NCBI GenBank assembly: GCA_003282145.1
Contig: QBZZ01000001.1
Location: 124,001 to 188,000, forward strand
Length of the DNA stretch: 64,000 nt
Direction of reading: 5' to 3'
Source: SAR116 cluster bacterium AG-337-N21
GTDB taxonomy: Bacteria; Pseudomonadota; Alphaproteobacteria; Puniceispirillales; Marisalimonadaceae
Shown here in pieces: positions 1-64,000 of this stretch. The notes beneath the pieces were generated by a model. That model worked only from the letters and a program-made list of their open reading frames with translations, was not told the origin of the DNA and did not search any database. Position 1 is the stretch's first letter. The number at the start of each line of letters is the position of its first letter. The position numbers and the translations under genes are program-made.

Positions 1-1
1 T

Positions 2-583
2 GTTCAGAAAGTTTCGTGGGCTCTTTGCGAATTAAATATTGAATTTAAGTGGCATGATGAGCATGGAAAGTTTGGAACTGTTAATGTAGAAAACTATGAG
101 AAAATAAACCCTCAACTGATTGTTCCTTCTTTAGATCATAATGGTACTATAATTAATCAATCGAACAGCATTGTAAGATATCTTTATAGAAAATATACTG
201 ATGTTTACGAAATATCAAAAGCAGAAGATATAGCAATTGCTGAGCAGTGGATGGAATTTCAAGCAACTGACTTACAATTGAATATGACACCAATATTCTG
301 GGGATTAGTAAGAAACCCTCCTGAAGATCGGGATCAAGAGCTTATTGATAAGAATGTTGTTTTATTGAATAAAAAATTTGAAATCTTTGATAATTTTTTG
401 AGCGACCGGGAGTATATTTTAAATAATAGTTTTGGTATGTCAGATATTATTATGGGTGTTGCTTCCTATAGGTATAATTCTTTGCCAATAGAGCGTCCTA
501 ATTTAACAAATTTAAAACTTTGGTATGATAAAATAAGTAAACGAGACTGTTTTAATAAAAATATTTTTGGTACTTTTTCCTAA
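2..583 (+). CDS. Glutathione S-transferase, 5' end missing at window edge
   Basis: The reading frame is open from base 2 to the stop at 581-583, so the start lies outside the window. The visible part begins inside the thioredoxin-like N-terminal domain. A VPSLDH stretch and then NSIVRYL match the GST pattern of a cis-proline loop followed by the glutathione gamma-glutamyl-binding segment (usually ESxAIxxYL). The rest is the helical C-terminal domain with an MSDIIMGVASYRY helix typical of bacterial GSTs. GSTs conjugate or reduce substrates with glutathione in the cytosol. It ends 30 bases before a beta-hydroxyacid dehydrogenase on the same strand, so the two may be co-transcribed. The substrate cannot be told. 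Confidence 0.85.
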   Translation, partial: VQKVSWALCELNIEFKWHDEHGKFGTVNVENYEKINPQLIVPSLDHNGTIINQSNSIVRYLYRKYTDVYEISKAEDIAIAEQWMEFQATDLQLNMTPIFWGLVRNPPEDRDQELIDKNVVLLNKKFEIFDNFLSDREYILNNSFGMSDIIMGVASYRYNSLPIERPNLTNLKLWYDKISKRDCFNKNIFGTFS

Positions 584-613
584 ATTAATGAGTACCTGCC
601 TCAGGAGATTCTC

Positions 614-1501
614 ATGGAAAAAATAGGATTTATTGGCTTAGGTAACATGGGTGCCCCCCTTGCTAAAAAATTGCTTAAAAAATACCAGCTTTTTGTTCAT
701 GACCTTGATGAAAATAATATTAAATACTTTACAGACAAAGGAGCATCGGCTTGTTCTAATCCTTCAGAATTAGCCTCGCAAACTTCACGAATTTTTTTAT
801 GTTTACCAACCAGTGCTATTGTAGAAAAAGTTATAAATGGAGATAATGGATTAATAAAATCTGCTAAGAAGGATACATATATTATTGACATGACAACAGG
901 AGAGCCAGAAATTACCAGAAAAATTTCTAAGGCGCTTAAACAAAAAGATATTAATTTTATAGATGCTCCAGTAAGTGGGGGGCCCAAAGGAGCTAACCAA
1001 GGCAATATAGCTATAATGGTAGGTGGAACTGAAGATCAATTTTCTACTATTAAACCTATAATGGACGATATCAGTTCAAATATATTCTATGCAGGTGAGA
1101 TTGGATCAGGACATTCAATCAAAGCGGGTAACAACTTACTCAATTTAATATGTAGAATGGCTACATTCGAAGTTATCTCCATGCTTGTAAAAGACGGTGT
1201 TGAGCCTGAAAAAGCAGTGAATATTATCCAGAAGAGTTCTGGAAGAAACTATGCAACAGAAATCACACTTCCGGACAATATTCTTTCTGGAAAAATGATC
1301 CAAGGTTTCAGCACTGGTTTGATGAAAAAGGATGCTGGTGTTGCAACTAAAATTGCTGACGCTAATCAAGTTAAAATTCCACTAGGACAATTATCTCAAG
1401 AGCTTTTAAAAACTACAATAGATGAATTTGGTGAAGAAGCTGATATGAGCAACGTTGCTCTTACGTACGAAAAACTCTCTGGTGCTAAAATTAGACCTTA
1501 A
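614..1501 (+). CDS. NAD(P)-dependent beta-hydroxyacid dehydrogenase (3-hydroxyisobutyrate dehydrogenase family)
   Basis: A 295-residue protein, the normal length for the family. An AGGAG Shine-Dalgarno sits six bases before the ATG. Seen in the sequence: the GLGNMG dinucleotide-binding loop (residues 8-13), the substrate-binding DAPVSGG (117-123), and the catalytic segment GSGHSIKAGNN with the expected lysine at 170 and asparagine at 174. Family members oxidise 3-hydroxyisobutyrate, tartronate semialdehyde partners or related hydroxyacids with NAD(P). The exact substrate is not readable from sequence. It follows a GST gene by 30 bases and converges on the flavin monooxygenase. A second, partial member of this family lies at the far right end of the window. 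Confidence 0.9.
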   Translation: MEKIGFIGLGNMGAPLAKKLLKKYQLFVHDLDENNIKYFTDKGASACSNPSELASQTSRIFLCLPTSAIVEKVINGDNGLIKSAKKDTYIIDMTTGEPEITRKISKALKQKDINFIDAPVSGGPKGANQGNIAIMVGGTEDQFSTIKPIMDDISSNIFYAGEIGSGHSIKAGNNLLNLICRMATFEVISMLVKDGVEPEKAVNIIQKSSGRNYATEITLPDNILSGKMIQGFSTGLMKKDAGVATKIADANQVKIPLGQLSQELLKTTIDEFGEEADMSNVALTYEKLSGAKIRP

Positions 1502-1512
1502 GATTTATCCAG

Positions 1513-3276
1513 TTAATTCAGTATACCATCTTTGATCGCTTTAATTTGTAAAGCTAAGAATTTTGAAAAAATTCTGCATTGAGCTAAACTTCCTGCATGA
1601 AACCATAATCCAGGTTGTTTAGTCTGCATCCACATATTTCTTAGTTCTTGTCTATTGTTATCAAACCCCCAAATAGGTCCAATCTTATCAAAAACTGATT
1701 TTCCAAAAAACTTTTCAACCACATATTCTTGACCTTTGTAACCGGTTGCGGTGACCATCAAATCAATTTCAAAATTTTCGCCTGATTTCATCTCTATTCC
1801 TGAAGGATTAAAATTAGAGATGTCTGAAAATTGTATTACTTTAATCTTTCCATTAGCTATTAAATCAGATGCTCCTACATTAAAATAATAACCACCACCT
1901 CTAGTTAAATATTTAAATTGCCATCCAGTATTTTCTTCACCGTATTCTAATCTAAATCCAACTTCTTCTAATTTATCCAATAAAGGCTTATCAATCTCTT
2001 TTGTTTTTTGTGTGAGAAGTTGATGTGTTTTTTTCAGAACATCAAGAGGAGTTGAAATAGTAATTAAATCACAATCGTCCGTGTTGGGACCTTCTTTATA
2101 TAATTGATAAGGTAGTTGTGCGCTTGGCTCAACATTAACAACCATAGATGGCGATCTCTGGACTACTTTAACATTTGCACCATGGACATATAAATCTTGT
2201 GCAACATCATGGGCACTAGTACCTGTTCCATACACTAATACATTTTTACCTTTATAATCTCTACCACTACTGTAGTCTGTAGAGTGTATTACCTTACCCT
2301 TATAACCTTCCATTCCAGGAATTTTATTGCGATTAGGAACTGAGCTTACACCTACAGCCATTACTATATGCTTAGGCTTCAATATCCTTTCATTACCATC
2401 AGATAATCTAAGTATAACCTTCCAATTTTTTTCGGCTTCATTATATTCTGCACTAATAAAAGTCGTTTTTGTCCAAACATTTAACTCCATACTCTCAGCA
2501 TAATACTCAAACCATCCTGCTAATTTGTCTTTGGGAATATATGTTGGCCAGGTAGGCGGAAATGGCATGTAAGGAAGGTGATTTACATGTGTCTGATTAT
2601 GCAATTTTAGAGAGTGATACCTATTTCTCCAGTTATCCCCTACCCTTTCATTTTTATCTATAACAAGGGTGTCTATATTTTGTTGCTTTAATCTTGCAGC
2701 AATTGATAAGCCAGCTTGTCCACTCCCAACAACTAAAACTTCAGGGTCTCTATCTTTATATAACCTATCTTCTGTTCTGACATCTAACCAATTGGGGCCC
2801 TCTAAGTTGTTTTCATATTCGTCTTCTTTCTTGTTAAATGAAGAGTTGAGGTTACTTAAAGCTGTAAGAAAACTCCATGCTTTAAACATTCTTGGAGCCT
2901 CAAGGTCTTCGTATAGTCTTACAACACCCTCACAATGTCCAAATTTTGTTTTAAATTTTAAAATTACTTCTATTACATTTTTACCAGCTCTAATAACTTC
3001 CCTAGGTTGTGTTCTTTGAGGGTCGATAGTAAAGTCTCTTGCGGTAACATCTAAAACCTTATCATAAAGTTTAGGAATTATATTCTGTTTGCCGGATGTT
3101 GTTTGAATCTGCCAAGTCAGCGCCAATATGTCTCTCCAATGGCAATCTTCAAAAAACAATTTATTGAGATTTTCAATAGAATCTTTTTTATTATGTTTAT
3201 CAGATATAGCTTCGTTAAAACTTAAAAGCCAATTATCTACTTCATTTCGAACGTTAACGATATGACTGTCTAACAA
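1513..3276 (-). CDS. Flavin-containing monooxygenase with N-terminal NTF2/SnoaL-like domain
   Basis: Two-part protein: an N-terminal NTF2/SnoaL-like region of roughly 150 residues, then an FAD/NADPH monooxygenase. Seen: FAD loop GSGQAG (about residues 184-189 from the start chosen here), an FMO-type G-x3-HS-x2-Y stretch (KGKVIHSTDY), NADPH loop GTGTSA and a C-terminal ATGY. The family inserts one oxygen from O2 into N, S or carbonyl substrates. The frame is open further upstream to a TTG at 3324, but nothing resembling a ribosome site precedes that codon. A GGAG at 3283-3286 lies six bases before the in-frame TTG at 3276, which I therefore take as the start (587 residues). It is convergent with the hydroxyacid dehydrogenase. 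The substrate is unknown. Confidence 0.88.
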   Translation of the reverse strand: MLDSHIVNVRNEVDNWLLSFNEAISDKHNKKDSIENLNKLFFEDCHWRDILALTWQIQTTSGKQNIIPKLYDKVLDVTARDFTIDPQRTQPREVIRAGKNVIEVILKFKTKFGHCEGVVRLYEDLEAPRMFKAWSFLTALSNLNSSFNKKEDEYENNLEGPNWLDVRTEDRLYKDRDPEVLVVGSGQAGLSIAARLKQQNIDTLVIDKNERVGDNWRNRYHSLKLHNQTHVNHLPYMPFPPTWPTYIPKDKLAGWFEYYAESMELNVWTKTTFISAEYNEAEKNWKVILRLSDGNERILKPKHIVMAVGVSSVPNRNKIPGMEGYKGKVIHSTDYSSGRDYKGKNVLVYGTGTSAHDVAQDLYVHGANVKVVQRSPSMVVNVEPSAQLPYQLYKEGPNTDDCDLITISTPLDVLKKTHQLLTQKTKEIDKPLLDKLEEVGFRLEYGEENTGWQFKYLTRGGGYYFNVGASDLIANGKIKVIQFSDISNFNPSGIEMKSGENFEIDLMVTATGYKGQEYVVEKFFGKSVFDKIGPIWGFDNNRQELRNMWMQTKQPGLWFHAGSLAQCRIFSKFLALQIKAIKDGILN

Positions 3277-3399
3277 CAAAAACTCCAAAAAAAATAGAAA
3301 AGTTATATTTATTTTATCAAACAAAACTTTCTAAGAACAGAAATTTTTTATAGGATATTATTATAAAATAAACATTTTTAAATCTTAAGGGGGTGCTTT

Positions 3400-4173
3400 A
3401 TGGATAGATTAGAACAAATAGCACAATTTATGTTGGATCAACATAACTCAAAACAAACCTTTCAAAACTTACCTGAAACGTTGATGCCGAAAGGTTTTGA
3501 TGAAGCCTATAAGGTACAACAAGTTTTTCAAAAAAACTCTGATCGAGGAGAATTAGGAGGGTTTAAAATAGCTTTGGCTTCTAGGATCCAACAAGAATTA
3601 TGCGGTATAGATCATCCTATAGCTGGCGGAATTTTTGCAAATGAAATAAAGAGTAGTCCTTCTACATTTGAACTAAGTAAATTTCACGGGTTAGGATTAG
3701 AGTTTGAAATAGCTGTTACTTTATCCGAAGATTTAAAGCCTGAAATGGGTTCATTTCATAAAAATAATATAAGGCAATATATCAAGTCACTTTCGCCTGC
3801 ATTTGAACTTATAATAGACAGGAATGCCGATTACTCCAATATAAACGCTTTGACTATGATTACAGACAATGCCTGGTGCTCAGGAATAGTTTTGGGTAAA
3901 GAACTTCCAAACTGGGAAAATTTAGATCTTGATATTATTAAATCTCAACTACTTTGGAATGATGAGCCTCCACAAAATGCAATGATTAAAGACGCAAATC
4001 CCTTAGAGTCATTATCTTGGGTTGCTAATTTACTACTCTCTCATGGACGGACAATTCCTAAAGGTAGTGTTATAATTACTGGTAGTGTAATTAAAACACG
4101 AGCGCCACAAAGAGGAGACCATATTATTTATAAAGTGGGCAATTTATCTGAGGTTGAAATTAAAATTATCTAA
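3400..4173 (+). CDS. 2-oxopent-4-enoate hydratase / fumarylacetoacetate hydrolase family protein
   Basis: A 257-residue protein of hydratase length, preceded by a strong AAGGGGG about six bases before the ATG. The order of motifs is that of 2-keto-4-pentenoate hydratases such as MhpD: GFKIAL near residue 55, a GLEFEIAV segment carrying metal-binding glutamates near 105, SLSPAFELIIDR near 130, and a C-terminal TGSVIK followed by GDHI. In the family these residues bind a divalent metal and the 2-oxo acid in order to add water to a dienol in aromatic meta-cleavage. No extradiol dioxygenase or aldolase is nearby, so a meta-cleavage role is only one possibility. It is divergent from the flavin monooxygenase. 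Confidence 0.82.
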   Translation: MDRLEQIAQFMLDQHNSKQTFQNLPETLMPKGFDEAYKVQQVFQKNSDRGELGGFKIALASRIQQELCGIDHPIAGGIFANEIKSSPSTFELSKFHGLGLEFEIAVTLSEDLKPEMGSFHKNNIRQYIKSLSPAFELIIDRNADYSNINALTMITDNAWCSGIVLGKELPNWENLDLDIIKSQLLWNDEPPQNAMIKDANPLESLSWVANLLLSHGRTIPKGSVIITGSVIKTRAPQRGDHIIYKVGNLSEVEIKII

Positions 4174-4183
4174 TAAAGCTATT

Positions 4184-4957
4184 CTAAATAAATACTTCAA
4201 ATTCTACGAGAGATTGAATTATCATTTTTAAAGCTGCAATACTAAAAAATATAAGTAATAAGTTTTTAAATGTTTTTGCATTTATTTTATTTCTTAACTT
4301 TTCACCAATCTGGAAGCCTATCACAGCTGTTACAGAACCAAGTGCTCCATAAATAAACATATTTGGTTGAAATACACCTGTGGCAATATACCCAACAGAA
4401 ACAGGAATACATCCAATCGTAATTAAAAAACCACTAACATCAACAAAATGTTTGGGTTTAACATTTTTCATCAAAAGATACATTGTCACAGGAACTGCCC
4501 AAATTGAAGCGGCCCCTCCAAATATTCCACCTAAGGTTCCTAAGATACTTTGCCAAAACACATCATGTTTTGGGTTCATTTTAAAGTTAAATCCAAAGAA
4601 ATTTACACTTACGAACAACAAAACTGCACATGCAAAAATTATTCTTACAACATTATCGCCGATTTGGTTTGCATAAAATGAAGTTATCAAAATGCAAATT
4701 ACCAGTGTAATTGCAAAGTATTTATAGTTAGCAACTATTTTTTTTGGATTATCCGCCTTACTGAATTGCCAAATATTGGTAACGGTCATGGGTATAAGAT
4801 TAAGTCCTAAAGCCATCAATGGTGAAATGAAAAACGTCATTATCGTTATAGCGGTAGTAGGAAGACCAATTCCAATTACGCCTTTTACAACGCCAGCTAG
4901 AAAAAATGCAATAGCAACTATGATGGAAATTTCATTACCGTTATTTAAAATATCCAA
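4184..4957 (-). CDS. TauE/SafE (TSUP) family membrane exporter
   Basis: A 257-residue integral membrane protein with about seven or eight hydrophobic segments. The N-terminal AGVVKGVIGIGLP is the hallmark first repeat of the TauE/SafE family, and the second half carries the matching GGIFGGAASIWAVP repeat. Members move small organic or inorganic anions such as sulfite, sulfoacetate or other carboxylates across the inner membrane. The start is TTG with GGAAG eight bases upstream. It ends eleven bases from the convergent hydratase and lies downstream of an EamA exporter on the same strand. No sulfur-metabolism gene is adjacent, so the substrate is open. Confidence 0.87.
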   Translation of the reverse strand: MDILNNGNEISIIVAIAFFLAGVVKGVIGIGLPTTAITIMTFFISPLMALGLNLIPMTVTNIWQFSKADNPKKIVANYKYFAITLVICILITSFYANQIGDNVVRIIFACAVLLFVSVNFFGFNFKMNPKHDVFWQSILGTLGGIFGGAASIWAVPVTMYLLMKNVKPKHFVDVSGFLITIGCIPVSVGYIATGVFQPNMFIYGALGSVTAVIGFQIGEKLRNKINAKTFKNLLLIFFSIAALKMIIQSLVEFEVFI

Positions 4958-5001
4958 AACTTAAACTTCCATGAAACTTAGAGAATTTACAATCTAACAT
5001 G

Positions 5002-5031
5002 TATATTTAATTATATTTAACTATATTTAAC
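5002..5031. repeat. Three 10-bp direct repeats (TATATTTAAY) upstream of the TauE gene
   Basis: Units at 5002-5011, 5012-5021 and 5022-5031 differ only in the last base (T, C, C) and are followed by a run of T. The period is close to one helical turn, so the A/T tracts are in phase, the arrangement that bends DNA. They lie 45-74 bases upstream of the TauE/SafE start, between two minus-strand genes. They could be a curved promoter element or an operator, or a chance low-complexity tract. Confidence 0.5.
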
Positions 5032-5051
5032 TTTTTTGATTTGAGTACTGT

Positions 5052-5897
5052 TTATCCAACTCTCAAAAATAAAAGACCAAAAAATAAACCTACAATCAAA
5101 AATGATTTTATTAAATTTATCTTCTCTTTTAAAAAAAACAAACCTAATAAAATTGCAAATAAAATTGAAGTTTCCCTAATGGAAGACACAACAGCAATAG
5201 GTAGAAACAAGCATGCCCAAACTACAATACCATAAGCTGCATATGATGCAGTTCCTCCAATAAAAAATGAACGTTTTCCACTAATGAAAATTCTTTTTAT
5301 TATGTCTCTATCTTTACATTTAGCATAAAAGTAAAATATTAAACCATTAATCAAAGTCATCGTACTATAAAAACCAATTGGATTTTGTGTTACTCTTGCG
5401 CCATAACCATCTACAATTGAATAACTAGCAATAAAGCAACCTGTTATAATAGCTAAGCTGAAACCCTTTATACTGGAATCACGGCTTAGGAATTGTTTTA
5501 ATCCATAAATTATCAAAGAAAGTGAAATAAGAAATATTCCTACCACTTCGTGAGAAGATATATTTTCTTCAAAGAAAAACAAACTGATAGTAATAATTAT
5601 TAGAGGAGACAACCCCCTTGCAATTGGATAAATTTCTGACAATTCACCAAATTTATATGCATTTAGAAGAAATATTTGATAAAAAAAATGAAGTAATGCA
5701 CTTATTAATATGTAACTTAAACCATTTGAATTAGGAAGACCAAAAACTAAAATTCCAATTAAGGCAAATGGTATATGACCTAGAACGACTGAAGTCATAC
5801 TTAATAATTTATCTTCAGAACCCCTTAAAATAAAGTTCCAAAGCGCGTGCAAGAATGCAGCAAATAGAACTGCAATTATAATGAAGGTGTCTATAAT
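5052..5897 (-). CDS. EamA/DMT-family transporter with a probable ATT start
   Basis: Ten-helix drug/metabolite-type carrier with two EamA repeats. The only usual start is TTG at 5852, but that begins inside the first membrane helix (HALWNFILRG is a typical helix-1 end in this family) and has no Shine-Dalgarno. Reading upstream, the frame stays open and adds a hydrophobic IIIAVLFAAFL stretch that completes helix 1. The extension begins at ATT (5897) with AGGA five bases before it. No ATG, GTG or TTG exists between 5852 and there. I therefore place the start at the ATT, giving 281 residues. The family exports or imports amino acids, nucleosides or other metabolites. The substrate is unknown. Confidence 0.78.
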   Translation of the reverse strand: MIDTFIIIAVLFAAFLHALWNFILRGSEDKLLSMTSVVLGHIPFALIGILVFGLPNSNGLSYILISALLHFFYQIFLLNAYKFGELSEIYPIARGLSPLIIITISLFFFEENISSHEVVGIFLISLSLIIYGLKQFLSRDSSIKGFSLAIITGCFIASYSIVDGYGARVTQNPIGFYSTMTLINGLIFYFYAKCKDRDIIKRIFISGKRSFFIGGTASYAAYGIVVWACLFLPIAVVSSIRETSILFAILLGLFFLKEKINLIKSFLIVGLFFGLLFLRVG

Positions 5898-5996
5898 GTT
5901 TTTCCTAAATTATGATTATTAGTTAAAAAATTATTTATTAATAATACTTAATTTAAACTATCTCATAATTTAAATTGGAAGCGTTAGCAAAATTCT

Positions 5997-7544
5997 TTAG
6001 ATCATAACTTCAATTAAGAATGGGCCTTTGTCTTTTAATCCATGCTTAAAATTTTTTACTAAGTCTTCTATATTATCTACTCTAACTGCATCAACTCCCA
6101 TACCCTTGGATACTGATACCCAGTCTAAAGACGGATCTTTTAAAGATAACATTTCCAAAGCTGATTTGCCTGGATTATCAACACCAACGTTCGTTAACTC
6201 ACCTTGTAGAATTTTGTAACTTTGGTTTGCGAATATTAATACAACTATGTCTAAATTTTCTCTGGCCATTGTCCACAAAGACTGGACAGTATACATCGCA
6301 CTACCATCTCCTTCTAAGGAAATAACTTTTTGGTCAGGACATGCAACTGCCGCACCTATGGCAACTGGCATTCCAAAACCAATTGATCCCCCACAATTAT
6401 TAAGCCATGTATGTGGATAAGAACCAGCTGTTTGATAAAAAAATTCTCTTCCAGTAGTTACAGATTCATCTACAACTATTGCGTTTTCTGGAATAAGAGC
6501 ACCCAAAACCATACCAAGCGAAGTTGGATTGATGGGACCACTTGGAATATCAGGAATTTTGAGTTCTGAAACTGTGCTTGGTTTATTATCACTAATTCCC
6601 ACTTTATCTGATAACTCATTAATAACATTAGTAATGTCATCTGAAAGTGAAGCTAATTCAATAAACTTTGTACTTTCTTGTGTTAGCACACCTGGTTTAT
6701 TTGGATATGCAAAAAAAGCAACAGGTCGCCTTGCTCCTATAATTATAATGCTGTCAAAGTCTTTTAGAACTTCAACAGCTTTATCAACCACGTAAGGAAT
6801 TCTAACTGAGTTTATTCTTCCTGCACCTTTATCTAATCGAGCATTAAACCAATCTGTTTTCATTGGACAACCTATTTTATCAGCTACTTTTGCTAGCTTT
6901 ATTAGATTTTTTTCTTCTAACGCTGAACCACCTACAAGTATTAGGGGATTTTTAGCTTCACGAAGAGCTATTACAGCTTCATCAATTAAATTTGAGGAAA
7001 CGGTACTATATTTATTTTTTAACTTAATAGATTGAATTGCGTTTCCTTCATTCCATGCAGTGTCACCAGGTAATATCAAAGTAGCAATTTGGCCTGGATT
7101 AATATTTGCCATTTCAATCGCCTCAGCTCCATCAACTGCAATATCTTTTGATGATTTACTGGTTTTAACCCAATGAGAAACAGGTCTTGCTATCCCTTCA
7201 ATATCTGAAGTCAATGGAGCATTGAGTTTTATATGATCAAGGGCGTGCTCTCCAACAATATTTACTATTCCTGAACTTGCCTTTTTTGCATTATGAAGAT
7301 TTGCAAGGCCATTAGCCAAACCAGGACCCAAATGTAGTAAAGTAGATGACGGAGACCTTTTCATCCTGAAGTAGCCGTCAGCTGCTCCTGTAGCACAACC
7401 CTCAAATAGACATAAAATACTTCTCATTTTATCGTATTTATCTAAAGCTGCTACAAAATGCATTTCAGATGTTCCTGGATTAGTAAAACAGACGTCTACA
7501 TTTCCTTCTAATAGAGTGCCAACTAAACTTTCTGCTCCGTTCAT
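5997..7544 (-). CDS. Thiamine-diphosphate enzyme of the acetolactate synthase large-subunit family
   Basis: A 515-residue three-domain ThDP enzyme. Seen: N-terminal PYR domain with the activating glutamate in LFEGCATGAADGY (Glu48), a central Rossmann-like domain with LVGGSAL, and the C-terminal PP domain with EGDGSAMY as the metal/ThDP site. It is shorter than biosynthetic IlvB (about 570) and lacks a nearby small subunit. It resembles the benzoylformate- or sulfopyruvate-decarboxylase-like group often labelled acetolactate synthase. It probably decarboxylates a 2-oxo acid in the cytosol. GGAGG lies a few bases before the ATG. It is the first gene before the EamA transporter on the minus strand, though about 100 bases separate them. 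The substrate is not readable. Confidence 0.85.
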   Translation of the reverse strand: MNGAESLVGTLLEGNVDVCFTNPGTSEMHFVAALDKYDKMRSILCLFEGCATGAADGYFRMKRSPSSTLLHLGPGLANGLANLHNAKKASSGIVNIVGEHALDHIKLNAPLTSDIEGIARPVSHWVKTSKSSKDIAVDGAEAIEMANINPGQIATLILPGDTAWNEGNAIQSIKLKNKYSTVSSNLIDEAVIALREAKNPLILVGGSALEEKNLIKLAKVADKIGCPMKTDWFNARLDKGAGRINSVRIPYVVDKAVEVLKDFDSIIIIGARRPVAFFAYPNKPGVLTQESTKFIELASLSDDITNVINELSDKVGISDNKPSTVSELKIPDIPSGPINPTSLGMVLGALIPENAIVVDESVTTGREFFYQTAGSYPHTWLNNCGGSIGFGMPVAIGAAVACPDQKVISLEGDGSAMYTVQSLWTMARENLDIVVLIFANQSYKILQGELTNVGVDNPGKSALEMLSLKDPSLDWVSVSKGMGVDAVRVDNIEDLVKNFKHGLKDKGPFLIEVMI

Positions 7545-7650
7545 CTAATCCTCCAGACTTATAATTATTTATTAACATATCAAATAAAAAATCTAATTGG
7601 TAATAAATTAATAATATGCCAATCTTTACAAAATATGTTTCGAGATTTGT

Positions 7651-8025
7651 ATGTTTAAATCATTAATTGAAAAAAATGAAAGACGAAGCCAACTTTCGAT
7701 TATGGCACAGTACCTTAATACATGTTTTATGATAAGCACTGTTGATGATGAATATTTAATTAGTATTGAAAAAGGCAATGTAACAAATGTCGAAGAAGGG
7801 CCGTTTATAATGCCAAGCTATATTTTTAAATTAACGGCTTCAAAGAATGAGTGGTTAAAATTTTTGCAATCAACTCCTCAACCAGGATCACATGACATTA
7901 TCGCAATGCTTAGAAGAAAGGTTTTAAAATTTGAAGGAGATCTCCATCCCTTAATGTCACACCTACTATACTTCAAATTGCTACTTGCCTCTCTAAGACC
8001 AGCGGAGGGTAATAATGAAAATTGA
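7651..8025 (+). CDS. SCP2 sterol-binding-domain-like protein
   Basis: A 124-residue soluble protein without signal peptide. The layout fits SCP2-like domains: a beta strand pattern YLISIEKG, then VEEGP, a TASKNEWLKFL segment and a C-terminal FEGDLHPLMSHLLYFKLLL helix that resembles the GD-x-x-L-M tail of the fold. In other bacteria such small proteins sit with lipid or CoA-ester enzymes and bind hydrophobic molecules. The stop overlaps the start of the following hydrolase by eleven bases, and that gene's Shine-Dalgarno is inside this one, so the two are translationally coupled. Assignment is from pattern only and the ligand is unknown. Confidence 0.55.
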   Translation: MFKSLIEKNERRSQLSIMAQYLNTCFMISTVDDEYLISIEKGNVTNVEEGPFIMPSYIFKLTASKNEWLKFLQSTPQPGSHDIIAMLRRKVLKFEGDLHPLMSHLLYFKLLLASLRPAEGNNEN

Positions 8026-8854
8026 AAAAGAACCTATAACTGGTAATTACGGTAAATTTGAAATAGACGGAGTTAAACACAGAATTTACTGGGAAGAAGC
8101 TGGTGAGGGTATTCCTTTAGTTTGTCTTCATACTGCAGGCTCTGATGGAAGACAATACAGAGCTCTTCTAAACGATAAAAAAATATTAAAAAAATATCGT
8201 GTTATAGTTTTTGATATGCCATGGCATGGTAAATCGTCACCTCCCGAAAATTCACAAGTTGGGCATTATAAACTTTCAACTGAGTCATATATTTCTCAAA
8301 TAATGAGCTTTATAGACGGTTTAGAATTAGTTAAGCCGGTTGTAATGGGCTGTTCAATAGGCGGTAGAATCATTCTACATCTAGCAATACATTTCCCTGA
8401 AAAGTTTAAAGCCCTAATAGGACTTCAAAGTGCCGGACATTTAGATCCTTATTACGATATTAGTTGGCTTCATAGGCAAGATGTACATGGCGGTGAAGTC
8501 TGTGGCGGAATTGCTTATGGTTTAATGGCTCCAACTAGCCCTGAAAATGATAAGTTTGAGACTATGTGGCATTATATGCAAGGTGGACCTGGTATTTTTA
8601 AAGGGGATTTATTTTTTTATAAATTTGATGGAAATATTGGAACAGAAATTAAAAAAATAGATAATTCAAAGTGTCCAATATTTTTACTTACAGGTGAATA
8701 TGATTATTCTGCAACTCCAGAAGAAACAAAGTCTCTTGCTGACACCATTGGAATCGAGATAGTTAAAATGAAGAATGTTGGTCACTTTCCAATGAGTGAA
8801 AACCCAGAAGAGTTTTTAAAATACTTGCATCCAGTTCTAGAAAAAATAAATTAA
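8015..8854 (+). CDS. Alpha/beta-fold hydrolase
   Basis: A 279-residue cytosolic hydrolase with a complete catalytic triad visible: nucleophile Ser114 in GCSIGG, acid Asp230 in GEYDYSA and His257 in NVGHFPMSENP. The oxyanion region HTAGSDGRQY near residue 40 is typical. Family members cleave esters, lactones or C-C bonds, for example enol-lactones in aromatic pathways, but no feature picks one. GGAGGG lies within the upstream SCP2-like gene, which it overlaps, suggesting the two products work on the same hydrophobic ester. It ends one base before the convergent SDR gene. Confidence 0.88.
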   Translation: MKIEKEPITGNYGKFEIDGVKHRIYWEEAGEGIPLVCLHTAGSDGRQYRALLNDKKILKKYRVIVFDMPWHGKSSPPENSQVGHYKLSTESYISQIMSFIDGLELVKPVVMGCSIGGRIILHLAIHFPEKFKALIGLQSAGHLDPYYDISWLHRQDVHGGEVCGGIAYGLMAPTSPENDKFETMWHYMQGGPGIFKGDLFFYKFDGNIGTEIKKIDNSKCPIFLLTGEYDYSATPEETKSLADTIGIEIVKMKNVGHFPMSENPEEFLKYLHPVLEKIN

Positions 8855-9616
8855 CTACCAATCCTTACCAGCTGTCCAACCACCATCTACAATTAAGTTT
8901 GTGCCTGTACAGAAGCTTGCTTCTTCACTGGCTAAATACAAAACAGCACTCGAAATCTCATTGGGTTCTCCCCAACGTTTCATAGCGTGTAAGTTTCTTA
9001 CTTTTTGAGAAGCTTCTTCATCTTGGAAATATCTTTCTGTTAAAGGTGTCCGAATTACACCTGGCCCCACTGCATTAACCCTAATATCATACTTAGCCAA
9101 GTCGATCGCTAATTGTTTAGTCATTCCAGCTGTAGCATGTTTAGATGAAGTATAAGCACATCTATTAGGCGCTGCGGTTACACTTAAAGTTGATGATGTA
9201 ATAACTATGTTACCTTTTATTTTTTCTTTTATGCAGTGTTTTGCAAATGTTTGAGCAGTGATAAAAACACCGGTAACATTTATATCGATAACCTTTCTCC
9301 ATTCCTCGATAGATAACTCTAAAGGGGAAACAATTTCTCTTATACCAGCATTACAAAATGCTACGTCTAAGCCTCCAAAATGTTTGTAGGCATTATTCAT
9401 TGTTTCAATTGTTTCATTCTGATTTGTTACGTCTAATTTGAAAGGTTCTGCAATACCGCCAGCTGATTTTATTTCATTTGCAACTCTTTCAGCCATTTCA
9501 AAATCTAGATCTGAAACAGCTACATTGGCACCTTCCTTGGCAAAACTTAATCCAGTTTGACGACCTATACCCCCAGCAGCGCCTGTAATAAATACAGTTT
9601 TATTTGTAAATCTCAT
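8855..9616 (-). CDS. Short-chain dehydrogenase/reductase (SDR)
   Basis: A 253-residue classical SDR. Seen: cofactor loop TGAAGGIG (11-18), NAG (89-91), catalytic Ser about 142, and YTSSK with Tyr155 and Lys159. The acidic residue in SDLDF after beta-2 suggests NAD(H) rather than NADP(H). A GGGG-rich ribosome site precedes the ATG. Family members oxidise secondary alcohols or reduce ketones. The C-terminal GTNLIVDGGWTAG ending is common to FabG-like and catabolic members. It is convergent with the alpha/beta hydrolase (no gap) and divergent from the RidA gene. The substrate is unknown. Confidence 0.9.
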   Translation of the reverse strand: MRFTNKTVFITGAAGGIGRQTGLSFAKEGANVAVSDLDFEMAERVANEIKSAGGIAEPFKLDVTNQNETIETMNNAYKHFGGLDVAFCNAGIREIVSPLELSIEEWRKVIDINVTGVFITAQTFAKHCIKEKIKGNIVITSSTLSVTAAPNRCAYTSSKHATAGMTKQLAIDLAKYDIRVNAVGPGVIRTPLTERYFQDEEASQKVRNLHAMKRWGEPNEISSAVLYLASEEASFCTGTNLIVDGGWTAGKDW

Positions 9617-9693
9617 TGAAAAGTCCCCCTGTTAATATAAGTTTATTTGAAATAACGCTTTTGACAACAAATAATCTAACTAGGAGCAGTGGA

Positions 9694-10080
9694 TTGGATA
9701 TAGAACATTTAGTATTTGAAAATGGTCCTAAAAGAGTAGGGCCGTTTAGCCATGCTGTAAAGGCAGGTGACTTTATTTTTGTTACTGGACAGATGCCAAC
9801 ATTACCAAATAATCCAGACGTACTAGTTAGTAATGACGTAGAAGAACAAACTCATCAAGTTATGAAGAACCTTATGGACGTCTTAAAACAGTCAGGATCA
9901 TCTTTGGAAAGGGTAACATTTGTTAGGGTTTATTTAGTAAATTTTCAAGATTTTGATAAAGTAAATAAAATCTATAAATCTTATTTTGATGAAAATAAAC
10001 TTCCTGCAAGAACATGTATTGGTGTGACTGGTCTTGCTGTTGGTGCGTCGGTTGAAATAGATCTAATAGCAAAACAATAA
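9694..10080 (+). CDS. RidA family (enamine/imine deaminase-like) protein
   Basis: The conserved Rid core runs from GPFSHAVKAGDFIFVTGQMP to the ARTCIGV and VEIDLIA motifs near the C-terminus. The arginine before the TCIGV stretch is the residue that binds the carboxylate in active RidA. The frame is open back to 9616, but AGGAG at 9682-9686 is seven bases before an in-frame TTG at 9694, and starting there gives 128 residues, the usual Rid length. I therefore choose that start. RidA hydrolyses reactive 2-aminoacrylate-type imines. Relatives act in amino-acid or pyrimidine breakdown. It precedes an AzlCD pair by 16 bases, so the three may form one transcript. Confidence 0.87.
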   Translation: MDIEHLVFENGPKRVGPFSHAVKAGDFIFVTGQMPTLPNNPDVLVSNDVEEQTHQVMKNLMDVLKQSGSSLERVTFVRVYLVNFQDFDKVNKIYKSYFDENKLPARTCIGVTGLAVGASVEIDLIAKQ

Positions 10081-10096
10081 TTTAGAAAATAAGTTT

Positions 10097-10816
10097 ATGA
10101 AGAAAAATTATAGTCCCTTAAAAAAAGGTATCTTAACCGGTTTTGGTTTTCCTGGAATAGGAATGAGTGCAGCTATGTTTGGCTTTGGAGTTTTCGCTGG
10201 TGAAGCTGGTCTTGATCTTTATCTGACCGTTGGTTCATTGATTGTACTTTGGAGTATGCCAGGAATGGTTATATTTGTATCATTGTATACTGTAGGCACA
10301 CCAATATTTTTACTCTTCACAACAGTTTTGCTGGCGAATATGAGACAGTTTTTTTTAGTTTTATCTGGTATGACTTTAATAAATATTCATAGTCACAAAA
10401 TACCATTCATTTCAAAATTATTGTGGGCACACCTCATAAGTCCTACTGGCTGGGCTGAGTTAATAAAAATTAAAAATGAGTTTCAGGAAAAAGATCTTTT
10501 AAGTTTTTTTAGAGGTCTAAGCTTGGCTCTAGTAACTATAAATACATTCACAACAATTATTGGTTTTAAATTATACGATATTCTGCCGACTGACATTGTC
10601 TCCATTCCTGTTTTCATAATGCCTTTATATATAACAATTTTAATGTTAAGAGCTATAGAATTATATTATAGGGTTGCTGTTGTAAGCGGAGGCATAATCG
10701 GACCCATTCTCTATCCGTATATAGGTGATTGGAGTATAATTATTGGCGGATTAGTCGGCGGAACATTGGGACTTTTAATTAATTATCTTCTAAAAAAAGG
10801 TAAATCTAATGCATGA
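10097..10816 (+). CDS. AzlC-family amino-acid exporter subunit
   Basis: A 239-residue membrane protein with about five or six helices. The N-terminal KKGILTGFGFPGIGMSAAMFGFGVFAGEAGL pattern (stated here in outline) matches the AzlC signature of a glycine-rich first helix followed by GEAGLDL. AzlC pairs with small AzlD to export branched-chain amino acids in Bacillus and other bacteria. The neighbouring gene, which it overlaps by eight bases, is AzlD-like and supports the call. It follows RidA, a protein linked to branched-chain amino-acid metabolism, but the real substrate is not shown. A second AzlCD pair sits at 59.2-60.2 kb and is clearly diverged from this one. Confidence 0.75.
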   Translation: MKKNYSPLKKGILTGFGFPGIGMSAAMFGFGVFAGEAGLDLYLTVGSLIVLWSMPGMVIFVSLYTVGTPIFLLFTTVLLANMRQFFLVLSGMTLINIHSHKIPFISKLLWAHLISPTGWAELIKIKNEFQEKDLLSFFRGLSLALVTINTFTTIIGFKLYDILPTDIVSIPVFIMPLYITILMLRAIELYYRVAVVSGGIIGPILYPYIGDWSIIIGGLVGGTLGLLINYLLKKGKSNA

Positions 10817-11165
10817 TCTTTCATTCATTAGCCCAGAGTTGATGCCTTGGTTTATGTTGTTAATCGCAGGGTTAGGTATTTTTATTTGGAGAATTTTTGG
10901 TGTTACATTATCTAGCAAAATAGATAAAGATGGCCTTTTTGCAAAATGGATAAATGCTGTTGCCTTTGCAATGACTACAGGATTGATGGTTAGAATTATT
11001 TTCTTCCCTACTGGCGCCTTAGCTCAAACTAATATGCTTGAAAGATTAATACCATTCGTGATTGGGGTAATCGTATTTTTATGCTTCCCCAAAAAACCAA
11101 TTATGGGCTTACTAGTTGGAGTAGGCGCTTTTAGTATAACAATTTTTTATAATCAATACTTTTAA
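10809..11165 (+). CDS. AzlD-family small membrane subunit
   Basis: A 118-residue protein with about four hydrophobic helices, the size of AzlD. The IWRIFGVTLSSKID segment after the first helix is the conserved AzlD loop that normally reads LRRLP-x-LL. It overlaps the AzlC-like gene by eight bases, so the two are translationally coupled and probably form one exporter. The stop overlaps that of the convergent acyl-CoA dehydrogenase by four bases. Confidence 0.75.
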   Translation: MHDLSFISPELMPWFMLLIAGLGIFIWRIFGVTLSSKIDKDGLFAKWINAVAFAMTTGLMVRIIFFPTGALAQTNMLERLIPFVIGVIVFLCFPKKPIMGLLVGVGAFSITIFYNQYF

Positions 11166-12337
11166 TTATCTGAAACTAATTGCTTGGCAATAATAAGTTT
11201 TTGTAATTCATTTGTACCCTCACCTATGGCTAATAGAGGTGCGTCCCTATAATATCTCTCAATATTATATTCTGGAGAATATCCAAATCCACCATGAATT
11301 CTCATTGCTTCGGTTGAATTAAACAATGCTGTTTCAGTAGCAAAAAGTTTAGCCATTCCTGCCTGCAAATCAGACCGGTTTCCTGAGTCATAAGCTTTTG
11401 CAGCTTGCTCTGTTAGTAACCTCGACGCCTCAAGCTTAGTTGCCATTTCTGCTAATTTAATTTGAATTGATTGATGTTCACTTATAGGCTTGCCAAAGGT
11501 TTTCCTTGTTTTAGCATACTCTATAGAATCGTCTAGAGATGCTCTAGCAACTCCAACACCTCTTGCAGCTACATTTATTCTACCTAACTCAAGGCCGGCT
11601 AGAATTTGCTGTAAACCCTTACCTTCTATTTCGCCAATAAGGTTAGACTTAGGCACCTTTACATTTTCAAGTTGCACTTCTCCTGTATCTATGCCTCTAT
11701 ATCCAAGTTTTTTTAATTTTCTGGCTACAAATCCGTGATTTTTTTCTACAAGTATTAAGCTCATTCCCTTGTGAGCAGGTTTAATATTTGTGTTAGTCTT
11801 TACTAAAACAGCTAAAATTGAACCCTGAACTGAATTTGTTATCCAAGTTTTAGTTCCATTTATGATGTATTCATCACCTACTTTTTCTGCTTTTGTTTTA
11901 ATTGATTGGAGATCAGTTCCACAGTCTGGTTCAGTTAATGCAATTCCACCTCTTATTTCACCGGATGCAAATTTTGGAAGATAATACTGTTTCATCTCTT
12001 CAGAACCAAATCTCTCAACAGCCGCACACATTATTAAATGAGAATTAAAAATACCTGATACAGACATCCACACTGCAGAGACATTTTCTACAATTTTGGA
12101 GTAAGTAACTGCAGATAAACCCAAGCCTCCGTATTCTGGAGAAATAGTTGCTCCAAAAAGACCTAAATCCGCCATTTTATCAGCAATTAATTGAGGGTAT
12201 TTATCTTCTGATTCAAACTCCTTAACAAATGGCTTTACATCTCTTTCAAGAAACTTGTTTACTGTGTCTATGATAAGGTTATCTTCTTCTGAAACAGGAC
12301 TTTTTTGTTCGACTTCTAGAATTCTTTGATCATTCAT
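11162..12337 (-). CDS. Acyl-CoA dehydrogenase
   Basis: A 391-residue FAD enzyme of standard ACAD length. Seen: ALTEPDCGTDLQSIKT (FAD and substrate loop, near residue 130), WITNS near 165, the second FAD region RIHGGFGYSPEY and the GEGTNE segment carrying the glutamate expected as catalytic base. ACADs introduce a 2,3 double bond into an acyl-CoA and pass electrons to ETF. The tightly linked gene upstream on the same strand encodes an MmgE/PrpD protein (20 bases away), so the pair may form and then hydrate or isomerise an unsaturated intermediate. GGAG lies seven bases before the ATG. Chain-length preference is unknown. Confidence 0.92.
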   Translation of the reverse strand: MNDQRILEVEQKSPVSEEDNLIIDTVNKFLERDVKPFVKEFESEDKYPQLIADKMADLGLFGATISPEYGGLGLSAVTYSKIVENVSAVWMSVSGIFNSHLIMCAAVERFGSEEMKQYYLPKFASGEIRGGIALTEPDCGTDLQSIKTKAEKVGDEYIINGTKTWITNSVQGSILAVLVKTNTNIKPAHKGMSLILVEKNHGFVARKLKKLGYRGIDTGEVQLENVKVPKSNLIGEIEGKGLQQILAGLELGRINVAARGVGVARASLDDSIEYAKTRKTFGKPISEHQSIQIKLAEMATKLEASRLLTEQAAKAYDSGNRSDLQAGMAKLFATETALFNSTEAMRIHGGFGYSPEYNIERYYRDAPLLAIGEGTNELQKLIIAKQLVSDN

Positions 12338-12357
12338 AAACTTACTCCTACATAAAT

Positions 12358-13740
12358 CTAAATATCAATCTGACTATATTCAAAAATTGAATTTACATTG
12401 TTAGCTTGATCAATTTTAAGCATTAAATCTGTCAATTGATCAACTCTTTGTTTTGATAGATATGGCTCAGTTAATCCCTTAAATTTTGATATAAATTCTA
12501 CATCCTCCATAAAGTTTTCTGGTTCTCCTTTAGGAATTTTTACGAATTTTTCGTATTTTTTTCCTTTTACTACAACTTTTACTTTGGCACTCATATATTC
12601 AGGACAACATTTTTCTGCATCCTCGTCAGGGCTTACCTTTATTTTATTACATAATGAGAGTGTATCTTTATTATTTAGATGATTTTTATAATCATCCCAT
12701 TGCAATCCACCACTTTTAACTGTAACTGCAGCACAGAATGGCATCGAAAACTGACCGTCAACAACACTTTTAGGGTGTTGCTTGTCAGTTAATGGATAAC
12801 CAATTATGTTCAAAGCAGTTTCTGACAAGCCGATATCAATATCATCTAAATCATCAGATGAAAATTTCAATTCTTTTTTCAACTCTATTAATCCATCTAT
12901 TGCAGCATGGCTATATCTACATGACGGATAGGGTTTGACACCAAGATTGAGAGTTTCAAACTCTTCTCCTAGGCCAGTTGTTGCTTTGTTGACGTCACCA
13001 CCTGAAGCATAAGAGTGTAAGTAACCCCATTGTCCTTCAAAGGCTTTTGAAGGACCTTTGAAACCTTCACCAGCCATGATTGCACAACTTAGACCATTTT
13101 GAGCAGCCTGCCCAACGTGAGATCTTTTAGTCCACGCACCGTCTATTAAAAATTGCATAGAACCTGCAGATTGACTTAAAGCAATACCAAATGCAGATAT
13201 ATACTGCTCCTTAGTTAATCCCATCAAATATCCTGCTGCAGCTGCAGCGCCAAAAATACCGCACGTTGCAGAAGGATGAAATCCTTTTTTATAATGCGCT
13301 GAAGATCCTCCAGCCAAACCTAGTCTTATCTGAACTTCGTAACCAACAACACATGCTGTAATTAATTCTTGGCCAGATGATTTATTCATCTGCGCAGCCG
13401 CCAGCGCAGCTGACAAAATGGGCGCACTTGAATGAAGAGATGCTTCCGCATGTGTGTCATCAAAATCAAGAGAATGCGCTAAAGTTCCATTTAAAAGCGC
13501 TGCAGCACTTGGTGAATACGTTTTTTTATCTGAAAAAACTTGGCAGCTACCATTGCTCATTTCTAATTTATCAATTGCAGAAACCAAGCTAGATGTTGAT
13601 TCTGCGTCATGTCTGGCCCTTATGATAATTCCTACAGTATCTAAGATAAGTAATTTTGTTCTTTTAATAACTTCTGGAGAAAGATCTTCATATTTTAACT
13701 GTTCACAAAATTCAGCAAATTTTTCAGTCATATTTTCCAT
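12358..13740 (-). CDS. MmgE/PrpD family protein (first of three in the window)
   Basis: A 460-residue member of the 2-methylcitrate dehydratase / cis-aconitate decarboxylase superfamily. Seen: DFDDT (about residues 92-96) in the conserved active-site region HSLDFDDTHAEASLHSSAP, the FHPSATCGIFGAAAAAG helix, and KPYPSCRYSHAAIDG. The superfamily dehydrates, epimerises or decarboxylates polycarboxylic acids. Sequence alone does not separate these activities. AAGGAGG lies five bases before the ATG. It is 20 bases upstream of the acyl-CoA dehydrogenase on the same strand. The substrate is open: methylcitrate is unlikely to be the default, because no prpB/prpC is adjacent. Confidence 0.88.
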   Translation of the reverse strand: MENMTEKFAEFCEQLKYEDLSPEVIKRTKLLILDTVGIIIRARHDAESTSSLVSAIDKLEMSNGSCQVFSDKKTYSPSAAALLNGTLAHSLDFDDTHAEASLHSSAPILSAALAAAQMNKSSGQELITACVVGYEVQIRLGLAGGSSAHYKKGFHPSATCGIFGAAAAAGYLMGLTKEQYISAFGIALSQSAGSMQFLIDGAWTKRSHVGQAAQNGLSCAIMAGEGFKGPSKAFEGQWGYLHSYASGGDVNKATTGLGEEFETLNLGVKPYPSCRYSHAAIDGLIELKKELKFSSDDLDDIDIGLSETALNIIGYPLTDKQHPKSVVDGQFSMPFCAAVTVKSGGLQWDDYKNHLNNKDTLSLCNKIKVSPDEDAEKCCPEYMSAKVKVVVKGKKYEKFVKIPKGEPENFMEDVEFISKFKGLTEPYLSKQRVDQLTDLMLKIDQANNVNSIFEYSQIDI

Positions 13741-13844
13741 CTATTCCTCCTTATTCATATTAAATATTAAACTATAATTTAATTTTACAAAACCAAAAAA
13801 TAATCAGTAGTATATACAATATTGAAATTATTTAGTGAAAACAA

Positions 13845-15128
13845 ATGACAAAACCTTTCGAATTAACGGCAAGTGAAGCAATTAAACTTATAAGAAATAA
13901 AAAACTTTCTATACATGAATGGGTGTTAAGTTGTTTTGAAAGAATCAAAGAAAAAGAAGATGTTGTGAAAGCGTGGATATATCTAGATGAAGAAAATGCA
14001 CTAAAAGAATCAAAACAATTAGATGAACAAATTAACAACATCGCACTTGGTATACCATTTGGAATAAAAGACATTATAGATGCTAGTAATGTGCCTACTG
14101 GTTTTGGTACACCTTTTTACAAAAATAATATTCCAGCAAGAGATGCTGCATCGGTTGCTGTCTCAAAGCAAGCCGGTTGTGTGTTTATGGGCAAAACCGT
14201 ATCTACAGAATTAGGACATAGGGCGCCAGGCCTCACAACAAATCCACATAATAAAGACTTTACTCCAGGTGGCTCTAGTTCTGGATCAGCAGCGGCTGTC
14301 GCTTCCAAGATGGTACCGGTTTGTTTTGGAACTCAGACGACTGGTTCGGTTATTAGACCAGCAGCCTATTGTGGTGTCATTGGTTATAAACCAACATATG
14401 GGGACTTTGATAAATCTGGAATTCTTCCAAACTCTCCTTCAATTGACACATTAGGCCTAATGACAAGGTCAGTAGAAGATTTATCTCTTTTTCGATCAAT
14501 TTTATTAGAAGAAAAAATTGTAAAACCACAAAATGTGGACTTGAAGAAATTGAAAATTGGTTTTGTGAAAACTCCTCACTGGAATAAAACAGATTTATCT
14601 ACCCAGACTAACCTAGAGATATTTTTAGACACTCTTAGGACAGATAAATTAAATATTATTGACCTTAATATTGATGCATTAATATCTAAAGCAGATGAAT
14701 TACATTTAGACATAAGTGGTTATGAGTTTAAAAGATCTATCTCTTTTGAGAGATTTAATCATTATGACGAATTAAGTGATCAGTTACGAAACGGAAGATT
14801 AAATGATGGGTATCAAGTAACCAATAAACACTATAAAATTGCCCTTAAAAAACTAAGTATTTTAAAACATGAGACAGATTTAATTTTTAACAATATTGAT
14901 ATGATTATTACCCCAAGCGCTCCTGGTGAAGCTCTCGCAGGTCTCGGGTACACAGGCTCACCGATTTTTAATACTACATGGTCTTTAAATGGTAACCCTT
15001 GTGTTACCTTACCTTTATTTAAGGGAGATAAAGAACTGCCAATTGGCTGCCAGCTAGTCACAAAATTTGGAAATGATAACCAACTTTTAGATTACGCTAA
15101 TACTATTATGAATACTTACTTAAAGTGA
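13845..15128 (+). CDS. Amidase (amidase-signature family)
   Basis: A 427-residue enzyme with the full amidase-signature triad: Lys75 in PFGIKDIID, the cis-serine in GGSSSGSA (residues 142-149) and nucleophile Ser168 in TTGSVIRPA. The family hydrolyses carboxamides to acid plus ammonia; GatA and biuret or urea-amide enzymes belong here, but no GatC/GatB is nearby, so this is a stand-alone catabolic amidase. A weak ribosome site precedes the ATG. It is divergent from the MmgE/PrpD gene and its last 13 bases overlap the end of the TRAP large permease on the opposite strand. Confidence 0.9.
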   Translation: MTKPFELTASEAIKLIRNKKLSIHEWVLSCFERIKEKEDVVKAWIYLDEENALKESKQLDEQINNIALGIPFGIKDIIDASNVPTGFGTPFYKNNIPARDAASVAVSKQAGCVFMGKTVSTELGHRAPGLTTNPHNKDFTPGGSSSGSAAAVASKMVPVCFGTQTTGSVIRPAAYCGVIGYKPTYGDFDKSGILPNSPSIDTLGLMTRSVEDLSLFRSILLEEKIVKPQNVDLKKLKIGFVKTPHWNKTDLSTQTNLEIFLDTLRTDKLNIIDLNIDALISKADELHLDISGYEFKRSISFERFNHYDELSDQLRNGRLNDGYQVTNKHYKIALKKLSILKHETDLIFNNIDMIITPSAPGEALAGLGYTGSPIFNTTWSLNGNPCVTLPLFKGDKELPIGCQLVTKFGNDNQLLDYANTIMNTYLK

Positions 15129-16399
15129 GATACCACTAAAAGCTCTGGCAGTGTTAAAGCTAATGCAGGAAATAAAAGTACAATAATTAAAACGCACGTA
15201 TCAGAAATACAAAAGGGGAATGAGCCCTTTATAACTGTAGTTACTGGTAAACCAGTGACACCACTTACAGCAAACAAATTTAAACCAACTGGAGGAATTA
15301 CACTACCAATCTCTATACAAAGAGCAGTTAGTATTCCGAGATGGATTGGGTCTACACCAAGTGCTAATGCTACAGGAAAGTAAATAGGAACAGTTAATAC
15401 CAAAATAGCTACGCCTGTTAAAAACATTGATAAAAATAACAAAGATCCCATTAGAGCAAATAAAAAACCTAAACGAGTTAATCCTAATTCGCCAGCCCAT
15501 TCTGCAATCATTTGCGGCCATCCCATATTAGCAAGATAAAATTGAAAAATACCCACACAACCCAATAAAAAGAAAACAACGGCTGTTAAATTCATTGTTC
15601 TTAGAGTTGTGGGCATTAATTCTTTAACGAATGTTTTGCGTTTAAAAATTAATCCATAAAAGAGAGCATAACTAGCCGCTGCTGCACCCGCTTCTGTGGG
15701 GGTAAATAAGCCACCGTATAATCCTCCAAGAATAATCACCGGCATTAGTAGAGCTGGAACAGCGTCCCTAAATGAACGCCATACCTCACATAAATCAAAT
15801 TTACCTCTTGGTAATTTTATAAACAGAGATACACTTACTATAATCACAGCGTCACTAATAGCGAGCATTATACCAGGAATAATGCCAGCAAAAAACAAGT
15901 CAACTATAGACATTTCTGTAATTACTCCAAATAAAATAAGAGTAATACTTGGAGGTATTAGAAGAGCAATGCCACCAGCAGAAGCTATTACACCTGCAGC
16001 CATCCATTTAGGATAGCCTCTTTTAATTAATTCAGGGTATGCAATAACACTCATCGCTGCAGCCATAGCAGTTGAAGAACCTGATATAGCTCCAAATAAA
16101 ACAGCTGCAAGTAAAGTGGCATAGGCAAATCCACCAGGCACCCATCCTACAACAGAATCAGCAAATCTAAACAGACCAGCTACTAGTCCTGTTTTTTCCA
16201 TTAAAAACCCGGCAAAAATAAAAAATGGTATTGCTACTAAGGTATATTTTGTAAGAAAACTAAAAAAAGCTTCAAATAGTGTGCTGTATGTTAAGAAATC
16301 ATCGAATAAAACTAAAAGTGCTGTAGCGCCAGCAAGAGCAATTCCAATTGGAGCACCTGCAAATAAAAGTGTAAATAAAGATCCACCAAGAGCCCACAT
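15116..16399 (-). CDS. dctM: TRAP transporter large permease (DctM)
   Basis: Integral membrane protein of about 427 residues with a dozen hydrophobic helices, the right size for DctM. Typical motifs include FAGAPIGIALAG near the start, LIPPSITLILFG and PTEAGAAAA. It is the ion-coupled channel of a TRAP importer, driven by a sodium or proton gradient, and needs the small subunit and the periplasmic binding protein encoded just upstream. The frame begins at TTG (16405), but AGGA lies eight bases before the ATG at 16399, which is the better start. It is the last gene of dctP-Q-M and converges with the amidase. Confidence 0.93.
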   Translation of the reverse strand: MWALGGSLFTLLFAGAPIGIALAGATALLVLFDDFLTYSTLFEAFFSFLTKYTLVAIPFFIFAGFLMEKTGLVAGLFRFADSVVGWVPGGFAYATLLAAVLFGAISGSSTAMAAAMSVIAYPELIKRGYPKWMAAGVIASAGGIALLIPPSITLILFGVITEMSIVDLFFAGIIPGIMLAISDAVIIVSVSLFIKLPRGKFDLCEVWRSFRDAVPALLMPVIILGGLYGGLFTPTEAGAAAASYALFYGLIFKRKTFVKELMPTTLRTMNLTAVVFFLLGCVGIFQFYLANMGWPQMIAEWAGELGLTRLGFLFALMGSLLFLSMFLTGVAILVLTVPIYFPVALALGVDPIHLGILTALCIEIGSVIPPVGLNLFAVSGVTGLPVTTVIKGSFPFCISDTCVLIIVLLFPALALTLPELLVVSHFK

Positions 16400-16423
16400 T
16401 ATCAATTTCCTACTTTAAATATG

Positions 16424-16975
16424 TTATACATCGGTTGCAGCTTCGATTGTAGCCGTAAAATGATCACCTTTAATGTAACTATGCACATCTTCAATAAATT
16501 GCAAAAAAGCAACCAGAGACATCAAGCCCATGCCAATAGCTAGTATAAAGTAGAATGGCCACATGTAGAAAAACAAACTCTCCGTTCTTTCTCCAATTTG
16601 AATAGAGTACTCAATTGTTGAATAAGCTGTATAAGTTAAAGATCCGGTAAAAACTGATACAAACATGGAGATAAAAATCTTACAGAAACCCACTGTTCGA
16701 TGGAACCCTTTAGCATTTAATAATTGTAAAACAGCAGTCATAACTAAATGGCTCCTGTTGATTTGGGTAACGCATATATAAAATGCAACCGAAGAAACCA
16801 TCATATAAATCACAGCATCTTGGCCCCATTCAAAAACGACCCCAAAAATATATCTTCTAATAATTTCAGCTAATGCAAATAGTGTAACAGCTATCATTAA
16901 AATTGCAGAACATCTTCCCAAAATAGAAGTTATCAAATCCTGTATTTTATGAGAAATGTTATAAAAGCTGTCCAT
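16424..16975 (-). CDS. dctQ: TRAP transporter small permease (DctQ)
   Basis: A 183-residue protein with four hydrophobic helices as expected for DctQ. The segment AEIIRRYIFGVVFEWGQDAVIYMM carries the family's RR-x-FG and W-x-ED-like landmarks, given here only in outline. DctQ and DctM together form the membrane part of the TRAP importer. It lies 24 bases upstream of dctM and is separated from dctP by a strong hairpin, so its expression is probably well below that of dctP. Ribosome site weak. Confidence 0.9.
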   Translation of the reverse strand: MDSFYNISHKIQDLITSILGRCSAILMIAVTLFALAEIIRRYIFGVVFEWGQDAVIYMMVSSVAFYICVTQINRSHLVMTAVLQLLNAKGFHRTVGFCKIFISMFVSVFTGSLTYTAYSTIEYSIQIGERTESLFFYMWPFYFILAIGMGLMSLVAFLQFIEDVHSYIKGDHFTATIEAATDV

Positions 16976-16990
16976 AATAAATTTTCAAAT

Positions 16991-17021
16991 AAAGAAGGTC
17001 TGACAATTTCAGACCTTCTTT
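16991..17021 (-). terminator. Perfect 13-bp hairpin between dctP and dctQ (attenuator)
   Basis: The arm AAAGAAGGTCTGA (16991-17003) pairs perfectly with TCAGACCTTCTTT (17009-17021) around a five-base loop. In the direction of transcription (minus strand) the stem is followed by a T-rich stretch. It starts six bases after the dctP stop. This is the classic position for partial termination or 3'-end protection that lets the binding protein be made in excess of the permeases. Confidence 0.85.
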
Positions 17022-17027
17022 GATATA

Positions 17028-18197
17028 TTATTTTCTAGACTTTTTCTTAAACAGAGGAGTTCCCTTTGCAAACTTAGCAAAATCAGAAGCAAAAGCTGAA
17101 CAGTCAGTTTTTTCTAGATTACTAGAACCCATAGGATTGGCTGCAACTAATGCTTTAGCTTCAACTGTAAACTGGTCGACCATTTTATCACCTGTAGCAT
17201 CGACTTTAGTTTTAATCCATTCGTTAGTTGCACCACCTTCTTTTTTCTGTAATACACCAGCTTCAGCGGGACTCATCACATATATACCAGGGGCACTTTT
17301 GTCAGTAACCTTAAACTTATCAACCAATCTCTTATCATTACAAAAGTTAATTGCCTTTTGATAAGGTATGAAATCATTCATAATAATGTCAGTTAGAGCT
17401 GCTTGTTGCTTTTTATCAAGTGTAGACCACCATTTGTTTGATGCACCCATCCAATAGTAGTCACCTACAATTCCATTGATACCTGCAACTGTAAAATACG
17501 GTGCTTGCTCCTTAGTGGCATTAAAACCACCTAAACTAGTTAGCAATCCATCGATAACTCCTGTCTGCAGAGCTGGTGGAACATCTCCAAAAGCCATTGT
17601 GGTCGGATTAGCACCTAATGCACCTAATAAGGCATTTTCAGCAGGTCCCATACTTCTAACTTTCTTCCCTGCAAAATCACTAGGAACTAACATTCTACTT
17701 TTAACAGCACCAGCACCCATATACATACTAAGGTGTCCAGAACCAAAAATAGTAATTCCGTGCTTATCATTAAAAACCTTCTTCAATTGAGCAAAAGTTT
17801 TAGTTCCGTCCAAACCATTTATTGCACCAGGTGTTGTTAACTTTCCGGCACCAACAATTGTGTTAGCATATGGCTCAACACTAGATGTTTTTCCAAACTG
17901 ACCTGTCATCATCTCTAGATTGCCTTTGGTTAAGGCTTGAGTTCCTTTTGGAACATTATATAAAGACTTGGCCCAATAAATTTGAACCTTACTTCCAGGA
18001 ATTTTTTTCTCAACCTGCTCTGCAAAAAACATCTCTGCAATCGCAGCAGGGTGGGGGGGGCCAGAGTGGTCTGAGGCCCAACGCATTTTAATAGGTTTAA
18101 CTGCATGTCCGTCTGCAATAGCTAGGTTAGTGCCAGCGGCAAACGTAAGAGCCACAGCACTAACTGCGCCCAAAAGTGATAGTTTAGTAAATTTCAT
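17028..18197 (-). CDS. dctP: TRAP transporter substrate-binding protein (DctP)
   Basis: Periplasmic binding protein of about 389 residues with an N-terminal signal peptide (MKFTKLSLLG, then a hydrophobic AVSAVALTFAAG, cleavage near AIADG). The KIRS-like GKKVRSMGPAENALL segment and the FGDVPPALQTGVIDG pattern, where TRAP proteins bind the substrate carboxylate, are typical of the family. An upstream TTG at 18212 keeps the frame open, but GGAGG overlaps it and points to the ATG at 18197. It is the first gene of dctP-Q-M. Next upstream are the CoA-transferase, hydratase and lyase genes, so the ligand may be a dicarboxylic or hydroxy acid fed to them. That link is inference. Confidence 0.93.
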   Translation of the reverse strand: MKFTKLSLLGAVSAVALTFAAGTNLAIADGHAVKPIKMRWASDHSGPPHPAAIAEMFFAEQVEKKIPGSKVQIYWAKSLYNVPKGTQALTKGNLEMMTGQFGKTSSVEPYANTIVGAGKLTTPGAINGLDGTKTFAQLKKVFNDKHGITIFGSGHLSMYMGAGAVKSRMLVPSDFAGKKVRSMGPAENALLGALGANPTTMAFGDVPPALQTGVIDGLLTSLGGFNATKEQAPYFTVAGINGIVGDYYWMGASNKWWSTLDKKQQAALTDIIMNDFIPYQKAINFCNDKRLVDKFKVTDKSAPGIYVMSPAEAGVLQKKEGGATNEWIKTKVDATGDKMVDQFTVEAKALVAANPMGSSNLEKTDCSAFASDFAKFAKGTPLFKKKSRK

Positions 18198-18308
18198 TAA
18201 AATTTCCTCCAAATATTTAGAATCACAAACTATATCTTTATAGGAATTAGGTAAACCCCTAATTGCAATGAAATATAAGAAATTGATTAATATGTTATGT
18301 AATTTAAA

Positions 18309-19514
18309 TTATATTATACCTTTATTTTTAAAATTACTTATTTGTTCTTCATTAAAACCAATTTCCTCAAGTACATCATGCGTATCGTCGCCAAGTTCTG
18401 GGGCAGTTTTATCACAAAAATTGCTGTCAGTTATATGAACTGGAGTTTTTAATAAACTTATGTCTTCACCACGCTTAGTTTTTAAGTGTTGTATATTTTG
18501 TCTATCTTGTAAAAATGGATTTTCAAGAGACTCTTTTAAATCTAAAATTGGTGCTGCTGGTACTATTCCACCAAATTCAATTAACCAATCTGATGTGTTC
18601 TTTTTCATTAATTCATTATCTAGAATTTTAGTTATTTCATCTCGGTTTTCTTGTCTACAAGCAAAGTTTTTAAATTGTGGGTCTTTGCTTAAATCTTCTC
18701 TACCAATTTTTTTACACAATATTGGCCAAAAACTCTCCTTATTACACATTAAAAAAATCCAGCCATCTTTTGTTTTATATAATTGACACGGTACTAAAAT
18801 TGGATGAGCCGATCTATCTAACCTTTCACTTTTAAACTCTGTGTTCAATGTCCATGCAGCCATATAGCTTTGATTAAACATAGCTGTATCAAACAAGTTT
18901 ACATCTACGTCTCTTCCCAAACCATTAGATCTTGCTGACAAAACAGCACTGACTAGACCAAAAGACATTGTAAGTCCTGACATATAATCTACAATTGAAA
19001 GTCCAAATCTTGCTGGAGGTCCACTTGGCTCACCTGTTAATGAAAAATAACCTGCCTCAGCCTGCATCAAATAATCATATCCAGGCCAATTTTTTCTGGG
19101 ACCTTCTCTTCCATATGCTGAACAATGAGCGGCAACTATAGCTTTATTAAAAGGTTTAAGTTGTTCATAAGTTATTCCAAGTTTTTCTGGAACATCACCT
19201 CTTAAATTATTACAAACAGCATCAGCATTTTCTACTAATTTCTGGAGTATAATTTTACCTTCCTTAGTTAATATATCCAAGGTTATGCTTCTTTTATTTC
19301 TGTTAAGTGCTTGAAAAAAAATACTAGATGCAGAATTCTTATTGTCTCCGTCTATGAAATAAGGGCCAATATCTCTCAAATAATCTCCGCTAGTTCCTGC
19401 TGGCTCTACTTTAATAACGTCTGCACCCATATCCGCTAAATATTGAGTTCCAAATGGACCTGCACCGTACTGTTCAAAGGCAATTACTTTAACGCCAGAT
19501 AAAGGTAAACTCAT
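18309..19514 (-). CDS. CaiB/BaiF family CoA-transferase (A)
   Basis: A 401-residue class III CoA-transferase. Seen: N-terminal LPLSGVKVIAFEQYGAGPFGTQYLADMGADVIKVE pattern (summarised), CNNLRGDVPEKLG, and the nucleophilic aspartate at about 176 in SIVDYMSGL, which in formyl-CoA transferase forms the acyl anhydride. These enzymes move CoA between carboxylic acids, activating a substrate without ATP. It lies 12 bases downstream of the MaoC gene on the same strand, after the CitE-type lyase, and about 110 bases upstream of dctP. Relatives include succinyl-CoA:mesaconate/itaconate/citramalate transferases. Which acid is used here is not shown. Confidence 0.9.
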   Translation of the reverse strand: MSLPLSGVKVIAFEQYGAGPFGTQYLADMGADVIKVEPAGTSGDYLRDIGPYFIDGDNKNSASSIFFQALNRNKRSITLDILTKEGKIILQKLVENADAVCNNLRGDVPEKLGITYEQLKPFNKAIVAAHCSAYGREGPRKNWPGYDYLMQAEAGYFSLTGEPSGPPARFGLSIVDYMSGLTMSFGLVSAVLSARSNGLGRDVDVNLFDTAMFNQSYMAAWTLNTEFKSERLDRSAHPILVPCQLYKTKDGWIFLMCNKESFWPILCKKIGREDLSKDPQFKNFACRQENRDEITKILDNELMKKNTSDWLIEFGGIVPAAPILDLKESLENPFLQDRQNIQHLKTKRGEDISLLKTPVHITDSNFCDKTAPELGDDTHDVLEEIGFNEEQISNFKNKGII

Positions 19515-19526
19515 TAATATTGCTCT

Positions 19527-20066
19527 CTAATTAGCAGTTTCTTCTATAATTTTGTCAACTACACTGTGTCCTCGTTTAGCCACAAGAAAAGACCTAACCA
19601 TATCCATAACGACAACCTTATCCTGATTTTTCCCAATATGTCTAACCTTAACAATACCTTGAGTTGGTCTGGATTTTGATACTCTTTTGTCTAAGACTTC
19701 TGTTTCAGAATATAAAGTATCTCCAACAAATACAGGTGCTGGGATTTTAATTTCTTCCCATCCCAAATTAGCAATAGCTTTTTGACTTGTACCGCTAACA
19801 CACATTCCAGTTACTAGAGCCAATGTGAAGGCAGAGTTTACTAAATATTTTCCAAATTCTGACTTGGATGCATAATTTGCATCAAAATGTATTGGGTGTG
19901 TGTTCATTGTTAGGTTGGTAAACCATATATTGTCAGCTTCACTTACTGTTCTACCTGGCCAATGTTCGTAAACATCACCAACTTGAAAATCTTCAAAATA
20001 TCTGCCTGGATCTTCTCTATACCTATGTGGACCTATTTTTCTAATTCCGTATGTGTTGTCATCCAT
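19527..20066 (-). CDS. MaoC-family (hotdog) dehydratase/hydratase, 179 residues
   Basis: Single hotdog-fold protein. The hydratase-2 region reads MNTHPIHFDANYA around residue 55: the histidine is kept, but the aspartate that normally comes four residues before the NP is not obvious, as in a subgroup related to mesaconyl-CoA hydratases. A GWEEIKIPAPVFVGDTL segment follows in the usual place. Such enzymes add water to, or remove it from, an enoyl-CoA. Its ATG directly follows the TAG of the CitE-type lyase, with GGAGG inside the lyase gene, so the two are translationally coupled. It is much shorter than the two-domain hydratases of the 3-hydroxypropionate bicycle (about 350). Confidence 0.85.
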   Translation of the reverse strand: MDDNTYGIRKIGPHRYREDPGRYFEDFQVGDVYEHWPGRTVSEADNIWFTNLTMNTHPIHFDANYASKSEFGKYLVNSAFTLALVTGMCVSGTSQKAIANLGWEEIKIPAPVFVGDTLYSETEVLDKRVSKSRPTQGIVKVRHIGKNQDKVVVMDMVRSFLVAKRGHSVVDKIIEETAN

Positions 20067-20879
20067 CTAATCCTCCCTTGATATAATCTGTCTAGCTACT
20101 GCTAATACAGGTGCGTCAACCATCTTGCCTTGATATTTGAAGGCTCCAGTACCTGCAGTTTTAGCTTCTTCTAAAACACCCTTTGCCCATTCTAATTCTT
20201 GACTTGTCGGTCTGTAAGCATCATGAATCGGTTTAATTTGGTCTGGATGAATTGCAAACCGCCCTTTAAATCCCATAGTTTTGACATATTGGGTTTCTTC
20301 TCTACAACCATCAGGATCTCTAAAATCTAACCATACACCGTCAAGGGCATCGGCGTTGTATAGAGCAGCGGCGTTAATAATTTTACCTCTACCGTAAGCT
20401 AAACTAGCTTTACCCATGTCTCCACCTGTAGATGCGCAATAATCTGCTGAACCAAATCCTATTCCAGAAAATTCTATATTTGAACAATTCCAACTCTCAA
20501 CTGTTGCGATACCCCGTGGAGTTTCTATTTGTGGTAATATTAAAATATTAGTTCCAAGGTCTTTTAAAAAAGTTCTACACTCATCGGCAGATTCTATTTT
20601 GGGGATGGCTATAGAATAAGGAAGAGTTGATAGAGATTTTAACATCTTTATATCATCTTGATATTCGTCAGTGTCCAAGGCGTTAATTCGTAATAAAAAC
20701 TTGTCCGGTTGACCATCAAAGTTTCTATTTGCTAAATCAGCAAAATTAGATCTACCAAGGGCTTTTTTATCGTGAGCCAGACCATCTTCTAAGTCAAAAA
20801 TTACTTTGTCCGCTCCAGATCCTAGAGCTTTAGGTAATCTCTCAATTTTATCTGTTGGTAAAAATAAAATGCTTCTCAA
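20067..20879 (-). CDS. CitE/HpcH-type CoA-ester lyase
   Basis: A 270-residue TIM-barrel lyase of the malyl-CoA/citramalyl-CoA lyase group. Seen: KVIFDLEDGL near residue 30, the catalytic arginine in LLRINALDT near 64, PQIETPRG with the metal-binding glutamate near 140, GSADYCASTGGD, and GFKGRFAIHPDQI. CitE relatives cleave malyl-CoA, methylmalyl-CoA or citramalyl-CoA into acetyl-CoA or propionyl-CoA plus glyoxylate or pyruvate. No citrate lyase alpha or gamma subunit is near, so free CoA esters are the likely substrate. It is coupled to the MaoC gene downstream and lies 24 bases after a CoA-transferase gene. Confidence 0.9.
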   Translation of the reverse strand: MRSILFLPTDKIERLPKALGSGADKVIFDLEDGLAHDKKALGRSNFADLANRNFDGQPDKFLLRINALDTDEYQDDIKMLKSLSTLPYSIAIPKIESADECRTFLKDLGTNILILPQIETPRGIATVESWNCSNIEFSGIGFGSADYCASTGGDMGKASLAYGRGKIINAAALYNADALDGVWLDFRDPDGCREETQYVKTMGFKGRFAIHPDQIKPIHDAYRPTSQELEWAKGVLEEAKTAGTGAFKYQGKMVDAPVLAVARQIISRED

Positions 20880-20903
20880 AGTAAACTCCTATTTTTTATA
20901 ATT

Positions 20904-22061
20904 TTATATAAAACTAAATTCAGTTCTAATCATTTTGCCATGCTCATCTAATTCAGGCATTTTGTTTACATCTGGTATAAAATTATCATGTATAGCACCA
21001 GGGCCTAAAACTTTTACCTTTCCATTTTTTGTATCAATTTCTATAAAGTTATTTTGTGGATGGTTTTTTAATTGTTCCATATCAGAAATTCTTCCATAAG
21101 CAACACTAGCTTCTTCAAGTTTTCTAATTAATTCTTCTCGTTCGAATTTCATAAATTTATCTTGAATAATTTTCTCTGTTAGCTCTCTATTAGCCACTCG
21201 ATCGGAATTAGTTTTAAAACGATTATCATTTGCCATAAATTCATCATCCAACACTATTTTACACAAATTAGCCCATTCTCTGTCATTTTGGATTGCTATC
21301 AATAAAGTTAGCTTGTCTTTACAAGCGTATGCACCATATGGGACAATTATTGGGTGTGTCATACCGTTTCTTTTGGGAACTTTTTGATTATAAACATAAC
21401 CTAAATAAAAAGGGTTCATCCAATCAGCGAGTGAATTAAACATTGATACTGAAATGTGTCTTCCTTTTCCAGTTATACTTCTTTTAATTATTGCTTGCAA
21501 AATTGCTTGATATGCGGTCATACCTGCAGAAATATCACAAACTGATGGACCAACTTTTGCTCTTCCATCAAATCCTTCTTTATCTGGTAGACCAGTAATA
21601 TCAATAACTCCAGTTTCAGCTTGTATTAACATGTCATAGGCTTTTTGGTTTTTATAAGGACCTTCATCTCCAAAACCAGAAATAGAACATGTAATTAAAG
21701 AAGGATATTTTAATCTTAATTCTTTTAAATCTAAACCAAGACGTTCAAATGCACCTGGGGCTAGGTTTTGAATTAAAATATCTGATTTAGCAATAATATT
21801 TTCAAAAATAGCCATATCTTCTTTATTTTTAAGATCTAAGGCAATTGATTCTTTACCCCTATTTAACCAAACAAAATAGGCGCTATTACCAAGAGCGTTA
21901 CTATCATAATTCCTAGCAAAATCACCCTCTGGTCTTTCTACTTTAATTACTCTAGCACCTGCATCAGCTAGTCTACATGATGTGTACGGAGCAGCAACGG
22001 CTTGTTCAACTGTTACAACTAACAAACCCTCTAAATCTTTAGATGAATTTTGTGCATTCAT
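20904..22061 (-). CDS. CaiB/BaiF family CoA-transferase (B)
   Basis: A 385-residue class III CoA-transferase with the nucleophilic aspartate at about 176 (GPSVCDISAG), the QNLAPGAFERLGL loop and GKGRHISVSMFNS downstream, all in family order. The protein is quite different from CoA-transferase A in this cluster, so they are not recent duplicates. Its start overlaps the stop of the upstream MmgE/PrpD gene by one base (TAATG), a sign of coupled translation. It probably makes the CoA ester that the CitE-type lyase or MaoC proteins use. The donor (succinyl-CoA, acetyl-CoA or another) is not readable. Confidence 0.9.
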   Translation of the reverse strand: MNAQNSSKDLEGLLVVTVEQAVAAPYTSCRLADAGARVIKVERPEGDFARNYDSNALGNSAYFVWLNRGKESIALDLKNKEDMAIFENIIAKSDILIQNLAPGAFERLGLDLKELRLKYPSLITCSISGFGDEGPYKNQKAYDMLIQAETGVIDITGLPDKEGFDGRAKVGPSVCDISAGMTAYQAILQAIIKRSITGKGRHISVSMFNSLADWMNPFYLGYVYNQKVPKRNGMTHPIIVPYGAYACKDKLTLLIAIQNDREWANLCKIVLDDEFMANDNRFKTNSDRVANRELTEKIIQDKFMKFEREELIRKLEEASVAYGRISDMEQLKNHPQNNFIEIDTKNGKVKVLGPGAIHDNFIPDVNKMPELDEHGKMIRTEFSFI

Positions 22062-23383
22062 TAGCTAACCAAACAATCAACTAGAGCATCAACTTTATTT
22101 TCATTAGGGGCATTTAATATTTTAGAAATTTGATTTGATTTGATCTCTGAAAGTAAAGAAACTGATTTATTTACAATTTTAGTTTCTAGAATATTATTCT
22201 CAATTTTATCTGACAAGTCGTGTTTGTTTTTGACATTACTAGAACCATCCTTAATTGAAATTAAAGATTGAGTGTTGCTTAAATTATCATTGGGTATCAC
22301 TCTTACTTTATCTCTAATATTATTTAAATTATCATCAAAACATATTTCATCGCTATATGTATCTAAGTCAGACGTATCTTTACCATAAATTGACATCGCT
22401 GCGGTTAATTTATAAGAAAATTTTGATTCCAATCCTGTTTTTGGTTCTTCAATATTACAAACTTTCAACCATGAAGGGTTAGTCTCAATTGCGATTTCCT
22501 CTATTGTTTCAGGGTTAAAATTATTTTCTAACTTCATCTCATCAAGCGCCTCTAAGAAAGAGTGTAGGCCATGACAACATGCATGAAACTTGTATTTAAT
22601 TTCAGGAAATAAATAATCTGTGCCTAAATTTTCTATAGCTCTAGAAGGAATTTTTTTATCCCAACCGTGTGTTAAGAAAAAACCCTGCTCACATTCAATA
22701 CCATCTTCTTTTGATACAAATCCAAGCTTTGACAATTTAGCAGCTTCAATACCATTTGAAGCAGCCATTCCGGCATGAAATGGTTTACCCATAGTTCCAA
22801 ATTGAGATTTAATTCCTGAAGCTCTGGTGGATACTAATCCAAGAGCATTTATTGTTTGATCTTCATTCAGATTTAATAGTTTTGAAGCAACAATTGTTGA
22901 ACCAAACGAACCACTAGTAGCGGTTTGGTGAAAACCCGCGTTATAATGAGAGTATCCTAAGATATGTCCTATTCTCGTTGAAACCTCCACTCCTGCCATA
23001 TAGGCAAGTAATATATCTTCAATCGAAGAACCTAATTCTTCACCTAATGCCAAAGCAGCTGGTAATGCACTGGAAGTTGGATGGCCGACAAAAAGAAAAT
23101 GCGTGTCATCATAATCTAATGCATGTCCTGTTGCTCCATTAGCTAAGGCTGCTCCTCTGGAGGAAACTTTATGACCAGTAGAAATTACCCTTGCTTGGTT
23201 AACACCATTTTCTTCTTTAACCATTTCAGAAACGATTTTAGAAACCGGTTCTTTTTTTGCAGCATACGCAACACCACACCAATCTAATATAGACATTTTT
23301 GCAAAAAATCTCATTTCATCGTTAAAGCTATCTAATTTACAATTAGATCCAAAACTACCAAACAATTTTGTTATCGATACCAT
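22061..23383 (-). CDS. MmgE/PrpD family protein (second of three)
   Basis: A 440-residue protein with HALDYDDTHFLFVGHPTSSALPAALALGEE as the active-site region (in outline; DDT near residue 93), then FHQTATSGSFGS and an atypical C-terminal third. PrpD relatives include 2-methylcitrate dehydratase and the cis-aconitate decarboxylase that makes itaconate. The window neighbours (CoA-transferases, MaoC hydratases, CitE-type lyase) make a role on a branched polycarboxylate attractive, but this is inference. GGAGG lies five bases before the ATG, and the gene is coupled to CoA-transferase B by a TAATG overlap. Confidence 0.87.
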   Translation of the reverse strand: MVSITKLFGSFGSNCKLDSFNDEMRFFAKMSILDWCGVAYAAKKEPVSKIVSEMVKEENGVNQARVISTGHKVSSRGAALANGATGHALDYDDTHFLFVGHPTSSALPAALALGEELGSSIEDILLAYMAGVEVSTRIGHILGYSHYNAGFHQTATSGSFGSTIVASKLLNLNEDQTINALGLVSTRASGIKSQFGTMGKPFHAGMAASNGIEAAKLSKLGFVSKEDGIECEQGFFLTHGWDKKIPSRAIENLGTDYLFPEIKYKFHACCHGLHSFLEALDEMKLENNFNPETIEEIAIETNPSWLKVCNIEEPKTGLESKFSYKLTAAMSIYGKDTSDLDTYSDEICFDDNLNNIRDKVRVIPNDNLSNTQSLISIKDGSSNVKNKHDLSDKIENNILETKIVNKSVSLLSEIKSNQISKILNAPNENKVDALVDCLVS

Positions 23384-23401
23384 GTTTTCCTCCTATAATT
23401 T

Positions 23402-24259
23402 TTATTCAAAATGTGCTTCAGCTTGCATGGTCATGCCCGAACCTTCGACTGCACCCCAACAAGTAACACTTCCATCTGTATTTCCCTTAGCGCCGATTAT
23501 ATAGTCGCTATTAGCAAAAACAGGAGCCATGACTTTGTGATTAAAAGAAGTTACAGGTTTACCCTTAAGTTTTTCTGCAGCCCTAAGTAAGAATGTTGCT
23601 TGTAGGGGACCATGCACTATTAAATCAGGATAATTTTCTTCATTTTTAGAATATGGATAGTCATAATGAATTCTGTGCCCAACAAAACCAATTGCCGAAT
23701 AACGAAATAAAATAGTAGGATGCATAAAAATTGTTTCAGTGAAGTCTGCATCTTTTGGTATAACATCTGATACTCCAGACCCTCCCCCAGCCTTAGTTAG
23801 ATCACGATAAACAATATTATGTAATTCATGTAAACGAACGTCGTCATCAACTAAATATTCATATTCTGCAGTTACAAAACATAACTTACCTGTTCGACCT
23901 TCTTTTAATTTGATGTCAGCCACTTTAGATTTTTTTATTACCTTATCACCTACTCTTAGAGGGGCTTTTACTTTAATTTGACTTCCTGCCCACATTCTTC
24001 TTGGCAGTGGGACTGGTGGCAGAAAGTCACCACGTGCGGGATGAGAATCAACACCAAGTTCATCATTTTTTTTTAAATTCCAACCTAACATCCAATGTAA
24101 CCCAGTAGTCGCAGCGTCACCAATTGCAGGATCACCTGGATCAATGTTTAGAGTGGCCCTATACCTTTGTTCAACAATTGGTGTAAGATAATCTGTAACC
24201 ATTTCTATATTGCCAAGCCATTTATTTAAATGATTGATATCTAATTCTTCATTATTCAT
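23402..24259 (-). CDS. Two-domain MaoC-like (FAS1-type) hydratase resembling mesaconyl-C4-CoA / itaconyl-CoA hydratase
   Basis: A 285-residue double-hotdog protein. The N-terminal half has the WMLGWNL, HPARGDFLPPVPLPRRMWAG landmarks (short form) of FAS1-like dehydratases. The C-terminal half has FRYSAIGFVGHRIHYDYPYS, then LIVHGPLQATFLL, where the histidine and aspartate form the hydratase site. This layout is that of mesaconyl-C4-CoA hydratase in Chloroflexus and of itaconyl-CoA hydratase in Pseudomonas. It is the first gene of the minus-strand block, 18 bases before the PrpD gene, so it likely shares their transcript. Substrate assignment is by family resemblance only. Confidence 0.85.
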   Translation of the reverse strand: MNNEELDINHLNKWLGNIEMVTDYLTPIVEQRYRATLNIDPGDPAIGDAATTGLHWMLGWNLKKNDELGVDSHPARGDFLPPVPLPRRMWAGSQIKVKAPLRVGDKVIKKSKVADIKLKEGRTGKLCFVTAEYEYLVDDDVRLHELHNIVYRDLTKAGGGSGVSDVIPKDADFTETIFMHPTILFRYSAIGFVGHRIHYDYPYSKNEENYPDLIVHGPLQATFLLRAAEKLKGKPVTSFNHKVMAPVFANSDYIIGAKGNTDGSVTCWGAVEGSGMTMQAEAHFE

Positions 24260-24364
24260 TTGCTGAACCTCAAATTTTTTTAAAGTAATATTATTAAAAA
24301 CTATTTAATATAAAAGATATATTATTATCAATTAATAAAATATCAAAATAAGTGGAATTTCAAT

Positions 24365-24709
24365 ATGCCTTCTTTAATTTTACATATCGATGAAAGCTTA
24401 GATTCTAATTTTAAAAAGTCAGAAATTAAATTTATTGAAAAACAAATAACAGACATAATTATAGATAAACTCGATGCTGAAGAAAATAATTGTCAAATTA
24501 TTTGGGTTAAAAGCAAAACCTTTACTTCAAAATATAAACTTTATGGCGAAATGAAATTTAGAGAAAAAGAAAGTAGAGCTATAAATAGTAGAGAAAAATG
24601 TCTGAAAAAAATAGGTGATATTTTAAAAAATAAATTTAATGTTTTTGTAAGACTTAGAGCATTTTCTATAAAAGAAGCTTGCATAACCGCTCTAGACTTA
24701 AAAGAATAG
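24365..24709 (+). CDS. Small protein, possible tautomerase-superfamily member
   Basis: A 114-residue protein whose mature N-terminus would be proline (MPSLILHID), the catalytic base of 4-oxalocrotonate and CHMI-type tautomerases once Met is removed. The length and an early beta strand followed by a long helix fit that fold, and an arginine-rich EKESRAINSREKCL segment lies mid-way. I do not recognise a specific family. It is the first gene of a plus-strand run that continues with a crotonase 33 bases later. A tautomerase would be logical beside unsaturated-acid enzymes, but the call is tentative. Confidence 0.45.
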   Translation: MPSLILHIDESLDSNFKKSEIKFIEKQITDIIIDKLDAEENNCQIIWVKSKTFTSKYKLYGEMKFREKESRAINSREKCLKKIGDILKNKFNVFVRLRAFSIKEACITALDLKE

Positions 24710-24742
24710 GTTAATTGTTGAATTAATTTAGAAGGATGAAAA

Positions 24743-25549
24743 ATGAGTGAGGGTGTTGTTTTAACAAGTATAGATAGCAGAGGTATTGCTGAGGTTATCT
24801 TAAATCGTCCTGAAAGAAACAATGCTTATAATGGAACTATGATTGACGAGCTAATTAAAAGTTTTACATCTTTATATAATAATGATGATGTTAGAGTAGT
24901 TCTTATAAGAGGTAATGGAAAGCATTTTCAAGGTGGTGCAGATTTAGAGTGGCTTAAAGAGATTAGTAAATTAAATAAAGAAGAAAATATAGAAGTATCT
25001 AGAAAAACAGCTTCTGCAATAAAGGGACTTACAGAATTTCCAAAACCTACTATAGCTATGATCCATGGAGGCTGCTTTGGAGGGGGTACTGGTATTGCAG
25101 CTGCAGCTGATATTGTAGTTGCTAGCGAAGATGCTATTTTTTCTATTGCGGAGGCAAGATGGGGTGTAATGGCAGGAATCATTATTCCTCATCTAAATGC
25201 TAGTATAGGTGTAAGAAACGTCAGAAGATACGCGTTAACTTGCGAACGTTTTGATGCTCATGAAGCCAAAAATATTGGTCTAGTCCACCAGATTTGTGAA
25301 ACTGAAGAGATGAATGATGCTGTGAAGTCTATTATTGAAAGTTTGTTAATGTGTGCTCCTAGTGCACTTGAAATGACAAAAAAAAGAGCATTAATTGAAA
25401 GTGGTTTAATATTATCAGACGATAAATTTGAAGAATTAATACTAGAGCATTCTCAAAAGAGAATGACTAGCGAAGCAACTGAGGGATTAAATAGTTTTCT
25501 TGAGAAGAGAGTTGCCTCTTGGTATCAAAAAAAATTTATAGGGAAATAA
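24743..25549 (+). CDS. Enoyl-CoA hydratase/isomerase family protein (crotonase A)
   Basis: A 268-residue crotonase. Seen: LNRPERNNAYN near residue 18, the first oxyanion loop HFQGGADLEWL near 57, the second oxyanion glycine region GGCFGGGTGIAAAAD near 106, and the SIAEARWGVMAG stretch whose glutamate is placed like that of methylglutaconyl-CoA hydratases. It would hydrate an enoyl-CoA or shift its double bond. AAGGA precedes the ATG. It is followed three bases later by a fumarase-superfamily lyase, so the two are co-translated. The substrate is not known. Confidence 0.9.
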   Translation: MSEGVVLTSIDSRGIAEVILNRPERNNAYNGTMIDELIKSFTSLYNNDDVRVVLIRGNGKHFQGGADLEWLKEISKLNKEENIEVSRKTASAIKGLTEFPKPTIAMIHGGCFGGGTGIAAAADIVVASEDAIFSIAEARWGVMAGIIIPHLNASIGVRNVRRYALTCERFDAHEAKNIGLVHQICETEEMNDAVKSIIESLLMCAPSALEMTKKRALIESGLILSDDKFEELILEHSQKRMTSEATEGLNSFLEKRVASWYQKKFIGK

Positions 25550-25552
25550 ATA

Positions 25553-26899
25553 ATGCCAGCCTTAGTCACTAATTCAAAAATATGGGGTGAAATGTTTGGT
25601 ACAAGTGAAATGCATTATTTGTTTTCAGATGAAAAAACCACTCAATTATATTTAGATGTCGAAGCCGCTTTAGCAAGATCACAGTCTAAATTAGGTATTA
25701 TACCGAGTGAGGCTGGACAAAAAATAAGTGACGCAGCCAAAATAGACATAATTGATTGGGAAAAACTACAAAAGAGGACATCAATTGTTGGCTACCCTAT
25801 TTTACCTGTAGTAGAACAATTAAGTGATAATGTAAGTGATGGTTATGGACAATACTGTCACTGGGGCGCTACTACCCAAGACATTATGGATACTGCTGAT
25901 GTAATTCAAATAAGGGAAGGGTTTAAACTACTCTCTTCAGATTTAGATTCTATTTCAAATGCACTAGTTAAAATTATCAATGAGCATATAAAAACCCCAA
26001 TGGCAGGAAGAACACACTTACAACACGCCTTACCAGTATCTTTTGGCTATAAGGCATCAACTTGGTTGTCTAGTATTGATAGACATAGAAAAAGACTAGA
26101 AGAAATTAAGGCTCGTGTGTTTAATCTTTCATTCTTCGGTGCTGCGGGAACTCTTGCTTCGCTGGGTGAAATTGATGGATTAAAAACTCAATCAGCATTA
26201 GCAGACGAATTAAATTTAAATGTGCCTGATGTAAGTTGGCATTCAATTAGAGATAACTTTTGTGAAGTAACTGGTTGGCTTGCTTTGGTAGGAGCTTCGC
26301 TAGGTAAAATAGCCTATGATGTAATGTTAATGATGCAAACTGAAACACAGGAAGTTGCTGAACCTTTCCTTCATGGAAGAGGCTCTTCTTCCACAATGCC
26401 CCAGAAAAGAAATCCTATTTCTTCAGAGGTAATGTTAGCTTGTTCAAAACTACTACGCGAACATCATTCGTCTATGCTTGATGCTATGGTTCTTGACCAT
26501 GAAAGAGCAACTGGTCAATGGCATGTTGAATGGTATGCATTACCTAACGCCTTTATTATTGCTTCTTCATCTTTTAGTGCCGCTAAATTTCTTTTAGAAG
26601 GACTGGAAATTTCTCCACAAAAAATGAAAGAAAATATTTACAAAACCAATGGATTAATTGTTGCAGAAGCAGTTATGATGGCCCTAGCCCCTCATCTTGG
26701 TAGACAAATTGCTCACGATATAGTCTATGACTGCTGTCGTCACTCTATAAAAAATAATATTCCATTTATTGACTCACTTTTAAAAGACGGAAAAATTTCT
26801 AATATTTTTAATAGAGATGATTTGTCAAAAATTGTTGATCCAGCCAATTATCTTGGGGCAGCTCCGGCAATGGCAAGTAGACTTCTAATTAATAGATAA
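25553..26899 (+). CDS. Fumarase/aspartase-superfamily lyase, 3-carboxymuconate cycloisomerase (PcaB)-like
   Basis: A 448-residue protein with three superfamily regions in order: HWGATTQDIMDT near residue 100, GRTHLQHALPVSFGYKAS near 150, and the signature GSSTMPQKRNP near 280. The last reads STMPQKRNP as in PcaB rather than the SAMPHKRNP of adenylosuccinate lyase. PcaB cyclises 3-carboxy-cis,cis-muconate after ring opening of protocatechuate, and this window does encode protocatechuate 3,4-dioxygenase about 16 kb away. However, it sits in a crotonase/thioesterase operon, so another carboxylate substrate is possible. Only three bases separate it from the crotonase gene. Confidence 0.8.
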   Translation: MPALVTNSKIWGEMFGTSEMHYLFSDEKTTQLYLDVEAALARSQSKLGIIPSEAGQKISDAAKIDIIDWEKLQKRTSIVGYPILPVVEQLSDNVSDGYGQYCHWGATTQDIMDTADVIQIREGFKLLSSDLDSISNALVKIINEHIKTPMAGRTHLQHALPVSFGYKASTWLSSIDRHRKRLEEIKARVFNLSFFGAAGTLASLGEIDGLKTQSALADELNLNVPDVSWHSIRDNFCEVTGWLALVGASLGKIAYDVMLMMQTETQEVAEPFLHGRGSSSTMPQKRNPISSEVMLACSKLLREHHSSMLDAMVLDHERATGQWHVEWYALPNAFIIASSSFSAAKFLLEGLEISPQKMKENIYKTNGLIVAEAVMMALAPHLGRQIAHDIVYDCCRHSIKNNIPFIDSLLKDGKISNIFNRDDLSKIVDPANYLGAAPAMASRLLINR

Positions 26900-26915
26900 A
26901 AGTATTGGGTGTATA

Positions 26916-27332
26916 ATGAACCAATTAATGACAAAAGAGGAACTTAATGATTTTTTAGAAAAAGAGTTTCCACAAGTTAATAAGAACTTTGAAATCTTAA
27001 AAGTAAACGATAAAAATTTTTCAATGCTTATGCATATTTCAAGTGAACATCTTAGACCAGGAGCCACGGTTTCAGGCCCTACAATGTTTCTACTAGCCGA
27101 CGTTACTTTTTACTTAGCAACACTCAGTGTAATAGGGCCAAAAAGTCTCACTGTCACGACTAATTGTTCAATTAATTTTCTAAAAAAACCTAATGAAAAA
27201 AACTTGATTAGTGAAGCTCGTATTTTAAAATTAGGTAAAACTCTTAGTGTAGGAGATGTATTAATATATTCTGAAGATATTGATGGGCCTGTAGCTCATG
27301 CATCATTAACTTACTCAATTCCAAAAAATTAA
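26916..27332 (+). CDS. PaaI-type hotdog thioesterase
   Basis: A 138-residue single-hotdog protein. The conserved HLRPGATVSGPTMFLLADV segment carries the glycine-rich loop and the aspartate placed as the catalytic acid of PaaI/YbgC-like thioesterases. SLTVTTNCSINFLKKP follows in the usual place. It would hydrolyse acyl-CoA thioesters to release free acid and CoA. It follows the PcaB-like lyase by 16 bases and ends the plus-strand run, converging on FrmB. A second hotdog thioesterase lies near 63 kb. Confidence 0.8.
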   Translation: MNQLMTKEELNDFLEKEFPQVNKNFEILKVNDKNFSMLMHISSEHLRPGATVSGPTMFLLADVTFYLATLSVIGPKSLTVTTNCSINFLKKPNEKNLISEARILKLGKTLSVGDVLIYSEDIDGPVAHASLTYSIPKN

Positions 27333-27335
27333 AAT

Positions 27336-28160
27336 TTAAATTCTTTCTCTATGCCAATTTAAATGATCTGTCATAAAAGTTGAAATAAAAAAGTATGAAT
27401 GATCATAATTTGGCTGCATTCTAAGATTTAATTTGATACCAGCTTTTCTACATGCATCCTCTAAAAGCCAAGGTCTTAATCCCTCTTCTAAAAAACTATC
27501 TGCTTCTCCTTGATCAACAAGAATTTCAGGAAAACGATAACCATTTTTAATCAAGGCAACACTATCATACATTTGCCAGTTATCTTTATCTAACCCAATG
27601 TATTTTTTAAAAGCCTCACTTGACCAACTAGCTGTTGAAGGTTCTACGATAGGAGCAAATGCTGAACAACTTTTGTATTTCTTAGGATTTCTTAAAGCCA
27701 TTATCATAGCACCATGCCCGCCCATTGAATGACCAAAGATACTTTGTCTGGACATATCAAAGTCAAAATTATTTTCTACAAGTTTCGGAAGTTCATCATT
27801 TAAGTAACTATACATATTATAATTTTTATCATATGGCTCTTGTGTTGCATCTAGGTAAAATCCTGCCCCAGATCCAAACTGCCAATTATCTTTTTCATCT
27901 GGTACTTGATCACCTCTTGGACTAGTATCAGGACAAATAATTACCATGCCTAATTCTGCAGCCTTCTTTCTGTATTCACCTTTTTCCATAACATTTAAAT
28001 GACTGCAAGTTAATCCAGATAAGTACCATAAAACTGGAGGATTTTTAACTTGGGGGGGAGTAAAGATTGCTAAAGTCATTTTACAATCATTTACAATAGA
28101 TGCGTGATTGAAGACAAATTGTTTCCCACCAAAAGAAAATACTTCAGATATTTTTTCCAT
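27336..28160 (-). CDS. frmB: S-formylglutathione hydrolase
   Basis: An esterase-D type hydrolase of about 274 residues. Seen: LSGLTCSHLNVMEKGEY near residue 48, the nucleophile GHSMGG with serine about 145, the acid in DQGEADSFLE and the histidine in NYDHSYFF. It hydrolyses S-formylglutathione to formate and glutathione, the last step of glutathione-dependent formaldehyde oxidation. An upstream TTG overlaps the frame, but the ATG at 28160 overlaps the stop of frmA in a TGATG junction, so I start there. The coupling with frmA makes the function nearly certain. Confidence 0.93.
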   Translation of the reverse strand: MEKISEVFSFGGKQFVFNHASIVNDCKMTLAIFTPPQVKNPPVLWYLSGLTCSHLNVMEKGEYRKKAAELGMVIICPDTSPRGDQVPDEKDNWQFGSGAGFYLDATQEPYDKNYNMYSYLNDELPKLVENNFDFDMSRQSIFGHSMGGHGAMIMALRNPKKYKSCSAFAPIVEPSTASWSSEAFKKYIGLDKDNWQMYDSVALIKNGYRFPEILVDQGEADSFLEEGLRPWLLEDACRKAGIKLNLRMQPNYDHSYFFISTFMTDHLNWHRERI

Positions 28161-29269
28161 CAAAAAACAACTACAGATCTAATTGATTCGCCTGCATGCA
28201 TTAAATCAAAACCTTTATTAATATCCTTTAATTCTAATGTGTGAGTAATCATTGGATCAATATCAATTTTTCCTTGAAGATACCATTCTACAATCTTAGG
28301 TACGTCTGTTCTGCCCCTAGCACCACCAAAAGCAGTACCTTTCCAACTTCTGCCCGTAACTAATTGAAAAGGCCTAGTTTTAATTTCCTGACCTGCTCCT
28401 GCGACTCCAATAATAATACTCTCTCCCCAACCTTTATGGGCGCATTCTAAGGCCTGCCTCATTACATTTACATTCCCAATACATTCAAAAGAGTAATCGG
28501 CCCCACCTCCTGTAAGTTCAACTAAGTAATTTACTAAGTCACCTTCTATTTCCGAAGGATTTACGAAATGGGTCATTCCAAATTTTTTACCCCAGGATTC
28601 TTTTTTATTATTCATGTCGACGCCAACAATCATATTCGCGCCTATCATCCTTAAACCTTGGATAACGTTTAGACCTATACCGCCTAATCCAAATACGACA
28701 GCATTGCATCCAGCTGTTGCTTTTGCAGTATTCATTACAGCACCAATACCAGTAGTAACACCACAACCAATATAACAAATTTTATCAAAGGGAGCTTTTT
28801 CATTTACCTTAGCAAGTGCAATTTCTGGTACAACAGTATAGTTAGAGAAGGTAGATGTTCCCATATAATGAAGAATAGGTTTTCCACTTATTGAAAATCT
28901 ACTTGTTCCGTCTGGCATTACTCCCTTACCTTGAGTTACCCTTATAGCCTGACATAAGTTAGTCTTTGGGTGAAGACAATACTCACATTCTCTGCATTCA
29001 GGTGTATAAAGTGGGATTACGTGGTCACCCTGTTTCAATGAAGTTACACCTTTACCTATCTCTCTAACAATTCCAGCTCCTTCATGTCCTAAAATTGCTG
29101 GAAAAAGGCCTTCTGGGTCGTCTCCAGAAAGTGTGAATTCATCCGTGTGACATATACCAGTTGCTTTAATTTCAACTAATACTTCTCCTGGACGAGGACC
29201 CTCTAGATCTACATCCATAATTTCAAGTGGTTTACCCGCCTCAACAGCCACTGCCGCTCTAGTTTTCAT
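28160..29269 (-). CDS. frmA: S-(hydroxymethyl)glutathione dehydrogenase / class III alcohol dehydrogenase
   Basis: A 369-residue zinc dehydrogenase. Seen: catalytic zinc [10 protein letters not shown] near residue 40 and GHEGAGIV near 62; four structural-zinc cysteines in [18 protein letters not shown] loop [12 protein letters not shown]; and the class III landmark [11 protein letters not shown]. It oxidises the formaldehyde-glutathione adduct to S-formylglutathione, which the coupled frmB product then hydrolyses. No FrmR regulator is visible. The presence of this pair implies that the cell meets formaldehyde from demethylation reactions. Confidence 0.95.
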
Positions 29270-29391
29270 TATTTACCCCTTAATAACAATTTAGATACGA
29301 TTAATTTATTATGATTTAATATCGATGACTTGCAAGAATTTTTAGTATATAAAATTATCTTCGTAAGATTATAATATGTAGGAGTAAATCT

Positions 29392-30201
29392 ATGAGTTTT
29401 GTTGAAACTGAAATAAATGGACAGATTATAACGATAAGGTTAAATCGTCCTGAAAGATTGAATGCCTTGAGTACCGTTATAAGAACTGGTATGGCGGAAG
29501 CATTTAACAGGTTTCATGAGGATAATGATCTAGAAGTCGCAATCTTGACAGGGACAGGTAGAGGTTTTTGTGCGGGTGAAGACATGAAAGAATCTCTAGA
29601 TAGAGGTATTCCTGGCTCTCCAAAAGAATTTGTTGAAGAAAATTTGGTAGATCCATTTCAAACTGGGGCACTTAAAAAACCAGTTATAGCAGCTGTAAAT
29701 GGTTTTGCTATGGGTGGTGGTTTCATGCTGGTTGAACGAACAGATTTAAGAGTAGCTGTAAAAGAAGCTATATTTGAAATGTCAGAGGCCAAGAGGTGGC
29801 TTCTTGGTGGTTATAATCATGGTCATTATGGAAATCTACCTCATCCAGTAGCAACAGAAATGGCATTTGGATACAGAATTACAGCAGAAAGAATGCATCA
29901 GGTTGGTTTCATTAATCGTCTTGTGGAAGCCAAAGATTTAATGAGTGAAGCATATTCTATGGCTAAACACCTTCTTACACTACCTCCTGCTGCCAGAGTA
30001 AATACACTTTATATGATGAAACATATGGCACCAAGAATTAGTCCAAATATTGCTGATTTAGCTGAGAAACTTCACCTTCATGGAGATACAGAAGATAGAA
30101 TGGAGAGCAGACGTGCTTTTGCTGAAAAAAGAAAACCAAACTACAAAGGTTGGCTAAAGCCTGAAGATAGATACAATATGCCCAAACTAGAAGAAAAATA
30201 G
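29392..30201 (+). CDS. Enoyl-CoA hydratase/isomerase family protein (crotonase B)
   Basis: A 269-residue crotonase with LNRPERLNALS near residue 16, the first oxyanion loop GFCAGEDMKESL near 62 and the second AVNGFAMGGGFMLVERTDLRVA (in outline) near 100. Where many hydratases have a glutamate after the second loop it reads FEMSEAKRW, so the activity could be hydratase, isomerase or another CoA-ester reaction. TAGGAG lies seven bases before the ATG. A CaiB-type CoA-transferase follows nine bases later and is probably its partner. Different from crotonase A. Confidence 0.87.
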   Translation: MSFVETEINGQIITIRLNRPERLNALSTVIRTGMAEAFNRFHEDNDLEVAILTGTGRGFCAGEDMKESLDRGIPGSPKEFVEENLVDPFQTGALKKPVIAAVNGFAMGGGFMLVERTDLRVAVKEAIFEMSEAKRWLLGGYNHGHYGNLPHPVATEMAFGYRITAERMHQVGFINRLVEAKDLMSEAYSMAKHLLTLPPAARVNTLYMMKHMAPRISPNIADLAEKLHLHGDTEDRMESRRAFAEKRKPNYKGWLKPEDRYNMPKLEEK

Positions 30202-30209
30202 AGGTTAAC

Positions 30210-31421
30210 ATGAATGAGATAAATGGCGCTCTTTCAGGCCTAAAAATAGTTGCCTGCTCAACAGCTCAAGCTGGAACAGTACCCTACATGCTTATGGCAG
30301 ATCTAGGCGCTGAAGTAATTAAGATAGAAACACCTGGTAAAGGTGATAATAATAGAGGCTCCGGCTATTTAATGGGATCAACAGGATCATTTTTTGAAAC
30401 GAATAATAGAGGAGTTAAGAGCTTAACGCTTAATCTTAAGTCTGATAAAGGTCAAAAAATACTGCATGATTTAGTTAAAGATGCCGATATATTCGGACAA
30501 AATTTTAGACCTGGAGTTGCTGAAAAATTAAATTTTGATTACGATACACTCAGTAAAATAAATCCTAAAATTGTATATGCATCTGTTTCTGCTTATGGAC
30601 CTGATGCTCCTGATGGACATTTACCTGGAACTGATGCTGTTGGTCAAGCTTTGAGCGGTATAGCCGAAGCTTATTTGATTCCAGGTAATAATTTGAGAAC
30701 TGGTGTAGCTTCAGTTGCTGACGAAAGTTGCGCAATTTTAACATTTGGGGGGATTTTAGCTGCTTATATAAATGCACAGAAAACTGGTAAAGGACAAAAG
30801 TTAGAAACGTCTCTGGTTGGAAGTGCTTTTAGACTTCTTGGCTGGACAATGACAACAGCTATGTGGAGTAACAGACCACCAATAACAGGTGCAAGAATCA
30901 ATGGTACAAGAGAACGCCCAGGAATTGCTGCTTGTTTTAATGATGTTAATGGTAAACCTTTTGCTCTTCAACTTGACCCAGATGATTGGCAAGAAGCAAT
31001 GAAGGAGCTCAATTTTTTTGATGTACTTCAAAAAGAAAATCTAATTGACCTTGGTCTTGCATTTGAATCTGATGAAAAGAAAACCCAGATCTTAAGCAAG
31101 CTTGCTGAATTATTTTCAACTAACAAAAGAGATCATTGGATTTCAATTCTAAGAAATGCTGACATGATATCTACCCATGTCAATACAATGCTAGAAGCGT
31201 CTGATGATCCTAATTTAAAAGAAAATAATTATGTAACTGAAGTATGGTATCCAGAACTCAATAAAAATATGAAAGTGCATGGAACGCCATGGAAGTTTTC
31301 AAAAACTCCTGCAAATATTAAAAGAGCACCTAAACTTGGTGAGCATAATTCAGAACTTCTTAATAAATTAGGATATTCTGAAAAAGATATCCAAAATTTA
31401 ATTCAAGATAAAATTATTTAA
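30210..31421 (+). CDS. CaiB/BaiF family CoA-transferase (C)
   Basis: A 403-residue class III CoA-transferase: SGLKIVACSTAQAGTVPYMLMADLGAEVIKIE start pattern (summarised), QNFRPGVAEKLNFD loop near residue 97, and the presumed nucleophilic aspartate at about 171 in ASVADESCA. It follows crotonase B by nine bases on the same strand, so the pair probably activates an acid and then acts on its enoyl-CoA form. It is clearly distinct in sequence from the two CoA-transferases at 18-22 kb. Its end overlaps that of the convergent gamma-carbonic-anhydrase-like gene by eight bases. Confidence 0.9.
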   Translation: MNEINGALSGLKIVACSTAQAGTVPYMLMADLGAEVIKIETPGKGDNNRGSGYLMGSTGSFFETNNRGVKSLTLNLKSDKGQKILHDLVKDADIFGQNFRPGVAEKLNFDYDTLSKINPKIVYASVSAYGPDAPDGHLPGTDAVGQALSGIAEAYLIPGNNLRTGVASVADESCAILTFGGILAAYINAQKTGKGQKLETSLVGSAFRLLGWTMTTAMWSNRPPITGARINGTRERPGIAACFNDVNGKPFALQLDPDDWQEAMKELNFFDVLQKENLIDLGLAFESDEKKTQILSKLAELFSTNKRDHWISILRNADMISTHVNTMLEASDDPNLKENNYVTEVWYPELNKNMKVHGTPWKFSKTPANIKRAPKLGEHNSELLNKLGYSEKDIQNLIQDKII

Positions 31422-31944
31422 TTTCTTTCATTTCATTAACAAATCTTTTGAAGTTTGTAACGTAGTGTTTAGAAGAACGCGTCATATTATCAATCATATC
31501 TTGGCTCAATTCTCTTACTGCTTTAGCTGGTGAACCAACTATTAGTGATCCATCCGAAAATTCTTTGTTTTCGGTTACTAGAGCTCCTGCACCTACAAGG
31601 CAGTTATTACCAATTTTTGCATTATTGAGAATTGTAGCTCCCATGCCAATTAAAGAGTTATTCCCAATCGTGCATCCATGAATAATTGCATTATGACCAA
31701 TCGTGCAATTATCACCTATAGTTACAGGACAACTTGGATCAACATGAATTATGGTGTTTTCTTGGATATTAGTCTCATTACCAATTTTAATAACATCATT
31801 ATCCCCTCTTAAAACTGATCCAAACCAAATACCAACGTCCCTGCCTAAGATAACATTTCCAATAACATGTGCATCGGGTGCCACCCAATATAAGTTTTGT
31901 TCTGGAAGTTGCGGTTTTTTCTCACCTAAGCTGTAAATTGGCAT
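31414..31944 (-). CDS. Gamma-carbonic-anhydrase-like / hexapeptide-repeat protein (PaaY/YrdA type)
   Basis: Left-handed beta-helix protein of about 176 residues, with repeated V-I-G-N hexapeptides from DAHVIGNVILGRDV to the C-terminal third. The zinc ligands of gamma-carbonic anhydrases are in place: histidines in IIHVDPS, IGHNAIIHGCTIG. The relatives PaaY and YrdA form trimers; some are carbonic anhydrases and PaaY is a thioesterase for CoA derivatives. The upstream ATG at 31968 lacks a ribosome site, while AAAGGAG four bases before the ATG at 31944 decides the start (MPIYSLG). Neighbours are CoA-ester enzymes, which fits a PaaY-like role but does not prove it. Confidence 0.88.
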   Translation of the reverse strand: MPIYSLGEKKPQLPEQNLYWVAPDAHVIGNVILGRDVGIWFGSVLRGDNDVIKIGNETNIQENTIIHVDPSCPVTIGDNCTIGHNAIIHGCTIGNNSLIGMGATILNNAKIGNNCLVGAGALVTENKEFSDGSLIVGSPAKAVRELSQDMIDNMTRSSKHYVTNFKRFVNEMKEIK

Positions 31945-32043
31945 TTCTTCTCCTTTATAAGAAATCATTATTAAAAGTATATTTACAGTATATACTTTTT
32001 TAAAGTTGTTAATATATTTATTGATAAACTTTTAGGATTTTTT

Positions 32044-33138
32044 ATGAGTAATAAAGATAGCACTATAACTAAAATTTCAATGTACCTATTAAATTTACCC
32101 TTAATTAAACCCTACAAATTATCATATAACACGTTCTATTCTTTTGAACCTCTCTTAATTCACATTATTGATAATGAAGGAAATGAAGGATGGGGAGAAC
32201 AACATATATCTCCTGGCTCAAGTAATGAAACAAGAGATGGCGGATGGACATTCGCAAGAATATTATCAAAATTAATTTTGAATAAAACATTTAATGAAGC
32301 CAAAGAAATTATTCTATCTCACTCTCATGTAAGTGTTGTTGCATCTAGCGCCTTATATACAGCAATTGAAATGCTCACAAATCATAGTATTTTAAGCAGC
32401 AAAGATCCTGTTAAAATGAAATTGTTGACGGCATTTAATGCAGAAGAAGAAATAGAAATAAGAGATGAATTAGACAAAGTCACTGAACAGGGTTTTACAA
32501 CAATCAAAATAAAAGTCGGTAAAAATGTGAGTTTAGATCTCAAAAAGATTGATGCTATTCAAAAAAACTTAAATGGAAGAGCTAATCTTAGAATAGATGC
32601 TAATCGAGCATATACAAAAGGTGAAGGCTGCAAATTTGTAACAGGTTTGGAACCTAACTTTATAGAATTATTTGAACAACCTTGTGATGCCGACGATTGG
32701 GAAGCTAATGCAGCAGTTGCAAAAATATCAAGCGTACCAATTATGTTAGATGAACCTATTTGCAGCATGCAAGATATCGAAAAAGCATCACGCATTGATG
32801 GTGTGAGCTTATGCAAACTAAAACTAAAAAGGTTTGTTTCTATTTCAAAATTAACGGAATCAATTAATTATGCTCATAGTTTAGGCTTGAAAATTGTAAT
32901 TGGTGACGGATTAGGCTCTGAAATAAATTGTTGGATGGAAGCTAAAATTGCAAGTGGCTTAATTGAAAATGCCGGAGAATATAATGGATTTTTAAAAATA
33001 AAGCCTGATGCTAGAATTTTATCTAAATCAATTAAATTCAACAATGGTTTTTTTATAACACCTGATAATTGGAATCTCGAAATTGACAGAGATAAATTAG
33101 AAAAATACAGTATTAATAAAGAAGTGATATATACTTAA
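32044..33138 (+). CDS. Enolase-superfamily enzyme (mandelate racemase/muconate lactonizing type)
   Basis: A 364-residue enzyme with the muconate-lactonizing/dipeptide-epimerase layout. Seen: K-x-K at 155-157 (IKIKVG), metal ligands Asp185 (RIDANRAY), Glu211 (ELFEQPC) and Asp236 (MLDEPI), and the opposite lysine in KLKLKR near 258-260. The family abstracts a proton alpha to a carboxylate for lactonisation, racemisation, epimerisation or dehydration. It is the first gene of a plus-strand operon with a dioxygenase, TTT transporter and MmgE/PrpD gene, so its substrate is likely a carboxylate brought in by that transporter. The actual reaction is unknown. Confidence 0.88.
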   Translation: MSNKDSTITKISMYLLNLPLIKPYKLSYNTFYSFEPLLIHIIDNEGNEGWGEQHISPGSSNETRDGGWTFARILSKLILNKTFNEAKEIILSHSHVSVVASSALYTAIEMLTNHSILSSKDPVKMKLLTAFNAEEEIEIRDELDKVTEQGFTTIKIKVGKNVSLDLKKIDAIQKNLNGRANLRIDANRAYTKGEGCKFVTGLEPNFIELFEQPCDADDWEANAAVAKISSVPIMLDEPICSMQDIEKASRIDGVSLCKLKLKRFVSISKLTESINYAHSLGLKIVIGDGLGSEINCWMEAKIASGLIENAGEYNGFLKIKPDARILSKSIKFNNGFFITPDNWNLEIDRDKLEKYSINKEVIYT

Positions 33139-33153
33139 ATTAAGGAAGAAACA

Positions 33154-34008
33154 ATGAAGTTGTTGAAAAGCACTGCTAGCTTAGGTGGTGAAATTTTAGG
33201 GATAAATCTTAGTCAAAAATTAAGTCAAGAACAGATTAATTTTTTAAATCAATGTTGGGATGATCGGTTGGTTCTAGTTTTTAAAAAACAGGAATTAGAC
33301 GATAACAAATTAATAAATTTTAGTAAAAATTTTGGCGAATTAGATCCCCCTGGGCCTAATCCATATGGCATAAATTTTTTACCAGAGTTTCCCGAAATAA
33401 ATGTAATTTCGAATGTAAAAAATAATGAAGGGACACCTATAGGAAATTTAGGAGACGGTGAAGCTGTATGGCATGCAGATATGACATATCAAGAAATCCC
33501 TCCCAAAGCAGGAATTTTATATGCTCTAGAGGTTCCAGAAAATCAGGGTAACACTCATTTTGCAAATATGAATTTAGCATACGATGAATTACCTCATAAA
33601 CTTAAGGAAAAAATAGATGGTAAAATTTTGATCCATGATTCTGCTCATAATAGTGCCGGCATGTTAAGAAAAGGCTATTCAGAAGTTGATAATCCGTCTG
33701 AAACACCTGGAGCAAAACATCCAATAATAATTACAGATAAAAATACTAACAAACAACTTCTCTTTTTGGGAAGAAGACCACATGCTTATATAGTTGGGCT
33801 TGAAATAAAAGAAAGTGAAAATTTGTTAGATCAAATATGGGAACACGCAACTCAAGAAAAATTTACCTGGACACAAAATTGGGAAAAAGGTGATTTATTA
33901 ATGTGGAAAAACTTAAACGTGCTTCATAAGAGAGATGCATTTGACCCAAACACAAGAAGAATAATGCATCGAACTCAATTAAAAGGTGAAATGAAAATAT
34001 CTGCATAG
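33154..34008 (+). CDS. TauD/TfdA-family 2-oxoglutarate-dependent dioxygenase
   Basis: A 284-residue non-haem iron enzyme with the full facial triad: His107 and Asp109 (WHADMTY), His258 (NVLHKRDAF), and the 2-oxoglutarate-binding arginine at 269, eleven residues later, as the family requires. It hydroxylates its substrate with O2 and 2-oxoglutarate, releasing CO2 and succinate. Relatives act on taurine, phenoxyacetates and other acids. It lies 15 bases after the enolase-superfamily gene and about 100 bases before the TTT transporter binding protein. The ligand is unknown, but a carboxylate or sulfonate is likely. Confidence 0.9.
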   Translation: MKLLKSTASLGGEILGINLSQKLSQEQINFLNQCWDDRLVLVFKKQELDDNKLINFSKNFGELDPPGPNPYGINFLPEFPEINVISNVKNNEGTPIGNLGDGEAVWHADMTYQEIPPKAGILYALEVPENQGNTHFANMNLAYDELPHKLKEKIDGKILIHDSAHNSAGMLRKGYSEVDNPSETPGAKHPIIITDKNTNKQLLFLGRRPHAYIVGLEIKESENLLDQIWEHATQEKFTWTQNWEKGDLLMWKNLNVLHKRDAFDPNTRRIMHRTQLKGEMKISA

Positions 34009-34115
34009 ATAAATTTAAAATAATTAATAAATTAATTAAATTATTTAAAAGATTAGTTGATTTATGGACTTTTCAATTGCAGACTTAATTCTTAATTTCA
34101 AACTGGGAGAGTAAT

Positions 34116-35111
34116 ATGACACAAAATAATAATTCTTTTCGAAGAAATATTGTAAAAGCTGGATTGGGTGTTGTAGCTATAGCAGGAATTAGTGCCTTTG
34201 GCTTAGTTTCTTCAGCTAGTGCTGACAAGTACCCAAGCAAATCAATTGAACTTGTTATCCACGCAAAATATGGTGGTGGAACAGATACTACCGCAAGAAT
34301 GGTTTCAATTAGAACTCGTAGAAATTTAAAGGCTGATATCTCAATTGTTGCAAAAAGAGGTGGTTCAGGCGCTAAAGCACAAAACTATGTTTTATCTAAG
34401 CCTGCAGACGGATATACTATCATGGCTTTAACTCAATCTCATCTTTATACTATGGCTAGAGGTAAATCTAAGATGAAGATTAATGACATTGTTGGTGTAG
34501 CAAGAGCAATGGATGACCCTACTTTTATAGCTGTGTCAGGCAAAGGTAATTTTAAGACCCTAGAAGACCTTGTGTCCGCTTCAAAAAAGGCCCCTCTAAA
34601 TTGGGGTGTTGCTCAAATTGGAGGAACAGAGCATATTGGTTTAGCTCAATTTGCCAAAGAAGCTGGAATAAAATTCAAGGTTGTTCCTTTTGGTTCTGGA
34701 GCTCAAATGGTTCAAGCTCTGATGGCTGGAAAAATCGATGCCACTTTACCAAACGTTAGTGAAGCAGCAAACCAAGTAGCTGACGGAAGTTTCAGAGCCT
34801 TAGCTGTTATGGCTGAAGATAGACTTAAAGACTATCCTAATGTTCCATCAACTTATGAAAAAGGAATAAAGGCTAAATGTTCAACAACTAGAGGTTATGC
34901 TGTTTTAGCATCAACTCCGCAGCCAATTATTGATCAAATATCAAAGGCTATGGTTAAGGCAATGAAACATGACGTTTTCAAAAGTTATCTTGCTGGTGCA
35001 GGTCTAACAGTAGAAACAAGTGTGGCTGGTACTGAGGTATGGGACAAACACCTTAAGGCTGAATATAAAGTAGCTGAGGCAGCTCTAAAAGAGCTTGGTT
35101 TAGTTAAGTAG
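34116..35111 (+). CDS. tctC: TTT transporter substrate-binding protein (TctC/Bug)
   Basis: A 331-residue periplasmic binding protein. The N-terminus has a twin-arginine motif followed by a hydrophobic stretch (SFRRNIVKAGLGVVAIAG), so export may be through Tat. After cleavage near SASA the mature part begins KYPSKSIELVIH and continues with the Bug-family GGGTDTTARMV and FGSGAQMVQALMAGKIDATLPN patterns. Bug proteins bind carboxylic acids by two water molecules. It is followed by TctB and TctA with two hairpins between, so it should be the most abundant of the three. GGGAGAG sits before the ATG. Confidence 0.92.
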   Translation: MTQNNNSFRRNIVKAGLGVVAIAGISAFGLVSSASADKYPSKSIELVIHAKYGGGTDTTARMVSIRTRRNLKADISIVAKRGGSGAKAQNYVLSKPADGYTIMALTQSHLYTMARGKSKMKINDIVGVARAMDDPTFIAVSGKGNFKTLEDLVSASKKAPLNWGVAQIGGTEHIGLAQFAKEAGIKFKVVPFGSGAQMVQALMAGKIDATLPNVSEAANQVADGSFRALAVMAEDRLKDYPNVPSTYEKGIKAKCSTTRGYAVLASTPQPIIDQISKAMVKAMKHDVFKSYLAGAGLTVETSVAGTEVWDKHLKAEYKVAEAALKELGLVK

Positions 35112-35115
35112 TATT

Positions 35116-35133
35116 AACCTAAAGTTGTAGGTT
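35116..35133 (+). terminator. Hairpin between tctC and tctB
   Basis: AACCTA (35116-35121) and TAGGTT (35128-35133) form a six-base-pair stem with a six-base loop, followed by TTAT. It begins four bases after the tctC stop. A weak attenuator or mRNA 3'-end element is possible; see the stronger hairpin a few bases further inside tctB. Confidence 0.45.
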
Positions 35134-35141
35134 TTATAGAA

Positions 35142-35660
35142 ATGAAAAATGATAAAACTGCACCCAGTAACCTGGGTGCATTATTTAATAAAAAAGACAC
35201 AATCATTGCAATAGTAATGATTGCTATAATTGCTTTCCTGTGGTTTGAGACAACTAAATTTGAAAAAGTTCCAGATTTATTTTCTAACAATATACCCCCT
35301 GAAATGTTTCCTCAAATTCTACTTCTAATTATTTTAGGAATGATACTGATTATTCCTTTTGAACATATTTTCTTAAAAAAAAGTGGGAAAAATATAGATT
35401 CAGCTAGATCAAAACCTGTTGAAAAATCTACTATAGGTACAATGATTATTTTGACTGCAATCATTACTTCATCTCAATTACTAGGAGCTGCATTAACTAT
35501 CATTGCTGTGAGCATTTCTTTACCTCTTTATTGGGGCGAGAGAAGACTGAAAGTATTAATTTCTTACATAATTGGATTTCCATTATTTGTAATAGTCTTA
35601 TTTAATATAATTCTTGGCGTTCACTTTGAACCAGGATTATTAGATTTATTAAAAAATTAA
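35142..35660 (+). CDS. tctB: TTT transporter small permease (TctB)
   Basis: A 172-residue protein with four hydrophobic helices, the size of TctB. It starts with a hydrophilic stretch of about 20 residues (KNDKTAPSNLGALFNKKD), then DTIIAIVMIAIIAFLWFETTKF (helix 1, outlined) and the FPQILLLIILGMILI helix. It forms the membrane part with TctA. A GC-rich perfect hairpin is inside its first codons (7-13), which is unusual. The true start could be further in, but no ATG/GTG/TTG with a ribosome site was found there. Confidence 0.85.
   Translation: MKNDKTAPSNLGALFNKKDTIIAIVMIAIIAFLWFETTKFEKVPDLFSNNIPPEMFPQILLLIILGMILIIPFEHIFLKKSGKNIDSARSKPVEKSTIGTMIILTAIITSSQLLGAALTIIAVSISLPLYWGERRLKVLISYIIGFPLFVIVLFNIILGVHFEPGLLDLLKN
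35159..35180 (+). terminator. Perfect 9-bp GC-rich hairpin inside the start of tctB
   Basis: TGCACCCAG (35159-35167) pairs without mismatch to CTGGGTGCA (35172-35180) around TAAC, and is followed by TTATTTAAT. In this very AT-rich DNA a GC-rich perfect stem is exceptional. It covers codons 6-13 of tctB. It has the shape of an intrinsic terminator or of a translation-blocking stem placed to reduce expression of the permease genes relative to tctC. Confidence 0.75.
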
Positions 35661-35673
35661 TAAGGATTAAAAG

Positions 35674-37146
35674 TTGGAAGATGTAGCAAAAGGTTTAGGT
35701 CTATTATTAGAATTTGAAAATATAATTTTAATATTATCAGGTGTTTTAATAGGCGTTTTAGTAGGAGCATTACCAGGTCTTAGTTCACCAATGGCTATTG
35801 CTTTGTTAATTCCTTTTACAATTTCTCTAGATCCAGTTGCGGCAATTTCTATGATGGCCGCTTTATATTGTGCAGGGACTTTTGGTGGATCCATAACAGC
35901 TATATTAATAAATGCTCCTGGAGCACCACCCGCCGTAGCAACTGCTTTAGATGGATATCCAATGGCTAAAAATGGCGAACCTGGACGAGCACTAGGGCTT
36001 GCAGCAGTATCAAGTGTTTTTGGTGGTATTTTTAGTTTAATAATTTTTATTTTTGCTGCACCATTATTAGCAAAACTTGCTTTAGAATTTGGACCAGCTG
36101 AGTATTTTGGGCTTGCAGTATTTGCTCTGTCAATGCTTGCATCAATGAGTGGAAAATCATCTCTAAGAAACCTAATTTCTGGTTTAGTTGGCGTATTAAT
36201 CGGAACAATTGGTATCCACCTTACTACCGGAGTAGAAAGATTCACTTTTGATATTCCAGACCTTGAAGAAGGTATTCATTTTGTTCCAGTGCTTATTGGT
36301 TTATTTGCTGTCAGTGAATTATTTAAGCAATCTGAAAAATTAAATGCCATTGTAGAACGGATTCAAGCTAAAGCCTTGAGACTTCCTTCCCTTGCAGAAT
36401 TAAAAAAATTAAAATACACAATTCTAAGATCTTCAGGAATTGGTACCTTTATAGGCATACTTCCAGCAGAAGGATCAACGGTTGCTGCTATAATTGGATA
36501 TAATGAAGCAAGAAGATGGTCTAAAAATAAAGATAAATTTGGAAAAGGATCACCTGAAGGTATAGCAGGTCCTGAAGCTGCAAATAATGCAGCAGCAGGG
36601 GGAGCTATGGTTCCAACTTTAGCTTTGGGTATACCTGGAAGTGGATCTACTGCTTTAATACTTGCCGCTCTCATAATGCATGGTTTTAGACCGGGACCTT
36701 ATTTAATTAGTGAGACACCAGAATTTGTTTATGCAATTTTTGGGGCAATGTTAATTGCTAATTTAGGTTTTTTATTTATTGGATTAATTGGAGCTAAATT
36801 CTTTTCACTAGTTGCATTTATTCCAAAAAAATTACTTTGGCCTGCTGTCTTTATTTTTTCAATGATTGGCTCTTATTCTTTTGCATCATCTATGTTTGAT
36901 GTATGGGTGATGCTTGCGGCTGGTCTTGTGGGATATTTTATGGATAGAAATGGATTTTCGGCTGCACCTTTAGTTATGGGATTAATTCTAGGTAAACTGG
37001 TTGAGGAGAGCTTTTCACAATCTATGATTATTCATGACAATAACTTTTTTGCACTCTTAGAAAGTCCCGTTGTCCTATTGTTTTTTGTACTTACTTTTTT
37101 AAGTCTATCATCACCATTTTGGACAAAGTTTTTCTCTAAGAAATAA
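35674..37146 (+). CDS. tctA: TTT transporter large permease (TctA)
   Basis: A 490-residue membrane protein with about 11-12 helices. The family landmarks are clear: GVLIGVLVGALPGLSSPMAIALLIPFT (outlined) near the start, the NAPGAPPAVATALDGYPMAK loop and the second-half repeat AEGSTVAAIIGYNEARRWSK with PGSGSTALILAALIMHGFRPGP. It is the ion-coupled channel of the carboxylate importer. The start is TTG after AAGGA. A 13-base gap separates it from tctB, and the MmgE/PrpD gene follows 18 bases later. Confidence 0.94.
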   Translation: MEDVAKGLGLLLEFENIILILSGVLIGVLVGALPGLSSPMAIALLIPFTISLDPVAAISMMAALYCAGTFGGSITAILINAPGAPPAVATALDGYPMAKNGEPGRALGLAAVSSVFGGIFSLIIFIFAAPLLAKLALEFGPAEYFGLAVFALSMLASMSGKSSLRNLISGLVGVLIGTIGIHLTTGVERFTFDIPDLEEGIHFVPVLIGLFAVSELFKQSEKLNAIVERIQAKALRLPSLAELKKLKYTILRSSGIGTFIGILPAEGSTVAAIIGYNEARRWSKNKDKFGKGSPEGIAGPEAANNAAAGGAMVPTLALGIPGSGSTALILAALIMHGFRPGPYLISETPEFVYAIFGAMLIANLGFLFIGLIGAKFFSLVAFIPKKLLWPAVFIFSMIGSYSFASSMFDVWVMLAAGLVGYFMDRNGFSAAPLVMGLILGKLVEESFSQSMIIHDNNFFALLESPVVLLFFVLTFLSLSSPFWTKFFSKK

Positions 37147-37164
37147 TTTTAAAAAGATAATCGT

Positions 37165-38547
37165 ATGAATGAAAACAATAATATCTTTGTTGCAGAGAAA
37201 TATGCTGAATGGACCAGTAATTTAGATGTTAATGATATTCCTGAAGAAGTAAAAAATAAATTACAAATTGTTGTAATGGATTCTTTAGGCTTAATGGCGT
37301 CTGCAAAAAATGAACCCTACGTTCAAAGTTTAATTGAAGCCCTTCAAGAAAATGGTAACTGTAGTTTAATTGGTCATAATAAAAAACTAACACCATTTAA
37401 TGCCACAATCATAAATGGAACAGCTGTTCACGGTGAAGATTTTGACGATACATTTGAGGGAACCCCAGTTCATGTTGGGGCTGTAATGGTTCCAGCTATG
37501 TTAGCAACAATCCAAGAAAAAAAACTATCTGGAGTTGAGTTTCTAAAAGGTTTAGCTATCGGTTCTGAACTGATATGCAGGCTTGCTTTAGTTGCACCGA
37601 CAGCTATTCACCGACAAGGTTTTCATCCAACAGCTATTTTTGGAGCTTTTGGTTCTTCAGTAGGAATTTCATCTATAATAGGAAACAAACCTAATCAAAT
37701 AAGTTCTGGCCTAGGAATTGTAGGTAGCATGGCATCAGGAATAATAGAATATTTAGCTGAGGGCACCTCTACAAAACGCCTTCACCCTGGATGGGCCGCA
37801 GGTTGTGGATGGCAATCTGCTAATTTTGCAAAATCAGGATTTATTGGTCCAAGGACAGTTTTTGAAGGAACTCATGGAGTTTTTAATAGTTTCGTAACAA
37901 AAAACATACAACCTGACTTTACACATATAACGGATAAATTGGGAGATAGATGGGAATGCAGTAATTTAGCTATAAAACCTTATGCCTGTGGAACAATGGC
38001 TCAACCCTTCATAGATTGTGCCATTAAACTCAAAAATAAAATTACTGATTTTAATGAAATAGAAAAAATAGTAGCTCAAGTAGGTGAAGGAACAGTTCAT
38101 AGATTATGGGAACCAATCAAGGAAAAACAAAATCCATCTTCTCCATATGGAGCCAAATTCTCTGTTCCTTATTGTATTGCCGTTGGACTAATTGACGGAG
38201 TTGCTGGACTAAAACAATTTACAGAAGAACGTTTAAAAGACCCAGAAATAACTAAGTTAACTCAAAAAATTAATTATGAGATTAATCCTAACGATGAATA
38301 TCCTAAAAATTATTCCGGTGATATTTCTATTTTTATGAAAAATGGAGATGTTTTGTCAGCTAAACAAGATTGTTTAAGAGGGGGAAGGAAAGCTCCCTTA
38401 AGTTTTGAAGAAGCTGTTGACAAATTTTATGCTAATTTAGATTTCGCAAATATAAAAAGAAATGAGATTAAAAAACTTAAATTTTTAGTTGATAATATTT
38501 TCAGTTTTAAAGATCTAAGTGAGCTAGACAATATTGATTTCAGTTAA
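37165..38547 (+). CDS. MmgE/PrpD family protein (third of three)
   Basis: A 460-residue protein of the 2-methylcitrate dehydratase superfamily. Seen: HGEDFDDTFEGTPVHVGAVMVPA (outlined) with DDT near residue 94, FHPTAIFGAFGSSVG and IKPYACGTMAQP. It is the last gene of the enolase-superfamily/TauD/TTT operon and probably dehydrates or isomerises the acid imported by the TTT system. It overlaps the convergent membrane gene by four bases. The three MmgE/PrpD proteins in the window share family motifs but differ too much to be recent copies. Confidence 0.88.
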   Translation: MNENNNIFVAEKYAEWTSNLDVNDIPEEVKNKLQIVVMDSLGLMASAKNEPYVQSLIEALQENGNCSLIGHNKKLTPFNATIINGTAVHGEDFDDTFEGTPVHVGAVMVPAMLATIQEKKLSGVEFLKGLAIGSELICRLALVAPTAIHRQGFHPTAIFGAFGSSVGISSIIGNKPNQISSGLGIVGSMASGIIEYLAEGTSTKRLHPGWAAGCGWQSANFAKSGFIGPRTVFEGTHGVFNSFVTKNIQPDFTHITDKLGDRWECSNLAIKPYACGTMAQPFIDCAIKLKNKITDFNEIEKIVAQVGEGTVHRLWEPIKEKQNPSSPYGAKFSVPYCIAVGLIDGVAGLKQFTEERLKDPEITKLTQKINYEINPNDEYPKNYSGDISIFMKNGDVLSAKQDCLRGGRKAPLSFEEAVDKFYANLDFANIKRNEIKKLKFLVDNIFSFKDLSELDNIDFS

Positions 38548-39554
38548 TCAATCTTTTCACAACCTTTCCCTAATATTAAGTCAAAAAATCTTCTCCACTT
38601 AGCTTTATAATTAGTTCTATTAACAACCCAATCTACATGCTCAGATTTGTCCTTCTTAGGATTTATTTGAATACCCCATAAACCATCAACTTCATTTGGT
38701 ACCGCAGAATATCTTACATCAGTTATAATATTTTTTTGATTTCCAAAACCTAAATAACCTTGAGAAAACCAATCGAACCTCTGAATATCCTTATATTGTT
38801 GACTATTCTGACTTAATTCCATGAAACTAATTGATGTATCTAGTTTTTTTATTCTGGTTCCCTTACAATATTCAGATTTTGAAAGCAATCTAACTGCATC
38901 TACATAGTAAAAACCATTATATTCATATATAACTTTCCACAAAAATAGATTTCCTAAACTTGGCTTAACTGTTAATCTTTTACTTTCATGCCCTCTTAAT
39001 TTAGCAATAGATTGACCAATATTCTCTGCACGATTTTCTTGAAATAATCCTATAGCAAGATAAAGAAAAATATAAAACAGACCAAAAAAAGTAATCAATT
39101 TATTTTTCTTTAAAATTGCAATAATTATTAAAAAAATTATGGGAATAGTTAAAAGTGGATCAACAACAGATATGTTATTCCACGAAATTCTTTCATCAGT
39201 AAATGGCCATAAAAGTTGTGTTCCATAACTTGTACAAGCATCTAAAAATCCGTGAGTTGCATATCCAATAAAACAAAAAAAGTACGTTTCCTTCCAACTT
39301 AAAAATTTACTTGAAAATAAACGTACAAATAAAGTAACAATCAAAGCCCCTAAAGGAATAAATATTAATGAATGAGTGAATTGCCTATGATATACCAATT
39401 TCAGCAAAGGATCTGAGTTTGATCTAATTAATATATCTAAATCAGGAGCTAAACCGGCGAGACAACCAATTATTGAGCCAACAAGAATTTTCTTTTTATT
39501 CGATATCGTCTGAGCAAAAATTGCTCCAAACGCACCTTGACTTACAGGATCCAT
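38544..39554 (-). CDS. Membrane metal-dependent hydrolase of the YdjM/DUF457 family
   Basis: A 336-residue protein. The N-terminal half has helices and the conserved metal-site residues: MDPVSQGAFGA, APDLDIL and HRQFTHSLIF, with HxxxTHS typical of YdjM. The C-terminal half is soluble and lies after the last helix near residue 170. YdjM-like proteins are inner-membrane hydrolases of unknown substrate, often induced by DNA damage in enterobacteria. No SOS box was recognised here. Divergent from the Baeyer-Villiger gene, convergent with the MmgE/PrpD gene. Function unknown. Confidence 0.8.
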   Translation of the reverse strand: MDPVSQGAFGAIFAQTISNKKKILVGSIIGCLAGLAPDLDILIRSNSDPLLKLVYHRQFTHSLIFIPLGALIVTLFVRLFSSKFLSWKETYFFCFIGYATHGFLDACTSYGTQLLWPFTDERISWNNISVVDPLLTIPIIFLIIIAILKKNKLITFFGLFYIFLYLAIGLFQENRAENIGQSIAKLRGHESKRLTVKPSLGNLFLWKVIYEYNGFYYVDAVRLLSKSEYCKGTRIKKLDTSISFMELSQNSQQYKDIQRFDWFSQGYLGFGNQKNIITDVRYSAVPNEVDGLWGIQINPKKDKSEHVDWVVNRTNYKAKWRRFFDLILGKGCEKID

Positions 39555-39658
39555 TTAACAAACCAAAATAATTAAAATTATATTCTATACACTAAGATTT
39601 CTTGACTGTTCATATTTTTTTCTTTTAACATATTAATTATATCAAAGAGGAATTTTAA

Positions 39659-41272
39659 ATGAACCACATCCATTCATCCACCAAAGAATATGACGCCATA
39701 ATTGTAGGAGCAGGGTTTTCAGGTTTATATCAGTTGATATGTCTGAGAGATCAGCTTGGTCTTAAATGCGTAGTACTTGAGACGGGAGATGATGTTGGTG
39801 GAACTTGGTACTGGAACCGTTATCCGGGTGCGCGATGTGATACGGAGAGCCACGCATATTCTTATTACTTTTCAGATGAACTGTTAAAAGAATGGACATG
39901 GTCAGAACGATACCCAGGTCATGAAGAAATTAGAAAATATATGAATTTTGTTGCTAGTAAGTTTGATCTTAAAAAAAATATTCTATTCAAACAAAAAGTA
40001 ACAAGTGCTAAATTTATAGAAGATAGTAATAATTGGTATGTAACAACTGATAATAATAATTTTAAATGTAAATTTCTAATTACGGCAGTGGGATGTTTGT
40101 CAAACACCAATATTCCTAAAATCAAAGGGTTAGAAGATTTTGAGGGTAGTTATTACCATACAGGAAACTGGCCGAAAGATGGTGTTTCTTTTGTAAATAA
40201 AACAGTAGGACAAATTGGAACAGGTTCTACAGGTATACAAGCAGTACCTGTTATTGCAGCTGAGGCTAAACATTTAACAGTTTTTCAAAGAACAGCTAAT
40301 TATAGTATTCCTGCCAGGAACAAACCATTAACAAAAGAATTTAAAAAACAAGTTAAAGAAAATTTTCAATATTATAAAGATCTTATTAAAAGAACACCTA
40401 ACGCACATCCTTTTGAAATTTCAGATCGTCTTGTTTCTGATGTTAATTCAGTAGAGATGAATAATATTTATGAAAAAGCATGGGAAAAAGGTGGCTTACA
40501 ATTCCGAGCTGTGTTTAATGATTTAGTTACTAACCTTGAGGCCAACAACACAGCATCTGATTTTATTAAAAATAAAATTAATGAAACTGTTTTAAACAAA
40601 AAATTTGCTTCTATTCTGTCAGATATTGACCACCCTTACGCAGGCAAACGGCCACCTATTGATAGCAATTATTTTGAGACTTATAATAGAGATAATGTTA
40701 ACCTTATAGATCTTAGGTGTGATCCAATTAAATGTATAAATAAGAATGGAATAGAAACTGAAAAAAACCATATTGATTTAGATATTATTGTGTTTGCTAC
40801 AGGTTATGATGCCATGACTGGACCACTTTTAAATATGAATATATTTGGAAAAAATAATTTAAAATTAAAAAATGTCTGGAAAGAAGGGCCAAAAACATTT
40901 TTAGGACTTCAAATTCCTGGTTTTCCAAATTTATTCACTATAACTGGACCTGGTAGCCCTTCAGTTTTAACAAACATGCCAATGGCAATAGAACAACATG
41001 TAGAATGGATAAGAGATTGTATAAGCTTTATGATTAAAAAAGAATATACTACTATTGAAGCACGTTCAAATTTAGCAAAAAAATGGGGTCAAGAAGTAAA
41101 CAGAGTTGCTAATAAAACATTATTACCTACCGTTAAACATTCTTGGTACTTGGGCGCCAATATTCCAGGTAAACCTCGTGTATTTATGCCCTACGCAGGG
41201 GGGCTTCCAAGATATAGTAAAATATGTAATGACGTTAAAAAAAATAATTTTGAAGATTTTATTTTAGCATAA
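39659..41272 (+). CDS. Baeyer-Villiger monooxygenase (FAD, NADPH)
   Basis: A 537-residue class B flavoprotein. Seen: FAD loop GAGFSG (17-22), GGTWYWNRYPGARCD (47-61) with the arginine that helps stabilise the flavin peroxide, the type I fingerprint FEGSYYHTGNWP (161-172), and the NADPH loop GTGSTG (187-192). It inserts oxygen next to a carbonyl, turning ketones into esters or lactones. The cell also encodes an FMO at 1.5 kb and many ester/CoA enzymes. GAGG precedes the ATG. It is a single gene with no obvious esterase partner beside it, and the substrate is unknown. Confidence 0.93.
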   Translation: MNHIHSSTKEYDAIIVGAGFSGLYQLICLRDQLGLKCVVLETGDDVGGTWYWNRYPGARCDTESHAYSYYFSDELLKEWTWSERYPGHEEIRKYMNFVASKFDLKKNILFKQKVTSAKFIEDSNNWYVTTDNNNFKCKFLITAVGCLSNTNIPKIKGLEDFEGSYYHTGNWPKDGVSFVNKTVGQIGTGSTGIQAVPVIAAEAKHLTVFQRTANYSIPARNKPLTKEFKKQVKENFQYYKDLIKRTPNAHPFEISDRLVSDVNSVEMNNIYEKAWEKGGLQFRAVFNDLVTNLEANNTASDFIKNKINETVLNKKFASILSDIDHPYAGKRPPIDSNYFETYNRDNVNLIDLRCDPIKCINKNGIETEKNHIDLDIIVFATGYDAMTGPLLNMNIFGKNNLKLKNVWKEGPKTFLGLQIPGFPNLFTITGPGSPSVLTNMPMAIEQHVEWIRDCISFMIKKEYTTIEARSNLAKKWGQEVNRVANKTLLPTVKHSWYLGANIPGKPRVFMPYAGGLPRYSKICNDVKKNNFEDFILA

Positions 41273-41276
41273 ATAC

Positions 41277-41753
41277 TCAAGTCTCTGAAAGCTGCTGTAT
41301 TTTATTTATATTAGTTCTAATTTTTTTAATTCTCTCTTCAATTAAATTTTTCTTTGGAGGTGACTTTGAGTCAAGTTGGTCTAGTAACATTGATATTTCA
41401 TTTGCTAATTCATTGCTCTGTTTATTAGAATCTATCAATCTTATTTGTGTTTTCCTTATTAATGCACTGAGTATTACGTTAGATTTAATCATTTTGGTAA
41501 AATATGATTTTGGTATTTTTTTTGCCACTAACTTTTGGGCACATACCCTTGCAGTTACCGTTCTAGGCACATCTAACAGTATCGAACTTTCTCCAAAGAT
41601 TTCACCTATCCCTAACCTATTTAGTTTTAAACCATCTTTTGTTTCTAAATTGACATATCCTTCTAATATTAAATATGCCTCTTTTGGTAAGCTCCCAGCT
41701 TCATATATAACTTCACCTGGCTCCCATATGGCTGACTTTCCGTTATCTAACAT
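41277..41753 (-). CDS. Cyclic nucleotide-binding-domain protein
   Basis: About 158 residues: an N-terminal cNMP-binding beta-roll (WEPGEVIYEAGSLPKEAYLILEGYV near residue 10-35, outlined; the phosphate cassette-like FGESSILLDVPRTVTA near 66), followed by a long helical C-terminal region without an HTH. The first usable codon is TTG at 41771, but GAGGA lies eight bases before the ATG at 41753, so that is the start. It is the last gene of the pobA-pcaHG group and could sense cAMP or act as a scaffold. It is not a CRP-type DNA-binding regulator because the HTH is absent. Confidence 0.8.
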   Translation of the reverse strand: MLDNGKSAIWEPGEVIYEAGSLPKEAYLILEGYVNLETKDGLKLNRLGIGEIFGESSILLDVPRTVTARVCAQKLVAKKIPKSYFTKMIKSNVILSALIRKTQIRLIDSNKQSNELANEISMLLDQLDSKSPPKKNLIEERIKKIRTNINKIQQLSET

Positions 41754-41786
41754 ATAAAGTTTCCTCTTCAAATTATCTTAGATTAG

Positions 41787-41978
41787 TCAACCAGTAATTT
41801 TTAATGGCTCCATCCAAAAGATATAACCATAAAATACTAAATAACAGTAAAAAAGACCATAAGCCCACCATGGTTTAGGTTTAAATTTTTTACTTTCTTC
41901 CTCAATGATTTCTAATTCTTCTTTGTAATTTTTATAATGATTCATCATAAAATTAGATCTAGCCAATAATTTCTCCAT
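41787..41978 (-). CDS. Small single-helix membrane protein of unknown function
   Basis: A 63-residue protein with a charged N-terminal half (about 25 residues, including EELEIIEEESKKF) and one hydrophobic aromatic-rich helix (WWAYGLFYCYLVFYGYIFW) near residues 42-56. No family is recognised. It lies 15 bases after pcaG and 33 bases before the cNMP-binding protein, all on the same strand, and so probably belongs to their transcript. A membrane anchor or small regulator is possible. Confidence 0.6.
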   Translation of the reverse strand: MEKLLARSNFMMNHYKNYKEELEIIEEESKKFKPKPWWAYGLFYCYLVFYGYIFWMEPLKITG

Positions 41979-41992
41979 CTTAATTTAAAGTA

Positions 41993-42574
41993 TCAAATAT
42001 CTAAAAATATTGTTTCTTTATCACCTTGTAAAAATATATCAAATAAAAAAATATCTTCATCAATTTTTTTTGCTACTAAGCTACTCACATCATTTCTGCT
42101 ATTCCTTACAATGGATAAAAGAGGATCACTAGTTAAATCGTCACCTTCAAAATATATCCTGGTGTTAAGTGTCATATTTAATCCTCTAGATGATATTGAT
42201 AATAATATATGAGGACTTTGTGCTTTGCCATCAATGTTATTAATAAACCCAGGTTTTACAGTATATAGATTAAATTTCTTAGTTAATCTGTTTGGAACAA
42301 ATCGAGCAAAACCACTTTCAGGCGAATACACTCCATTTTCATCACTTTGCCAAGATTCGAGCATAATATCGTCTAAAGCTTTACCATCACCGTCAAATAC
42401 TGAACCAGTAATCTTTATAAACTTGTCATAATCTTTGTTGACAAAAGGTTTCACACCCAAATCGTTATCAAAAACTCCCTCAATATTTATTGCATTAGGT
42501 AAACACCCAATATGAAGAAAAGGACCAGCTGTTTGGAATGGTGTTTCGTCTAGAACTGTTTTGATATCACTCAA
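41993..42574 (-). CDS. pcaG: Protocatechuate 3,4-dioxygenase alpha subunit
   Basis: About 193 residues, as expected for PcaG. The TPFQTAGPFLHIGCLP start is the family N-terminus, followed by GDGKALDDIMLESWQSDENGVY and TRIYFEGDDL. The alpha subunit lacks the iron ligands and binds substrate edges with PcaH. The frame opens at TTG 42601 inside pcaH, but GAGGG within the end of pcaH is eight bases before the TTG at 42574, just after the pcaH stop. I choose this start. Together with PcaH the enzyme opens the ring of protocatechuate between its two hydroxyls. Confidence 0.92.
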   Translation of the reverse strand: MSDIKTVLDETPFQTAGPFLHIGCLPNAINIEGVFDNDLGVKPFVNKDYDKFIKITGSVFDGDGKALDDIMLESWQSDENGVYSPESGFARFVPNRLTKKFNLYTVKPGFINNIDGKAQSPHILLSISSRGLNMTLNTRIYFEGDDLTSDPLLSIVRNSRNDVSSLVAKKIDEDIFLFDIFLQGDKETIFLDI

Positions 42575-42575
42575 T

Positions 42576-43298
42576 TTATAATCCCTCTTTTCTGTTTTCA
42601 AAAAAAGTTTGGTTAGTACCTCTTAGAATAATATCAAACTTATAGGATAATAATTTTTTTGTATTATACCTTGATGTGTCAAGTGTACTTATCAAGCTAT
42701 GCTTGGCTTTTTCATCAGGTATCGAATTTACCATAGGGCACGAATTTATAAGAGGATCGCCCTCAAAATACATTTGAGTAATTAACCTCTGACCAAAATT
42801 CTTTCCAAATACAGAAAAATGAATATGCATTGGTCTCCATTCTATTCCACGATTTGGATATGGATATGGGCCGGGTTGAATTGTAATAAATTCGTAATAC
42901 CCTTTTGAGGAAGTTATATATCTACCGCAACCAGCAAAATTAGGATCAATAGGAGCAGTATTATTATCATTATGATGAAGATATTTACCAGCGGCATTGG
43001 CTTGCCAAATTTCAATGAGCGCTCCTTCAATTGGATTAGCAAATTGATCAGAAATTGTTCCAAAAACGATTATTTTGTGCCCTATAGGTAAAATATTATT
43101 CTTTGAGAAATTTAATGTTAAATCATTATCTAACTTACCTATAATATCTTTGTTGAAAACAGGTCCAGAAATCTCTGTTGATGTGGATGAAAAAGAAATC
43201 TTTTTATTTTTAGGGGCCCTTAAACGGCTAGACTTATAATCAGGAAAGTTTAATTGAGGGTGTGTTTTAAGATTTCTTTTTATAAGTGCTTCAACCAT
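42576..43298 (-). CDS. pcaH: Protocatechuate 3,4-dioxygenase beta subunit
   Basis: A 240-residue intradiol dioxygenase with all four ferric ligands at the expected spacing: Tyr106 (AGKYLHH), Tyr145 (PGPYPYPN), His158 and His160 (RPMHIHFS), which match Tyr108, Tyr147, His160, His162 of the Pseudomonas enzyme. AGGA precedes the ATG. It forms the iron site of protocatechuate 3,4-dioxygenase with PcaG and cleaves protocatechuate to 3-carboxy-cis,cis-muconate. The pobA gene just upstream supplies protocatechuate from 4-hydroxybenzoate. Confidence 0.95.
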   Translation of the reverse strand: MVEALIKRNLKTHPQLNFPDYKSSRLRAPKNKKISFSSTSTEISGPVFNKDIIGKLDNDLTLNFSKNNILPIGHKIIVFGTISDQFANPIEGALIEIWQANAAGKYLHHNDNNTAPIDPNFAGCGRYITSSKGYYEFITIQPGPYPYPNRGIEWRPMHIHFSVFGKNFGQRLITQMYFEGDPLINSCPMVNSIPDEKAKHSLISTLDTSRYNTKKLLSYKFDIILRGTNQTFFENRKEGL

Positions 43299-43335
43299 TT
43301 TTTTTCCTAGGATACTAACTTAACTACAAATTAAT

Positions 43336-44505
43336 TTAGTAAGGTAAACCAACATAATTTTCGGCCAAAACAGTTTGGGATGCAACTGAATTTTCTAAAT
43401 ATTCTAATTCGGAATCTTGTATACGTTGATCAAATGATGTTTGATCGGGGAACTTATGAAAAGTTGTTGTCATCCACCAACTAAATCTAATTGCCTTCCA
43501 AACTCTTGATAAAGCTTTTGAAGAATAAATATCTAAACCATCATTTATTTCAAACTTATAATATTGTTCGAAAGCTTTGTATAAATAATAGACATCCGAA
43601 AAAGCTAAATTTAGACCTTTTGCCCCAGTAGGTGGAACGATATGAGCGGCATCTCCAACTAAAAATAATTTTTTCCAGCTCATTGGTTCGCAAACGAATG
43701 ATCTAAGAGGTGCAATAGATTTTTCTATTGATTGTCCTGTCATAATTGTTTCCGCAGCTTCTGTTGGAAGCCTTTTTTTTAATTCATCCCAGAACTTTAT
43801 ATCTGGCCAATCTTCAATTTTGTCATTCAAGGATATCTGAATATAATATCTACTTAAATTCTGGTTTCTCATCGAGGCTAAAGCAAAACCACTTCCATGA
43901 TTTGCGTAAATTAGTTCGTCACTTACAGGAGATGTTTCAGATAAAATACCTAACCATCCAAATGGATAAACCCTTTCATGGGTTCTAATAATATTCTTTG
44001 GTATAGTGCTTCTACTTATTCCGTGGTATCCATCGCATCCTACTATAAAATCGCAAGTGATTTTTGTTTCAATACCATTTTTTTTGAAAGTTACATATGG
44101 ATTTTCTGTATCTATTTCCCTAGGAAGTACCTCTTCGGCATTATTTATTATAGTTCCATTCTCTTCTTGTATAATTTCATATAAATCTTTTGTTACTTCA
44201 GTTTGGCCATATACAGTTACATATTTATTGGTTAACTTTTTTAGATTTATTCTAAATCCATGGTTCTTAAAAGATAATTGTATTCCATCATGTTTAAAGC
44301 CTTCTTTTTCTAATCTACCAAAAATACCGGCCATTTTTAGCATTTCTATAGTCCCACTTTCTAAAACCCCTGCCCTAATTCTTCCTATTACATGTTCTTG
44401 TGATTGTTTTTCAAGAACCACATTATCAATACCTTCTAAGGATAAAAGTCTTGATAACAACAAGCCTGAAGGACCTCCTCCTATTATGACAATATTTGTT
44501 TTCAT
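43336..44505 (-). CDS. pobA: 4-Hydroxybenzoate 3-monooxygenase
   Basis: A 389-residue FAD aromatic hydroxylase of standard PobA length. Seen: GGGPSG (9-14), RIRAGVLESGT near residue 42, the DG motif GCDGYHGISRSTIP near 160, and the FAD-binding GDAAHIVPPTGAKGLNLA near 285. It hydroxylates 4-hydroxybenzoate to protocatechuate with NAD(P)H and O2. The product is the substrate of the pcaHG genes directly downstream. No PobR regulator is visible nearby. Confidence 0.95.
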   Translation of the reverse strand: MKTNIVIIGGGPSGLLLSRLLSLEGIDNVVLEKQSQEHVIGRIRAGVLESGTIEMLKMAGIFGRLEKEGFKHDGIQLSFKNHGFRINLKKLTNKYVTVYGQTEVTKDLYEIIQEENGTIINNAEEVLPREIDTENPYVTFKKNGIETKITCDFIVGCDGYHGISRSTIPKNIIRTHERVYPFGWLGILSETSPVSDELIYANHGSGFALASMRNQNLSRYYIQISLNDKIEDWPDIKFWDELKKRLPTEAAETIMTGQSIEKSIAPLRSFVCEPMSWKKLFLVGDAAHIVPPTGAKGLNLAFSDVYYLYKAFEQYYKFEINDGLDIYSSKALSRVWKAIRFSWWMTTTFHKFPDQTSFDQRIQDSELEYLENSVASQTVLAENYVGLPY

Positions 44506-44533
44506 TAAAAATATTCCTTGGAAGCTATTATTG

Positions 44534-44920
44534 TTATTTCAAATATATTACCAACAAAAAAACAACTGCAATTATTTGAACAAAATTAATAAAGACTGAA
44601 AACTTATGTAATTTGTCGAATTTATTATGATTGTTTTCATCTTTTGCCTTATTAATCATTGGCATTAAGATTTGTCTAGAAAAAAGAAAGCCAAGCAAAA
44701 TAAAAGAAAAAACTAATAAAGAAATATTACTTTTTTCAAAAATAGATAAAATAATACCAGATAAACTTAAAATAAATCCAAAGAGATAATATTTAGGAAA
44801 AAAAATTCTCAAAAATCTAGATGACTGCTTTTCGTCTAAAACTTTAAATACTGAGGTGGCAACTACTAGTGGAAAAAAGATCATAAAGCTCAAAATAGCT
44901 CCAGCTACAAATATTAACAA
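44534..44920 (-). CDS. DUF4149-like four-helix membrane protein
   Basis: A 128-residue protein with about four helices. The AGAILSFMIFFPLVVATSVFKVL pattern and the following FLRIFFPKYYLFGFILS segment resemble the DUF4149/TMEM205-like family, which is of unknown function. It is 28 bases upstream of pobA on the same strand, but whether it belongs to the aromatic operon is not clear. No catalytic residue is visible. Confidence 0.65.
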   Translation of the reverse strand: MLIFVAGAILSFMIFFPLVVATSVFKVLDEKQSSRFLRIFFPKYYLFGFILSLSGIILSIFEKSNISLLVFSFILLGFLFSRQILMPMINKAKDENNHNKFDKLHKFSVFINFVQIIAVVFLLVIYLK

Positions 44921-45023
44921 ATCTTTCTCCTCATAAATTAATTTTTTTCTAAAAATTAAATGTTTTAAAATTTAATAATATCATACAATATATTGTTTTA
45001 AAAAAAAATCTTGAGAAATAATA

Positions 45024-45566
45024 ATGAATGAAAATGAAATATCTTACTCGGTTGATACACTTATTTCTGAAGAACAAATTAAGAAAAGAATTACTGAATT
45101 GGGTCAGGAAGTAAATCAATTTTATAAAAATACAAATAAACTTCTTGTTGTTGGTCTTTTAAGAGGATCCTTTGTATTTATAGCAGATTTGGTCCGTGAA
45201 TTAAAAATACCAGTGGAAGTAGATTTTATGACAGCATCTAGTTATGGCAACTCTATGCAATCATCAAATAATATAAGAATCTTAACAGACCTAAATACAG
45301 ACATAAAAAACCTAGATATCTTATTAGTTGAAGATATTATTGATACTGGTCATACACTTAATCAAGTTATTAAATTGCTTAATAACAGGAAACCGAAAAG
45401 TCTTGAAGTTTGCTGTTTATTAAATAAATTTTCTAGGCGCGAAACAAATGTTGAAAGTAAGTGGGTAGGTTTTGATATACCTGACGAGTTTGTTGTAGGA
45501 TACGGCATTGATTATGCTCAAGACAACAGACATTTACCTTTTATTGGAAAAGTTGTTCAGAAATAA
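45024..45566 (+). CDS. hpt: Hypoxanthine phosphoribosyltransferase
   Basis: A 180-residue type I PRTase of HPRT length. Seen: the GLLRGSFVFIADLVREL PPi loop region near residue 44, VDFMTASSYGN, and the PRPP motif LLVEDIIDTGHTL (about 111-123). The C-terminal FVVGYGIDYAQDNRHLPFIG tail is typical of bacterial Hpt. It salvages hypoxanthine and guanine to IMP and GMP. A GAGA-like ribosome site lies upstream. It is a single gene; an unusual stem-loop region follows its stop. Confidence 0.93.
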   Translation: MNENEISYSVDTLISEEQIKKRITELGQEVNQFYKNTNKLLVVGLLRGSFVFIADLVRELKIPVEVDFMTASSYGNSMQSSNNIRILTDLNTDIKNLDILLVEDIIDTGHTLNQVIKLLNNRKPKSLEVCCLLNKFSRRETNVESKWVGFDIPDEFVVGYGIDYAQDNRHLPFIGKVVQK

Positions 45567-45568
45567 GT

Positions 45569-45636
45569 TGGGAATAGCTTAATTTATTTACCGTTTAGGT
45601 AGGATAATCGTGGAGATTTACAAAAAGCTATTCCCA
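45569..45636. ncRNA. Candidate structured RNA after hpt (12-bp closing stem, 44-nt interior)
   Basis: Bases 45569-45580 (TGGGAATAGCTT) pair without mismatch to 45625-45636. The enclosed 44 bases hold two possible short stems, TACC/GGTA (45589-45592, 45598-45601) and AATC/GATT. Such a long perfect outer stem separated by 44 bases is unlikely by chance. It lies between convergent genes (hpt stop and a minus-strand gene), so it could be a 3'-UTR RNA, a bidirectional end signal or a small RNA. It has no poly-T and is not a tRNA. Confidence 0.4.
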
Positions 45637-45679
45637 TCAATTCATAACTGCAAATCTCATGCCATATTGATACTTTATT

Positions 45680-46003
45680 TTATCCTATTTTAGTAAAGTT
45701 TTCTAAATTCATTTTATCTGAGTATTCAACTTCACACTCACCAGTAACTCTGGAAACAGATCCTCCCATTTCTTTAATATCTTGCCAAAACTGATCTGTC
45801 CAAGCAGATCTTTCTTTTAAAGCATAATCTTTATCTTTAAATACATGAAAAATTTCTACTTGTGTGTCAGTAACACTCAAAAAACTCCTAAAAATTAATC
45901 CTCCATCTTCAAACATGTATTTACTTTTTGATTTAAGTCGATCAAGAATAGCCTCTCTGGCTAATTTGTTTTGAAATTTAATTGTAATTGTAGTCCCAAA
46001 CAT
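45680..46003 (-). CDS. Hypothetical small protein, possibly ABM-like ferredoxin fold
   Basis: A 107-residue soluble protein with no signal peptide. Two beta strand-rich halves (FGTTITIKFQNK, VEIFHVFKDKDYALKERSAW) give a layout like monooxygenase-type dimeric alpha/beta barrels, but no catalytic residue stands out. It lies 20 bases after the zinc alcohol dehydrogenase gene on the same strand and probably shares its transcript. I do not recognise a family. Confidence 0.55.
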   Translation of the reverse strand: MFGTTITIKFQNKLAREAILDRLKSKSKYMFEDGGLIFRSFLSVTDTQVEIFHVFKDKDYALKERSAWTDQFWQDIKEMGGSVSRVTGECEVEYSDKMNLENFTKIG

Positions 46004-46023
46004 TTTTTAGCTTTCCCTATTTA

Positions 46024-47166
46024 CTAAACATTATGAGGTTTAATAACTATTTTAATTGCATCATCTATTCTTTCTCGAGCATACTTTAATGCAATTGGCA
46101 AATCAATCATGTCAAATGTATGAGTGTGCACTAGTTTTGCATCAAATTTTTTCTCTTTCATAAACTCCATTGCTCTATGAGTGGCGCTTTTACCCTCACC
46201 TCTAATTCCAAACATGTAAATATTATTTATAACCATGTGCGGAATGTTAATTTTAACGGCATTGTGAGGGAAAGCTGCCAAACATATTTTTCCTCCCCTA
46301 TTCGTCATCATGATGGCATCATTTAATGCCTGTTCAGTACCTGCACATTCCACTACATAATCTGTACCCTTTTCACCAACTATTTTTTTAACAGCTTGAA
46401 CAATATCTTTTTCATTTTTTATATTAAGTGTGAAGTCAGCACCGAGTTTTCTCCCAATTTCTAGGCGACTATCTCTTGTACCAATTAGAATTACCGGACC
46501 TGCACCTAAAGCCTTTCCAACTGCAACACCTAACAAACCGATTGGGCCAGGTCCAATAACCACGAGACTTTCACCAGCGATAAGACCTCCTAATTCTGTC
46601 AGCCCATACATAGTAGTACCAGCTGTAACAACCAAAGTTGCTTCTTCATCAGACATAGTGTCTGGAACTTTTATTAATGTATTTATGTTATTTATAGCAT
46701 ACTGCTTAAATCCACCATCTGTTGTAAATCCATTTGCTCTATGACCTTTATTAACATCTCCATAGTTAAGGCCATAATTGTGGCAGGAGGTATACATGCC
46801 CATACGACACCTCTTACATTGCCCACATCCAGAATGAATTTCTACAGTAACCCTATCTCCAATATTAAATTCATCAACAGATGGTCCTAAGGCTACTACT
46901 GTTCCCATATATTCATGTCCTGGGGTAAAATTTTTATTAAATGGTAATCCACCCTCTATTAATGCTGGAGGTCCATGACTTATAACATCAAGGTCAGTTG
47001 CACAAATAGCTACTGCGTCTATTTTAATTAGAACTTCTGATTTATCTGGCATTTCTACTATTTTGTCGACCAAAGATAACTCATCAGGATTTCCTAAAAC
47101 CCAAGCTTTCATTTTCTCAGGTATAGGAAATTTTTGAGATGTTTTTCCTTTAAATTTTATGGACAT
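46024..47166 (-). CDS. Zinc-dependent alcohol dehydrogenase (MDR; threonine-dehydrogenase-like)
   Basis: A 380-residue medium-chain dehydrogenase. Seen: catalytic zinc residues in AICATDLDVISH and GHEYMG near 94-100; structural-zinc cysteines in CGQCKRCRMGMYTSC near 135; NAD loop GPGPIGLLGVAV near 215; and CAGTEQALNDAIMMTNRGG. It oxidises an alcohol or polyol. The substrate is not readable. It has about 30 residues of extra N-terminal sequence before the usual MKAWVLGNPDE start, so the real start could be at the internal methionine. It is coupled to the small hypothetical protein. Confidence 0.85.
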   Translation of the reverse strand: MSIKFKGKTSQKFPIPEKMKAWVLGNPDELSLVDKIVEMPDKSEVLIKIDAVAICATDLDVISHGPPALIEGGLPFNKNFTPGHEYMGTVVALGPSVDEFNIGDRVTVEIHSGCGQCKRCRMGMYTSCHNYGLNYGDVNKGHRANGFTTDGGFKQYAINNINTLIKVPDTMSDEEATLVVTAGTTMYGLTELGGLIAGESLVVIGPGPIGLLGVAVGKALGAGPVILIGTRDSRLEIGRKLGADFTLNIKNEKDIVQAVKKIVGEKGTDYVVECAGTEQALNDAIMMTNRGGKICLAAFPHNAVKINIPHMVINNIYMFGIRGEGKSATHRAMEFMKEKKFDAKLVHTHTFDMIDLPIALKYARERIDDAIKIVIKPHNV

Positions 47167-47230
47167 GACAAAAACCTTATTAAAGGTTAATCAATCCATT
47201 TAAACAACAATTTGTCAAACACGATTATAT

Positions 47231-48103
47231 TTAAATATTATATTTCTTTTTATACTCACGCCAAGTAGTAAACAATCCTGAACCAATAACAATTATTACA
47301 CCTATTACAATCATAGAATTTATACTTTCAGAAAAAATTGTCACTCCAATTATAGATCCAAAGACCAATTGAAGATAAGAAAAAGGTTGTATAACAGACG
47401 CTTCTGCAACCTGTAATGTTTTTACCATCATAAAATGTGAACTAGCACTTAACAAACACATGATAAAAAGCCACAAATAATCCTCTTCAAGAATATTATT
47501 CCAAATAAACAAACTAATTATACTCATAGTTACAGTCCCTCCTATACCTGTCCAAAAAAAACTAGTAATGGCTGAATCTTGCCTGGAAACATATCTTGTT
47601 AAAATTAGATAAACTGCAAACATTACAGCACCTATTAGTGCAAAAATTGATCCCTCAGAAATAATATTTGTGGAAGGCCTTAAAATAATAATCACACCTA
47701 CAAAACCTACAAAAATTGCCGTCCACCGTCTCCAGCCAAACTTTTCACCTAAAAAAGGAACAGACAAACCTGCGACAATCAGAGGATAACAGGCGATAAT
47801 TGCATGTGTTTCAACAAGACCTAATAGGGTAAATGTGTAAACAACTAGACAATTATTTAATGATAAAATGAGACCTCGTGTAAATTGTTTATATGGCTGT
47901 TTAGTATATAATATTTTTGTCAAACTATTCTTAAGAAATAAACATGAAATGATCATAATCATAGCAATAAACCAATAACGCATAGTAACTAAAGTGAAGA
48001 CATTATTGCGTTCAGCTAAGAACCTAGAAACACCATCCATAGCTGAAAACATAAATGTAGTCACAACCATTAGGCATATTCCTAAAAGGACATTATTTTG
48101 CAT
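47231..48103 (-). CDS. EamA/DMT-family transporter
   Basis: A ten-helix transporter of about 290 residues with two EamA repeats. The GWRRWTAIFVGFVGVIIILRP segment (outlined) is typical of the end of the first repeat. The upstream ATG at 48163 would add a 20-residue stretch ending FRVFMQN. I start at the ATG at 48103, just before the first helix, because no ribosome site decides either way. DMT members export metabolites. A strong terminator hairpin sits between this gene and the next upstream gene, so it is transcribed separately. The substrate is unknown. Confidence 0.85.
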   Translation of the reverse strand: MQNNVLLGICLMVVTTFMFSAMDGVSRFLAERNNVFTLVTMRYWFIAMIMIISCLFLKNSLTKILYTKQPYKQFTRGLILSLNNCLVVYTFTLLGLVETHAIIACYPLIVAGLSVPFLGEKFGWRRWTAIFVGFVGVIIILRPSTNIISEGSIFALIGAVMFAVYLILTRYVSRQDSAITSFFWTGIGGTVTMSIISLFIWNNILEEDYLWLFIMCLLSASSHFMMVKTLQVAEASVIQPFSYLQLVFGSIIGVTIFSESINSMIVIGVIIVIGSGLFTTWREYKKKYNI

Positions 48104-48166
48104 AAAAACTCTAAACAAGAAATGAACTAAATTTATATATTGTTTGAAAAGGTCTAACAACAATAA

Positions 48167-48194
48167 AAAATAGAGACCCTATGGTCTCTATTTT
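48167..48194 (-). terminator. Rho-independent terminator after the DapA-like gene
   Basis: AAAATAGAGACC (48167-48178) pairs perfectly with GGTCTCTATTTT (48183-48194) around CTAT. On the minus strand the stem is followed by TTTT within the arm and further T-rich sequence. It lies 63 bases after the stop of the DapA-like gene and about 60 before the EamA start, and marks the end of the csaA/dapA-like transcript. Confidence 0.85.
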
Positions 48195-48256
48195 AAATAA
48201 GGAGGAATATAATTTAATTACTTTCTGATTATACTTACGACATTTAAAAAAAAAGT

Positions 48257-49180
48257 TTAACTTAGAGATAAACTATCTTGTAAAGTTTTAACTTGATTTA
48301 TATGCATAAAAGCCTCTTCATGCTGAAATGAGTCAAAATTCTTGATAGGTGGTCGACATGTACTTGTATCAAATATTCCTTCTTGAACACGTAACAATTT
48401 TGAAAATTTAATAGCTATATCAATATGCTGATGAGTAAAAGATAAAATTGGTAAAATTTGATAAAATAATTGTCTGGATGCTTCAATTTTATTTTCAGTA
48501 AATAACTTATAAATTTTATTATAAATAATCTCCATCGTCGAAGGAATAAACGCATGTACTCCTCTATTTAATGCTTCTATCATTCCCATAATAGCCCATC
48601 CACCACTAAGATGTAATTGATGATTTGCTGCTTCTAAGATCCTAGAATATTTAGGACCAGAATTTAATACTTCTATTTTTAAAGCTTTGAACTTATTGAT
48701 GTTTTTAAATAGTAACATTATGTCTCCGTCGCTCATCCCATTATCTGTCCAAGATAAATCCTGTATCATTAAATTGTGTGGACCTGCTTCAGCAATTTCA
48801 TTAAAACATTGTAACAGTTCACTTCCAGAAACGTTCTCAGGAGTCTGGCATAATATCCAATCAGCGCCTGATTCTTTTGCAGATTTTGCCAAAGCTACTC
48901 TATCTTTTTGATTTTTTGCACTACAACTTATAATTATAGGTATTCTATTTTTATTATAACTTAAACATTCATCAATAATCATCATCTTTTCTTCAAAAGA
49001 TAAACTTGAGTTTTCACCTGCAACAGCTCCAACAAGCATGCCTGAGCACCCAGTGGAAATTGTATGATCAATAAGGTTTTTTAAGCTAGGTATGTCAATT
49101 TTATTTTGATTACAAAAAGGAGTGTGAAGACTGGGTATAATTCCTCTGAGACCATCAATTAGTTTTTTTTCTTTATCCAA
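48257..49180 (-). CDS. Dihydrodipicolinate-synthase-family (DapA-like) lyase/aldolase
   Basis: A 307-residue class I aldolase-fold protein with GAVAGENSSLSFEEK near residue 45 in place of the GTTGE loop, and KALKIEVLNSG containing the Schiff-base lysine near 165. The YN-x-P motif of DapA is replaced by an IQDLSW stretch, so this is not the biosynthetic enzyme but a catabolic relative (for example of sugar acids or hydroxy acids). It overlaps the CsaA-like gene by eight bases, so they are coupled. The substrate is unknown. Ends at a clear terminator. Confidence 0.82.
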   Translation of the reverse strand: MDKEKKLIDGLRGIIPSLHTPFCNQNKIDIPSLKNLIDHTISTGCSGMLVGAVAGENSSLSFEEKMMIIDECLSYNKNRIPIIISCSAKNQKDRVALAKSAKESGADWILCQTPENVSGSELLQCFNEIAEAGPHNLMIQDLSWTDNGMSDGDIMLLFKNINKFKALKIEVLNSGPKYSRILEAANHQLHLSGGWAIMGMIEALNRGVHAFIPSTMEIIYNKIYKLFTENKIEASRQLFYQILPILSFTHQHIDIAIKFSKLLRVQEGIFDTSTCRPPIKNFDSFQHEEAFMHINQVKTLQDSLSLS

Positions 49181-49520
49181 TTAAAGTACCATTTTCTAGC
49201 TCAATATCTGGGCGTAATAAATGAACATTTTTACCAGAAATAGCCCCTAGTATAAGAACTTCAGAAGTGAACCCCGCAACTTTTTTTGATGGCAAGTTAC
49301 ATACTGCAACAACTTGTCTTCCTATTAATTCTTTTAATGGATAATTAGTAATCTGAGCTGATGTGTATTTGAGCCCTACTTTTGTGCCAAAATCAATTTT
49401 TAAAATATATGCAGGTTTTTTTGCCTTAACATTTTTGGATGCTTCTAAAATTGTTCCTAAAACAAGGTTTAATTTAGAAAAATCATTAATAGAAATCTCT
49501 TCATTATTTGATAAGAGCAT
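49173..49520 (-). CDS. csaA: CsaA-like tRNA-binding-domain protein
   Basis: A 115-residue OB-fold protein. The pattern NLVLGTILEASKN, KAKKPAYILKIDFG, SAQIT and GRQVVAVCNLPSKKVAGFTSEVLILGA (outlined) matches the CsaA/EMAP-II tRNA-binding family. CsaA is described as a small dimeric protein with chaperone or secretion-linked activity in Bacillus. Its end overlaps the DapA-like gene by eight bases. It follows a bactofilin gene. Confidence 0.85.
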   Translation of the reverse strand: MLLSNNEEISINDFSKLNLVLGTILEASKNVKAKKPAYILKIDFGTKVGLKYTSAQITNYPLKELIGRQVVAVCNLPSKKVAGFTSEVLILGAISGKNVHLLRPDIELENGTLIG

Positions 49521-49524
49521 AGAT

Positions 49525-49872
49525 TTATTTTTTACTTAATTTAATTAAATTTTTCATTTTAGAAATGTTTTGAACCATCTTAGATTTTAACATTCCACCC
49601 GAATCAATAATAATATTACGATACATGACGTCCCCATCTACAACACCAGTTGATTTTAAATGTAGATTTTCAGCTTGAATATCTGCATTCATTTCACCTT
49701 CAACTATAATGTTTTCAGCAGATACATAACCAATAAAAATACCTGATTTCTTAATATACAAGTTTTTAACATATAAAGAACCCTCAAAATTTCCATAAAG
49801 CTCTAAATCTCCAGATCCAGAATATTCACCTTTAAAAAAAGAGTCTTCCGTAATTCTAATTGATTGTTTCAT
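49525..49872 (-). CDS. Bactofilin
   Basis: A 115-residue polymer-forming cytoskeletal protein. The stretches FKGEYSGSGDLELYGNFEGSL, VSAENIIVEGEMNADIQAENL and VDGDVMYRNIIIDSGG give the right-handed beta-helix repeat of bactofilins. Bactofilins assemble into filaments at the membrane and guide cell shape or stalk synthesis in Caulobacter. GGAAAA precedes the ATG. Small size is normal. No nearby M23 peptidase gene, which is a common partner. Confidence 0.88.
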   Translation of the reverse strand: MKQSIRITEDSFFKGEYSGSGDLELYGNFEGSLYVKNLYIKKSGIFIGYVSAENIIVEGEMNADIQAENLHLKSTGVVDGDVMYRNIIIDSGGMLKSKMVQNISKMKNLIKLSKK

Positions 49873-49942
49873 ATTTTTTCCAACTAACTAAGCAAATTAA
49901 TCATGCAAAGTTTTAATATTAAATCAATAACAATTAAGGCTC

Positions 49943-50299
49943 TCACTCGTTACCAATACATTTTAAGGTTAAGTCATTAGTATATATTTCATTATAGCTT
50001 TCTTTAATAGATCTTAAAATAGAATTGAATGCCAAAGATTTATCTTTAATAATAAATATGTAATTAAGAATTGGATCATTATCTTTAGAACCTTTACTAA
50101 TGGCCATTAACATTTTTTCAGAATTTTCCACAATTTTATATTCCGAGGGCTCACCCTTTTCATCTTCATATTTTAATAATTGATCCTCTATAAACATTTT
50201 TGAAAAACGACCATATTTTTTGTCAATACATGAAAATTCCAATGCGTGAGAATTGAAAGAATAAAATAAACAAAAAATTATTAAATATATGAATTTCAT
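49943..50299 (-). CDS. Secreted protein of unknown function
   Basis: A 118-residue protein with a clear signal peptide (MKFIYLIIFCLFYSFNSHA) and cleavage likely after SHA. The mature part has two cysteines (one near its start in FSCIDK, one near the end in LKCIGNE) that could form a disulfide. No family is recognised. It lies alone between bactofilin and a plus-strand short gene. Confidence 0.6.
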   Translation of the reverse strand: MKFIYLIIFCLFYSFNSHALEFSCIDKKYGRFSKMFIEDQLLKYEDEKGEPSEYKIVENSEKMLMAISKGSKDNDPILNYIFIIKDKSLAFNSILRSIKESYNEIYTNDLTLKCIGNE

Positions 50300-50394
50300 T
50301 AAAGTTCCCTATTTAAACCCATAAAACACTAAGTAATTTAAAATATTATTAAAATAATCTAACATACCTTAAAATAACTTTAATAAATTATAAA

Positions 50395-50532
50395 ATGAAA
50401 AAGCAAACTACTCTATTATTTATCTTTTGGGCTCTAGCTTTTATTGTTGTCGCTTGGTTATTCCCTTTCATGGCCAGAGAAAATAACTTTTTAAATGATT
50501 TTTTATCATATTGTGTAACATTTATAAAATGA
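50395..50532 (+). CDS. Short single-helix membrane protein before SCO
   Basis: A 45-residue open frame from ATG at 50395 to TGA at 50530. The sequence has a short charged start (MKKQTT), a hydrophobic helix with two tryptophans (LLFIFWALAFIVVAWLF), then a polar tail. It is 55 bases upstream of the SCO gene on the same strand. Its Shine-Dalgarno is weak. It could be a small cytochrome-oxidase assembly partner, but this is a guess. Confidence 0.4.
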   Translation: MKKQTTLLFIFWALAFIVVAWLFPFMARENNFLNDFLSYCVTFIK

Positions 50533-50587
50533 CAAGGATTTTATAAAAGAGTAAAAAGATAAATAAACTCAATCTAGACTAAATTTC

Positions 50588-51193
50588 ATGACTCCCACAA
50601 ATAAAAAAATAATTCTAATATCTACAATTATAGTTTCTTTTGTAATTATTTTAATTGCAACATTTATGTTTGCAGAGCATCTATCTCGCCAGAATAGTCC
50701 TAAGAATATATTAGACGTCATTAAAAATATAAATTTGGTTGATCAAAATGGAAATCAATTTAATAAAGAAAGTCTTAACGAAAAACCATCTTTACTTTTT
50801 TTTGGATTCACACACTGTCCTGAAATTTGTCCAACAACACTAACCCAATTATCGTCAGTTACAGAAAATCTTAAACCTCCTATTAATTTAACAAATATAA
50901 TTTTCGTTACATTAGACCCTAAACGTGATACCCAAGATCACTTAAAAGATTACATTCAATATTTCAATAAAGATGTAATTGCTATTACAGGTAAAATTAA
51001 TGAAATCAAAATTTTGGCTGACAATTGGAATGTATTTTTTGAAACTATTGGTTCATCGAAAGATAATTATAATCTAAACCATACAGCTTCTGTCTTTATG
51101 CTTGATAGAAAAGGTGTTTTTAGAGGAACTATTGCTTGGGGCGAAAATGAAGAAACTATAATAAAAAAGATAATTAATTTAAATAAATATTAA
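50588..51193 (+). CDS. SCO1/SenC copper chaperone
   Basis: A 201-residue protein with an N-terminal membrane anchor (residues 8-28) and a thioredoxin-like domain. The copper site is complete: CPEIC with Cys77 and Cys81, and His165 in LNHTASVF. SCO proteins deliver copper to the CuA site of cytochrome c oxidase in the periplasm. It converges with the ModA gene, the ends overlapping by four bases. No cox genes are in this window. Confidence 0.92.
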   Translation: MTPTNKKIILISTIIVSFVIILIATFMFAEHLSRQNSPKNILDVIKNINLVDQNGNQFNKESLNEKPSLLFFGFTHCPEICPTTLTQLSSVTENLKPPINLTNIIFVTLDPKRDTQDHLKDYIQYFNKDVIAITGKINEIKILADNWNVFFETIGSSKDNYNLNHTASVFMLDRKGVFRGTIAWGENEETIIKKIINLNKY

Positions 51194-51972
51194 TCAAAAA
51201 CATATCCAAATCTTTTTAAGTCTTCTTTAGTTCTTTCAGAAGAAAGAAACTTTAAAAAAAGTATTGCATTATTTTTTTTCTCACCATTTTTGAGTAAAAT
51301 AGCATCTTGTTTTATAGGCGAATATAAATTTTGAGGAATTTCCCATGTTTTTCCCTTCTCATTATTACTTAGAAAATCTGCCTTGGAAACAAAACCTAAA
51401 TCTAAATTACCAAAGAAGCTCATTAAAAAAACTTGATTAACACTTTTACCTAAGACAAGCTTTGGAGATATTTCTTTAATAACTTTTAATGATTTTAGAA
51501 CTTCTATAGCAGCTCTTCCATATGGAACATATTCTGGTTTTCCAATTCCAATATAATTAATTTTATTTGAAGTTAAGAATTGAGGAAAACTTTTGCCAAA
51601 AAGATGTTTTTTCGTACTGTACACGACTAATTTTCCAGTTGCATATGTAAAACGTGTTCCTTTTATTGCCTTAGTAGTTCTTTCAAGTTTTTTTGGCTGA
51701 TTTTGATCAGCTGACAAAAAAATATCTAGTGGGGCTCCATTTATAATTTGTGAGTATAAACTTCCACTGGAACCACTTGAAATAAATATTTTGCCACTTT
51801 TTATACTTTTAAAGTTTTCTTTTAATGCTTTCATGGGTGTCAAAAAATTTGAAGCTACACCAATATAAATATCTTCTGCAGATAGATGCTTAAAAGGGAT
51901 GGTGTTTAAAAATATTAATAATAAATATAATAATATGAAATTAATTTTTAATTTACTTCTTGTTAAAAACAT
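51190..51972 (-). CDS. modA: Molybdate-type ABC transporter substrate-binding protein (ModA-like)
   Basis: A 260-residue periplasmic protein with a long N-terminal hydrophobic signal region. Family landmarks: IYIGVASNFLTPMKALKENF near residue 35 (outlined), SSGSSGSLYSQIINGAPLDIFLSAD, and GKLVVYSTK near 120. ModA binds molybdate or tungstate. No modB/modC permease genes are beside it, so the transporter is encoded elsewhere or this is an orphan binding protein. It is next to a MOSC-domain gene, which also acts on molybdenum chemistry. Confidence 0.88.
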   Translation of the reverse strand: MFLTRSKLKINFILLYLLLIFLNTIPFKHLSAEDIYIGVASNFLTPMKALKENFKSIKSGKIFISSGSSGSLYSQIINGAPLDIFLSADQNQPKKLERTTKAIKGTRFTYATGKLVVYSTKKHLFGKSFPQFLTSNKINYIGIGKPEYVPYGRAAIEVLKSLKVIKEISPKLVLGKSVNQVFLMSFFGNLDLGFVSKADFLSNNEKGKTWEIPQNLYSPIKQDAILLKNGEKKNNAILFLKFLSSERTKEDLKRFGYVFD

Positions 51973-51978
51973 AACAGA

Positions 51979-52230
51979 TTAACTGAAAAAATTACTGAAA
52001 TAGTCAGCTATAAAAATTATGATTATTATTAATATTATAAAAATAAATAAAATCGTCTGTAGATAATCACTAATTAAAACAACTATAAATTGTTTTGTTT
52101 CTACAATTCCTAAGAAAATCAAAAATAAAATTAAAGATAAAGGAAAAGTTAAAATAAATAAGGTAGAAAAAATCCAGAATTTCATAAAACCCATTTCTTT
52201 AAATCTGTTTTTTTCTTTAACTGAATTTAT
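51979..52230 (-). CDS. Small two-helix membrane protein, possible ATA start
   Basis: The ATG at 52194 opens a 71-residue protein with two strongly hydrophobic helices (FWIFSTLFILTFPLSLI and LFIFIILIIIIIFIADYF). GGAGG at 52237-52241 is six bases upstream of an in-frame ATA at 52230, which would add twelve residues (INSVKEKNRFKE), while no ribosome site precedes the ATG. I give the longer form. It lies six bases upstream of the modA-like gene on the same strand. No family is recognised. Confidence 0.5.
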   Translation of the reverse strand: MNSVKEKNRFKEMGFMKFWIFSTLFILTFPLSLILFLIFLGIVETKQFIVVLISDYLQTILFIFIILIIIIIFIADYFSNFFS

Positions 52231-52279
52231 TTTATGCCTCCAAAAAAGTAGAAAACTAGTTATTAATTAAACTTATTAT

Positions 52280-53059
52280 TCAATCTATCAATAACTTATC
52301 TGAAATTGAAACAAGACCAGTTTTTATAACTCTTGCGTAGACTCCTAAATCAAAGTGTCCATAATGAGCATTAATTTCATTTGGTATATTGATGTCTCGA
52401 ATAGCACTTTCAGGATTTACATTGGTTGCTCCACACCTCTGTGTTTTTTTAAAAACTTCTAGGATGCAGTCACCAACAGAAATTTTTTTTCCAATCCAAT
52501 TAAATTCTTCCCAAGGATTTCCATTATGTATTAAGAGGTTACCACGAAACCTAGAAGGTGCAATTTTCCTACCAAGTTTTTTTTCAAACTCACTTATTGT
52601 ATTTAGGTTTATTATGGACACAGCTTTGTCTGGAATATCTGAAAATGAATGAGTTAAGTTATTGTTATTTTGAATTTTAATTCCTTGCACTAATTTTGGC
52701 TTATTATCAATTCCTAAATTTAAGTAATTTTGAAAAAAAGTTTCAACTTTTTTAATATTTTTTTCTTTCAGAAGAATTTCATTAATAACAACTTTATTAT
52801 CAAGATTTATAGTCAATTTTCTAGTTTTTGGATCAAATTTAGTTTCTAATTTAGCTAATTTTTCTTCTTTTACTAAAGCTAAAAAATTTGTTTTTCTTAA
52901 ATAAACTGGATTGTTTCTGTCGTAAGTAACATGTGACCTAGAAAATGCAAACTCACGATCTCCAGGTAAAACTTGATTTTTTTCTAGTATGATTTTTTCA
53001 ATATTTTCACCTGAAAGTCCTTTGATAGGATATCGGACTATACTCTTAATTTTATTCAT
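52280..53059 (-). CDS. MOSC domain protein
   Basis: A 259-residue protein with the MOSC N-terminal beta-barrel (IVRYPIKGLSGENIEKIIL, GDREFAFSR near 33) and the C-terminal MOSC domain with the conserved cysteine in QRCGATNVNPES near 215. Members bind molybdopterin or act in molybdenum cofactor sulfur transfer or reduction of N-hydroxylated compounds. It is separated by about 50 bases from the small membrane gene and lies near ModA. No electron-transfer domain is fused, so an unknown partner would be needed. Confidence 0.88.
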   Translation of the reverse strand: MNKIKSIVRYPIKGLSGENIEKIILEKNQVLPGDREFAFSRSHVTYDRNNPVYLRKTNFLALVKEEKLAKLETKFDPKTRKLTINLDNKVVINEILLKEKNIKKVETFFQNYLNLGIDNKPKLVQGIKIQNNNNLTHSFSDIPDKAVSIINLNTISEFEKKLGRKIAPSRFRGNLLIHNGNPWEEFNWIGKKISVGDCILEVFKKTQRCGATNVNPESAIRDINIPNEINAHYGHFDLGVYARVIKTGLVSISDKLLID

Positions 53060-53185
53060 TTACATAACCAATTTTTAATACTCATAGGTATTGTAATTTG
53101 AAATATTTTTTTATGTATCTTATTTTTAACTTTAGATTTCTAAGATGTACTTAAAATGACTACATTTAAATTTTAAATTTGGAAA

Positions 53186-53608
53186 CTAAGACGCAGTTTC
53201 AAATAAAACCTCAGGGTTAGACATAGTCTTAATTTCAAGAACATTACCATTAGGATCTTCTATAAAAAATGTCTCTTGCTCAAACTTTGAACCAATAAAT
53301 CTTCTATACGGATTGTCAAAATAATCAATTTCGCTTGCCTCTATTCTTCTTTTAACTTCTTCAAAATCATTAGCTTCAAGATGAACACCAAAGTGAGGGA
53401 CACAAACATCGCCCATATCAACATCGTGTCTCTCCCTAACTTGTTTTGTTTTTGTCTCATGAAGAGTAAGTTCGTTTCCCCAAAAATTAATGTCTATCCA
53501 GCGACCTTCTTCTTGATTACCTGTTTTACATCCTAAAATGTCTCGATAAAAACCTAAGGCCTTACTAATATTACCGGCAGGTATTGCTAAATGAAAACAA
53601 TTAGTCAT
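53186..53608 (-). CDS. VOC-family (glyoxalase/dioxygenase-fold) protein
   Basis: A 140-residue single-chain VOC protein with two beta-alpha-beta-beta-beta modules. Putative metal ligands are the histidine in CFHLAIPAG near residue 6, HFGVHLEA near 71-75, and the glutamate in NVLEIKTM near 123. The family includes glyoxalase I, methylmalonyl-CoA epimerase and extradiol dioxygenases. Nothing in the neighbourhood selects one. The DPNGN-x-x-E end is that of glyoxalase-like proteins. Confidence 0.8.
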   Translation of the reverse strand: MTNCFHLAIPAGNISKALGFYRDILGCKTGNQEEGRWIDINFWGNELTLHETKTKQVRERHDVDMGDVCVPHFGVHLEANDFEEVKRRIEASEIDYFDNPYRRFIGSKFEQETFFIEDPNGNVLEIKTMSNPEVLFETAS

Positions 53609-53690
53609 AACTTCCCCATATGAATAAAATGTTATATAATAATTTATATGATATAATTATATCTTAAAAAATCAACTAATTAAGGATAGT

Positions 53691-54545
53691 TTATTGTTGA
53701 GGTGCATCAGTTACTGTGAAAAACCCTGAAAATGGTCCTGATCCACCACCACTCGTAGAGTTAGTTGGGTTTCCAGCGGCAGAAAACAATTGAGCACCGT
53801 AGCCAGTGACATTAAATGTAAATTTAACAGATATAGTAGATGGAGTAACAACAACTGGAGTATTTAGTTCCATAACACCTACTAATCTATCAACACCACT
53901 ACATGCTCCACTCCCATCATCATCAGCCAAACCATCTCTTTTATCTAAATCCGATGATCTCATAAGGTAACCATTTAGTGTTCCGCCTTGAAATATTGCT
54001 CCTAAATATTCCCCATCACAATTTCCTGACTGATTAAATTGAGTTAGACTAGTTGTACATTCTTGTGCAGGAGCAGTGTTATTTGCAGAACCACAAGCCC
54101 CACCGCCACCGTCGTTTTTTATGTAATAAGTAGACCCTCCTTCGTGTTCAAACTCTCCTCTTATAGTAAAATCATTTTTTAAAATTATATATGGGAAAGT
54201 GAATGTACCATTTGCAGGACGACTAGAAGGTCCGGACAGTTCAGCATTACCTAGTGCAAAATCGTGAAGCGAACCATTTGTTTGATCAGTTGCAGTAAAT
54301 ACTGTAGTACACGTAGACTTATCTAATGATGCGCCAGACATAGGATTAGCAGTACAAAGACCCATCTCAAAAACTGCTGCTTTGTATAACTGTGGCGTAA
54401 AACGACAAGCCGTAGCTGAGCCCGTGAATAAATGAGTGCCAGTGTCGCATGCTTTTACGCTTTCAGCACTAGCAGAAAAAACTTTATATGAAGTTAAAAT
54501 ATTTAATAAAAATAATAATATAAAAGTTTTTAAAATATTTATCAT
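53691..54545 (-). CDS. Secreted protein of unknown function, partner of the inverse-autotransporter gene
   Basis: A 284-residue protein with a signal peptide (MINILKTFILLFLLNILT, cleavage near FSASA). The mature part is rich in Gly, Ser, Thr and Asn, has about ten cysteines (for example CRFTPQLY, SGACSG) and no recognised catalytic motif. Its ATG is one base after the stop of the beta-barrel gene (TAATATG), so they are co-translated. Such a pair suggests an exported surface or envelope protein. Function unknown. Confidence 0.6.
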   Translation of the reverse strand: MINILKTFILLFLLNILTSYKVFSASAESVKACDTGTHLFTGSATACRFTPQLYKAAVFEMGLCTANPMSGASLDKSTCTTVFTATDQTNGSLHDFALGNAELSGPSSRPANGTFTFPYIILKNDFTIRGEFEHEGGSTYYIKNDGGGGACGSANNTAPAQECTTSLTQFNQSGNCDGEYLGAIFQGGTLNGYLMRSSDLDKRDGLADDDGSGACSGVDRLVGVMELNTPVVVTPSTISVKFTFNVTGYGAQLFSAAGNPTNSTSGGGSGPFSGFFTVTDAPQQ

Positions 54546-54546
54546 A

Positions 54547-55449
54547 TTATATTCCCCCAGCCGAAGCTGTAAAGCCTGTTTGAATTACGATCTGATTTTT
54601 ACGTCTTACTTTAACAAGCATCTTTTTCTTCATTGATGTGTTATTAAATGCTTGATCAGCAATTAAATCTCGAACAATTGCGTCTTTCTCTGTTGGGCCT
54701 CCACCTAATCCAAACTTGTAGGTTAGATTAACAAAATCAAAATCTGTCCCAGTATCAAAATCTTTTGTTCCCGCCTCCAACGTTACATTAGGAGCAATCG
54801 GTGCATTAATTTGTAAACTATAGGTATTACCTTTTGTATCTGCAGTCTGATATCCTTCCCACTCCCAGTTTTTTACAAAAATTTTGGCTGATGGTATATA
54901 TGGCACTTGTCCCCCAAACTCTATTTCATATCCATCTAGAGCTCTTTCAATATTACCATCTCTACCAGTTTTAGCACCACTTAGAGCAAAATATTTATTA
55001 GCATTCACTTCAAAAGCTGAACTTCTTAATTCTGCTCCAATGCTCATCCTTGAATGTTCGTAAGTAGTTTCATAATCGTGGAAAGCATTTACACCGTAAA
55101 TCCATTTTTCATCCTCAGTAAGTTGTCTATATCCTATACCTAAATTAATAGTATTTCGGTTGTTTTGTCTAATAACAGAGCCTTGAAAAAACGTTAAGTC
55201 ACCCTTATCTAAATTTTCAGATATGGGATTAATCGTCAGTAAAGTAAAATTTGGGTCAGCAGCGGTCCTGCCTTCAATAGTTAATTCAGTATTTTCAAAT
55301 AAGGAATTAAAACCATCTTCAAATGCTTGAATAGTTTTGTCAATAACCGTGTCTTTTAATTTGTCAGATGCGTTACCAGCAGCGCTGACTTCTAAGAATG
55401 TTAATGGCATAGCTACTACAGAAGCTATTAAGATACTTTTAATTTTCAT
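54547..55449 (-). CDS. Inverse autotransporter beta-domain protein without passenger
   Basis: About 300 residues. After a signal peptide (MKIKSILIASVVAMPLTF, cleavage near VSAAG) the central region has the pattern of the intimin/invasin beta-barrel: INLGIGYRQLTEDEKWIYGVNAFHDYET and SIGAELRSSAFEVNANKYF (outlined). After the barrel comes only a short tail (KVRRKNQIV), with no Ig-like passenger domains. Inverse autotransporters insert in the outer membrane and carry a C-terminal passenger outside. The first ATG at 55503 lacks a ribosome site. GGGGAATAAGT before the ATG at 55449 decides the start. Confidence 0.78.
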   Translation of the reverse strand: MKIKSILIASVVAMPLTFLEVSAAGNASDKLKDTVIDKTIQAFEDGFNSLFENTELTIEGRTAADPNFTLLTINPISENLDKGDLTFFQGSVIRQNNRNTINLGIGYRQLTEDEKWIYGVNAFHDYETTYEHSRMSIGAELRSSAFEVNANKYFALSGAKTGRDGNIERALDGYEIEFGGQVPYIPSAKIFVKNWEWEGYQTADTKGNTYSLQINAPIAPNVTLEAGTKDFDTGTDFDFVNLTYKFGLGGGPTEKDAIVRDLIADQAFNNTSMKKKMLVKVRRKNQIVIQTGFTASAGGI

Positions 55450-55507
55450 ACTTATTCCCCTACAACCTAGTCTAAAGTTAGAGTAAAATATAAGTTTTGT
55501 CAAAAAT

Positions 55508-55942
55508 CTAAAAAGACTTGAGAAGTTTTTTTAATAGTTTCTTTGATTTGCCATAAACTTTAATTTTCTTAATTTTGTCTAAATTATTTTTATCTTCACC
55601 AACTACAACAAGACCAATCATACCCATTGCTTTGTGAGGAGTACATTGATACAAATATATTCCAGGTTGTATGAATGTATATTTAGCGTCTTTACTGATT
55701 TTAGATTTATATTTAGAGGCACCTTTAGGCATACCTATGAATTCAACATTGTGACCTTTATCAACTGATTTCCATGTTATCTCATCATTAACTTTAATCG
55801 AAAGAACTTTTTCAGAATAAACCATTCTTTCTTTTCCAAGTTTATTTAGCATCTCTACAGTGTAATTTTCTGCAATTGCATGAGTTGAAAACAGTGAAAT
55901 TATTATTGTTAGGGAAATTGATATTAATTTTGTCATGAACAT
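55508..55942 (-). CDS. Pseudoazurin-like cupredoxin
   Basis: A 144-residue periplasmic blue copper protein. A signal peptide ends near HAIAEN. The copper ligands are in the pseudoazurin spacing: His64 (GHNVEF), Cys100, His103 and Met108 (C-x2-H-x4-M). A lysine-rich C-terminal tail follows the fold (KKIKVYGKSKK). Pseudoazurins carry electrons to copper nitrite reductases or other oxidoreductases. No denitrification gene is in the window, so the partner is elsewhere. Confidence 0.92.
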   Translation of the reverse strand: MFMTKLISISLTIIISLFSTHAIAENYTVEMLNKLGKERMVYSEKVLSIKVNDEITWKSVDKGHNVEFIGMPKGASKYKSKISKDAKYTFIQPGIYLYQCTPHKAMGMIGLVVVGEDKNNLDKIKKIKVYGKSKKLLKKLLKSF

Positions 55943-56138
55943 TTTTTTCCTCGTAATTTACCTATATATATAATTATATTTTTATAAATTTAAACCATAA
56001 TATTGAAATAAATTATTAATTTATTTAAGTAAAATTCAGACTTAATTTAAACCCATAAGTGTCACATGAAAGAAATTAAATATGTTCAAAATTGTTGTAA
56101 TAATAATTGTTTTTTATCTCATAGATTGGTTAGATGAT

Positions 56139-56438
56139 CTAAAAATCTATTTCACAAAGCAGTATTGCTAGTTGAGCTCCATGCATATCTCTATCAAAAA
56201 TATGACCTTGAGTTATATTTCTTGGAAAAGAAAACTTCACAACATATAATTTGTCTATTTCAAATCTTTTTAAATCCTTAATATTTATCATAAATAAATT
56301 TGCTATTTTTGAATTATTCAAATTAAGACATACATCCTTATAAACTTCTTGACTTCCACAAAAAATATCAACTGTAATCCAAAATGGGCCTGCATTTTTG
56401 GATCTAATTTTCTTAACTTTTTCTCCAAGACTTGACAA
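56139..56438 (-). CDS. DUF4387-family protein, partner of AtuA-like protein
   Basis: A 99-residue protein. The pattern SKNAGPFWITVDIFCGS near residue 15, and VVKFSFPRNITQG near 65, is that of the DUF4387 family, which is normally found beside or fused to AtuA. The stop of the AtuA-like gene is followed at once by its TTG start (TAATTG), so the two are translated together. No catalytic residue is known. Its role is likely to be a subunit or structural partner. Confidence 0.85.
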   Translation of the reverse strand: MSSLGEKVKKIRSKNAGPFWITVDIFCGSQEVYKDVCLNLNNSKIANLFMINIKDLKRFEIDKLYVVKFSFPRNITQGHIFDRDMHGAQLAILLCEIDF

Positions 56439-57797
56439 TTACACCTCTGATACTTTTATATGAAATGCATCCATTGGATTATTTAATTCTAAAAGGTGAT
56501 TTAAAGAAAATTCATAAACACAACCTCTATCTGAATGAACAGGAGAATATGGAAAAGCAAAAGTAGGTAGTTCCTCATTAGTAGTTAGAGGAAAGTGTAG
56601 TAAAAATGGATTTATTAATTTTGCAATTTCAGTGGATATTTTATTTCTTTTCGATGTGACAATACATAAAACTCCTACTTCAACTGGTATTCTTTCACTT
56701 TTTTCTAAATCACCTAAAGTTGAATTTATACCAATGTGCCTAAATTCAAGAGAATAATCAGAAGTATTTAACTTCATTCTAAGCTTGATTTCTTTTTTTA
56801 AGAAACTTGAAAGTTTTTCAGTCCATTGCATAGCATTTTTAACGTAAAAATTTTCTCTTAATATCACCAGTAATGAAGTCTGATAACCATAAACTCTTGC
56901 TCCTTCTAACTTAACATTATATTTTTTTGATATATGCCAGTTTGCTCCCTGTACTCTGACCTTTCTATTATTGATGGAGCTATAGAAAGCATTAGTCACA
57001 TCCATATATCCTCCTGGCTCAAATAAAATATAAGGATCAGCATTTTCGTAAAGCATGTGAGCAGCTACTGTATCTGGGGTACAAAAAGCATTTTCAGACA
57101 TTGCTTCGACCGTAAAGCCAATCTGATCAAATTCGACCAATACCACTCCTGATGTTGGATTGCTGGAACATAGAGCTCCACATTCAGCAATTTTTGCACC
57201 ATGCCAGGATGCTCCTGGGTCTGAGCCGTTCATTAGGGGCAAAGCAGATATAATAGCAGTATCAGTAGTTCGACCTGCTAAAATTATATCTGCACCTGTT
57301 TTTAAACATTCTTGAATTTGTTCTGCACCTGCAAGTGCAACGATGTGTGTCATTTCATCTATTAAGCTAGCATTCAAATTTGGGGCAGGATTAAGAGATG
57401 TTATTCTACTATTTTTATAATTTATCTTAATATAGTCTCTTTTTTGTTCACAGTATAACTTAGCAATTTTAAGATTTTGATTAAGCTCTTTTGCTAACTC
57501 AATAGTAATCTCCTCCATCCAGTCAACCATACTATCAGTTCCACATGTTCCACAACTTCCAACAATTAAGGGAATTTTGGCCTTATTTCTGGCCCTCATA
57601 AGACTTTTCCATTCAGATCTTACTGCATCTCGTGAATATTTAGAAGTCCCGGAGCCTAGCGAAAATGGGCCGCTATCAGTTGAACCACCATCAATAGCGA
57701 TTATGTCAGGTTTATTTTTTATACCAGTATTTAAAGCTTTCAAATCAAAGCCTAATCCAAGAACACCCGAGGGAACTAAAACTTTTGTAGATTTCAT
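56439..57797 (-). CDS. AtuA-like (acyclic terpene utilization) family protein
   Basis: About 452 residues. Typical AtuA features: VLGLGFDLKALNTGIKNKPDIIAIDGGSTDSGPFSLG region near residue 20 (outlined), LIVGSCGTCG near 80, ILAGRTTDTAI, and EPGGYMDVTNAFY. AtuA is the name from Pseudomonas citronellol catabolism, but the exact reaction is not settled, and most homologues lie in non-terpene settings. The first TTG at 57806 is replaced here by the ATG at 57797, which has TGGA upstream. It is coupled to the DUF4387 gene. No other atu genes (such as atuC/F) are in this window. Confidence 0.85.
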   Translation of the reverse strand: MKSTKVLVPSGVLGLGFDLKALNTGIKNKPDIIAIDGGSTDSGPFSLGSGTSKYSRDAVRSEWKSLMRARNKAKIPLIVGSCGTCGTDSMVDWMEEITIELAKELNQNLKIAKLYCEQKRDYIKINYKNSRITSLNPAPNLNASLIDEMTHIVALAGAEQIQECLKTGADIILAGRTTDTAIISALPLMNGSDPGASWHGAKIAECGALCSSNPTSGVVLVEFDQIGFTVEAMSENAFCTPDTVAAHMLYENADPYILFEPGGYMDVTNAFYSSINNRKVRVQGANWHISKKYNVKLEGARVYGYQTSLLVILRENFYVKNAMQWTEKLSSFLKKEIKLRMKLNTSDYSLEFRHIGINSTLGDLEKSERIPVEVGVLCIVTSKRNKISTEIAKLINPFLLHFPLTTNEELPTFAFPYSPVHSDRGCVYEFSLNHLLELNNPMDAFHIKVSEV

Positions 57798-57843
57798 TTT
57801 TTCCAACTTACTTATTATATTTAATTAAATTAAAATATTTTGT

Positions 57844-58782
57844 TTAATCAATACAATAAATCCAATTTTTGTTAGTTAAAACTTCTCCTATAAATAAGAA
57901 TGGTCTTTTTCCTATCTTTTGGGAATATTTAATTAGATCAATTGTTTTATCTGATTTTAAAATCAACTCAGTTTTTTTAAAATTTCCTTTAGAACCAATT
58001 ATTACAACAAATTCTAAGGAAATGTCTGCAAGCCCCTTTTTACGTTGAGTTGGTATTAAAATTTTATCATAGTTAAACCCCCAAGATTTCAAGCAAGTTA
58101 TAGCGATATCAATATTTTTTGCCTTAACTTTAATTAGGCATTGTTGAAGAATATTCTTATCTGCATTTTCTAAACTTCTTATTGGATAATTATTATTAAT
58201 ATTTTTATTAGAACCACATTTTTTCCACTTACTTAGTTGGTCATTTGATGGAACAATAATAATTGTATTAAAAAATAACTTGGATTTAACTAAAACCTCT
58301 AACTTTATTTCTGAAATAATCTTTTGATCATATAATTTTTCTACCTTAGTATTTTCTTTTTTATTAATTTTGTCTTTATGTAATTTTACAAATTTAATAA
58401 TATCTTTTCTTAGTGAAGAAGAGGTTATATTATTATTTTCGAATAGTTTAAAAAAGTTTTTGCTACCCTTTTCTTCTCCATAATATTTCTGATATTGGTT
58501 ATCTAAAGCACTTAATTGATATAAAGAATCAAAAGATGTAGGAGCAAATTGTTTTACACTAATTAAGTTGTTACTCGAACCAATTGAAAACCATTTGGAA
58601 AGTGTACCTTTAGACATTCCAAGTTTACTTGCTAATTCTATTTGTCTATTTTCTAATTGATTGATAGCATTAGTGATTGTTTCTGCCATTTCAAATATAC
58701 TAGTTTTAACTTTACTCTTAGCTAAAATAATTTGTGTTACATGATCATCTAGTGACATTTTATTTGAAATTTGTACGCTCAT
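57844..58782 (-). CDS. HTH protein with degenerate MT-A70-like methyltransferase domain
   Basis: A 312-residue protein. Residues about 46-67 form an HTH (RQIELASKLGMSKGTLSKW). From about 170 on, the order of landmarks follows MT-A70 (adenine-N6) methyltransferases: YPIRSLEN in place of YPTMS, LKSWGFNYDKI, EFVVIIGSKGNF, KRPFLFIGE and NKNWIYCID. The catalytic DPPW is absent; the equivalent strand reads IIIVPSND. So it probably binds DNA but does not methylate. It may be a transcription factor or a partner of an active enzyme. It is the only HTH protein in the window. The MT-A70 link is my pattern reading. Confidence 0.6.
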   Translation of the reverse strand: MSVQISNKMSLDDHVTQIILAKSKVKTSIFEMAETITNAINQLENRQIELASKLGMSKGTLSKWFSIGSSNNLISVKQFAPTSFDSLYQLSALDNQYQKYYGEEKGSKNFFKLFENNNITSSSLRKDIIKFVKLHKDKINKKENTKVEKLYDQKIISEIKLEVLVKSKLFFNTIIIVPSNDQLSKWKKCGSNKNINNNYPIRSLENADKNILQQCLIKVKAKNIDIAITCLKSWGFNYDKILIPTQRKKGLADISLEFVVIIGSKGNFKKTELILKSDKTIDLIKYSQKIGKRPFLFIGEVLTNKNWIYCID

Positions 58783-58828
58783 TTTTTTTACTTGAATTTA
58801 GTAGTTTATGTCGAAGTGATGGTTATTA

Positions 58829-59197
58829 CTAAAATTTCTTACCGCCATCTTTGAGTCGATTTATAATTTGGTGGTCAACTCTCACTTTGTTGTATGCTAA
58901 TTTTTCGTAAATAGTTTCACCTAATTTGAAACCTCTAGATTCAGCCAAATCAAAAATTCTAATAATAGCATCCGCTAATTCAACTTCCATCATAGACTTA
59001 TGTTTTAAGTGGTTATCCATTAAACCTTTTCTTGCGCCTTCCATTGCTTCACTAATCTCAGAATGAATTAAACATAACAACTCCCCTACATTTCTGTCTT
59101 TTTTAATACCTCTAGCATCATGCCACCATCCACCTTTAACAGCTGCTTCGTGACAATCTTTTGCACACCCGTTTATTCCTGCAATATTTTTATCCAT
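58829..59197 (-). CDS. MazG-like nucleotide pyrophosphohydrolase
   Basis: A 122-residue protein with the MazG-type metal-binding helices: LCLIHSEISEAMEGARKG (E-x2-E pattern near residue 48) and MEVELADAIIRIFDLAES (E-x2-D near 75). It hydrolyses nucleoside triphosphates to the monophosphate and PPi, or is a dUTPase-like relative. GGGAG lies six bases before the ATG. It has an N-terminal stretch with two cysteines (CAKDC) not expected in the family. Confidence 0.85.
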   Translation of the reverse strand: MDKNIAGINGCAKDCHEAAVKGGWWHDARGIKKDRNVGELLCLIHSEISEAMEGARKGLMDNHLKHKSMMEVELADAIIRIFDLAESRGFKLGETIYEKLAYNKVRVDHQIINRLKDGGKKF

Positions 59198-59215
59198 AAC
59201 TTTCTCCCACGAGTT

Positions 59216-59533
59216 TTAAATATTGATTAAATTAGACATGAATAAATAACTTGCCATACCTATAGATATAGTCGCAAGAATATTGTTTGTGATTAATGCC
59301 ACAATTATAGAAATTAAGCCTGCATGTAATTTATAATTTTCAATAAAAAAGAGAGAATTATTTTCAACAATTGATAAGTCATTAACAATAATTGGAGTTA
59401 ACACCGCTAAAGGGATGTATTTAAATGAATTTTTAGTAGAGGGTGATAATTCTCTAGAAATTATTCCTGACATTGGAATAAATCTTATTAGAAAAGTAAT
59501 TAACCCACATACTATGATTCCATACCATATCAT
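59216..59533 (-). CDS. azlD: AzlD-family small membrane subunit (second pair)
   Basis: A 105-residue protein with four hydrophobic helices. ITFLIRFIPMSGII near residue 12 and FKYIPLAVLTPIIVNDLS carry the AzlD pattern. It overlaps the azlC gene upstream by four bases (ATGA-type junction). With AzlC it forms a branched-chain amino acid exporter. More typical of the family than the pair near 10 kb. Confidence 0.88.
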   Translation of the reverse strand: MIWYGIIVCGLITFLIRFIPMSGIISRELSPSTKNSFKYIPLAVLTPIIVNDLSIVENNSLFFIENYKLHAGLISIIVALITNNILATISIGMASYLFMSNLINI

Positions 59534-60219
59534 CTTTTTTTATCCAATTTAGAAGAAGTTAAACCAATCACAACCCCAATCATTCCTGAGATAACAATCC
59601 AAAAATTAATATCTAAGCTTTTTAAAATTAAACTTGAAAAAGCTGACGCAATAACTACAAAAAAAGTTGAAATTGACTTAATCATTGGCACTATTATAGC
59701 AATAAAAGTAAGGGGAATAATAAACTGTAAATCTAAAAATTGTGGTAGGTCACCACCTAACAATACTCCAATCAAAGTAGAGATTTGCCAAGACAAAAAT
59801 AATGTTATTCCCGTGCCTAAAAGGTGAAAATGAAGAAAAGATGTGCTAGGATAATTTATAAACCTTCTAATTGATACAGCGTAAGCTTCATCAGTTAATA
59901 AATAAGATAATACAATACGCCATTTTAACGATAAATTTTTCAAATACTCCATCATTGAAATACTATATAAAAAATGTCTTGAATTTATTGCACTAACTGT
60001 TGTGACAATAACCCCAAGCGGAGTAGCACTTGATATTAGTTGAACAAATGCTATTTGACTTGCTCCTCCGAATATAATTGAAGACATTAGAAAAGCTTGT
60101 ATGGGCGTTAAACCACTTTCAACAGCCATTATTCCATAAATAATACCAAAAGGAAAAACTCCTATCTGTAAGGGTAATTCTTCAAGGATACCTTGTTTGA
60201 AAACTTCTATTTTTTTCAT
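59530..60219 (-). CDS. azlC: AzlC-family amino-acid exporter subunit (second pair)
   Basis: A 229-residue membrane protein with about six helices. Landmarks are clear: LPLQIGVFPFGIIYGIMAVESGLTPIQAFLMSSIIFGGASQIAF (outlined) and the NSRHFLYSISMM and SYLLTDEAYAVS segments. It exports branched-chain amino acids with AzlD, as shown for azaleucine resistance in Bacillus. Divergent from endonuclease III. Its AzlCD form is closer to the canonical type than the one at 10 kb. Confidence 0.92.
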   Translation of the reverse strand: MKKIEVFKQGILEELPLQIGVFPFGIIYGIMAVESGLTPIQAFLMSSIIFGGASQIAFVQLISSATPLGVIVTTVSAINSRHFLYSISMMEYLKNLSLKWRIVLSYLLTDEAYAVSIRRFINYPSTSFLHFHLLGTGITLFLSWQISTLIGVLLGGDLPQFLDLQFIIPLTFIAIIVPMIKSISTFFVVIASAFSSLILKSLDINFWIVISGMIGVVIGLTSSKLDKKR

Positions 60220-60323
60220 TATACACTTATTATATTTAATTATTATACTATGTTTATATATGATTTCGTATTTTTGAAATTATATTTATCAAAACAATAC
60301 CTCTATATCATTAGGATATTAAT

Positions 60324-60977
60324 TTGTTAAAATCTGAAAGAGCAAAGTTTATAATGGATTTTTTGGAGTATACTTATCCAGAAACTCCTATTCCTCTTAA
60401 AAACAAAAATGTTTTTGAGTTATTAGTTGCCGTATTACTCAGCGCTCAATGCACAGACGAAAGAGTTAATAAAGTAACTCCATTCTTATTTAAAATTGCT
60501 AATAATCCTTTTGATATGGAAAAAGTTCCCGTAGACAAAATATACGAAATTATAAGACCATGTGGATTGGCGCCTAAAAAATCTAAAGCTATTTCAAATC
60601 TATCCAAAATTCTTGTCAAAAAATTTGCTGGCGTAGTTCCTAATGATATTGATGAATTAGAAAAGTTACCAGGTGTAGGTCATAAGACGGCAAGTGTAGT
60701 TGTTTCACAAGGATTTGGTGTTCCGGCCTTCCCAGTAGATACTCATATACATAGACTTGCTCAGAGGTGGGGTTTGACTAACGGTAAAAATGTAAAGACT
60801 ACTGAAAAAGACTTAAAAAAACTTTTTCCTTCTGAAAAATGGAATAAGTTACATCTACAAATTATATTTTATGGAAGAGAGTTTTGTTCCGCTTGGGGAT
60901 GCAATGGAACGGTTTGCAAAATTTGTAAAACATGCTTTCCAAAAAGAAAAAGGTCAATAATAACAAATAAAAGTTAA
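60324..60977 (+). CDS. nth: Endonuclease III with unusual iron-sulfur cysteine spacing
   Basis: A 217-residue DNA glycosylase/AP lyase. The HhH motif LPGVGHKTASVV includes Lys121, and Asp139 is in FPVDTHIHR; both catalytic residues are present. The C-terminal cluster has cysteines at 188, 193, 198, 201 and 204 (C-x4-C-x4-C-x2-C-x2-C) instead of the usual C-x6-C-x2-C-x5-C, so the second standard position is glycine. It removes oxidised pyrimidines from DNA. The start is TTG. Convergent with the photolyase. Whether it binds a 4Fe-4S cluster with this spacing is unclear. Confidence 0.92.
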   Translation: MLKSERAKFIMDFLEYTYPETPIPLKNKNVFELLVAVLLSAQCTDERVNKVTPFLFKIANNPFDMEKVPVDKIYEIIRPCGLAPKKSKAISNLSKILVKKFAGVVPNDIDELEKLPGVGHKTASVVVSQGFGVPAFPVDTHIHRLAQRWGLTNGKNVKTTEKDLKKLFPSEKWNKLHLQIIFYGREFCSAWGCNGTVCKICKTCFPKRKRSIITNKS

Positions 60978-61000
60978 GCATTATTATATAAGCTTTAACT
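60972..61000. terminator. Possible bidirectional stem between nth and photolyase genes
   Basis: AGTTAAGC (60972-60979) and GCTTTAACT (60992-61000) can pair with one bulged base around a 12-base AT loop. Both stop codons of the convergent genes lie in or next to it. A short T run is absent, so termination is only a suggestion. Confidence 0.35.
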
Positions 61001-62507
61001 GTTTATCTATTTTTTTCTGTTTTTTTTTAACTCTTTTACTACCTAGCTTACTTAAAACTCTTCTAGATCCGTCACTGTAACTCTCTTTATTTAAAATAAG
61101 TGCTAATTTAAATTTGGCTTGTTTGATGGCATCTAAATGATCAACAATTGGCCTAGGGTAATGTTTACCAATCAGACAACAAGTTTTTTTTTGGGTATTT
61201 AAGTCCATTTTCCAAGGCTCATGTATATAAGTATCTTGAACGTTGGCAAGTTCAGGGACCCATTTTTTTATGAATTTTCCTCTAGGATCATGATCAGTTG
61301 ATTGTTTTAGTGGGTTGTAAATTCTTAAAGAATTAATCCCAGTCACCCCAGACTGCATTTGTAATTGGCTGTAATGAATACCTGGCTCATAATCTGTAAA
61401 TTTTTGAGCCAAGTGGTATCCAGTTTTTCTCCAATCAAGCCAAAGGTCATAACTTGCAAAACTTACAAGCATAGCTCTCATTCTAAAAGTTATCCAACCA
61501 TTATAATTTAGACTTCTCATACAAGCATCAATAAATGGATAACCTGTGAGACCTTTTTTCCATGCATTATAAAAATCTATATTAAAATTATTTTCTCTGA
61601 TACCTTCATAATATGGGTGCATACATTTAAATTCTATTGATGGTTGAGTTTCTAGTTTTTGTATGAAATGGCATCTCCAAGACAAACGTGAAATAACCGC
61701 AGTCAGATTTTTATTCCAAATTTTTTTTTCACTTTCTGATAAAGATTCTTTTTTTGTTTTTATTAGTTTCAATATTTCTTTTGAGGAAATAGTCCCCCAA
61801 GTCAAATGAGGTGAAAGTCGGGTACAAGTTTGTTCAGAGACACCTGGTTTAGAAATGTTATATGTATAATTTTTACCTCTAACAGCTAAAAAACTATCCA
61901 ATATTTTTATTGCTTCGCTTCGCCCTCCTTTTTGAACAATTCCTGAATGATTATTTTTAAAAATAGGATCATTCTTGAAGGGTATTTTCCCTTCTTCTAT
62001 TTTTATAGTAGGAGTTAAATTAGTAGGAGTAGAAATCAGCTCTTCTTTCATCCTTAAATTTCTTATTTTTGACCATCCTGTTCGATTTTTCAAACATCTC
62101 ACAACACCGTTTGAAGGAAATTCATGAAATAATATATTTTTATTATGGCACCAATTTTGTATTCCAATGTCTCTATCATAAGTCCATTTATTACCTGTTT
62201 CTTCATGGGATAATATTGATTGGATATTATACTGAAGTGATAAACCTTCGAATACATCTTTAACAGCACCAATCCTAACAACCAAAGTTTGGCCTAAATT
62301 CTTTAAATCCTTTCTCAATTCTTTAAGACTATCATGAATAAAGCTCCAATGTCTTGTACTTGAAAATGGTTGTTTCCAGTAATCTGTTTCAACTATATAA
62401 ATGGGTAATGTTGAGATTGAATTGAGTGAAGCTTCAAATAAAGGTCCATGGTCTGTTATTCTTAAATCCCTCTTAAACCATACAATCTGAATGTTATTTT
62501 TTAGCAT
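60984..62507 (-). CDS. Cryptochrome/photolyase family DNA repair protein
   Basis: A 507-residue photolyase-type flavoprotein. The N-terminal antenna domain has VWFKRDLRITDHGPL near residue 8. The FAD-binding domain has RLSWRCHFIQKLE near 270, PFIDACMRSLNYNGWITFRMRAM (outlined) near 330, and LAQKFTDYEPGIHYSQLQMQSGV with DHDPRGKFIKKWVP. It uses blue light to split pyrimidine dimers or (6-4) products. The class is uncertain. It overlaps the TIGR03643 gene by 14 bases, and is the last gene of a three-gene operon. Confidence 0.9.
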   Translation of the reverse strand: MLKNNIQIVWFKRDLRITDHGPLFEASLNSISTLPIYIVETDYWKQPFSSTRHWSFIHDSLKELRKDLKNLGQTLVVRIGAVKDVFEGLSLQYNIQSILSHEETGNKWTYDRDIGIQNWCHNKNILFHEFPSNGVVRCLKNRTGWSKIRNLRMKEELISTPTNLTPTIKIEEGKIPFKNDPIFKNNHSGIVQKGGRSEAIKILDSFLAVRGKNYTYNISKPGVSEQTCTRLSPHLTWGTISSKEILKLIKTKKESLSESEKKIWNKNLTAVISRLSWRCHFIQKLETQPSIEFKCMHPYYEGIRENNFNIDFYNAWKKGLTGYPFIDACMRSLNYNGWITFRMRAMLVSFASYDLWLDWRKTGYHLAQKFTDYEPGIHYSQLQMQSGVTGINSLRIYNPLKQSTDHDPRGKFIKKWVPELANVQDTYIHEPWKMDLNTQKKTCCLIGKHYPRPIVDHLDAIKQAKFKLALILNKESYSDGSRRVLSKLGSKRVKKKQKKIDKQLKLI

Positions 62508-62700
62508 GTTTAGCTTTTCGACCGTAAACTCTTTCTCTCCAAACCTTAAAGCTTGTTTTTTTTAAATTAGAACGCATTATTTTAATGACATCTTTTTCGG
62601 GAATACCCGTCTGAGCTTTAATTGAATCAAAGCTTGTCTTATCGCACCAAGCCATTTCTATTACGCTATCAACGTTGAAGTTTTTCTTAATTATTTTCAA
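62494..62700 (-). CDS. TIGR03643/DUF2805-family small protein
   Basis: A 68-residue protein with the family pattern VIEMAWCDKTSFDSIKAQTGIPEKDVIKIMR and a C-terminal RVYGRKAKHAKK. The HTH-like middle (TSFDSIKAQTGIPEKDVIKI) suggests nucleic-acid contact. It starts at TTG and overlaps both neighbours: the DUF2256 gene by 14 bases and the photolyase gene by 14 bases. In other bacteria this family sits with photolyase/cryptochrome genes. The function is unknown. Confidence 0.88.
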   Translation of the reverse strand: MKIIKKNFNVDSVIEMAWCDKTSFDSIKAQTGIPEKDVIKIMRSNLKKTSFKVWRERVYGRKAKHAKK

Positions 62701-62839
62701 TTTTTCTTACCTTAATTTTTTTACATTTTTTACTGCAATATTTCACTTCATTCCAAACTTTTTCCCATTTTTTTCTCCACGTAAATGGTCTTTCACAAAT
62801 AATACATATTTTTGAAGGAAGATTTTGCTTTTTAATCAT
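62687..62839 (-). CDS. DUF2256 zinc-ribbon microprotein upstream of the photolyase operon
   Basis: A 50-residue gene with a frame from ATG at 62839 to TAA at 62687-62689. The protein has C-x2-C (Cys12, Cys15, in KICIICERPFTWRKKW) and C-x3-C (Cys35, Cys39, in VKYCSKKCKK), with the family hallmark PFTWRKKW between. DUF2256 proteins are very often encoded next to photolyases. It overlaps TIGR03643 by 14 bases and starts three bases before the end of the PaaI-type gene. The metal-binding cysteines point to a zinc ribbon. Function unknown. Confidence 0.85.
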   Translation of the reverse strand: MIKKQNLPSKICIICERPFTWRKKWEKVWNEVKYCSKKCKKIKVRKIENN

Positions 62840-62842
62840 TAT

Positions 62843-63280
62843 CTAATTTTTTTCATTTTTATTAATATCTGAAGTTTTAGTTAAAACTGCAGTATGTAGT
62901 CCTGAGGCTGCTATCTTTCCAGTAGATGATATAAGCCTACCCTCAACTGACACTATTTGCCTACCTATTTTGATTATTTTAGCTGTTCCTATAACTTTTC
63001 CTAATAATAAAGGTCTATGGAAAGAAATATGTATATCTGTTGAACTGGGTAAATATTCATCTTTGGTAAATATGTTAACACTTATTGATGTAATTTCATC
63101 TATTGCGCTAGCTATCATACCGCCTTGTACAGTCTTAAATGGATTTAAACATTCTTCAGAAAACTCAAGTTCATATTTATATATTTCACCTATTAAACCT
63201 AAAAACTTTGTTTTTAAAAAATGATGTGTACCTCCAGAATGAGCCCGTTTCATGGATTTCTCTAGGTTTTTGTCAGTCAT
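62843..63280 (-). CDS. PaaI-type hotdog thioesterase (second)
   Basis: A 145-residue hotdog protein. The FKTVQGGMIASAIDEITS segment holds the conserved glycine-rich turn and aspartate of PaaI-like thioesterases, followed by TDIHISFHRPLLLG. It would hydrolyse an acyl-CoA or acyl thioester. GGA lies nine bases before the ATG. It ends three bases before the DUF2256 start, so it may be the first gene of the same minus-strand transcript. Sequence differs from the thioesterase at 27 kb. Confidence 0.82.
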   Translation of the reverse strand: MTDKNLEKSMKRAHSGGTHHFLKTKFLGLIGEIYKYELEFSEECLNPFKTVQGGMIASAIDEITSISVNIFTKDEYLPSSTDIHISFHRPLLLGKVIGTAKIIKIGRQIVSVEGRLISSTGKIAASGLHTAVLTKTSDINKNEKN

Positions 63281-63367
63281 TCATTATTCCTTTTTTGTAG
63301 AATTTATATAAGAAATGATTATTTTAAAAAAAGTATGTATTCTAATTTTATATCAAAAGGAGTTTTT

Positions 63368-63658
63368 ATGCCCAAAGGTTATTTTTTAAGTGCACATCGT
63401 TCACCAGCAAACCCTGAAAAAAGACAAGCTTACTTAGAGCTAGCAGGGCCTGCAATGATTAATGCTGGAGGTAAAATGCTGGCTAGTACCAGCACAGTAG
63501 ATGCACATGAAAATGGAGTTGTAGAGCAGACAGTTTTAGTTGAATTTGAAAGTCTTGAAAAAGCAAAAGCTGCCTATAGAAGTGATAGTTATCAAGCTGC
63601 TTTAAAAGCGCTTGATGGAGGAGCAGACAGAGATATCAGAATTTTTGAAGGTAAATAA
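63368..63658 (+). CDS. DUF1330-family protein
   Basis: About 96 residues. The KGYFLSAHRSPANPEKRQAYLELAGPAMINAGGKMLA start (outlined), then VLVEFESLEKAKAAYRSDSYQAAL and RDIRIFEG are the DUF1330 pattern, a ferredoxin-like dimeric fold. The ATG at 63368 has AAAGGAG nine bases before it and is preferred to the upstream start at 63335. DUF1330 proteins are small, of unknown function, and sometimes bind small ligands. Single gene. Confidence 0.88.
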   Translation: MPKGYFLSAHRSPANPEKRQAYLELAGPAMINAGGKMLASTSTVDAHENGVVEQTVLVEFESLEKAKAAYRSDSYQAALKALDGGADRDIRIFEGK

Positions 63659-63678
63659 GATTATAATTGACCTAGTGA

Positions 63679-64000
63679 TTATTTTTGGTTTGACATTCTA
63701 TCATAGGTTTTAAATAAAGACTGGTTCCCATTTTTACCTTCGTTATGTGCTCTCGCTTCGAGATATAACGCTAATACCAAAGACAACCCTGGAAGTGGTA
63801 CTCCACTCTCAAATGCAGCTTCACTAGCCAATTTTAAATCTTTTAGCTGTAAATCTATTCTGAAACCAGCATGTTCATTTTTATTTATGACATCATTACC
63901 TAGATTTTCTAGCATCCATGAATTAGCAGAACTTCCTATTAGAGTTTCCTTTAAAAGTTTTAAATCTCCTCCCATCGATTTACATAAAGCGAAGGCTTCA
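63679..64000 (-). CDS. NAD(P)-dependent oxidoreductase C-terminal part (3-hydroxyisobutyrate dehydrogenase family), cut at window edge
   Basis: The frame is open to the right edge, and its C-terminal 107 or so residues are seen. The part resembles the helical C-terminal domain of beta-hydroxyacid dehydrogenases: GFRIDLQLKDLKLASEAA and GVPLPGLSLVLALYLEAR match the conserved GF-x-x-x-L-x-x-KD-x-x-LA stretch. The N-terminal cofactor domain is outside the window. A second, complete member of the family is at 614. The substrate is unknown. Confidence 0.85.
   Translation of the reverse strand, partial: EAFALCKSMGGDLKLLKETLIGSSANSWMLENLGNDVINKNEHAGFRIDLQLKDLKLASEAAFESGVPLPGLSLVLALYLEARAHNEGKNGNQSLFKTYDRMSNQK

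Follow-up and report, generated by a model that had tools for sequence, protein, structure and literature searches.

A putative branched C5-dicarboxylate catabolic cluster that joins two modules found apart elsewhere, in a SAR116 cluster bacterium

The gene block at positions 11162-24259 of the window (the whole stretch of 64,000 nucleotides that was analysed) may be a fused cluster for the catabolism of branched C5-dicarboxylates of the itaconate/methylsuccinate type, a reading to which we give roughly even odds (about 0.5). It would combine two modules that are separate elsewhere. Module A, a recurrent set, consists of CaiB-A, a RipB-type hydratase, a CitE lyase and an acyl-CoA dehydrogenase. 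Module B, made of Ich, PrpD1 and CaiB-B, is Pseudomonas-like, with CaiB-B placed among itaconate CoA-transferases. The novelty is the joining of the two in one block, which varies a known pathway and does not amount to a new type of system. Two convergent forms of itaconate and methylsuccinate breakdown are on record, from soil bacteria and from pathogens (PMC12290011). The features of the block are as follows.

11162-12337, minus strand: acyl-CoA dehydrogenase, predicted methylsuccinyl-CoA dehydrogenase-like (RipB-locus clade)
12358-13740, minus strand: PrpD2, second MmgE/PrpD protein, predicted dicarboxylate epimerase/isomerase (PF03972/PF19305)
13845-15128, plus strand: amidase, conserved neighbour (NCBIfam amidase models, all below cut-off; syntenic in 12/12 regions)
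15116-16405, minus strand: DctM, TRAP large permease (PF06808, TIGR00786; TTG start listed)
16424-16975, minus strand: DctQ, TRAP small permease (PF04290)
17028-18212, minus strand: DctP, TRAP substrate-binding protein of an uncommon subfamily (PF03480; TTG start listed)
18309-19514, minus strand: CaiB-A, class III CoA-transferase of a second clade (tree, RipB linkage; catalytic Asp kept)
19527-20066, minus strand: RipB-type single-hotdog (R)-hydratase (NF038241, 232 bits over residues 1-169, cut-off 340)
20067-20879, minus strand: CitE/RipC-type lyase, predicted citramalyl-CoA lyase (NF038242 RipC, 165 bits, cut-off 375; PDB 8khl; TTG start listed)
20904-22061, minus strand: CaiB-B, class III CoA-transferase of the itaconate CoA-transferase (Ict) clade (tree; catalytic Asp kept)
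22061-23383, minus strand: PrpD1, MmgE/PrpD protein, predicted dicarboxylate C2 epimerase/isomerase (best PDB matches B. subtilis IRG1 and IDS epimerase)
23402-24259, minus strand: Ich, double-hotdog itaconyl-CoA hydratase homologue (PDB 8khg/8huc, E 5e-50/1.5e-49)

Nine of these reading frames, from DctM to Ich, had been recognized by a sequence-only reading. All nine lie at the positions that it gave, on the minus strand, and Pfam, NCBIfam and PDB searches confirmed their families. Of the two stop-start overlaps that it reported, the one at 22061 is real, PrpD1 and CaiB-B sharing one base, whereas at 20067/20066 the lyase and the short MaoC (RipB) genes abut without overlapping. The gaps between the other enzyme genes measure 18 bp (Ich-PrpD1), 24 bp (CaiB-B-lyase) and 12 bp (RipB-CaiB-A), and those on the TRAP side 96 bp (CaiB-A-dctP), 52 bp (dctP-dctQ) and 18 bp (dctQ-dctM). 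A promoter scan gave no signal (42 sites versus 54.0 expected); terminator-like sites numbered 14 versus 7.3 expected.

The block is larger than these nine genes. The acyl-CoA dehydrogenase and PrpD2 (11162-13740), which the sequence-only reading did not include, lie on the same strand behind the convergent amidase gene and are members of the block by synteny and phylogeny. Gene order is conserved in all 12 genus-mate regions read, and the dehydrogenase and PrpD2 are syntenic in the same 12. In addition, the cluster Ich and CaiB-A were found in 33 of 37 genus genomes and share one contig in all 33. The arrangement is therefore more than chance. However, the genes flanking the block are likewise syntenic in 12/12 regions, so that synteny alone does not delimit a functional unit. 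The dN/dS values of ten cluster genes (DctQ left out) range from 0.013 to 0.067, which corresponds to purifying selection. The amidase may or may not belong to module A: it is only 27% identical to the amidase of an Azospirillum locus, and although amidases also occur in RipB loci L056, L058, L186 and L190, their identity to that of the window is no more than 23-28%.

The two transferases, both of the PF02515 CaiB type, fall into two distinct clades. CaiB-B groups with Pseudomonas, Halomonas and Burkholderia-type transferases from Ich clusters (22 rows, 100/100), the assayed Ict being represented in the tree by Pseudomonas and other relatives from such clusters. CaiB-A belongs to a separate clade of transferases from loci with RipB-type hydratases (13 rows, 100/100). 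The dehydrogenase follows CaiB-A, in a clade of RipB loci (13 rows, 100/99) separate from the 18-row clade of Ich loci. The lyase clade (8 rows, 100/99) contains the window lyase and seven others, all from RipB loci, and lies apart from the Pseudomonas-type lyases; four other RipB-locus lyases (L057, L059, L060, L062) fall outside it. A carnitine-type transferase was ruled out, since E. coli CaiB branches far away from both proteins. The equivalog model of 2-methylfumaryl-CoA isomerase of the 3-hydroxypropionate bicycle (TIGR04253) gave 27 and 64 bits for a cut-off of 725. Nor does the short MaoC have the two-domain form of mesaconyl-CoA hydratase, since it spans only positions 19-167 of the 353 of PF19315.

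The loci in these trees were fetched via Ich or via RipB/CaiB-A, so the matching of partners between trees is partly a matter of selection. Unselected evidence comes from a class sample of 385 genomes, including the window's own. Of the 47 genomes in it that have both RipB and CaiB-A, 31 have them no more than 15 kb apart. Their spacing is 1.17-1.33 kb in 25 of 33 linked pairs, and in all four such loci fetched (L175, L177, L189, L192) an acyl-CoA dehydrogenase fills the gap. Among the 385, only the window's genome has Ich within 10 kb of RipB. Loci with module A are found in Azospirillum, Variovorax, Aminobacter and Caballeronia. Module B genes, with their own lyase and without RipB, occur in other families of the order (L045, L046, L048) and on a marine Paracoccaceae plasmid. 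Among the top-ranked papers listed for the open PMC literature, we noticed no characterisation of the two-module form or of the RipB-dehydrogenase-CaiB module.

Comparison with known systems shows what is shared and what differs. As in P. aeruginosa PA0878-PA0886 and the Cupriavidus necator cluster (ich, mcd, msi, ict, ccl, with ictPQM in P. aeruginosa), an Ict-clade CaiB, a PaIch fold, MmgE/PrpD, an acyl-CoA dehydrogenase, a CitE-type lyase and a TRAP transporter stand in one block. PrpD and TRAP genes beside CaiB, hydratase and lyase are thus not new. The sequence-only reading had seen MmgE/PrpD as an unusual addition; PA0881 of the P. aeruginosa cluster is already a methylsuccinate isomerase, and PA0884-6 is the itaconate importer IctPQM (PMC12290011, PMC9875883, PMC12599236), so that an MmgE/PrpD protein is no oddity here. 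PA0878-0886 has also been transferred to P. putida KT2440 (PMC9875883). On the other hand, the extra CoA-transferase and the second, half-size MaoC do set the window apart from the published clusters compared, as had been proposed. Unlike the Pseudomonas and Cupriavidus clusters, the window has an additional RipB hydratase, CaiB and PrpD; its lyase, dehydrogenase and PrpD belong to other clades, its Ich lacks an expected Asn, and its TRAP binding protein is of another subfamily. The RipB-type single-hotdog hydratase adjoins a RipC-type lyase, as in the RipABC systems of the Yersinia/Salmonella type, but the block has a CaiB in place of a RipA-family CoA-transferase, and its RipB and RipC scores are below cut-offs. 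Module A has a counterpart in the RipB-acyl-CoA dehydrogenase-CaiB (-lyase) module of Alpha- and Betaproteobacteria, for example on Azospirillum brasilense plasmid p4. The CaiB-A and the dehydrogenase of the window fall into the clades of this counterpart, and the window lyase clusters with some of its lyases. In the window, however, the TRAP and amidase genes stand between the dehydrogenase and the other genes of the module, and an Ich/Ict module is attached.

The Ich protein is 36% identical to 8khg. Its predicted model (pLDDT 89.9) has P. aeruginosa Ich (PaIch) as best fold match, with TM 0.88-0.93. The N-x4-H dyad, whose role is taken from a related mesaconyl-CoA hydratase (PMC10164722), is altered: Val193 stands where the catalytic Asn is expected (FVGHRIH). 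This Val is present in 33/33 genus Ich copies found, whereas a genus paralogue retains the Asn in 28/28. The change speaks against a plain hydratase, and Ich is probably altered towards isomerisation. If so, hydration would be carried out mainly by RipB, which retains the dyad (N55 and H60, in TMNTHPIH). Alternatively, the block could be an ordinary Pseudomonas-type itaconate/methylsuccinate cluster, with RipB and CaiB-A redundant and Ich a normal hydratase despite Val193. This is unlikely: although the Ict clade and the PaIch fold agree with it, and PrpD, dehydrogenase and TRAP genes are already part of known clusters, the genus-wide loss of the Asn beside a paralogue that kept it argues against it, as does the position of the lyase, the dehydrogenase and both PrpD proteins outside the Pseudomonas-type clades. 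Also against it, the dN/dS values of RipB (0.013-0.028) are among the lowest of the block, and in two of the three comparisons no other gene has a lower one. For the fused cluster, a possible but rather improbable history is that a duplication in the lineage was followed by loss of the hydratase Asn in the cluster Ich. This copy would have become specialised in isomerising itaconyl-CoA and mesaconyl-C4-CoA, or in some other reaction of CoA esters that involves no hydration. The two tasks of Ich, isomerisation and hydration, would then have been divided between it and a RipB recruited from an independently evolved module, merging two convergent itaconate routes into a hybrid pathway.

Both PrpD proteins resemble iminodisuccinate (IDS) epimerase and (S)-(R)-methylsuccinate isomerase (Msi) in retaining the two-base His/Tyr set and the lysines. 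They possess the catalytic and substrate-binding residues of Msi (H88, H102, Y148, H152, K202, K266), with E91 replaced by Asp as in IDS epimerase. They differ from these enzymes in lying in clades apart from both, the assayed Msi being represented in the tree by Pseudomonas and Burkholderia-type relatives. PrpD1 is in a clade of seven outside the Msi-type clade, and PrpD2 has as its sister a PrpD of Shinella that is encoded next to an Ich cluster. The isomerase/epimerase Tyr is present in both and absent from E. coli PrpD and from cis-aconitate decarboxylase, compared through the one aligned chain 12vq, which has Met there. This position ruled out cis-aconitate decarboxylase and, together with TIGR02330 scores of 25 (PrpD1) and 42.6 bits (PrpD2) for a cut-off of 458, 2-methylcitrate dehydratase.

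The substrate may differ from that of Pseudomonas, because neither of the PrpD proteins belongs to the Pseudomonas-type clades, nor does the dehydrogenase or the lyase. The two modules might even serve two different 2-substituted succinates, adjoining each other and having one lyase and perhaps regulation in common: B would handle itaconate/methylsuccinate, and A another branched acid, yielding acetyl-CoA and another 2-oxo acid. We regard this as possible but rather improbable. The separate clades of the CaiB, dehydrogenase and PrpD proteins are consistent with it, and so are the His at the catalytic Tyr position in PrpD of the Azospirillum and Caballeronia module A loci and the different TRAP that module A has elsewhere (DctP 28-29% identical). 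Against it, the block has a single lyase, whose grouping with RipC-type lyases suggests that both arms lead to citramalyl-CoA.

A larger or hetero-substituted succinate, linked for instance to the neighbouring fumarase-superfamily lyase (25553-26899), of a family making or cleaving substituted succinates, is still more improbable as the substrate. Ich adjoins a homologue of this lyase in L145 (48%) and L143 (33%), the PrpD proteins resemble IDS epimerase, and the isomerase active site could accept larger substrates (PMC12290011). However, C5 acids are the substrates of the families nearest to the core enzymes, and the fumarase-superfamily lyase is on the other strand, with a homologue listed in two of 80 loci, from a scan that kept the best 80 of >592 relatives. 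That scan included Pseudomonas species, though not P. aeruginosa itself, as stand-ins for Ict, Msi and Mcd.

The DctP subfamily occurs in 10 of the 385 class genomes, the window's own included. Compared with Pseudomonas relatives as stand-ins for IctP (numbering shifted by one), DctP keeps the ligand contacts R169, K94, F192 and Y236, and K41, S91, Q171, N209 and N213 are changed. DctP is thus not IctP-like, and dicarboxylate uptake of the IctP type is unsupported. Elsewhere, the subfamily adjoins TauD dioxygenase, 2-hydroxyacid dehydrogenases and formaldehyde dehydrogenase, so the transport may be unrelated to the pathway.

For the fused cluster, the computations establish the gene content, the clades, the synteny, the replacement of Asn by Val and the purifying selection. 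All enzyme functions are predictions, and we infer each reaction, the exact substrate and the TRAP cargo, the pathway chemistry being taken from PMC12290011 and PMC9875883. PrpD1 and PrpD2 would interconvert the enantiomers of methylsuccinate or of another succinate substituted at C2. CaiB-B, which is of the Ict type, and CaiB-A would transfer CoA to the acid from a donor such as succinyl-CoA. The dehydrogenase would oxidize methylsuccinyl-C4-CoA to mesaconyl-C4-CoA, to which Ich would also lead from itaconyl-CoA. RipB would hydrate mesaconyl-C4-CoA to citramalyl-CoA, and the RipC-type lyase would cleave this to acetyl-CoA and pyruvate. An enzyme set of the kind that converts itaconate or mesaconate to citramalyl-CoA had been suggested before, and the grouping of CaiB-B with Ich-cluster transferases, the PaIch fold of Ich and the RipB/RipC-like short MaoC and lyase, though below curated cut-offs, bear it out. 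On phylogeny and neighbourhood survey, the proteins did not scatter into unrelated clades in an unconserved block.

Overall, the union of parts of both convergent forms in a genus that is probably marine would speak for branched C5 diacids as substrates in the sea. Such a genus would also let one examine, in a case provided by nature, how the two functions of an isomerase/hydratase can be separated, and it points to a recurrent alphaproteobacterial module of RipB, acyl-CoA dehydrogenase, CaiB and often a lyase.

All nine minus-strand ORFs that the sequence-only reading had placed at 15116-24259 are present, and the families it named are confirmed. Among solved structures, the double-hotdog hydratase homologue (hereafter Ich) is closest to PaIch, the MmgE/PrpD protein PrpD1 to B. 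subtilis IRG1 and IDS epimerase, the CitE-type lyase to 8khl ('probable acyl-CoA lyase beta chain'), and the short MaoC protein to two-domain chains of the mesaconyl-CoA hydratase type. The nearest NCBIfam models are RipB for the short MaoC (232 bits, below the cut-off of 340) and RipC for the lyase (165 bits, below the cut-off of 375). Two more genes extend the run:

12358-13740, minus strand: PrpD2, a further gene of the run, beyond the convergent amidase gene
11162-12337, minus strand: acyl-CoA dehydrogenase, also a further gene of the run beyond that amidase gene

The amidase gene itself (13845-15128, plus strand) separates the TRAP genes from PrpD2, with synteny conserved in 12/12 genus-mates; distant amidases (23-28% identical) also occur in the RipB loci L056, L058, L186 and L190.

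The MmgE/PrpD gene had been regarded as an addition outside the known arrangement. However, according to PMC12290011, itaconate degradation has two convergent variants, Pseudomonas-type and Yersinia-type, and saprophytic itaconate clusters combine ich, ict and ccl with Mcd, an acyl-CoA dehydrogenase, and with an MmgE/PrpD protein that acts as (S)-(R)-methylsuccinate isomerase. PMC9875883 and PMC12599236 add the TRAP genes PA0884-6 as IctPQM. On these sources, MmgE/PrpD and TRAP genes next to CaiB, hydratase and lyase are already known.

Within the genus, the entire run including its flanks is syntenic in 12/12 genus-mate regions. The cluster Ich was found in 33 of 37 genomes (the window's own counted), and CaiB-A, one of the two CoA-transferases, in the same 33, always on a common contig. 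The gap between them is 3876-3895 bp, on the same strand, in 32/33; the exception, G015, has a gap of 6132 bp and opposite strands. Neither gene was found in G001, G027, G029 and G033; as these assemblies are each 60-79% complete, true absence is not proven. The organism is an alphaproteobacterium, putatively SAR116-like and marine, and assemblies of its genus span 1.0-2.3 Mb.

Outside the genus, the genes fall into two sets, module A (CaiB-A, RipB, lyase, acyl-CoA dehydrogenase) and module B (Ich, PrpD1, CaiB-B). In one even class sample of 385 genomes, the window's own included, RipB was found in 62 genomes (E 1e-45 or better), CaiB-A in 53 (E 1e-85 or better) and Ich in 115 (E 1e-40 or better). 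RipB and CaiB-A co-occur in 47 genomes, at most 15 kb apart in 31; the spacing is 1.17-1.33 kb in 25 of the 33 pairs within 15 kb, and the gap holds a dehydrogenase in all four loci fetched (L175, L177, L189, L192). RipB and Ich occur together in 27 genomes, of which the window's own is the sole one with the two genes inside 10 kb of each other; the next-closest distances were 19, 42 and 157 kb and the remaining pairs lay on separate contigs, and because many assemblies are fragmented, some linkage may have been overlooked. Module A of Azospirillum p4 reads lyase, RipB, PrpD, dehydrogenase, CaiB, amidase, dctQM; further examples are found in Caballeronia SBC1, Variovorax and Aminobacter. L045, L046 and L048, all of the same order, carry module B genes with a separate lyase and no RipB, as does the marine Paracoccaceae La6 plasmid.

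The trees divide the genes likewise. The 57-row CaiB tree groups CaiB-B with Ich-cluster transferases of Pseudomonas, Halomonas, Burkholderia and others (22 rows, 100/100), and places CaiB-A in a 13-row clade (100/100) whose remaining members come from loci with RipB-type hydratases. The dehydrogenase belongs to a 13-row RipB-locus clade (100/99), outside the 18-row clade holding dehydrogenases beside Ich. The lyase lies in an 8-row clade (100/99) drawn entirely from RipB loci, one member being the Paraburkholderia caribensis lyase that adjoins an annotated ripB; lyases from four other RipB loci (L057, L059, L060, L062) lie outside it. PrpD1 belongs to a clade of 7 rows, four of the others adjoining Ich, PrpD2 is sister (99/98) to a Shinella PrpD that adjoins Ich, and both are outside the 12-row Msi-type clade. 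As tree loci were retrieved using Ich or RipB/CaiB-A as query, partner matching within the trees is partly selected; the separation of the CaiB-A and CaiB-B clades and the linkage test in the 385-genome sample are free of this selection. Several rows were long-branched and the tool flagged possible false joins, so the deeper branching order was left unused.

Ich carries an active-site change. For mesaconyl-CoA hydratase, PMC10164722 describes Asn226 and His231 (N-x4-H) as the residues with an established catalytic role in other MaoC-like hydratases; judging from its motif, PaIch would use this Asn as well. The corresponding stretch of the window Ich is FVGHRIH: Val193 takes the expected Asn position, His198 is retained, and the residue two before Val193 is also altered (Thr to Gly). 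Val is present in the cluster Ich of all 33 genus genomes where this gene was found (24 in a first set, 9 more in a second). A genus paralogue, 49-53% identical, has FNGHRIH in 28/28 genomes; it was not found in the window's own genome, an incomplete assembly. All 92 other rows of the first set have Asn (88 FNGHR, 4 FNSHR), most of their loci coming from a scan with patterns permitting Asn or Val at that site. Cluster Ich and paralogue group together in a single clade (100/100, 7 of 29 rows); therefore, the duplication in this lineage predates the Asn-to-Val change. Ich dN/dS values of 0.041-0.059 against three genus-mates indicate purifying selection; two of these comparisons had dS above 1 for almost every gene, and each of the two lacked a value for a single gene. 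The predicted Ich model (pLDDT 89.9, 33-row alignment) has PaIch as its best fold match. RipB retains N55/H60. In L042, a locus with the intact-Asn paralogue (7534-8382), this gene adjoins 3-hydroxyisobutyrate-dehydrogenase-like and pyridine nucleotide-disulphide oxidoreductase genes, with DAHP synthase, NAD synthase and tRNA-synthetase genes farther out.

PrpD1 and PrpD2 were compared with the reference residues listed in PMC12290011 (H88, E91, H102, Y148, H152, K202, K266). Both retain every one except E91, where they share the D of IDS epimerase. At the Y148 and H152 positions, E. coli PrpD has Asn and Asp, respectively, and cis-aconitate decarboxylase chain 12vq has Met at the Y148 position. 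In the module A loci of Azospirillum and Caballeronia, PrpD has His at the Y148 position. Taken against that list and these proteins, the residue pattern favours epimerase/isomerase chemistry for PrpD1 and PrpD2.

The DctP subfamily was found in 10/385 class genomes at E 1e-40 (the window's own included), and in the loci surveyed for neighbours (L166-L168, L180 and L181) it adjoins genes for TauD, 2-hydroxyacid dehydrogenase, Ldh_2 or formaldehyde dehydrogenase. Of the residues set against IctP relatives from Pseudomonas, R169, K94, F192 and Y236 are kept in DctP and K41, S91, Q171, N209 and N213 are not; the ligand is probably a carboxylate, perhaps a dicarboxylate. Three other module A loci (L056, L171, L175) have a different TRAP binding protein, 28-29% identical. 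Between dctP and dctQ, a 14-pair hairpin (16990-17022), the longest terminator-like stem listed, was called on the plus strand and possibly serves uneven expression of the binding protein. On the far side of Ich lies a fumarase/3-carboxymuconate cycloisomerase-like lyase gene (25553-26899, plus strand), with homologues immediately adjoining Ich in L145 (48%) and L143 (33%). An enoyl-CoA hydratase and a third CaiB are encoded at 29392-31421 (plus strand); in genome G416 (L166), their 64% homologues are found roughly 7-9 kb upstream of DctPQM genes from the same subfamily.

The best reading is that the cluster represents two fused modules. As predicted from the protein families, they would act on a C5-dicarboxylate, terminating in citramalyl-CoA cleavage.
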